Positions 1 to 24,600 of a stretch of 24,600 nucleotides of DNA are shown piece by piece. Location of the stretch: positions 1 to 24,600 of the IMG/VR virus record IMGVR_UViG_3300035224_000016, one strand, 5' to 3'. The translations under genes were made by a program, and so were the position numbers. Position 1 is the stretch's first letter. Each line of letters starts with the position of its first letter. The DNA is from a virus. Below the pieces are notes generated by a model. The model was not told the origin of the DNA. It did no database searches and saw nothing but the letters and a program-made list of their open reading frames with translations.

Positions 1-473
1 GAGATAGAATATCCACGTCCTTCAAACTCTGGAAGATACTGCTGAAAGATCGGTTCGTTAATCATCCAACGAACCTGACCAGATAAACTGCTCGGATCGC
101 ATTGATATTTAGCACAGAAACTGCCAAGACCTTTGTATCGACCGGCACTGGTCCACTGAATCAAACCATATCCACCAGTAGTGCATTGGGTATAAGACAC
201 CCGAGCTCCACCTTCACAGATGTTAGAGATGAACTTACTCTCCTGCTTGATGTTCCCCATCAGTGTAGCAAGGGCATTCTTATCAGTAATTTTTGTTCGT
301 TCTTGTAGTTCTGCAAGTACATACTGTTCCTCTGGAGTGCAGTCTTCACACTGCCAGGTAGGTTCGTATTGTATTACAGGAACAGATACAGGTCCTTCCA
401 ATGGTGGAAGTGACGCTGGAATCATGAATGAGAGACCAGCAGCTATAAATGCTTGTGAGATCATTCGTTTCAT
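1..473 (-). CDS. Peptidoglycan hydrolase (phage tail-lysozyme-like), 3' end outside the window
   Basis: Partial gene: 157 codons read open from the ATG at 473 to the window edge. The N-terminus (about residues 1-20, MKRMISQAFIAAGLSFMIPA) is hydrophobic behind Lys/Arg and could be a signal or signal-anchor peptide. Residues 66-82 (NALATLMGNIKQESKF) hold the Asn-Ile-x-x-Glu-Ser arrangement of lysozyme-type muramidases, with E78 as candidate catalytic acid. Residues 101-108 (GYGLIQWT) and the following Arg-Tyr match the G-(Y/L)-x-Q-W signature of the phage tail-lysozyme family. Cysteines at 42, 45, 86, 97, 120 and 125 would suit disulfides in an exported enzyme. It probably cuts host peptidoglycan for lysis or entry. 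The gene is divergent from the plus-strand block at 558 and has its own sigma70 promoter. Family call fairly sure; lysis versus virion role undecided. Confidence 0.75.
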   Translation of the reverse strand, partial: MKRMISQAFIAAGLSFMIPASLPPLEGPVSVPVIQYEPTWQCEDCTPEEQYVLAELQERTKITDKNALATLMGNIKQESKFISNICEGGARVSYTQCTTGGYGLIQWTSAGRYKGLGSFCAKYQCDPSSLSGQVRWMINEPIFQQYLPEFEGRGYSI

Positions 474-486
474 TACGACAGTGCCT

Positions 487-515
487 ATCATATCACCTAT
501 GTAGCCGGTTGTCAA
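487..515 (-). promoter_or_regulatory. Consensus sigma70 promoter for the peptidoglycan hydrolase
   Basis: On the minus strand a perfect TTGACA (510-515) is separated by exactly 17 bases from TATGAT (487-492). Transcription would begin near 480, a few bases upstream of the ATG at 473, so the leader is very short or absent. Host-type sigma70 promoters normally serve early cyanophage genes. Confidence 0.75.
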
Positions 516-525
516 GCCTGGCTCG

Positions 526-533
526 TATAAATA
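526..533 (+). promoter_or_regulatory. T4-type late promoter TATAAATA
   Basis: Exact match to the T4 late consensus recognised by the phage sigma gp55. It ends 24 bases before the ATG at 558 and is the only such box facing right. It should drive the three exported proteins downstream. The following bases (TTTTTATA) make the site nearly palindromic. Confidence 0.75.
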
Positions 534-557
534 TTTTTATAGTTTGTTCTTTTACAA

Positions 558-1055
558 ATGAAGAAAGCAATTATTGCTTTTGGAATGCTACTGATGACCG
601 CTTCTGCAGCAAGTGCAGGCGGACTTGTATCAAAACATGCTTCTAGTATTCAACTTACAGTTGACGCCGCTAGAACGCAAGCGACACGAATTGGTTCCTC
701 ATTTAGTATCTCTGGTTCAAACATTGATACTACGGACGGTACTACAGCAGGCACAGTGTCTGCTGGCACGATTACGTCTGGAATATATGCTCCTGGTACT
801 ATTGCTGCCACTCAAGACACAGCAGGTGCTGCGTTCTCATTTAGTCAGTCATATACACAGGCTGATGTAGTACCAACTGCTGCTCCTACTGTAGGAGCTG
901 TTCCTAACTTCAGTAATGTAACTTCTTACACTGCTGGTACTGCTGGAACATTAGCTGGTACAATTACTTCGGCAGGGGTAATCGGAGTGACAGCTGGAGG
1001 AGCTGGCACGACAGCTACTGGACAATTCGTGAGTGAGATCACTGTAATCGATTAA
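558..1055 (+). CDS. Secreted Gly/Thr/Ala-rich protein, probable virion or surface protein
   Basis: A 165-aa protein with a classic signal peptide (MKKAIIAFGMLLMTASAASA, cleavage predicted near residue 20). The mature chain is dominated by Gly, Thr, Ser and Ala in short beta-strand-like repeats (TGTVSAG, SGTI-type, AGTLAGTITSAG) and contains no Cys. It resembles conserved signal-peptide proteins of marine T4-like phages whose function is unknown. A GAAFSFSQSY segment (about residues 95-104) parallels GAAFQFTETY in the next gene, which suggests the two are distant paralogues or interact. It lies first behind the TATAAATA late promoter; no good Shine-Dalgarno is visible. The exported, repeat-rich character fits an extracellular or particle-associated role, but that is inference. 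Confidence 0.75.
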   Translation: MKKAIIAFGMLLMTASAASAGGLVSKHASSIQLTVDAARTQATRIGSSFSISGSNIDTTDGTTAGTVSAGTITSGIYAPGTIAATQDTAGAAFSFSQSYTQADVVPTAAPTVGAVPNFSNVTSYTAGTAGTLAGTITSAGVIGVTAGGAGTTATGQFVSEITVID

Positions 1056-1063
1056 GGACTGTC

Positions 1064-1480
1064 ATGAAGAAGATAATTCTAATGGCATTTCTATTGGGAT
1101 CTCCAGCAATGGCGGTCCCGGTAGTACCAAACTTCTCTCAAGGAAGTATGTCTAGCCATACAGAAACTACACAAAAGATAACAGAAACAATTAATAGCAT
1201 GGATTATAGCACCGGATATCAGTACTCTGCTACTGGTTCTGGTGTATCAGCATCTGGAAACCTCTCCCCAGGAACAGGTGCTTCTAATGTAACTATAGAT
1301 GGAGTGACATCATCATGGACGGGAGTAACAAGCAAACCATCGTTTCAACAAACGGCACCGGGAGCAGCGTTTCAGTTCACAGAAACTTATTCTGGCCCAG
1401 GGCTTCAAAATCATACAATTATTCAAAGAGAAACCGAGGTTACAAGCATAACCGATACCACAAGTATCTTCTCGCAGTAA
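1064..1480 (+). CDS. Secreted protein, paralogue-like to its upstream neighbour
   Basis: A 138-aa protein beginning with a signal peptide (MKKIILMAFLLGSPAMA, cleavage near residue 17). The mature part is Ser/Thr/Gly-rich, with the GAAFQFTETYSGPG block at about residues 99-112 and a polar tail ending DTTSIFSQ. The start is supported by AAGGA upstream of the ATG and by an 8-base gap after the preceding stop. It is co-oriented with the 165-aa gene and shares its late promoter. Its 3' end overlaps, in another frame, the probable N-terminus of the next protein. It is not recognised beyond being a conserved type of marine-phage exported protein. A virion-surface role is plausible but unproven. Confidence 0.72.
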   Translation: MKKIILMAFLLGSPAMAVPVVPNFSQGSMSSHTETTQKITETINSMDYSTGYQYSATGSGVSASGNLSPGTGASNVTIDGVTSSWTGVTSKPSFQQTAPGAAFQFTETYSGPGLQNHTIIQRETEVTSITDTTSIFSQ

Positions 1481-2253
1481 CTTTATTATTTGCTAATCCT
1501 TCTTATGCTGAAACTATTGGTGGTGTGTCTGCTACTGCTTCTCCTGTGGCTAATAGTTCAGGCTCCGTTACAAACCAAGCTGTACAAGTCCTTCAGGGAC
1601 CATATATTACAAACACATACGGAAACGGGATTCAGTGTCAGGGTCCCACTCGCAACTTCTCCCCGTATGTAACTGGAACTACGTCTGCATCTAGACCGTG
1701 GGAACCATATTATGACGACCCAGTATACGATGTTACTGATACTATGGGAGCATTTGATGATGATGGAAATGATATTGCAGATGGACGTATTGATAATCCT
1801 GGAGACATTCTGTTCACCAAAAAAACTAGAACAGGACAGAAGAATAACTACAGTTTAGGTGTAGGGTTCTCTATGACATGGAGTACACCTACAGATAAAA
1901 AGTTACAAGATCTATGTAAAGAAGCAGCAACTTCTAACATCGCAATGATGAAACAACTTACTGCCAATAAAAGATTAGATTTTGAGATCGCAAGACTTAA
2001 GAATTGTGGAACACTAATGCAGCAAGGAATTATATTCCGTCCTGGAAGTAAGTATGCAAATGTATGTGCTGATGTTGTGGTAATGAATAAGAATGCTATT
2101 AAAGAGCACGTACACTTAATTCCTAAACCTATTTCTTCTTCTTCTGACTCTTCGCCGCAACAGACCGAAGCTTTGCAATCGCTTCATTCCGAAGACGCTG
2201 CTCTCCTCGGCGCTCCGTTACAGACTCGACCTTTGGTTTCTTACCCCGAATAG
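1447..2253 (+). CDS. Third exported protein of the plus-strand block; start codon unresolved
   Basis: The frame is open from an ATG at 1315, but the protein-like part starts near 1447. There KYLLAVTLLFANPSYA is a good signal peptide, followed by an orderly mature domain (TIGGVSATASPVANSSG, QVLQGPYITNTYG, then VGFSMTWSTPTDKKLQ and a helical, Cys-containing C-terminal part). No ATG, GTG or TTG lies in this frame between 1318 and the signal peptide. Starting at 1315 would put about 165 bases of an unrelated frame of the upstream gene ahead of the signal peptide. The start here is therefore approximate: a rare start codon, a lost start or a sequence error are all possible. The last ~40 residues are antisense to the convergent gene ending at 2129 and look like a read-through extension. 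Role unknown; probably structural or surface. Confidence 0.6.
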   Translation, partial: HNRYHKYLLAVTLLFANPSYAETIGGVSATASPVANSSGSVTNQAVQVLQGPYITNTYGNGIQCQGPTRNFSPYVTGTTSASRPWEPYYDDPVYDVTDTMGAFDDDGNDIADGRIDNPGDILFTKKTRTGQKNNYSLGVGFSMTWSTPTDKKLQDLCKEAATSNIAMMKQLTANKRLDFEIARLKNCGTLMQQGIIFRPGSKYANVCADVVVMNKNAIKEHVHLIPKPISSSSDSSPQQTEALQSLHSEDAALLGAPLQTRPLVSYPE

Positions 2254-2953
2254 CAGCAACCTTCTTCAGAACTTTCTTCACTGTAGGTTTGATTACCTTC
2301 AGAAGAATGTCAGCGAATGGTTTAGCAAGCAGTGCAGATGTAGTAGCAACTACAGCAATACCCCCAGTGGTGATAACAACACCAGTTGGGGGTAATCCAT
2401 TTAATACTTGTGTGATGATAGGTACATCACCTACCTCTCGGATACATTGGTCTCCTACCAACTTGTATCCTAATACTTCTTTGCGTCCACTATCAAACAG
2501 GAACCCCACGGGTTCTTTATCTAACTGTTCTTGAGTAGGACACTGAATGCTTGTTATATTTTTAGATGTCTCTGATATAGGAGGTTGTGGAGTAGTATCT
2601 TCTAAATTATTTGGTTGCTCTCCTTTAAATTGAGGAGTTGGTGTCGGACCTTTAGTAAATTTTAGTTGAGTTTTATCATAATCAATTGGACTGAATGATG
2701 GAACACCCGCATCACAATAAGTGACTAGACCATTCTCATCATCCGTACCAATAGTTTTAGAATCATTATTAGATTCGTGAGCTTCAACACAACCCGGTAT
2801 GTTAACGATAGGAGTTCCTAACTGTATTGTGACCGGTGGTACACTTACATTAGTATTTCCAACAGCAGGAGCAGTCCAGATATCAATAGGTGGGATATCT
2901 AGTTCTCTGATATTTACGTTAATATCGATCGGTACAATCTCACGAATATCCAC
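2129..2953 (-). CDS. Hypothetical protein with membrane segment and Lys/Arg-rich tail
   Basis: About 274 aa from a GTG at 2953, chosen because AGG lies 8 bases upstream and it follows the preceding stop directly; another GTG at 2974 would add 7 residues. The N-terminal half is rich in Ile, Val, Pro and Asn (VDIREIVPIDINVNIREL) and looks beta-structured. The middle is Pro/Thr-rich (TPTPQFK), then comes a compact part with FLFDSGRKEVLGYKLVGDQC. Around residues 193-225 a hydrophobic stretch (VVITTGGIAVVATTSALL) could cross a membrane. The C-terminus is strongly basic and ends in KKKK. It overlaps the convergent plus-strand frame by 125 bases. No family recognised; the context of lysozyme and exported proteins suggests an envelope or virion role. 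Confidence 0.65.
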   Translation of the reverse strand: MDIREIVPIDINVNIRELDIPPIDIWTAPAVGNTNVSVPPVTIQLGTPIVNIPGCVEAHESNNDSKTIGTDDENGLVTYCDAGVPSFSPIDYDKTQLKFTKGPTPTPQFKGEQPNNLEDTTPQPPISETSKNITSIQCPTQEQLDKEPVGFLFDSGRKEVLGYKLVGDQCIREVGDVPIITQVLNGLPPTGVVITTGGIAVVATTSALLAKPFADILLKVIKPTVKKVLKKVAAIRGKKPKVESVTERRGEQRLRNEAIAKLRSVAAKSQKKKK

Positions 2954-2954
2954 T

Positions 2955-3191
2955 TTACATACCTGGAATAACACCGCCAGTTGCGCCGGGAAGTTCAGGA
3001 ACTTCTGGCATAGCAGAGTCTAACATCCCAGGAAGGGCACTAGTTACTGCTTCTGTTGCTGCCTTTGTTGCTGCTGCTGTAGCACTCTCAATGAGCGCAT
3101 CCTTTTGTGTATACAGATAAGCACCACCCCCTACGATAGCTAAAGAAACTAAACCAGATAATAACGCGACACCATTAATCAATTTTTGCAT
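2955..3191 (-). CDS. Small single-span membrane protein (holin-like candidate)
   Basis: A 78-aa protein. The start at 3191 is chosen because GGAGAAG sits just upstream; an upstream extension to 3251 would only be the antisense-frame part of the preceding gene. Residues about 5-27 (INGVALLSGLVSLAIVGGGAYLY without charges) form one membrane segment. An Ala-rich amphipathic helix follows (SATAAATKAATEAV), then a Pro/Gly tail (PEVPELPGATGG). It overlaps the upstream gene by 17 bases and touches the downstream GTG start. Size, a single N-terminal span and a lysozyme gene about 2.5 kb away make a holin or lysis accessory conceivable, but nothing specific proves it. Confidence 0.6.
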   Translation of the reverse strand: MQKLINGVALLSGLVSLAIVGGGAYLYTQKDALIESATAAATKAATEAVTSALPGMLDSAMPEVPELPGATGGVIPGM

Positions 3192-3465
3192 CTTTCTTCT
3201 CCAATGTAGGTGCTTGTTTTGAATCGTCTTTCTTTTTAGTCGGAACGACACCGAACGTAGCCAAAGTTCCCGTAAAAACGCTGGCTATAAAAGTCGGATC
3301 GATGTTTTTTTGAGGAACTCCAGGAATAGCCACATAATTAAGAGTCAGAATTGATGCTGACCACCCAAGAATAACAACACGGACAAGAGTTGATACACCC
3401 TCATCCGCCCACTCAAATTTATTTTCCTTTTTAGATTCCTCTTTCTTTTGTGGAGTTGAGTCCAT
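3175..3465 (-). CDS. Small two-span membrane protein, unknown function
   Basis: A 96-aa protein. The N-terminus is highly charged (Lys/Glu, residues 3-17). Two hydrophobic segments lie at about residues 25-46 (VSTLVRVVILGWSASILTL) and 58-74 (FIASVFTGTLATFGVVP). The C-terminal tail is rich in Lys and Asp. Two spans with charged tails within 100 residues is a layout shared by holins, but also by many unrelated phage membrane proteins. It starts 21 bases downstream of a late-promoter-like box laid over the end of the upstream gene. Confidence 0.65.
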   Translation of the reverse strand: MDSTPQKKEESKKENKFEWADEGVSTLVRVVILGWSASILTLNYVAIPGVPQKNIDPTFIASVFTGTLATFGVVPTKKKDDSKQAPTLEKKDAKID

Positions 3466-3485
3466 AAGTAAAGAGCAAGGTAGTA

Positions 3486-3677
3486 CTATTTATTTGATAG
3501 GTATTCTTTCTCTTGCTGGTAAGGTACATACTCACCAGTTTTTATCTGCCAAGCATGAACCAGTTCTGGTATTAACCACTGGTCCACCCTAATACACTGC
3601 TGCCAGTTAGCAGGGTGAGCACAACTCACTACTACAACAGCAAAGAATGCCTTAACGTGGATCCAGATGGTAAACAT
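3486..3677 (-). CDS. Small hydrophobic-N-terminus hypothetical protein
   Basis: A 63-aa protein whose ATG shares one base with the preceding stop (TAATG at 3675-3679), showing translational coupling to the metallopeptidase-like gene. Residues about 4-19 (IWIHVKAFFAVVVVSC) are hydrophobic and could be a signal or membrane segment. The rest is polar with several Trp and Gln (NWQQCIRVDQW, LVHAWQ). Not recognised. Export or membrane attachment would fit the neighbouring exported proteins. Confidence 0.55.
   Translation of the reverse strand: MFTIWIHVKAFFAVVVVSCAHPANWQQCIRVDQWLIPELVHAWQIKTGEYVPYQQEKEYLSNK
3487..3494 (-). promoter_or_regulatory. Late-promoter-like box AATAAATA
   Basis: On the minus strand AATAAATA differs from TATAAATA at one base. 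It overlaps the last codons of the upstream 63-aa gene (Asn-Lys-stop) and lies 21 bases before the ATG at 3465, matching the spacing of the exact late boxes elsewhere in the window. Confidence 0.4.
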
Positions 3678-4351
3678 TACTCTTTAATATATCCAGACTC
3701 TACCAGATACTTTCTGGTAAGAGCAGTGGGTTCATAAACCTCCCACATATTACCACCAGCACAAGCAGCAAGAGCATTCATTGTCATGTTCTCTGTTCTA
3801 CCTGCCCACTGTGCTTCTGCTTCCCAAGGTACAGCAGAATCAGGATAGGTACGTTCTGCCATCACACGCCAGATCATAGGAACATCATCCTCTGGTTTGA
3901 TGATAGCAATCAGACTGTTGTCAATCGTGCCTGCCATACAATCTTGTGCTGCATGCCATCCTTCGTGACGCATAACCATCATTAGGATGTTAGGCTTCCC
4001 CATAAAGTTCTTATTCAGAAAGAAGTTATTGGAGACAGTATGATAGACACCACGATGTCCTTTCGGAAAATACTTCTCGTCGGCAAGGAATACATTCACT
4101 CCAACTTGATTGAGTGAGTGCAACATATTATGAAACTCACCAGTGACACCAGTGAATTCTTCAGTGTTATCATACTCCGATGAGATGTCAAGCATGGAGT
4201 TTACTTTCACTACATCATCGGTGCATTCACCTAGTAGCATACATCCCATAGAGTGCATAGTCTTGTATTCACTTTCCCTAATTGGTTCTGCTTGTGCAGC
4301 AGGAATAACCAAGGCAGCTGCAGCAAGTGCAGCAAATAATGTTTTGATCAT
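3677..4351 (-). CDS. Exported protein with HEGWH zinc-metallopeptidase-like motif
   Basis: A 224-aa protein with a clear signal peptide (MIKTLFAALAAAALVIPAAQA, cleavage near residue 21). At about residue 130 the stretch MRHEGWHAAQDC contains H-E-x-x-H, the zinc-binding helix of gluzincin/metzincin-type peptidases. A downstream region (WEAEAQWAGRTENM) offers a candidate third ligand Glu in an E-A-x-x-x-A/G-R context. Cysteines at the HEGWH helix and elsewhere would allow disulfides outside the cytoplasm. It could be a peptidase acting on host envelope or virion proteins, or an inactive zinc-binding fold. It is coupled to the 63-aa gene downstream. The motif is visible; the activity is inference. 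Confidence 0.68.
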   Translation of the reverse strand: MIKTLFAALAAAALVIPAAQAEPIRESEYKTMHSMGCMLLGECTDDVVKVNSMLDISSEYDNTEEFTGVTGEFHNMLHSLNQVGVNVFLADEKYFPKGHRGVYHTVSNNFFLNKNFMGKPNILMMVMRHEGWHAAQDCMAGTIDNSLIAIIKPEDDVPMIWRVMAERTYPDSAVPWEAEAQWAGRTENMTMNALAACAGGNMWEVYEPTALTRKYLVESGYIKE

Positions 4352-4362
4352 GTAGTGATTAA

Positions 4363-4503
4363 TTATTTGTCTTCATTATACCAGAAATCTTCCCAGTCGT
4401 CAATGTCTGATTCATAAATGGGACACGGTTCTTCAAACAGCATATCATTTTTCATACGCCTGACTCGATCTAATAGTTTGTTTATCTCAATATCTATATT
4501 CAT
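4363..4503 (-). CDS. 46-aa acidic micro-protein
   Basis: Reading from the ATG at 4503 gives MNIDIEINKLLDRVRRMKND, then a Cys-Pro/Tyr segment and an Asp/Glu/Trp-rich tail (DIDDWEDFWYNEDK). The start lies inside the end of the upstream 54-aa gene (17-base overlap), in the same tight style as the rest of the operon. A helical basic N-terminal part followed by an acidic aromatic tail suggests a small binding protein. No family recognised. Confidence 0.5.
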   Translation of the reverse strand: MNIDIEINKLLDRVRRMKNDMLFEEPCPIYESDIDDWEDFWYNEDK

Positions 4504-4651
4504 CTAGAGACTTTAATACTTCGTTTAAAAAATAGTGAGCGCCATCTTGCCACTGCCCAGTCTTCGATTTATGGACATCGGTATATAAATCTGTTTTCAA
4601 TTGATAAACTTTTGCCAGGATATCATTCTTGGTCAATTTTCCACGAGGCAT
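4487..4651 (-). CDS. 54-aa conserved-type hypothetical protein
   Basis: The start at 4651 (MPRGKLTKNDILAKV) is chosen because AGGA lies about 8 bases upstream; a longer frame to 4711 would run back into the nuclease gene. The protein is helical and charged, with a Trp-Gln-Asp-Gly-Ala segment and a C-terminal ALKSLDEY-like helix (VLKSLDEYRY). Short proteins of this MxRGKLTK type recur in marine T4-like phages without known function (from memory of the family, not a search). It is followed by a 17-base overlap with the 46-aa gene. Confidence 0.6.
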   Translation of the reverse strand: MPRGKLTKNDILAKVYQLKTDLYTDVHKSKTGQWQDGAHYFLNEVLKSLDEYRY

Positions 4652-4670
4652 AATATAATCCTGTATTCTA

Positions 4671-5003
4671 TTATTTATTAAAGAGTCCGATGAAGTATTC
4701 TGCATCAACAACCACTAAAGGTTTCTTCCTATTCTTTTTCATGACTACGATAGGTTCATAGTCACCACAGTTTGATGCTGCCTGTTCGTATGCATCCCAG
4801 ACATTGAGTCGTTCAACGTTCTTACATTCTATAGAGTGTGGGAACTTTTGTCTAGCAGCTCGTGCCATTATCAGGTCTTCCCCACCTGCACCCATAGACC
4901 GAGACTCAATGTCCTCTGGATGGACATCAAGCATCTCGATCAACATTTGTCTCACCCACTTCTGTAAGTTACGACCTTTTGCTTTAGCACTCTGTGTCTT
5001 CAT
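4671..5003 (-). CDS. Small PD-(D/E)XK nuclease, Holliday-junction-resolvase-like
   Basis: A 110-aa protein from the ATG at 5003, chosen because it overlaps the stop of the upstream 59-aa gene (ATGA); a start 3 codons earlier is possible. Visible core: K10-GR at the start of the first helix, then SRSMGAGGEDL with D43 as the PD-motif acid, then SIECKN with E59 and K61 as the ExK pair, and a Gln (Q74) in the next helix. This spacing is that of compact archaeal-resolvase-like or VRR-like PD-(D/E)XK enzymes, which cut branched DNA or act as endonucleases. In this replication/nucleotide operon it may process recombination intermediates. The fold is well supported; the substrate is not. Confidence 0.7.
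   Translation of the reverse strand: MKTQSAKAKGRNLQKWVRQMLIEMLDVHPEDIESRSMGAGGEDLIMARAARQKFPHSIECKNVERLNVWDAYEQAASNCGDYEPIVVMKKNRKKPLVVVDAEYFIGLFNK
4672..4679 (-). promoter_or_regulatory. Late-promoter-like box AATAAATA over a stop codon
   Basis: The minus-strand AATAAATA is formed by the final Asn-Lys-stop codons of the nuclease gene and sits 20 bases before the ATG at 4651. It is one base off the TATAAATA consensus. Confidence 0.35.
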
Positions 5004-5179
5004 CGGTCCCACGGATCAGGTATCTGTATCTGTACTTCATTGCTCCTAGTCTCCACGCTTGTGCTAGGCTGCTCGGTCCTCTTGACAGGAGGTCTCTCTC
5101 CTCCTGACTGGGTAGGTTTGTTGCGAGCAGTTTCTCTCTCCACTCTAATGCCATGTAACCACCTATAAAATATATTCAT
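5000..5179 (-). CDS. 59-aa basic micro-protein coupled on both sides
   Basis: The ATG at 5179 overlaps the stop of the 74-aa gene (ATGA, 5176-5179), and its own stop TGA (5000-5002) overlaps the ATG of the nuclease gene. The protein starts MNIFYRWLHGIRVERET, then is Pro/Ser/Thr/Arg-rich and probably disordered (TQSGGERPPVKRTEQP), ending IQIPDPWDR. Linking two genes without any gap argues that it is truly translated. A 56-aa frame in the same interval is less likely. Function unknown; a short helix plus disordered tail could be a partner of the adjacent nuclease. Confidence 0.6.
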   Translation of the reverse strand: MNIFYRWLHGIRVERETARNKPTQSGGERPPVKRTEQPSTSVETRSNEVQIQIPDPWDR

Positions 5180-5400
5180 TCATTTTCCCACGACTGTGGT
5201 ACATGTTCTCCCCGAAGAAACTTACCCCAATTAATCATATTAAAATCAATACTGTTTTCCCAACAAAACTTCTGCATAGTTTTCATGAACTCTTGTTCAT
5301 CAAGTTTAGTCCACCAAAAAATTGGAGTTTGCTCAATTCTGTTCATCTTATCCATAACTTCAAGATAGTTTTGGATTGCTTTCGGTTTTTCAGGGTTCAT
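5176..5400 (-). CDS. 74-aa hypothetical protein
   Basis: The ATG at 5400 overlaps the stop of the oxygenase-like gene (ATGA, 5397-5400). The protein is helical, with a Trp-Trp pair (IFWWTKLDEQEF), a Met/Gln/Lys helix (MKTMQKFCWE) and a polar C-terminus. There is no signal peptide and no motif I can name. It is part of the run of coupled genes following nrdB. Confidence 0.6.
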   Translation of the reverse strand: MNPEKPKAIQNYLEVMDKMNRIEQTPIFWWTKLDEQEFMKTMQKFCWENSIDFNMINWGKFLRGEHVPQSWENE

Positions 5401-6059
5401 AGATCTATAAGATTGTTTAAATCATCATGTATAAATCTTTTGTCTAATAGACAAAGATCAAATGCAATAGTAATTCTGGGGTAGTCTTCCTGATGAACGT
5501 AAGTATAATGAGGAAGATAATTAGGAAACAGAGTTAGTTTTCCTGGTACATTCTCTGCATGATATTCTTGGTGTTCATCATAAGGATTGCCATATACCGT
5601 ACAAGTTTTTCCAGAAGTAACAGTAAAGTGTCCTCCAAGATATGTATAAGGGTGAGTGGCATGCAAATGTTTTTGAATTTGCTCTCCCTTTCTCAATACA
5701 TTAGCCCAACATCTAATACTAACCTTGGGTATTTTTTCCATAATACCAAACAAACTTTTATAGTATTGTTTGTGAAATGTTTTAATCTCTTTATGTAACT
5801 GATCAGTGACAGGAAACCCCCAAGTTAAAACATTAAAATGTTTATACCTGGAGGTAAGACTTTCATCACCCAAACCGGTGTTTCCGTCACCACTGGCAGG
5901 AAACTTATCTTTGATCTCGTTTTCTTTTACTAATACAATATCAGAAAGAGTATCAAGATCAAGATCAATTTGTTTTTCTGCTATTGTATAGTTCCAGGTT
6001 GGAGCAAAGGGAGATCGTGGAGGGTCACTTATAAATTCTCTAGCACTCCACTCACTCAT
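5397..6059 (-). CDS. Putative 2-oxoglutarate/Fe(II)-dependent oxygenase
   Basis: A 220-aa protein starting with an ATGA overlap on the nrdB stop (6056-6059). Residues 131-143 (HLHATHPYTYLGG) match the H-x-H...G signature of the phage-type 2OG-Fe(II) oxygenase family. Residues 177-200 contain LFPNYLPHYT with H184 and then R195 in RITIAFDL, the usual iron-binding His and 2OG-binding Arg/Ser-type strand. Such enzymes hydroxylate proteins or nucleic-acid bases using oxygen and 2-oxoglutarate, and several are carried by cyanophages. The direct coupling to nrdB hints at a link to nucleotide or DNA modification, but the substrate cannot be read from sequence. Confidence 0.7.
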   Translation of the reverse strand: MSEWSAREFISDPPRSPFAPTWNYTIAEKQIDLDLDTLSDIVLVKENEIKDKFPASGDGNTGLGDESLTSRYKHFNVLTWGFPVTDQLHKEIKTFHKQYYKSLFGIMEKIPKVSIRCWANVLRKGEQIQKHLHATHPYTYLGGHFTVTSGKTCTVYGNPYDEHQEYHAENVPGKLTLFPNYLPHYTYVHQEDYPRITIAFDLCLLDKRFIHDDLNNLIDL

Positions 6060-7186
6060 AATTTAAATCCAGAGAATGTTTTTTCACCAACGTCTTGTTT
6101 GATACCACCAATGACATAGGACTCAACCTCTGTCTCTTGTGGTGCTACCTGCATAGACTTGGAGTTCAACCAGTGCTCTGTCCATGGTAGTGGATTGTTG
6201 TTAGCAGGAATATCATACAGAGGTTTTAGACCAATAGATTTCATACGACGGTTGGCAACCCACTCAACATACTTGGAGAGCAGTTTGTCATTCAATCCGA
6301 TCATACTACCATCTTTAAACAGATACTCTGCCCAGTTCTTTTCTTCCTCTACACAGTCGCGGAACATCTCAATGATGTTTTGCTCTTCTTCTTTAGCAAT
6401 CTCACGCATCTCTGGGTCATCACCTTCCAACCATTTCTTAATAATGTTTAAAGTAATAGTCATATGCTGTGACTCATCACGAGCAATCAGTCCAATGATT
6501 TTGGCATTACCCTCCATCATTTTAAGTTCGCCAAAAGCAAAGGAACATGCAAAGCTAACGTAAAAACGAATACCCTCAAGAATGTATACATTAACAACTG
6601 CTCTATAAAGTTTTCTCTTTAGTTCACGTAGTTCATACTGTGCTGTAGGAACTTCGTCAAGTGCATGTTCCCATTGATTACCAGCACCCCATTCTTGTGC
6701 TGCTTGTAGAAACTCATCGTATGCAGAGGTAACACTTTTGGCACGTTCAAGAATTCTCTCGTCGTCAACAATAGTATCAAGAACCTCGGTAGGATCTGGG
6801 TACACATTCTTAATGATGTATGTGTAGGACCGACTATGAATCATCTCCATAGTCTGCCAGATATTCATTGCCCCTTCAAGCTCGGGTAGAGAACAATAAG
6901 GTGCAAAAGCCATCCCAGGACCACGCCCTTGTACACTATCCAGGAGGATCTGGTACTTAAGGTTGGAAGTGAAAATGTGCTTTTGCTCGGGGCGTAATGT
7001 TTGATAGTCTGCACGATCTTTTTGTAATGATATTTCTTCTGGTCTCCAAAAATAACCCAGTTGAGTCTGGGTTAGTTTATCAAATACTGGATACTTAAAT
7101 TGATCGTATCTTTGGACTCCAAGTGGAGCACCAAAAAACATTTTTTGTTTAGTGGTATCAACTTTGTTAGTGTTAAACACTGTCAT
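6056..7186 (-). CDS. nrdB: Ribonucleotide reductase class Ia, beta subunit
   Basis: 376 aa from the ATG at 7186 (MTVFNTNKVDTT). A GTG at 7234, overlapping the nrdA stop, would add 16 residues and cannot be excluded. The di-iron/tyrosyl radical site is complete. LLDS supplies the first Asp. EMIHSRSY supplies Glu, His and the radical Tyr in E-x-x-H-x-x-x-Y spacing. EGIRFY gives the second-half Glu, and RDESQH gives the last Glu and His. The enzyme reduces ribonucleoside diphosphates together with NrdA, supplying dNTPs for phage DNA synthesis. It is of normal length and lies directly downstream of nrdA. Confidence 0.95.
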   Translation of the reverse strand: MTVFNTNKVDTTKQKMFFGAPLGVQRYDQFKYPVFDKLTQTQLGYFWRPEEISLQKDRADYQTLRPEQKHIFTSNLKYQILLDSVQGRGPGMAFAPYCSLPELEGAMNIWQTMEMIHSRSYTYIIKNVYPDPTEVLDTIVDDERILERAKSVTSAYDEFLQAAQEWGAGNQWEHALDEVPTAQYELRELKRKLYRAVVNVYILEGIRFYVSFACSFAFGELKMMEGNAKIIGLIARDESQHMTITLNIIKKWLEGDDPEMREIAKEEEQNIIEMFRDCVEEEKNWAEYLFKDGSMIGLNDKLLSKYVEWVANRRMKSIGLKPLYDIPANNNPLPWTEHWLNSKSMQVAPQETEVESYVIGGIKQDVGEKTFSGFKL

Positions 7187-7214
7187 ACCTTCAATATGCT
7201 TTGGACTCTCAACT

Positions 7215-9524
7215 CTAAATCGCGCAACTGTCACAGGCTTCTTCCTCGGTGTCTAAAATTTGTGTTAATAAGTCTTCTATGGATTGTTTCTCTTCCTTTT
7301 CTTCTTCTACCTCATCGTTTTTATTGTCGTAAGTGTTCTGATAATAAGATGTCTTCCAACCATACTTATATGTATTCAGGAAGTCACCTGCCATAACAGA
7401 TACAGGAACTTCATTGTTCTCATAGTTAGATGGATTGTAACTCCAGTTACCAGAGATTGCCTGGTCGAAGAACTTCTGCATTACGGCGACAACATTAATA
7501 TAACCTGTATTACTAGGCATATCCCAAAGAAGAGTGTAGTTACTTTTAAGAGTATTGTACTGTGGAACAATCTGCTTAAGAGGACCTTTCTTTGACTTTT
7601 TAACGGACAAGTATCCACGAGGAGGTTCGATTCCATTGGTTGCGTTTGACACAACGGAACTACTTTCCGATGGCATCTGTGCGGACAATGTACTGTGTCG
7701 TAAACCGTGTGTGGCAATATCGGATCGTAAAGTTTCCCAATCATAGTTGTATTCTGGTGCTACTAGTTCATCGACATCTTTTTTATAGGTATCGATAGGA
7801 AGGATACCATCGGCATATTTAGTACGATTAAAGTAACCACATGGTCCTTTCTCTTTTGCAATCTGGTTAGATGCTTTGAGTAGATTATATTGGAATGATT
7901 CTGTAAGTTCGTGAACTACTTTCACCGTCTCCGGAGAATCGTACATACACCCTTGCTTGGCAAGGTAATGTGCTAAACCGATATAACCCACCCCAAGAGA
8001 TCTACGATTGATTGTAGACGCTTCTGCTGCCTTTACAGGATACTGTTGGTAGTCAATGAGTTCTTCAAGACCACGAACAGCAAGGTCACATAACTCTTCC
8101 ATCTCATCAAAGGACTTTAGTTTACCAACGTTGATAGCAGATAGAATGCACAAAGCAATCTCTCCTTCACCATCAATATGAGTCAATGGATCTGTGGGAA
8201 GTGTAATCTCCTGACATAGGTTACTCATATTCACCTTGTCTTTGAAAGATGAATGTGAATTGCAGTGGTCGATGTTCATAAGATACAAACGACCAGTCTC
8301 TGCTCTCTCCTTCAGGATATCCAGAATGAGTTTTTGTGCGCCGATAGTCTTTCTTGGAACAGACTGATCTGATTCATAGTCCACATAGCAAGCGTCAAAT
8401 GAATCAGTACCAAAAGCATCATACAAACCTGGTACGTCGTGCGGTGAGAATAAGCTAATCTCCCCATTCGCAATGAAACGTTCGTAGAAAAGTTTTGAAA
8501 GTTGGATTGAGTAGTCAAGTTTCCTCACTCGATTGTCTTCTGAACCTTTATTGTTCTTGAGAACAATAATATCTTCTATTTCTTGGTGCCAGATTGGGAA
8601 GTGGACTGTTGCTGATCCTCCACGAATCCCATTTTGCGTGCAGCATCGTACAGTTGATTCAAACTTTTTAAGGAAAGGAATAACGCCAGTGTGTGCAACT
8701 TCTCCCCCTCGGATCTTACTGTTGACTCCACGGATTCTGCCTGCGTTGATACCGATTCCCGCACGTTGAGCAACGTAGCGGCCAATCGCCATGTCACTAG
8801 AAAAGATACTATCGAGGGAGTCATCGCTATCAACAAGAACACAGCTAGCAAACTGTCGAAGTGGTGTTCGCACTCCTGCCATGATTGGTGTTGGGATGTT
8901 GATTTTGTGTTTGGAGATCGCGTCGTAGTATCTTCGGACATAATCGAGTCTCGTAGAAAGGGGATACTCTGCAAAGAGAGTTAATGCAATCATCATATAC
9001 ATGTACTGGGGCGTCTCGTAAACATCTCCAGCACTGCGATCCTGAACCAAATACTTATCTACTACCTGACGTAAACCAGCATAGGTAAACAAGTAGTCAC
9101 GGTCATGATCGATCCACGAGTTAACTTTGATCCAATCCTCATCACTATACTTATCTAGGATTTCTTCATCGTAGACTCTGTTGATCGTAGCATTATATGC
9201 AGCAACATCAAACACAGAAGGCATGCCTTCTTTCCAAATGTTCTTATGGAACGCTTCCTTACGAAGACCAAACAGCAGCAAACGTGCAGCAACAAACTGA
9301 TAGTTAGGATGATCCAAATCAATAAGATCAGAAGCAGAACGAATTAAGATTTCTTGAATTGCATCCGTGGTGATACCATCATAAAATTGAATCCCTGAAC
9401 TCATCTCAACTTGTGATGCAGAAACTCCTGCGAGACCTTGACATGCTTCTTCTACCATCTTGTGAACTTTATCCAAGTTGAGAGACTCAACCATGCCGTC
9501 GCGCTTTTCTACATTGATGCTCAT
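7215..9524 (-). CDS. nrdA: Ribonucleotide reductase class Ia, alpha subunit
   Basis: 769 aa from the ATG at 9524, preferred because it forms an ATGA overlap with the primase stop; an in-frame ATG 12 bases earlier lies inside the primase gene. An N-terminal ATP-cone region is visible (residues 2-90, INVEKRDG...LLLFGLRKEA). Active-site elements are FASCVLVD (first redox Cys), NLCQEI (thiyl-radical Cys with neighbouring Asn and Glu), IALCILSAINVG (second redox Cys) and TSYYQNTYD (radical-transfer Tyr pair). The C-terminus ends CDSCAI, the Cys pair that is re-reduced by thioredoxin/glutaredoxin. All catalytic residues are present, so it should be active. It supplies dNTPs with NrdB. Confidence 0.96.
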   Translation of the reverse strand: MSINVEKRDGMVESLNLDKVHKMVEEACQGLAGVSASQVEMSSGIQFYDGITTDAIQEILIRSASDLIDLDHPNYQFVAARLLLFGLRKEAFHKNIWKEGMPSVFDVAAYNATINRVYDEEILDKYSDEDWIKVNSWIDHDRDYLFTYAGLRQVVDKYLVQDRSAGDVYETPQYMYMMIALTLFAEYPLSTRLDYVRRYYDAISKHKINIPTPIMAGVRTPLRQFASCVLVDSDDSLDSIFSSDMAIGRYVAQRAGIGINAGRIRGVNSKIRGGEVAHTGVIPFLKKFESTVRCCTQNGIRGGSATVHFPIWHQEIEDIIVLKNNKGSEDNRVRKLDYSIQLSKLFYERFIANGEISLFSPHDVPGLYDAFGTDSFDACYVDYESDQSVPRKTIGAQKLILDILKERAETGRLYLMNIDHCNSHSSFKDKVNMSNLCQEITLPTDPLTHIDGEGEIALCILSAINVGKLKSFDEMEELCDLAVRGLEELIDYQQYPVKAAEASTINRRSLGVGYIGLAHYLAKQGCMYDSPETVKVVHELTESFQYNLLKASNQIAKEKGPCGYFNRTKYADGILPIDTYKKDVDELVAPEYNYDWETLRSDIATHGLRHSTLSAQMPSESSSVVSNATNGIEPPRGYLSVKKSKKGPLKQIVPQYNTLKSNYTLLWDMPSNTGYINVVAVMQKFFDQAISGNWSYNPSNYENNEVPVSVMAGDFLNTYKYGWKTSYYQNTYDNKNDEVEEEKEEKQSIEDLLTQILDTEEEACDSCAI

Positions 9525-10516
9525 ACTTTTTTCCATTCGTTCAGTTTAAGGGTTGCTTCTAGTTTGCTGTAAGTATTCGATTCTACCACGCTTTGTACGT
9601 CGTGACCATACAATACCATATCATTGATATCTTTTTGCGATATAGATTTGGGCCAAATAACTACTGGGTCTCCTTGATCAATGGTACGGATGATTCGTTT
9701 AACGATCTCGGCATTTCTCGGTTCATTATCATAGACCCAGACAATATCGCGATAAACCCCACGATCAACATGAACGTCACTTCCACACATAGCAATCGAA
9801 TTGCGAATGAACGTACTGTCAAACGGTCCTTCGGTGATATAGACTCTTTCATTTAAATTTACCTTATCGAGACCAAAAAGTTTCGGTTGATTCTCATCAA
9901 GAATCACCGTTATGTAACGTAGTTTTGTTGCTTTGGATAGTGCTCTACCCTGGAAACCAAATAGTTTCTTATCTGCTGTATAAAGAGGCAGAATTATACG
10001 TGGACTATCACCTCTCATGTCGGAGAAGGTTTCTTTCTGTTGATTAGTCCAATCCTTAAATTTAGGACAGTAAAAAAAGTAATCTAAATCTTCAATTTTT
10101 CGTTGCTCAAGATATTGTCTTGCCGGGTGAGAAATATTTAGGTCTGAAATCTTCTGTAGTTGTATGTCTTGTTTTGATTTCTTGAATACTGGTTTCTTAA
10201 ACTCGAACTTTGGTTCTTTAGTCTGACTATTTTTACCAGTTAACCCATCACGATATCTCTCCATAACATACTCGTCATGAAGCATTGTATTATTATCTTT
10301 TAAGAAGTTAGTAAATGTTCTACCTACGCCACAGTTGTGACACTTGTAGACATAATCATTCTTTATCTTAAAGAGATACCCTCGTGCTTTGTTCTGATGC
10401 TTCTGGGAGTCTCCGCAGTACGGGCATCGGAAGTTATAGAGGTCTGTCTTTACTCTTTTAAATCTCTGCAATGAAGCAGATACCATACTGATATATTTTG
10501 TATCAAGATAGCTCAC
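9521..10516 (-). CDS. 61: DNA primase (T4 gp61-like)
   Basis: 331 aa from a GTG at 10516 that overlaps the end of the preceding gene by 14 bases. The N-terminal zinc ribbon CPYCGD...CHNCG (about residues 34-62) binds the template. The C-terminal half has the Toprim core: the acidic motif ITEGPFD (about residue 228), then IVWVYDNEPRN with the DxE/D-type metal site and GDPVVIWP. Length and layout match T4 gp61. It makes RNA primers on the lagging strand with the gp41 helicase, encoded about 8 kb upstream in the direction of transcription. It sits in front of nrdA, tying priming to dNTP supply. Confidence 0.92.
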   Translation of the reverse strand: MSYLDTKYISMVSASLQRFKRVKTDLYNFRCPYCGDSQKHQNKARGYLFKIKNDYVYKCHNCGVGRTFTNFLKDNNTMLHDEYVMERYRDGLTGKNSQTKEPKFEFKKPVFKKSKQDIQLQKISDLNISHPARQYLEQRKIEDLDYFFYCPKFKDWTNQQKETFSDMRGDSPRIILPLYTADKKLFGFQGRALSKATKLRYITVILDENQPKLFGLDKVNLNERVYITEGPFDSTFIRNSIAMCGSDVHVDRGVYRDIVWVYDNEPRNAEIVKRIIRTIDQGDPVVIWPKSISQKDINDMVLYGHDVQSVVESNTYSKLEATLKLNEWKKV

Positions 10517-10937
10517 GTATGGAAGGACTTACTGTGCCTATAATAGCAGACGGGCCCATTCTTGTCAACTCTTTAATGAACGGTGGGATCACTTGTAATA
10601 CTGTCACAAGAGTGGTCAGCACCGCAGTGGTTCCGATCACAAATTTAGTATTACTTTCAATTCTTTTTTGCATCTTACCCATTCTTTCGTGGAAAAGAAG
10701 AGCATCTTTATCATGACGAACTTTCATCTCTTCAATCATATTGATGATGAGTTTATCTGCTCTATCAGATTCATCCAAACGATTTTCATGGCGCTCCAAG
10801 ATTACAGCAACTCTGTTACTGTTTTCGGAGATTGTACCTACTGCTCTTTCGAGTTTGTCAAGCATCTCTTTGGAGAGATCTTCATAAATATCCAGTTTAC
10901 TTTCAAGAACTGCTAATCTACCAAGACCGAATGCCAT
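10503..10937 (-). CDS. Coiled-coil protein with C-terminal membrane segment
   Basis: A 144-aa protein. Residues about 5-95 are continuous charged helix with heptad-like Leu/Ile/Met spacing (LESKLDIYEDLSKEML, ADKLIINMIEEMKV), typical of a coiled coil. Residues about 100-120 (FVIGTTAVLTTLVTVLQVI) form a membrane segment with a short tail. It is not recognised as a named family. Coiled coil plus membrane anchor would suit a membrane-tethered assembly or replication-site protein. It is the first gene behind an exact late promoter box and overlaps the primase start. Confidence 0.65.
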   Translation of the reverse strand: MAFGLGRLAVLESKLDIYEDLSKEMLDKLERAVGTISENSNRVAVILERHENRLDESDRADKLIINMIEEMKVRHDKDALLFHERMGKMQKRIESNTKFVIGTTAVLTTLVTVLQVIPPFIKELTRMGPSAIIGTVSPSIRELS

Positions 10938-10963
10938 AAACTTTACATTCCAGTGTGCGTATT

Positions 10964-10977
10964 AATACTCAAGTATT
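10964..10977. repeat. Perfect inverted repeat AATACT-CA-AGTATT
   Basis: Six-base arms around a two-base centre, at the start-site side of the late promoter at 10974-10981. It could be an operator-like site or chance in AT-rich sequence; no second copy was noticed. Confidence 0.35.
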
Positions 10978-10981
10978 TATA
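10974..10981 (-). promoter_or_regulatory. T4-type late promoter TATAAATA
   Basis: The exact minus-strand TATAAATA includes the stop codon of the gene ending at 10977 (GTA TAA ATA) and lies 37 bases before the ATG at 10937. A 14-base inverted repeat (AATACT-CA-AGTATT, 10964-10977) follows directly and overlaps it by four bases. Confidence 0.65.
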
Positions 10982-11696
10982 CATTTCTTACAGCAAAGTC
11001 TAGTGCAGATTGATACGTAGAAGCATCTTTGTTTAGCATATAACGAAACTGCTGTTGCTGACTGTCTTCCAGTTGAGCATAGCAGGCAGCAATTCTTTTT
11101 GCTGAAAAATTATCTAGGTTTTGTTCAGATCCATCACCAAATTTAATCTTGGCAAAAGAAGTTTCGCCACCCGGATTAAGTTCAGAAGTTGCTACTTGCA
11201 TTGCAACATCCAATGCATCTTGTTGTGTAGATTCAGTCATAGTATTATCAGTCAGTTCAGTTTGTTCTTTTTTAAGTTTAGATGTTTGGTCACCTGCTTT
11301 TTTCTTGAAGTCCGACATACGGGCTTTCATAAGAGTGTCCATCTCTTTAGTCTTATTCATCATTTTAGATTTTGCTTCACCACGTTTTTTCTGCAGATCT
11401 TTAGCGCGGTTCAGTTTTTTCATCTGACCGATCTGTTTCTGCGCTCTCTCGGTTTCCGAGGGAACTGCTTCAGAAATAGTTTTTGTTTCTAGTTCTTCTT
11501 TCATTTTCTTACGTGTAGTTATACGAGACAGCATTTTCTTCGCACCTTTAGTACGACCATCCACCCTATCCTGGTTCGCTTTTTTATATCTACGATGCTG
11601 TCTTGGGTTTACCATGACAAACGCAGGAGGAATTTGCAATGCAGATCCATCTCCCGCCATCATTTCATTCACAGTAGGTTTAATTCCTTCAGACAT
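10977..11696 (-). CDS. Charged hypothetical protein, possible virion or assembly protein
   Basis: 239 aa, start at 11696 inside the end of the previous gene (28-base overlap). The N-terminus (TVNEMMAGDGSALQIPPAF) is followed by a very basic segment (about 33-65, RQHRRYKKANQD). A long Lys/Glu/Met helical region (70-145) has coiled-coil character, then comes a more globular C-terminal domain (about 165-239: FAKIKFGDGSEQNLDNFSAK, QLEDSQQQQFRYML). No enzymatic motif is seen. Late promoters flank it and an Ig-domain gene lies two genes upstream, so a structural or scaffold role is reasonable. Confidence 0.6.
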   Translation of the reverse strand: MSEGIKPTVNEMMAGDGSALQIPPAFVMVNPRQHRRYKKANQDRVDGRTKGAKKMLSRITTRKKMKEELETKTISEAVPSETERAQKQIGQMKKLNRAKDLQKKRGEAKSKMMNKTKEMDTLMKARMSDFKKKAGDQTSKLKKEQTELTDNTMTESTQQDALDVAMQVATSELNPGGETSFAKIKFGDGSEQNLDNFSAKRIAACYAQLEDSQQQQFRYMLNKDASTYQSALDFAVRNV

Positions 11697-12025
11697 TCTT
11701 GATCTACATCCTTGTTTATAGATTCAGGTAAGCGATTTAGTACTAGTATAAATGCTTTTAATGCTGACCAATGAGTCGCCTCTATCTTATAGAAAAGAAG
11801 AGGCGTGGCGGCATCATCAAACACATTATACATCACAATAATATGATTTAATATAAGATGAGTTTTTAATTCACCCTGTGTTTCGTATCTACGAAACAAC
11901 CTTTTGATGTACTTAATCTTATTTAGATCTTTTTTAAAGTCATCAAAAGTAACTGAACTTGGATTATTATAATGTTTAATAGCAAACATTACCCAGTTAT
12001 CGGGCGTCAATTCATCAAATTTCAT
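11669..12025 (-). CDS. 118-aa hypothetical protein
   Basis: A helical, mixed-charge protein (MKFDELTPDNWVMFAIKHYN, KYIKRLFRRYETQGELK, HLILNHIIVMYNVF). No signal peptide, Cys cluster or catalytic motif is visible. It starts 7 bases after the Ig-domain gene and overlaps the following gene by 28 bases, so it is co-transcribed from the late promoter at 12647. The compact helical style is common in conserved T4-like cyanophage proteins of unknown role. Confidence 0.65.
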   Translation of the reverse strand: MKFDELTPDNWVMFAIKHYNNPSSVTFDDFKKDLNKIKYIKRLFRRYETQGELKTHLILNHIIVMYNVFDDAATPLLFYKIEATHWSALKAFILVLNRLPESINKDVDQECLKELNLL

Positions 12026-12032
12026 TTAATCA

Positions 12033-12614
12033 TTAAGCAGTTGTAACTACTGCGGTAGCAGAAGTAACTTCGGGAGCACCATTAGTAGAGTTGATCTTGA
12101 CACGGTAGGAACCAGCATCAGTTTCTGCATAAGAAGCAACGTCAAGTGTGGTTGCAGTCTCACCAGAAACATTTGCCCAACGATTTGCATCAGACAACTT
12201 CTGCCACTGATACGTGAGGACGGAAGCATCTCCAGGAGGAGTTGCGATAGCGGCAAGAACAAGTTGCAGAGCATCACCAACAGCAACAGCAGTATCTGCA
12301 GGTTGTGTATTGATAGTGATTGCTACGCTTACGTCTGCTGCTACAGCGTCGTCTGCCTGGGTCTCATCTGCGTTCGCTTCAGGACCAGCGATTGTTACTA
12401 GCATCTCTGCCTTATGACGGGTGTTACCATCACAATCAGTGAAGGTATAATATGACCACCAACCAGGAGCGTTCAAACCACGAGCCTTATTCTCGGCAAG
12501 TGCTGCTTCGGTGTCGTCAATAAAAATTGTTTGCTTTGCTTGTGCGGATGCTGCGATACCAATGCCTGCTTTGGCTTTGTTAGCGTTGCTGTCCGTTCTT
12601 CCGTATAGGGACAT
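12033..12614 (-). CDS. Virion protein with C-terminal Ig-like domain
   Basis: 193 aa. The N-terminal domain (1-75) contains GLNAPGWWSYYTFTDCDGNTR, a Trp/Tyr/Asp-rich unit I associate with structural proteins of marine T4-like phages. After an Ala/Asp-rich linker (76-98), residues about 103-192 form an Ig-like fold: TINTQPADTAVAVGDALQL as the first strands, LTYQWQK with the core Trp, and YAETDAGSYRVKI carrying the D-x-G-x-Y tyrosine-corner motif. Ig domains on phage particles are usually surface-exposed on head, tail or fibre and may bind cell-surface glycans. It has its own exact late promoter 33 bases upstream, matching late expression. Confidence 0.8.
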   Translation of the reverse strand: MSLYGRTDSNANKAKAGIGIAASAQAKQTIFIDDTEAALAENKARGLNAPGWWSYYTFTDCDGNTRHKAEMLVTIAGPEANADETQADDAVAADVSVAITINTQPADTAVAVGDALQLVLAAIATPPGDASVLTYQWQKLSDANRWANVSGETATTLDVASYAETDAGSYRVKINSTNGAPEVTSATAVVTTA

Positions 12615-12646
12615 GAGTTTTCAGCGCGTGTGATTTACCTAATATG

Positions 12647-12654
12647 TATTTATA
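12647..12654 (-). promoter_or_regulatory. T4-type late promoter TATAAATA
   Basis: Exact minus-strand TATAAATA, 33 bases before the ATG at 12614 of the Ig-domain gene. It continues directly from the T-run of the upstream terminator (TTTTTTTTATAAATA). Confidence 0.75.
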
Positions 12655-12684
12655 AAAAAAAGGGAGAGGCAATATACCCCTCCC
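12654..12684 (-). terminator. Intrinsic terminator behind the 66-aa gene
   Basis: On the minus strand the hairpin GGGAGGGG-TATATTG-CCTCTCCC (12662-12684, one mismatch) is followed by eight T (12654-12661). It ends transcripts coming from the right just before the late promoter of the Ig-domain gene. Confidence 0.8.
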
Positions 12685-12691
12685 AATATTA

Positions 12692-12892
12692 TCACTCTTC
12701 CCTGTTTTTAATTGCTGCTGAAACAACTTCAAGAAGTTGATCATCCATATCAGTCTTGGTCAGTTTAACCGCTTTAGCAAGAATAACAAGACAGATCTCA
12801 ACCATCTTCTCACCGAGCTCTTCATTCTCTGGAATTTTGTTGATTGCATCGGTAATAATCTTTGATGCGAGTGGAAGTAAGAATGCTAACAT
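12692..12892 (-). CDS. 66-aa hydrophobic/amphipathic hypothetical protein
   Basis: A hydrophobic N-terminus (MLAFLLPLASKIITDAI) is followed by an acidic turn (PENEELGEK), a hydrophobic helix (MVEICLVILAKAVKL) and a polar C-terminal helix ending in charged residues. Two amphipathic or membrane-associated helices are likely. A late-promoter-like GATAAATA lies 26 bases upstream and a terminator immediately downstream, so it may be expressed as a single-gene late transcript. Function unknown; a membrane-active or capsid-interior peptide are both possible. Confidence 0.6.
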   Translation of the reverse strand: MLAFLLPLASKIITDAINKIPENEELGEKMVEICLVILAKAVKLTKTDMDDQLLEVVSAAIKNREE

Positions 12893-12916
12893 AATTTTAA
12901 ATGCATGACTACCTTT

Positions 12917-13018
12917 TTATTTATCTTTCAACCTTTGTTTTTCAATGGTCTTAAGAACATATTTTTTATGTTTCTTTTTAGTAGTAGCATCTTCCGCTCC
13001 GTCTTTGAGGTCAGGCAT
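12917..13018 (-). CDS. 33-aa basic micro-protein (possible)
   Basis: From the ATG at 13018: MPDLKDGAEDATTKKKHKKY, then VLKTIEKQRLKDK. It starts 21 bases after the stop of the 402-aa gene and fills an otherwise empty 146-base gap. An acidic start followed by a Lys-rich helix suggests nucleic-acid or capsid-protein binding, but this is inference. GAGG lies only 2 bases before the ATG, closer than usual, so translation is uncertain. Confidence 0.4.
   Translation of the reverse strand: MPDLKDGAEDATTKKKHKKYVLKTIEKQRLKDK
12918..12925 (-). promoter_or_regulatory. Late-promoter-like box GATAAATA over a stop codon
   Basis: The minus-strand GATAAATA (one base off consensus) consists of the Asp-Lys-stop end of the 33-aa ORF. 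It lies 26 bases before the ATG at 12892. Confidence 0.45.
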
Positions 13019-13038
13019 AACCTCAACGGTAGCGGACG

Positions 13039-14247
13039 TTACTTTTTTTCTTCTTCAATCTCCTTCTGAAGTTCTGCCTGCTCCTTCATTTTCTTCTTGG
13101 TGTTAATCAGTTTAGTAACTTTTTTACGACGAGCATGTAGATACTTGTCTGACTTATCTACATCACCATCGTTGTCAATATCAGCATCTGCCTTACCAAC
13201 TGGATCAAGTTTCTTTTCACCAAGAACTTCTCTGTTCTTGTCATCGTTTACAACGTGCTCATGAACTTCACTGATCATGATCTCAAGTTCGTTGACAGGA
13301 ACATTGTGGAGAATCGTATTCTCTCTCATAATATCGTAGTGAGTTACAGTTCCATCTTCGAGCATAGTATGCTCACCAGAAACTACAGAATACTCAAGAC
13401 CTTCTTTCTTAACTTTCTTTGCACAGTTGTGCTTCTTGACCATCTTACCTGTCTTGGGATCCTTTTCAAAGTATTCTTTGACACAGTTAGGAACAGACTT
13501 ACCACCCTTCATCTTGGTTCCGGATGCTTTGTAACCCTTCCAGCAAGTAGAAGCACCAACGTTCTTACGTGCTGCCTTCATACTACCTTCTTCGATTACT
13601 TCTCTCTCGAAGATATAAGTCTCGCCACCTAACTCAAACGATACTTCTTCTTTCTTTGCAGTCTTTGCAGATTTAGCGAAGGCATCAGCAGCAGGATAGT
13701 CCTTACTACCTTTCTTTGCAGGTGCTTCTCCACGCTTCTTTTTAGCAAGGATGTTAGCGTAAAGACCTTTCTTTTCATCGAGGATATCAACATCCTCCTT
13801 CTTCATTTTGTGAACTCCTGTGTCTCCACAGTGAGAGCAACCTTTTCCACCACATTCGGGACACTTCTTTTTCCCTTCAGTCTCTTCACGAGCAACAACT
13901 TTAGTAGTATCTTTGATCTGTGCTCCAACAGAATACTTCATACCCTGACCTGTACGCAGGTTAGCAGCAGGATCAGGGGGAGCAGCGTTTGTTTTAGGAT
14001 CCTTCTGGGAGAAGTCATCACACTCTTTCTCTTCCTTACCAGAAAGGTCAGGGATAGAAGTAGATGCATCAGTACCACCAGCAGGACCAGGAGCTCCTAA
14101 ATCTTTTTTCTCTGGTGTTGGAATACCATCTTCATTAAGATGCCAACCAAATCCAGCGCCGCCTACCCATTTACCATAAGATTCGATCAGTGCCTGGGAG
14201 AAGGCATCATTATGTTTTACACTATTGACTGGTTTTTGTCTTTCCAT
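13039..14247 (-). CDS. Probable virion/prohead protein with DnaJ-type zinc motifs and a calcium-loop
   Basis: 402 aa. Residues 47-95 are Pro/Gly/Asp-rich and probably disordered. At 129-144, CPECGGKG and CSHCGDTG are two consecutive C-x-x-C-x-G-x-G units, the zinc repeat of DnaJ-type domains. Residues about 218-265 include a CWKGYKASGTKMKGGK-type segment found in several T4-like cyanophage proteins, flanked by further Cys. Residues 348-370 (DPVGKADADIDND then GDVDKSDKYL) form a D-x-D-x-D-G EF-hand/dockerin-like calcium loop. The tail is Lys/Glu-rich helix. It has an exact late promoter 27 bases upstream inside the previous gene. Its composition suggests a head-core or particle protein rather than an enzyme. 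Confidence 0.65.
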   Translation of the reverse strand: MERQKPVNSVKHNDAFSQALIESYGKWVGGAGFGWHLNEDGIPTPEKKDLGAPGPAGGTDASTSIPDLSGKEEKECDDFSQKDPKTNAAPPDPAANLRTGQGMKYSVGAQIKDTTKVVAREETEGKKKCPECGGKGCSHCGDTGVHKMKKEDVDILDEKKGLYANILAKKKRGEAPAKKGSKDYPAADAFAKSAKTAKKEEVSFELGGETYIFEREVIEEGSMKAARKNVGASTCWKGYKASGTKMKGGKSVPNCVKEYFEKDPKTGKMVKKHNCAKKVKKEGLEYSVVSGEHTMLEDGTVTHYDIMRENTILHNVPVNELEIMISEVHEHVVNDDKNREVLGEKKLDPVGKADADIDNDGDVDKSDKYLHARRKKVTKLINTKKKMKEQAELQKEIEEEKK

Positions 14248-14497
14248 TATTGAAAATACTACTTTTCCTCTCTTTATTTATAGCGTCTGTTACTTGTACT
14301 GCTCTGATATCCTTCACCCACGCTCTAAACATATCACCAGATTCTGTAATAGCAATCACGTAGTTTACTCCTGCTCTATGGATTGTTCCCTTATCTCCAG
14401 TGATTGAAGACATAATAACATCACCCTCTACAAAGACATCACCTTGTCTGTGCTGCTGACGCAGTGCTTCTTCACGTAGTTTTTTAAAATTTTTCAT
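14222..14497 (-). CDS. 91-aa hypothetical protein, possible small beta-barrel
   Basis: The ATG at 14497 overlaps the stop of the nucleotidyltransferase gene (ATGA, 14494-14497). A basic N-terminal helix (MKNFKKLREEALRQQHRQ) is followed by alternating beta-type sequence: GDVFVEGDVIMS, GDKGTIHRAGVNYVIAI, GDMFRAWVKDIRAV. This G-D-x-V / G-x-I-x-R-x-G rhythm resembles SH3-like or KOW-like small barrels that bind nucleic acid or ribosomal partners. No specific family is claimed. The end overlaps the next gene by 26 bases. Confidence 0.6.
   Translation of the reverse strand: MKNFKKLREEALRQQHRQGDVFVEGDVIMSSITGDKGTIHRAGVNYVIAITESGDMFRAWVKDIRAVQVTDAINKERKSSIFNNGKTKTSQ
14275..14282 (-). promoter_or_regulatory. 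T4-type late promoter TATAAATA inside the upstream coding region
   Basis: Exact minus-strand TATAAATA, 27 bases before the ATG at 14247. It lies in the last codons of the 91-aa gene, so the 402-aa gene can be expressed late independently of the cassette upstream. Confidence 0.65.
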
Positions 14498-15057
14498 TTA
14501 AAATTTGCTGGTAGATTATTTTTAATTTCCATCATCATTGCCTTACAATCTTTATCTGATAAGGATTGAGGGATACCTGATCGAAAGATCTTGTAGTCCA
14601 TATTAAAAGCTGCTCTCCTCATCTTTGTACCAGAGATAGCAAACGTGTCTCCATCAGCATCTCTGCTGCCAGAAGATTCGATTGTAATCTTCCTAAAAGA
14701 AAAGTCTTTTCCATTGTACTTATGCAAGAACTGCATCGCAGATACTCTATCAGAACCTACAAGAAAGACTACTTCATTATAGTCCGCCATCATAATGTCT
14801 TGAAGAATAGCAACTGGTTGTTTTGGACCAGAGTATATTTTACCACGATGTTCCGGAAACATCAAGTTCATGTAATGTAACTTACGATCAGGTGGTAATG
14901 GATTACTACCTTTATTGTCTACAGTTTGTGAAATATAGATGCGATAATCATGCTGACCAGCAGCACGTTTTACCCCATTAAAATTTTCTTTATGTCCTGT
15001 AGTAGGTGGTTGGAATCTGCCAAACGTAAAGTAGCAGGTCTTACAATTTAACGCCAT
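14494..15057 (-). CDS. HxGH-type nucleotidyltransferase (NMN adenylyl/cytidylyltransferase-like)
   Basis: 187 aa. GRFQPPTTGH (residues 13-22) is the T/H-x-G-H nucleotide-binding motif of the cytidylyltransferase/NMNAT superfamily. VVFLVGSDR (97-104) matches the strand carrying the G-x-D substrate loop. ISGTKMRRA (141-149) is the I-S-x-T-x-x-R phosphate-binding motif near the C-terminus. Enzymes of this fold join a nucleotide from ATP or CTP to a phosphorylated partner, for example NMN to NAD, or make CDP-alcohols. The acceptor cannot be told here. It overlaps the ligase-like gene by 10 bases and is coupled to the 91-aa gene, so it acts within that cassette. Confidence 0.78.
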   Translation of the reverse strand: MALNCKTCYFTFGRFQPPTTGHKENFNGVKRAAGQHDYRIYISQTVDNKGSNPLPPDRKLHYMNLMFPEHRGKIYSGPKQPVAILQDIMMADYNEVVFLVGSDRVSAMQFLHKYNGKDFSFRKITIESSGSRDADGDTFAISGTKMRRAAFNMDYKIFRSGIPQSLSDKDCKAMMMEIKNNLPANFK

Positions 15058-16253
15058 TGCTTCTGTAAAGTGAAGTTGTTGTATGCAAACTCAAGACGAT
15101 TGACAAATTTAATCATATCACCATCCTTGTGAAGGACATATCCTTCAGGAGTTGTGACCTTATATCCTTTCTCTGTCTGAACAAAAGTTCTAAACTCTTC
15201 AAGGTGATCTAGTTTATCTATAACCATTTGCTTGACTGTTTGCAGTTCTTTATACAGAGCAATCATCGCTTTAAATTTATATACGTTATCAATTACATAG
15301 TTTTCACTCTTGTATACTAAAGCAGACTTCTTTGTTCTATTATCAACTGTCTTAATTTTCGATAACTCTTTCTGCATTTTAGCATCGTAAAAGTTAACTA
15401 ACTCATTAATAGTGTCATCAACATTTGTTATACTTCTCGCGTTCTTAATTTCTGAATTAAAAAATTGTTTAAGGTACGATGATATGTGAAATTTTGAATC
15501 TCCCGTAGTACCAAAATTTTCTACAAGATTGTCAAGAAAATCTCCAGACAATTGACACATCCTCTCTATCTTCAGAATATGACTGTCAAACTTTCTTAAT
15601 TCTGTAGTGCTGAACCCAACTCTATTCATAGGAGTATCATTAGCAATCACAGCAACGTCAGTAACCTTATTAAAAGTATTAATTGGAGCACCAGCTCTTG
15701 CTTGCATCGATGCAAGTTCATCCCCAGTGTAATGAGTATGAAAAACTACTCCAATTTTTGATCTACCAACTTCTTTACCGATTGGATGATCTACAGGTAT
15801 ACCATATGTAATAGTATTAGGTCTGAATGTATATAATCTTTCACCATCTATAGTTTCGATTCTTCTAGTAGAGTCAGTGAACATAAGGTCACCTTGAATG
15901 ACTCCATTAATACCTAATAAACTAAAATATTTTAAAGAAAATTTTAACTTGGTAGCAAGATCTCCATCATACCATTCATCAATTTGTTGGTCAGCAAAAC
16001 ATAGTTTAGGTTGTGTCTTCGCAAAGACAGATTTAGTGCCAACAAAAAACAATCCAGAAGCAGGATCAGTACCACAAATAACAGATGGTGCTCCATCCCA
16101 TTTGGTTTGCATAAACCCAGTGCTGTCTTGATGTCCCAGCATTTTTTTCAGTTCCTTAAGGAAAGATACAGCAGCTTTGCATCCGTCAACTCCATAGTTG
16201 AGCATTTCATCTTCAAGATGTTCTAAATGTTTTAGTTGCTTTACGTTTGCCAT
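15048..16253 (-). CDS. Ligase-fold nucleotidyltransferase-like protein
   Basis: 401 aa. K51-W-D-G-A-P-S has the K-x-D-G of motif I, where ligases and capping enzymes carry the AMP or GMP on lysine. GVIQGDLMF (117-125) looks like motif III. TPEGYVLH (368-375) followed by MIKFVNR (380-386) fits motifs IV (E-G-x-V) and V (K on the last strand), as in RNA ligases. About 320 residues separate motifs I and IV, more than usual, with a Lys-rich helical insertion between them, so the domain is atypical. It may seal, cap or otherwise nucleotidylate nucleic acid or protein. The stop of the 476-aa gene overlaps its ATG (TAATG), so it is coupled to both neighbours. Family assignment is from motifs only. 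Confidence 0.6.
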   Translation of the reverse strand: MANVKQLKHLEHLEDEMLNYGVDGCKAAVSFLKELKKMLGHQDSTGFMQTKWDGAPSVICGTDPASGLFFVGTKSVFAKTQPKLCFADQQIDEWYDGDLATKLKFSLKYFSLLGINGVIQGDLMFTDSTRRIETIDGERLYTFRPNTITYGIPVDHPIGKEVGRSKIGVVFHTHYTGDELASMQARAGAPINTFNKVTDVAVIANDTPMNRVGFSTTELRKFDSHILKIERMCQLSGDFLDNLVENFGTTGDSKFHISSYLKQFFNSEIKNARSITNVDDTINELVNFYDAKMQKELSKIKTVDNRTKKSALVYKSENYVIDNVYKFKAMIALYKELQTVKQMVIDKLDHLEEFRTFVQTEKGYKVTTPEGYVLHKDGDMIKFVNRLEFAYNNFTLQKQWR

Positions 16254-17683
16254 TAGGAAACCTTAATGTACGGTGCTGAATTATCAGAAGCAGAAGTTGC
16301 ATACAAATATATTCTAGTTGACAACTCATCTCTTTCAGTTTTAGAACCATTCATCAAAACATCTGTCACCACCAACCCCAGATATTTTGCAAACTTCCAT
16401 TGTGGTCTCATCTCTTTAATCAAATCAATATCAACCACTTCTCCAGTTTTAATAATATATTTAGAGTTACTTTTAGCAAGATTTAATATTTTTGTATCTA
16501 AATTACCCATCTGTGCTGCGGAAGCAACTGCTGCTGTGTCTGAATAATCTTGAAACAAACCTTTTCCAGATCCATAAACAGATTCCATGATGAAATTCAT
16601 TACACCACCACCAATCTTACCATGTTTGGCAGCAGTTCCCGTAACTTCACCCTGCCAAGTCTTACCTTCTTTATCAGTTGCTCTAAACTGAACTCGAAAA
16701 CCTTGTCCTTCTACGTAAATATCCATAGACTTATAAAGAGTCTTTGATCCAACATTTACAAATGGTTTTTTTACCGTCAACGATGCTTTCGTAAAATTAT
16801 GCTCTGTCAGATTTGCAGCATCACTCTCTACTTTTTTTAAAGACACTCCTATCAGTTTCTTTTCATTAATAAGATTCAACAATACTTTATTAATACCACC
16901 CTGAAATATCATTTCATTAGTGATGATACTATTATCAAATCCACCTGCACACATATAGATGTCAGCAGGTGTCCACTTATTAATATTAGAAAATGGTCTG
17001 CCTTCTGCTGCGTTTACTTTCTTGAAATGATTTTCTACTACATCAACAATACCTGTTCCGCGATGAAATTTAAAATTGGTGTTCCGGTATTTTGTTGCAC
17101 CATACAACTTGTTTGCGGTTCTAATACTTGACTTCATCCATGCAGGATCATCAACTAAAAATTTATGAATTTCTTCTACTGATTTATCTGTATCTACTGA
17201 AGATGATACTTTCTTCAAATCATCTAAAGTAACGTTATAGTCAGTATCAATATCTTTTTTTAAAGAATATCTGTAAGCAGTAACCCAACACGCTGCTCCT
17301 TCAAATAAAGCGGTTGCATCTGCACCTCCACCAGATCCTTTACTACTCCCAAAAGCAGTAGTCTTTTTAATTTTCGTGAATCTAATGTTGGTTAATTTAT
17401 TTTGTTTTCCATTCTTTTGTATTGCTTGAAGTACCGGTTTGCCCGTATACTTTGATGCAAAATTATTTGTATTTGATTTGTCAGGTGAGTCAAATAACAT
17501 TTGACCATCAAGAACTTTTTTCATGTCAGACAAGACACTATCAGATGTCATGATAAGTGCTTCGCCGCCACCATCAAGTTCTAATTTTTCTCTGTTGACA
17601 ATGGCATCATAAAGGATACGCAAGCGAATACCTCCCCCACTGGGGGCATCCTTGCCGTAATCACTCATGGTCATTGCTGCCAT
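16253..17683 (-). CDS. 476-aa protein, possible PD-(D/E)XK-like nuclease
   Basis: The ATG at 17683 has GGAGGA 9 bases upstream, within a hairpin. A Gly-rich turn GSSKGSGGGADAT (112-124) precedes a helix with E128. NKWTPADIY (235-243) supplies D241 after a Pro, and LIGVSLKK (277-284) supplies S281-L-K283. The E...PxD...(E/S)xK order is that seen in many restriction-type nucleases, with Ser replacing the usual Glu; a degenerate or non-enzymatic protein is possible. The C-terminal half holds GQGFRVQFRATD and a GKIGGGVMNF segment with no known signature. It is the first gene of the overlapping cassette with the ligase-like and nucleotidyltransferase genes. Function unproven. Confidence 0.6.
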   Translation of the reverse strand: MAAMTMSDYGKDAPSGGGIRLRILYDAIVNREKLELDGGGEALIMTSDSVLSDMKKVLDGQMLFDSPDKSNTNNFASKYTGKPVLQAIQKNGKQNKLTNIRFTKIKKTTAFGSSKGSGGGADATALFEGAACWVTAYRYSLKKDIDTDYNVTLDDLKKVSSSVDTDKSVEEIHKFLVDDPAWMKSSIRTANKLYGATKYRNTNFKFHRGTGIVDVVENHFKKVNAAEGRPFSNINKWTPADIYMCAGGFDNSIITNEMIFQGGINKVLLNLINEKKLIGVSLKKVESDAANLTEHNFTKASLTVKKPFVNVGSKTLYKSMDIYVEGQGFRVQFRATDKEGKTWQGEVTGTAAKHGKIGGGVMNFIMESVYGSGKGLFQDYSDTAAVASAAQMGNLDTKILNLAKSNSKYIIKTGEVVDIDLIKEMRPQWKFAKYLGLVVTDVLMNGSKTERDELSTRIYLYATSASDNSAPYIKVS

Positions 17684-17686
17684 ATG

Positions 17687-17716
17687 AAAAATCCTCCCCT
17701 AATATTTAGAGGAGGA
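17687..17716 (-). terminator. Terminator-like hairpin behind tRNA-Ser, containing the next gene's Shine-Dalgarno
   Basis: Minus-strand stem TCCTCC-x-CTAA / TTAG-x-GGAGGA with a 3-base loop (17692-17716) and five T after it (17687-17691). It begins 5 bases after the tRNA 3' end. The 3' arm (GGGGAGGA) is also the ribosome-binding site of the ATG at 17683, so folding would hide it. Confidence 0.7.
17703..17710 (-). promoter_or_regulatory. Late-promoter-like box TCTAAATA within the hairpin
   Basis: One base off TATAAATA, centred on the hairpin loop and 19 bases before the ATG at 17683. If used, the transcript would start near the 3' arm, keep the Shine-Dalgarno and lose the hairpin. Confidence 0.35.
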
Positions 17717-17721
17717 CGAAA

Positions 17722-17808
17722 CGGAAGCGGCTGGATTTGAACCAGCGGTGCCCGTGAAGACACATTAGTTTTCAAGACTAACGCAATAAACCGCTCTGCC
17801 ACGCTTCC
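17722..17808 (-). tRNA. tRNA-Ser (anticodon UGA)
   Basis: An 87-base class II tRNA. The acceptor stem GGAAGCG/CGCTTCC has G as discriminator base, and the anticodon stem TTAGT/ACTAA holds the loop CTTGAAA with UGA at 17772-17774. A long variable arm as expected for Ser lies between the anticodon and T arms. The T arm is GCTGG-TTCAAAT-CCAGC. CCA is not encoded. It reads UCA (and other UCN) codons and probably supplements host decoding. A small ORF ends inside its anticodon stem. Confidence 0.92.
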
Positions 17809-17987
17809 TTGGTTTTTAAATTTCCTTTGGGACAAAATACCATCTTATGATTTTCGGTGATTACATAGTAACCGATAAGTTCAGAACCATCATCATCCCA
17901 ACCATACGTTAACACTTTTTCTCCAGTAATTTCATGCTTTTTATTTGTGTGGAGATAGTGCCCGTATCGTTCGTGAAGGTTGATCAT
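17778..17987 (-). CDS. 69-aa hypothetical protein ending inside the tRNA gene
   Basis: The frame from the ATG at 17987 gives a compact protein (MINLHERYGHYLHTNKKHEI, GEKVLTYGWDDDG, LIGYYVITENHKMVF). It is beta-like, with many His/Tyr, and the sequence looks like real coding. The last 10 residues and the stop lie in the 5' half of tRNA-Ser (31-base overlap), so the C-terminus may be a by-product of the tRNA's position. No clear Shine-Dalgarno is visible. Function unknown. Confidence 0.5.
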   Translation of the reverse strand: MINLHERYGHYLHTNKKHEITGEKVLTYGWDDDGSELIGYYVITENHKMVFCPKGNLKTKEAWQSGLLR

Positions 17988-18024
17988 TGCAGTTCGGTGT
18001 CAGACATCTATATTTTATCACGAA

Positions 18025-18043
18025 ACCCTCACAAATGGAGGGT
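18025..18043 (-). other. Short hairpin downstream of mazG
   Basis: ACCCTC - 7-base loop - GAGGGT in the 69-base gap after mazG. The following minus-strand bases (TTCGTG) are not a T-run, so it is at best a weak terminator or an mRNA-end stabiliser. Confidence 0.4.
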
Positions 18044-18056
18044 CCTTTATAATATC

Positions 18057-18461
18057 TTAACGATCTCCTACTGCACGAACTTCCGAGTTGTTAACATTAA
18101 ACTCTCCACCAGGGTAACGCTTCTTGAGTTTGTTGACATTAGTTTCGATTACCTCATCGAAGGATATATCAAGTGCCATTGTAGCTTGAGCAACGTACCA
18201 CATAACATCACCCAACTCAATAATAAGATGCTCGCGGTTATCTTCGTTCCACGGTTTTCCTTGGAAGACCATTTTTTTAATGATCTCAAGGAACTCACCC
18301 CCTTCAGCATTAATTCCAACACCAGCAGTAAGAAGTCTCTCAATATTGGCACCTTGTCTATCAAGAGCGCCAATACGATCAGCAAAGTCAACGAAGTTTG
18401 TAGAAGCTTCTGAAGTAACTGCTGCCACAAATTCTTCATAGCGATTAAAATTGATTGTCAT
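18057..18461 (-). CDS. mazG: MazG nucleoside triphosphate pyrophosphohydrolase
   Basis: 134 aa, with the ATG overlapping the gp41 stop (ATGA, 18458-18461). The MazG core is seen at about residues 52-62 (AEGGEFLEIIKK) and 82-95 (ELGDVMWYVAQ). Its E-x-x-E...E-x-x-D acidic residues bind Mg2+ and cleave nucleoside triphosphates to monophosphate and pyrophosphate. Cyanophage MazG was first thought to lower host ppGpp; biochemical work on a cyanophage enzyme favoured dNTP substrates such as dGTP and dCTP. Placement behind polymerase, recombinase and helicase genes fits nucleotide recycling during phage replication. Confidence 0.92.
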   Translation of the reverse strand: MTINFNRYEEFVAAVTSEASTNFVDFADRIGALDRQGANIERLLTAGVGINAEGGEFLEIIKKMVFQGKPWNEDNREHLIIELGDVMWYVAQATMALDISFDEVIETNVNKLKKRYPGGEFNVNNSEVRAVGDR

Positions 18462-19846
18462 ATTGTAAATTGGGAGAATTTATCGAGTCTGGATTGTTTG
18501 GTTGAGATTTCTTCAAGTGCTTCGTATGTCTCGTCCTCTTGATCGGACGTGATATCACCTTCAGAATCATCAACATTATACAGCTTCATTTTTGATCTGT
18601 CAATGCCTACAGTGAAGCGTCTGTAATAGGCAGCATCGTTGTATCTGTTCTTGAGTTGCTTGATCATGATACGACCTGACTGCTCTAACTCTTCAGTAGA
18701 TATGAGAGCAAGCATAAGATCGGCAGTAGCGGGAAGACCAAAAGATTCACTAGTATCTGTAAGGTCAACATCACTATTACCAAAACCACTCCGAGTAGTT
18801 TGAGTAGCAGTGAACACAGGTAGATCATGCTTGACCGCAAGACCACGAAGTTCTTCTGCAATCGCTTTGACATAGGTGTAAGAGTTAACAATGTGTCCCT
18901 TATAGCGAGCAGAAGCACAGATATTTAGATAGTCTATAAACACAATGTTAGGTCTAAAATCTTTCTTCAATGACAGGTCACTTAATAGTGACTCAAAGTG
19001 TCCTACGTGTGCAGCAGCAGTAGGATACTCTTTGATAATCAACTTACCTTGAGACTTCCTACCAATCTCATTAACTCTTGATGTAAAGATGTCTTCTGGT
19101 ATTGAACCGATGTCTTGAATATTGACATTCAATAAGTTGGAGTCAATACGTTCAGCAATCTTTTCTTCTGCCATCTCCATTGTAATATACAATACATTAT
19201 ATCCAATAGAAAGACAGGCAGCTGCCATATGACACATGAATAGTGACTTACCAACACCTGTACCAGCAAGAGCAACGTTAAGTGTCTTGTTAGGAATACC
19301 ACCCTTGGTGATTAGATTCAACTTATCGATGTCAAAGGGAATCTTATGCTCTTCAAGGTGATAGTAATCGTATCTATCTTTTACATTTTGTACGTAGTCG
19401 TGTCCGATGTTTTCGTCGAAAGATACTGCCAGGGCTTCTTGTAAGATACCTGGGATCGCCCCTGGTGATACCTCTGAATCGCCTCCATCTGCGATCTTGA
19501 TCGACCGTAGGAGGGCATTGTAGACTGCACGTTCCTGACACCATTTTTCAGTGGTGTCTGTGAGCCATCTGGTATCAACCCATTCGTCTGTGAGGATGTC
19601 GATCTGTGAAACAGTCTTTTGATAAGTTTCTTCAGTGAGGTCATTTCTTTGTTGCAAGTTGATGATCAAAACTTCCTTGGTAGGAAACTTATCATATGTA
19701 GAAGCAAAGTCGTTGATTTCTTCAAAGATGTATTGCTCTACTGGTTCTTGAAAGTATTCTTTCTTCAGGAAAGGAACTACTTTACGAAAGTATTCTTCAC
19801 TACACAGAAGATTCCTCAAGATTGTCAGTTCCAGTTTCTCCGTCAT
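18458..19846 (-). CDS. 41: Replicative DNA helicase (T4 gp41, DnaB-like)
   Basis: 462 aa from the ATG at 19846, chosen because GGAG lies 6 bases upstream; the start is inside the end of uvsX (47-base overlap). The N-terminal domain (about 1-140) is helical and makes ring and primase contacts. The RecA-like motor follows: Walker A GTGVGKS (195-201), Walker B IVFIDYLN, then the TATQTTRSG motif and the arginine-bearing KQLKNRYND segment. It unwinds DNA at the fork 5' to 3' and works with gp61 primase. Length is close to T4 gp41 (475). Late acidic residues form a flexible tail. Confidence 0.93.
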
Positions 19847-20861
19847 CAAATGCTCCGTATAAAAATTCGCGTTGTGCCTGTTTGTCTAGTTCGGTAAGGA
19901 CTTCTAGTGTAAAATATGCTTCTGGATCTTTTAGGATTGCCTTTGCATATACTTTCTTGCCGTCGATTTCATAACGACCAGCAACGTTTTTCCACAGTCC
20001 TGCTCTTTCACCTAGTTCTAACAGACCATAATATTTTTCAAGTCCACGTTCATCGAAGAATAGTCTTGTTTCAATCTTGGAACCTTCTCTCGTCAGACGA
20101 GACTTTTTAGCCTCGCATTTGATAATGTTTCCGACGAGATTCGTTCCATCCTTCTCCTTTTTCTTTCCGAGATAAACGATTGTGCTAGCAGAATACTTGA
20201 GTCCGCTACCACCACCCATCTCTTTTGTAGGGACATAAGAACCGATGACATCATAGGTATGATTGGTAACTAACATAGGTATATTTGCCTTACCAAGTTT
20301 TAAGGTTAGGATACGGAAGCATGACTTAATCAATTGAGATTTTGTCATGTCACGAACTTGTTTGTCGTCCGTAGCATCTTGAACCTCTTTGTTGGTTGCT
20401 AACATACCAAGAGAGTCTAGCACAAACATCAGTGGTTTGCGTGTTTCTTTAGGTTGTTCTACATATTTGTCGATGATCCTGACCGCCTGGGTCCTGAACT
20501 CCTCCACTGTATTGACAGGAAAGATCACCAGACGCTTCGAGTCGATACCACGACTCTCGATCATCTGTTTACTGATAGCAGACTCGGTTTCAAAATAGAG
20601 GACGCCAGCGCCAGGATCAAGATCAAGGAAATTACGAACGACAGAAAGACAAAAGAAAGTCTTTCCAGTCCCTGATTCTCCTGCAAGAGCAGTGATCTTA
20701 TTGGAGGGAATACCTCCAAAAATGCTACCACTAACCAGGGCATTAAAGATATAACTACCAGTATCAACAAAAGTTTCAACGTCACCAGCAGCAATACCAT
20801 CAGATGCAAGAGAAGCAAACTCATTTTTGCTATCCTTAATTACTTGTGATAAAAAATCCAT
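19800..20861 (-). CDS. uvsX: UvsX RecA-like recombinase
   Basis: 353 aa from the ATG at 20861 ([14 protein letters not shown]), one base after the gp43 stop; a longer frame back to 20909 would overlap gp43 and is rejected. Walker A is GESGTGKT (61-68) and Walker B is [19 protein letters not shown] and [14 protein letters not shown] carry the L2/DNA-binding and ATP-sensing parts. It forms filaments on single-stranded DNA for recombination-dependent replication and repair, as in T4. Length is slightly below T4 UvsX (391), with a short acidic tail ([12 protein letters not shown]). It is translationally coupled with gp43. Confidence 0.94.
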
Positions 20862-20862
20862 A

Positions 20863-23355
20863 TTATGTGAATGATAAAAGTGATACTGTTTTTTTACTCT
20901 TCCAACCAATGCATTTTAATACATTCTCTAGTGGGCAGAAGAATGATTTCTCAAATTGTAGATTGTAATCAATATACTTTTCTACATTGAGCTCGTTTGG
21001 TATGCGACTCATGAAAGAAATAACGTTTTCCCCAATAGGATTTGGTTCTTTAAGATATAAGAATTTAATCTTCTCTCCTTCTTGAATACGAGCATACTTG
21101 TTCTCTACATTATACTTGTTAATATAGAAATTGTAAAGCAACGCTCCCCTAACGTGAATAGGAGTTCCCTTTTCATAAATGTCATGAACACTTTTATATT
21201 TGGAAAGATTATTTACACCACGAGGGAATGCAATGTTTGCATACTCTTCTTGACGACTATCTTTTTTAACTTTTTGAATGAATTCAATGACATCATCGTT
21301 ACTACCATTGATAATAATGGCATAAGCTTTCTTAAGTTTATCACGGAAGAATGCGGGAGTAGATGAACGTGCCGTTTCCATACCACAGATCTTCATCTTT
21401 GGTTCATTGTAACGTACACCCTCACTATCCCAGACGTTGAGGATATATCGCTTCTTGGCAGTCCAGATGCCACGGTTAGCGATGTTCTCCCGCTTCATCT
21501 TCATCTTCTGCGCGTATGCCCGAACATAAGTGGCGAGTTCTTGGTAAGAACTTTCAATAAACTTCTCAAATTCCACTTCACACACCTTGTCAAGGAACCC
21601 AACAATGCTCTCATCATCTGCCTCTCGTCCGGCGAATACCTTCTGCACCAAAGGACCGAGGTTAAGATACATAGAATCGGTGTCGCAAGCAATAACGTAA
21701 TCAACATCATTAGTTTTCAGAACTTTGTTTAAGTAATCATTGGTCTTATTACTAATCCAACGAATAGACAACTGACCAGATGTTGTAATCGCTTCTGCAA
21801 TCTCCAAACGATAGTATCGGAAGTGTTCGTTACCGATAGCACCATAAGCAGAGTTGAGTTGGATCTTCCTTGCCATCTGAATGTTGTTACATCGAGAGAT
21901 TTCTTTCTGCAACTGGATGGTAGGAGTCTTTTCATACTGCTGCTTGGCAGCGAGCATCTTCTTCTTGTAAATGGTACGTTCTTGATAGATTTTATCCATC
22001 AACTCGGGCAAGAAACCATGGGTCTCTGTAGTGTACAGGGTGCCGTTAGGACACACTGTCTGCCCCTTTAGGTCAGACAAGTCAATCTCCTTGTTCAGCA
22101 GTCTCTCAACGTTCGCTGACGGGTGTTTAGTAGGCAATAGCGTCTCTGGCGAGAGGTTGTATTGCATAATGAGGTGAGGGTATAGGGAGTTGAGGTCAAA
22201 AGAGACAACCCAGTCATAGATCCCCGGAATAGGTTCCTTAACATACGCACCAGCATACTTATTATCCTTTGTACTTTGACGTTTAGGTGGAATAGCAACG
22301 TTTCTACGAGCAAGATAAACATAGATGATGTTATCCCACATACGAACCTGTGAGTATACATCTTCAAAGTTTACCTTGGCATCATATGCCATAACCACAG
22401 CAAGTTCAAGTAGTTTCATCTTGTCATCTAGTTTATCAACCAGGCGAACGTCAATGATGTTGTACTCTACAAACTTCTGCCAGTCATTATCGTAGAACTC
22501 TTTGAAGGTATCATACTCACTGTGATCCAGTTTCTTCTGTCCCAGTTCCACAAATGCAATGTGGTCCAGACGATATGATTCTTGGTTAGTGTAAGTAAAC
22601 TTACGATACAACTCAAGATAATCTAATGTAGATACCCCAGTGATATCATAAGCAATATTCTTACGACCTTTAATCCAAACTTCTCTGCAGTATATGTTCT
22701 TCCAAGGAGACATAAGTCTTGCTACTTTGTCTCCAAGCAAACGTTCAATGCGCCTAATAATATACGGCATATCAAACAGTTGTACGTTCCATCCAGTAAT
22801 AATATCTGGATAGTTTGAAGACCACCAGTGAAGGAATGCTTTTAACATACCTTCTTCCGTCTGGAAGTGCATGTATTGCACATCCTTCTGGGTATTATGA
22901 AACGGACGAGTACCGAATACAGAAATCTTACCGGTGTGAGAATCTTTAATACTGATCAACAATATTTGCTGGTCAGCAGCTTCAATATTTGGAAACCCAT
23001 TCTCTGCACCAGTCTCAATATCAAGAGTAAAGACTCGAATCTGATTGACATCAAATTTCATCTCCTCGTCAGGATATTCTTCAAAGATATACTGATTTAA
23101 GAAACGTGTTTGACCACAGATCTCAAAGTCAGGTATCTCTTTATGATCTTCAATGAACTGTTTGGCATCTTTGATGGTGCCTTGCTTAACTTCACGGACA
23201 CATTTACCATCCAGTGTTTTCCAATCAGTGGGTTTCAGTGATGGGAGATATAGAGTAGGATTATATTTTACTTTGTCCTCAAATGCTCTACCGTCCTGAT
23301 ATCCTCTTACATAAATGTTATTTCCAGATTGTTCAACACTGGTGTAAAACTTCAT
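20863..23355 (-). CDS. 43: DNA polymerase, family B (T4 gp43)
   Basis: 830 aa, compared with 898 in T4. The 3'-5' exonuclease is intact: DIET (112-115), the Exo II region TGWNVQLFD (187-195) and Exo [13 protein letters not shown] (298-307). Polymerase motifs: A FDLNSLYP (386-393), [10 protein letters not shown] (497-505), C CDTDSMY (557-563). All catalytic Asp residues are present, so both proofreading and synthesis should work. The single uninterrupted frame has no intron or split, unlike some T4-like phages. The start overlaps the previous stop by one base (TAATG). It copies the phage genome; the sliding-clamp and clamp-loader genes are not in this window. Confidence 0.96.
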
Positions 23356-23606
23356 TAGTCCTCTTTGTCTTTCAAATCATAATATTGGGCGGCGAACATA
23401 GCACTTGGTTCTGTAATCAAAGTAATGTCAGATGACCTTACAGTAAGTTCGCGCTCATCACTGTAGGGAGGAAATGATGTAGCACCATTCTCCGACACTT
23501 CACATGGATATTTTAGCACACAGTCGGGATCCCCAAACTCAACATCAGGAATCTCATCAACCTCGGCAACAATCCAGTGACCATCAAACTTCAGGAGTTT
23601 CAGCAT
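23355..23606 (-). CDS. Small Sm-like (LSm-type) protein, second of a tandem pair
   Basis: 83 aa from the ATG at 23606; an ATG two codons earlier (23612) is equally possible. Either start overlaps the end of the first Sm-like gene. The pattern is that of a small beta-barrel: KLLKFDGHWIVAEVDEIPD, a second strand group CVLKYPCEV, then ERELTVRSSDITLI and a short helix (MFAAQYYDL). LDG-x-x-I-V-x-E-V followed by R-S-S-D-I resembles the two Sm motifs. Its stop overlaps gp43 by one base. It could bind RNA or tune phage replication or translation; that is inference. Confidence 0.6.
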   Translation of the reverse strand: MLKLLKFDGHWIVAEVDEIPDVEFGDPDCVLKYPCEVSENGATSFPPYSDERELTVRSSDITLITEPSAMFAAQYYDLKDKED

Positions 23607-23985
23607 CTTCATTAATTTCAGTAGGGACAAAACCGGTTTCAGCAGACACTTCAGTGCGGGTTGCAGAAGATTCAAGTGCTTCTGCTTGAGCAACGGTATT
23701 CTCATATGCTTCCACCAGTCCATCATCAGGAGTGCCGATGGTGAGAAGAGTAGAAAATGCTACTCTGAATTGTGTATCAGAAGAGTAAGGAAGCCACTTG
23801 GTAAATCTTACCTGAACTTCTTGATTGGAAGGATCACCAACAGTTTTTTCCACATTCAAAATGTATGGGCGCTGCATAACCAGACAAACTGGTTTTCCTT
23901 CAGGGTCATTATTCTCTCGGACTTCTTGAAGTTGGGCAATTACACGCTCACCTGTTGTGAGTACAACAATTGATACTGCAGACAT
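23584..23985 (-). CDS. Sm-like (LSm-type) protein, first gene of the replication operon
   Basis: 133 aa. Residues 5-80 have the alternating strands of an Sm fold: VVLTTGERVIAQLQEV (Sm1-like, G-E-x-V-I-A-x-L), VCLVMQRPYIL, then VRFTKWLPYSS and TQFRVAFSTLLTIG. The C-terminal 50 residues are acidic, Ala/Glu/Thr-rich and probably disordered. An Sm-like protein of putative cyanophage origin has been solved by structural genomics, so the family is known in such phages; whether this is the same family cannot be checked here. It lies 18 bases or so behind a consensus sigma70 start, without a clear Shine-Dalgarno, suggesting translation from a very short leader. Confidence 0.62.
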   Translation of the reverse strand: MSAVSIVVLTTGERVIAQLQEVRENNDPEGKPVCLVMQRPYILNVEKTVGDPSNQEVQVRFTKWLPYSSDTQFRVAFSTLLTIGTPDDGLVEAYENTVAQAEALESSATRTEVSAETGFVPTEINEDAETPEV

Positions 23986-24009
23986 AGTTTTTTAGTAACG
24001 AACATATGT

Positions 24010-24038
24010 ATGATAGCATAAAAAAAGAGGGGTGTCAA
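24010..24038 (-). promoter_or_regulatory. Consensus sigma70 promoter of the replication operon
   Basis: Minus-strand TTGACA (24033-24038), 17-base spacer, TATCAT (24010-24015). Transcription should start near 24003, about 18 bases before the ATG at 23985. The -35 element lies inside the terminator hairpin of hsp20 and the T-run is in the spacer. Confidence 0.82.
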
Positions 24039-24062
24039 CTGGATTGTGCCAGTTACCCCTCT
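24020..24062 (-). terminator. Strong intrinsic terminator behind hsp20
   Basis: Minus-strand hairpin AGAGGGGT / ACCCCTCT extended by AACTGG / CCAGTT with a 6-base loop and a 3-base bulge (24026-24062), followed by a run of seven T (24020-24026, the first sharing the stem base). It separates hsp20 from the replication operon. Confidence 0.9.
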
Positions 24063-24087
24063 GTCATGCGACGACGATATACCTTAT

Positions 24088-24525
24088 TTATTCAAGCAAC
24101 AATTCTTTTTTTGAATCCGCAATAATATTGTACACTGTTCTCTTTTGACTTTCTGGAATAATTTTTTCAAGTGATACCTTTAACAACCCATCTTCAAAAC
24201 TAACATCATGAACTTCAATGTCTTCAGATAATTGCCAGGTATTACAGAATGATCTTTTTGATAATCCTTTATGAATATATTCTACTGTAGAATCTTTTGG
24301 CGGACTGACACTGGTAATTTTGAGAATGTTTGATTCTGTTGATACTTCAATTTCTTCTGGTTTAAAACCTGCAAGAGCCATTTCAATTTCGTAATTCGCA
24401 TTATCGTATTTGATAAGGTTGTAGGGTGGATAACTTTTATTGTGACTGGACATACTATCTAGTCTTTGAAAAATTTCATCCATCCCAACGTAGTGAGGCA
24501 CATATAAATCCCAAGTGTTATTCAT
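24088..24525 (-). CDS. hsp20: Small heat-shock protein Hsp20 (IbpA-like)
   Basis: 145 aa with a very good Shine-Dalgarno (AAAGGAG, 8 bases before the ATG). The alpha-crystallin domain covers about residues 38-128: YPPYNLIKYDNANYEIEMALAGF and PEEIEVSTE at the start, then the closing G-L-L-K-V strand (DGLLKVSLEK). N-terminal residues 1-35 are short and polar. A clear I-x-I/V tail motif is missing; it ends KKELLLE. Such ATP-independent chaperones hold unfolding proteins and are frequent in T4-like cyanophages, perhaps helping particle folding or host-protein stability. The gene is a single transcription unit with its own promoter and terminator. Confidence 0.92.
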   Translation of the reverse strand: MNNTWDLYVPHYVGMDEIFQRLDSMSSHNKSYPPYNLIKYDNANYEIEMALAGFKPEEIEVSTESNILKITSVSPPKDSTVEYIHKGLSKRSFCNTWQLSEDIEVHDVSFEDGLLKVSLEKIIPESQKRTVYNIIADSKKELLLE

Positions 24526-24585
24526 TTTTAATCTCCTTTAATAAGCGAGTTTGTTTTGCATGGACCCCGAAGGCATCCAGTACTA

Positions 24586-24591
24586 ATTATA
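24586..24591 (-). promoter_or_regulatory. -10 box TATAAT of the hsp20 promoter (-35 outside window)
   Basis: Perfect minus-strand TATAAT about 60 bases upstream of the hsp20 ATG. A -35 at 17-base spacing would fall beyond the window edge. The predicted start (about 24579) is immediately followed by a small hairpin with a C(TTCG)G loop (24562-24578). Confidence 0.55.
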
Positions 24592-24600
24592 ACACATCAT

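Follow-up and report, generated by a model that had tools for sequence, protein, structure and literature searches.

Promoter-early stem-loop (PeSL) cassettes join a stem-loop terminator with an early promoter at exchange borders. As cited in PMC4503421, these cassettes of T4-type phages are composite elements of stem-loop and promoter located at the borders of exchanged genes. In phage T4, the long transcripts of e, soc, 49 and I-TevI are described as burying the ribosome-binding site (RBS) in a helix, which late transcripts of e and I-TevI escape (PMC3014915, PMC2988022). For marine cyanophages, PMC2984593 reports that early and middle control proceeds without several T4 factors, and gives the late-promoter consensus as NATAAATA, a gp55-type promoter with a TAAATA core. 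The leader hairpin of psbA in phage S-PM2 that PMC5931967 reports is a different one from the hairpin considered here. Our analysis of a T4-like cyanophage locus points to a 38-base element that is probably a composite early-to-late switch; a literature search, thin on subscription papers, found no published description of this element in cyanophages.

The window, i.e. the whole stretch of DNA analysed, is a 24,600-base virus record of a T4-like cyanomyovirus, closest to Synechococcus phage S-CAM3 (79.9% identity over 77% of the window) and second-closest to Synechococcus phage S-CAM1 (78.1% identity over 70%). Its minus strand carries, in this order, genes for DNA polymerase, a UvsX-like protein and a gp41-like helicase, mazG, a 69-aa gene, tRNA-Ser, the hairpin, a 476-aa gene, a DUF6267 gene and a cytidylyltransferase-like gene (Table 1), part of the gene names being taken from the S-CAM3 annotation. 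The 69-aa ORF (17987-17778, minus strand) overlaps the 5' part of tRNA-Ser at 17778-17808. An Rfam search returned the tRNA as its only match, and the predicted structures of the 476-aa and DUF6267 proteins were poor (mean pLDDT 60.6 and 57.9, respectively), with no PDB matches at E <= 0.001.

Table 1. Features at and around the hairpin, in window coordinates
Feature	Coordinates	Strand	Basis
sigma70-type promoter, perfect TTGACA-17-TATAAT, inside the gp41 reading frame	18603-18575	-	
MazG-like pyrophosphatase, gene upstream of the hairpin	18461-18057	-	
tRNA-Ser(TGA), incidental neighbour upstream of the hairpin	17808-17722	-	
Hairpin, 12-pair stem	17717-17691	-	MFE fold, terminator scan, arm covariation in relatives
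TCTAAATA, gp55-type late-promoter-like -10 element, top of 5' arm plus loop	17710-17703	-	
GGGGAGGA, Shine-Dalgarno within the 3' arm	17699-17692	-	sequence
Presumed late start, at the 6th base past TAAATA	17697	-	inferred from T4 spacing
U-run behind the stem, intrinsic-terminator-like, doubling as Shine-Dalgarno-to-ATG spacer	17691-17687	-	terminator scan
476-aa slot gene, phrog_1462, no assigned function	17683-16253, ATG at 17683	-	
401-aa DUF6267 protein, conserved gene behind the slot	16253-15048	-	

The hairpin starts 4 bases past the end of tRNA-Ser, and the minus strand reads TCCTCCTCTAAATATTAGGGGAGGA, then the T-run, then CATATG. In the minimum free energy fold the 5' arm (17717-17706) pairs with the 3' arm (17702-17691) around a 3-base AUA loop (17705-17703), with a folding z of -3.05 and 1 of 200 shuffles equally stable. 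A G+C-rich stem with the U-run directly behind it gives the shape of an intrinsic terminator, and the hairpin ranks second of the 20 terminator-like sites listed for both strands of 10000-24600 (7.8 +/- 3.3 expected from shuffles). The original prediction of a stem and T-run just past tRNA-Ser, with the RBS of the 476-aa gene forming the 3' arm, agrees with the sequence. It had further placed a late-promoter-like motif in the loop; TCTAAATA is present, but it takes in the uppermost bases of the 5' arm (TCTAA) as well as the loop (ATA). In T4 late promoters, transcription starts at the 6th base after TAAATA. Applied to the window, this spacing would bring the start of the late transcript to about 17697, as had been expected, although this base belongs to the 3' arm and not to the loop, so that the presumed +1 falls 3' of the 5' arm.

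These features can be read as a sequence of events in which long RNAs transcribed through the replication genes, mazG and the tRNA would fold the hairpin. RNA polymerase would then be predicted to halt at the U-run, and RNA that does read through would have its Shine-Dalgarno locked in the stem. Late in infection, a gp55-type polymerase would bind at TCTAAATA and begin transcription near 17697. The late RNA would lack the 5' arm, so that neither the termination block nor the occlusion block could form, and about 14 bases of leader would remain for translation of the slot gene, which would presumably set the timing of its protein as well. In silico support for the switch comes from structure, from conservation and covariation, from promoter core and spacing, and from the occlusion that is lost without the 5' arm. 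The early-off/late-on action proposed from the start is supported by sequence comparison, because the late-promoter core, the stem that occludes the Shine-Dalgarno, the U-run and the spacing persist through changes in the flanking genes and the stem sequence; the mechanism itself we infer.

The sigma70-type promoter inside the gp41 reading frame points at mazG, tRNA-Ser and the hairpin, and a TTGACN-16/18-TANNNT match was found in 72 of 81 distinct stretches upstream of mazG. The promoter overlaps a conserved peptide, but codon choice is restricted there as well: among 70 distinct gp41 stretches, ATT encodes Ile in 68 (background 25%), GAC encodes Asp in 68 (34%), AGA or AGG encodes Arg in 68 (33%), CTG or TTG encodes Leu in 65 (8%) and TAT encodes Tyr in all 70 (36%). 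It looks like an embedded early promoter that would send transcription of mazG and the tRNA towards the hairpin.

A search with the exact hairpin pattern and a free loop matched 54 viral contigs. In this hairpin-selected set a T-rich run and then ATG followed the stem in 53 of 54 contigs (L045 being the exception), tRNA-Ser occurred in 19 of 53 scanned loci, and the downstream proteins formed several clusters. To avoid circularity, a hairpin-blind set was obtained by searching with an alignment of DUF6267, one gene further on, from which the best 80 of 514 matches were used, near relatives only (77-99% identical). A complete ORF preceded DUF6267 in 69 of these 80 loci, and the window, Syn1, S-CAM1 and S-CAM3 were added to give a set of 73, in which the last TAAATA of the leader was scored. 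TAAATA was present in 73/73 loci of this set (best 80 of 514 matches, plus four), lying 5-9 bases upstream of GGAGG (or GGGGG) in 72; L211 has GGAGAGG in place of either. The 8-mer was TCTAAATA in 64 loci, AATAAATA in 3, GCTAAATA and ACTAAATA in 2 each, and CCTAAATA and CATAAATA in 1 each, with C at position 2 in 69 of the 73.

The tRNA part of the original prediction is incidental, since a tRNA lies directly upstream in 7 of these 73 loci. A dependence of the element on a tRNA was rejected, no tRNA being found directly upstream in the other 66 (best 80 of 514, plus four), as was a tie to the 476-aa gene: the element precedes seven downstream classes, and a 74% homologue (L005, on the same contig as L215) stands without the stem. 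Among ten complete or nearly complete T4-like genomes examined, nine have a DUF6267 relative. The hairpin is present at this locus in S-CAM3, Syn1 and S-CAM1 (the records of Syn1 and S-CAM1 name the Synechococcus hosts WH8101 and WH7803), and no such hairpin was found at the DUF6267 place in the more distant relatives Syn9, S-PM2, S-SM2, P-SSM4, P-HM1 and HTVC008M.

Conservation of base pairing, which had been suggested as a check, was borne out by covarying arms. Real arm pairs have a mean pairing energy of -15.28 kcal/mol vs -13.49 kcal/mol for re-dealt 3' arms (sd 0.27; 0/500 re-dealt sets as low; 41 distinct pairs), and after near-duplicates were collapsed (24 pairs) the values are -14.45 vs -12.49 kcal/mol (sd 0.46; 0/500 as low), with independence and significance overstated in both, as the loci share ancestry. 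A MAFFT alignment of 26 hairpins was gap-free. The cleanest single case of apparent covariation is L211, which combines CATAAATA with a re-made stem, CCTCTCCA / TGGAGAGG. Three further loci (L201, L229, L240) carry the canonical AATAAATA upstream of a different small hairpin, the 5' arm of which is flanked by the motif on one side and the presumed +1 on the other, so that a late RNA would still lose it. In L215 and L251 CTAAATA is kept and the stem is absent; there the motif apparently falls at the 3' end of the upstream ORF.

These variants bear on a rival account of the locus, namely that an ordinary intrinsic terminator closes the early unit, its 3' arm serving by chance as the Shine-Dalgarno of the next gene and its TAAATA being no promoter. 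Such an account is compatible with the good terminator shape and the early-type promoter upstream; against it, TAAATA survives both the loss of the stem (L215, L251) and its whole re-making (L211), the motif turns canonical (AATAAATA or CATAAATA) in 4 of the 73 loci (best 80 of 514, plus four), and P-HM1 retains TCTAAATA upstream of its homologue where it has no such hairpin. We hold an ordinary terminator to be very unlikely.

The composite switch requires that the Shine-Dalgarno be closed in the long RNA and accessible in the late one. In the computed fold of the long window RNA, all five Shine-Dalgarno bases (GGAGG) have an unpaired probability of 0.0, whereas in the RNA starting at 17697 the values are 0.95, 0.86, 0.97, 0.91 and 0.36, and the energy needed to open the site falls from 14.5 to 0.8 kcal/mol. 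Across the 73 loci (best 80 of 514, plus four), the median opening energy is 13.8 kcal/mol in the long vs 2.0 kcal/mol in the late RNA, with a fall of at least 3 kcal/mol in 71. The mean unpaired probability lies below 0.2 in 70 of the 73 long RNAs. Counting against release of the site, it exceeds 0.5 in only 28 of the 73 late RNAs (median 0.37); we attribute the low values in late RNA to weak base pairing of the site with coding sequence.

Within individual genomes the slot gene has the highest opening energy of the scored genes, 12.0 kcal/mol in S-CAM3 (next 8.1, n=73), 13.8 kcal/mol in Syn1 (next 6.8, n=46) and 11.9 kcal/mol in S-CAM1 (next 8.6, n=72), where each n is an undercount from a crude ORF finder (start codon with Shine-Dalgarno, mostly at least 100 aa). 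The median of scored genes is 2.5 kcal/mol in all three phages, and the slot gene drops to 1-2 kcal/mol once the 5' arm is lost. By the same gene calls, a T5 run in the spacer between Shine-Dalgarno and ATG was found in 1/73 (S-CAM3), 1/46 (Syn1) and 1/72 (S-CAM1) genes, each time the slot gene. As no genome has more than one scored gene with such a run, a generic ribosome-site feature of these phages was rejected, and the U-run appears to be kept for termination. Further, among 1573 GGAGG sites across 8 genomes, only 10 are preceded by TAAATA at a distance of 5-9 bases, with ATG close behind in all 10, which also speaks against a generic feature.

A scan for the whole design with TAAATA matched 1/134 sites in S-CAM3, 2/121 in Syn1, 2/112 in S-CAM1 and 9/225 in T4, and control hexamers matched 1/926, 3/923, 3/664 and 20/2542 sites, respectively; as the controls were also matched, the scan is weak taken alone. 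It recovered T4 gene e with the late-promoter motif within the hairpin, and the T4 proteins behind its matches are, judging by their N-termini, presumably lysozyme, I-TevI, I-TevII and gp49. None of the nine T4 matches has a T5 run, and 6 of the 73 cyanophage loci (best 80 of 514, plus four) lack one of five or more. Both observations would suit a locus in which only the gene-e part is true, i.e. the hairpin hides the Shine-Dalgarno and a late promoter bypasses it, the U-run causing no appreciable termination. This is unlikely in our view, given that a run of at least T5 is kept behind the stem in 67 of the 73 loci and is otherwise confined to at most one scored gene per genome, and that the hairpin scores as a terminator. 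In a wider pattern sample, TAAATA occurred in 15 of 100 distinct inner stretches among the matches listed vs 1.46 in shuffles (maximum 6); most of the TAAATA stretches among these matches represent the same slot locus, and little is claimed about wider use of the design.

For the late promoter, the published consensus has A at position 2 where the window has C. Within the window, TATAAATA with at most one mismatch has 57 matches vs 38.4 +/- 6.6 expected; the 8-mer by itself is weak evidence, and the main weight rests on conservation in relatives. As a comparison, the tail sheath gene gp18, a late gene by analogy with T4, was fetched by protein search, used instead of a degenerate gp18-start pattern that matched only 4 contigs; the DNA upstream was long enough in 72 of 80 loci, which gave 30 distinct sequences. 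In each of the 30, a single TAAATA occurs within 62 bases, at a distance of 36-43 bases from ATG, and their promoters read TCTAAATA in 16, NATAAATA in 13 and ACTAAATA in 1, i.e. 17/30 have C at position 2. Because TCTAAATA itself makes up 16 of the 30, C at position 2 can be regarded, for these sequences, as an accepted natural variant at the canonical late position. In the gp18 upstream regions (L361-L440), TAGA or CAGA usually appears some 4 bases beyond the motif.

The element stands at a place where genes are exchanged. In 70 of the 73 loci (best 80 of 514, plus four; three dropped for short upstream DNA), the hairpin joins 17 classes of upstream region to 7 classes of downstream protein in 31 combinations, with two or more downstream partners for 7 of the upstream classes and two or more upstream partners for 5 of the downstream ones, and on this ground the hairpin is the left border of an exchange slot. 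Within one class, four loci (L195, L207, L217, L222) agree completely in upstream end and hairpin and have four different proteins behind. The slot, at 17683-16253 (minus strand) in the window, is hypervariable, with seven protein classes without assigned function between hairpin and DUF6267. If the conserved sequence were mainly a short homology for gene exchange by recombination, with little regulatory role, the 31 combinations would be explained; covarying arms and a fixed promoter-to-Shine-Dalgarno spacing are unneeded for homology, and re-made stems lose homology and keep the fold, which makes this reading highly improbable.

A bolder extension of the composite switch, which we find plausible without favouring it, is that the 38-base unit may act as a portable docking site for late genes, which would terminate early transcription, mask messages that leak through, launch late transcription and provide the RBS. 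If so, any reading frame recombined just behind it would become a properly timed late gene, the docking site would be a late counterpart of PeSL cassettes, and the exchange of unrelated genes at one cyanophage position without upset of timing would be explained.

Similar arrangements were observed at other genes. In S-PM2 (L307, about 15160-15200, plus strand), GATAAATA, CCTCCATATGGAGG and T6 precede a 115-aa gene. In the window, a strong terminator-like hairpin at 12684-12647 (minus strand) has its T-run passing straight into TATAAATA ahead of a gene at 12614 that is head-protein-like, and may be a second composite of terminator and late promoter. Six loci of other phages (L061, L070, L071, L083, L160, L173) have a CCTCC/GGAGG hairpin that encloses TAAATA and leads into a T-run and ATG, the gene in L071 being head-tail adaptor-like.

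Should the composite switch hold true, the classic lysozyme-type timing switch of T4 would extend to marine cyanophages, the cyanophage late-promoter consensus would widen to TCTAAATA, and a testable account of timing-safe gene swapping would be at hand. With the published consensus NATAAATA the element shares the TAAATA core, and it differs by C at position 2. Like PeSL cassettes, it is a composite element at a border between exchanged genes; in contrast to them, it holds a late-type promoter inside the stem-loop and the RBS in the stem. The promoter scan found no sigma70-type site within the element, the motif being late-type, and for this reason the element is not a PeSL. The genes I-TevI, I-TevII, I-TevIII, segB and Aeh1 mobE, which lie within early units, are likewise preceded by a late promoter together with an RBS hairpin (PMC2988022, PMC3014915). 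These are homing endonuclease genes, and the T4 matches have no T5 run, whereas the cyanophage element precedes a variable gene without assigned function. T4 gene e, as given in PMC3014915, has its Shine-Dalgarno in a hairpin of the long early RNA only and a late promoter immediately upstream, from which the late RNA lacks the 5' part; it differs in having no U-run behind the stem and TATAAATA as its motif. By its sequence, the cyanophage element would thus belong with the gene-e-type switches, to which the U-run, the TCTAAATA core and the swap slot behind it appear to be cyanophage additions.
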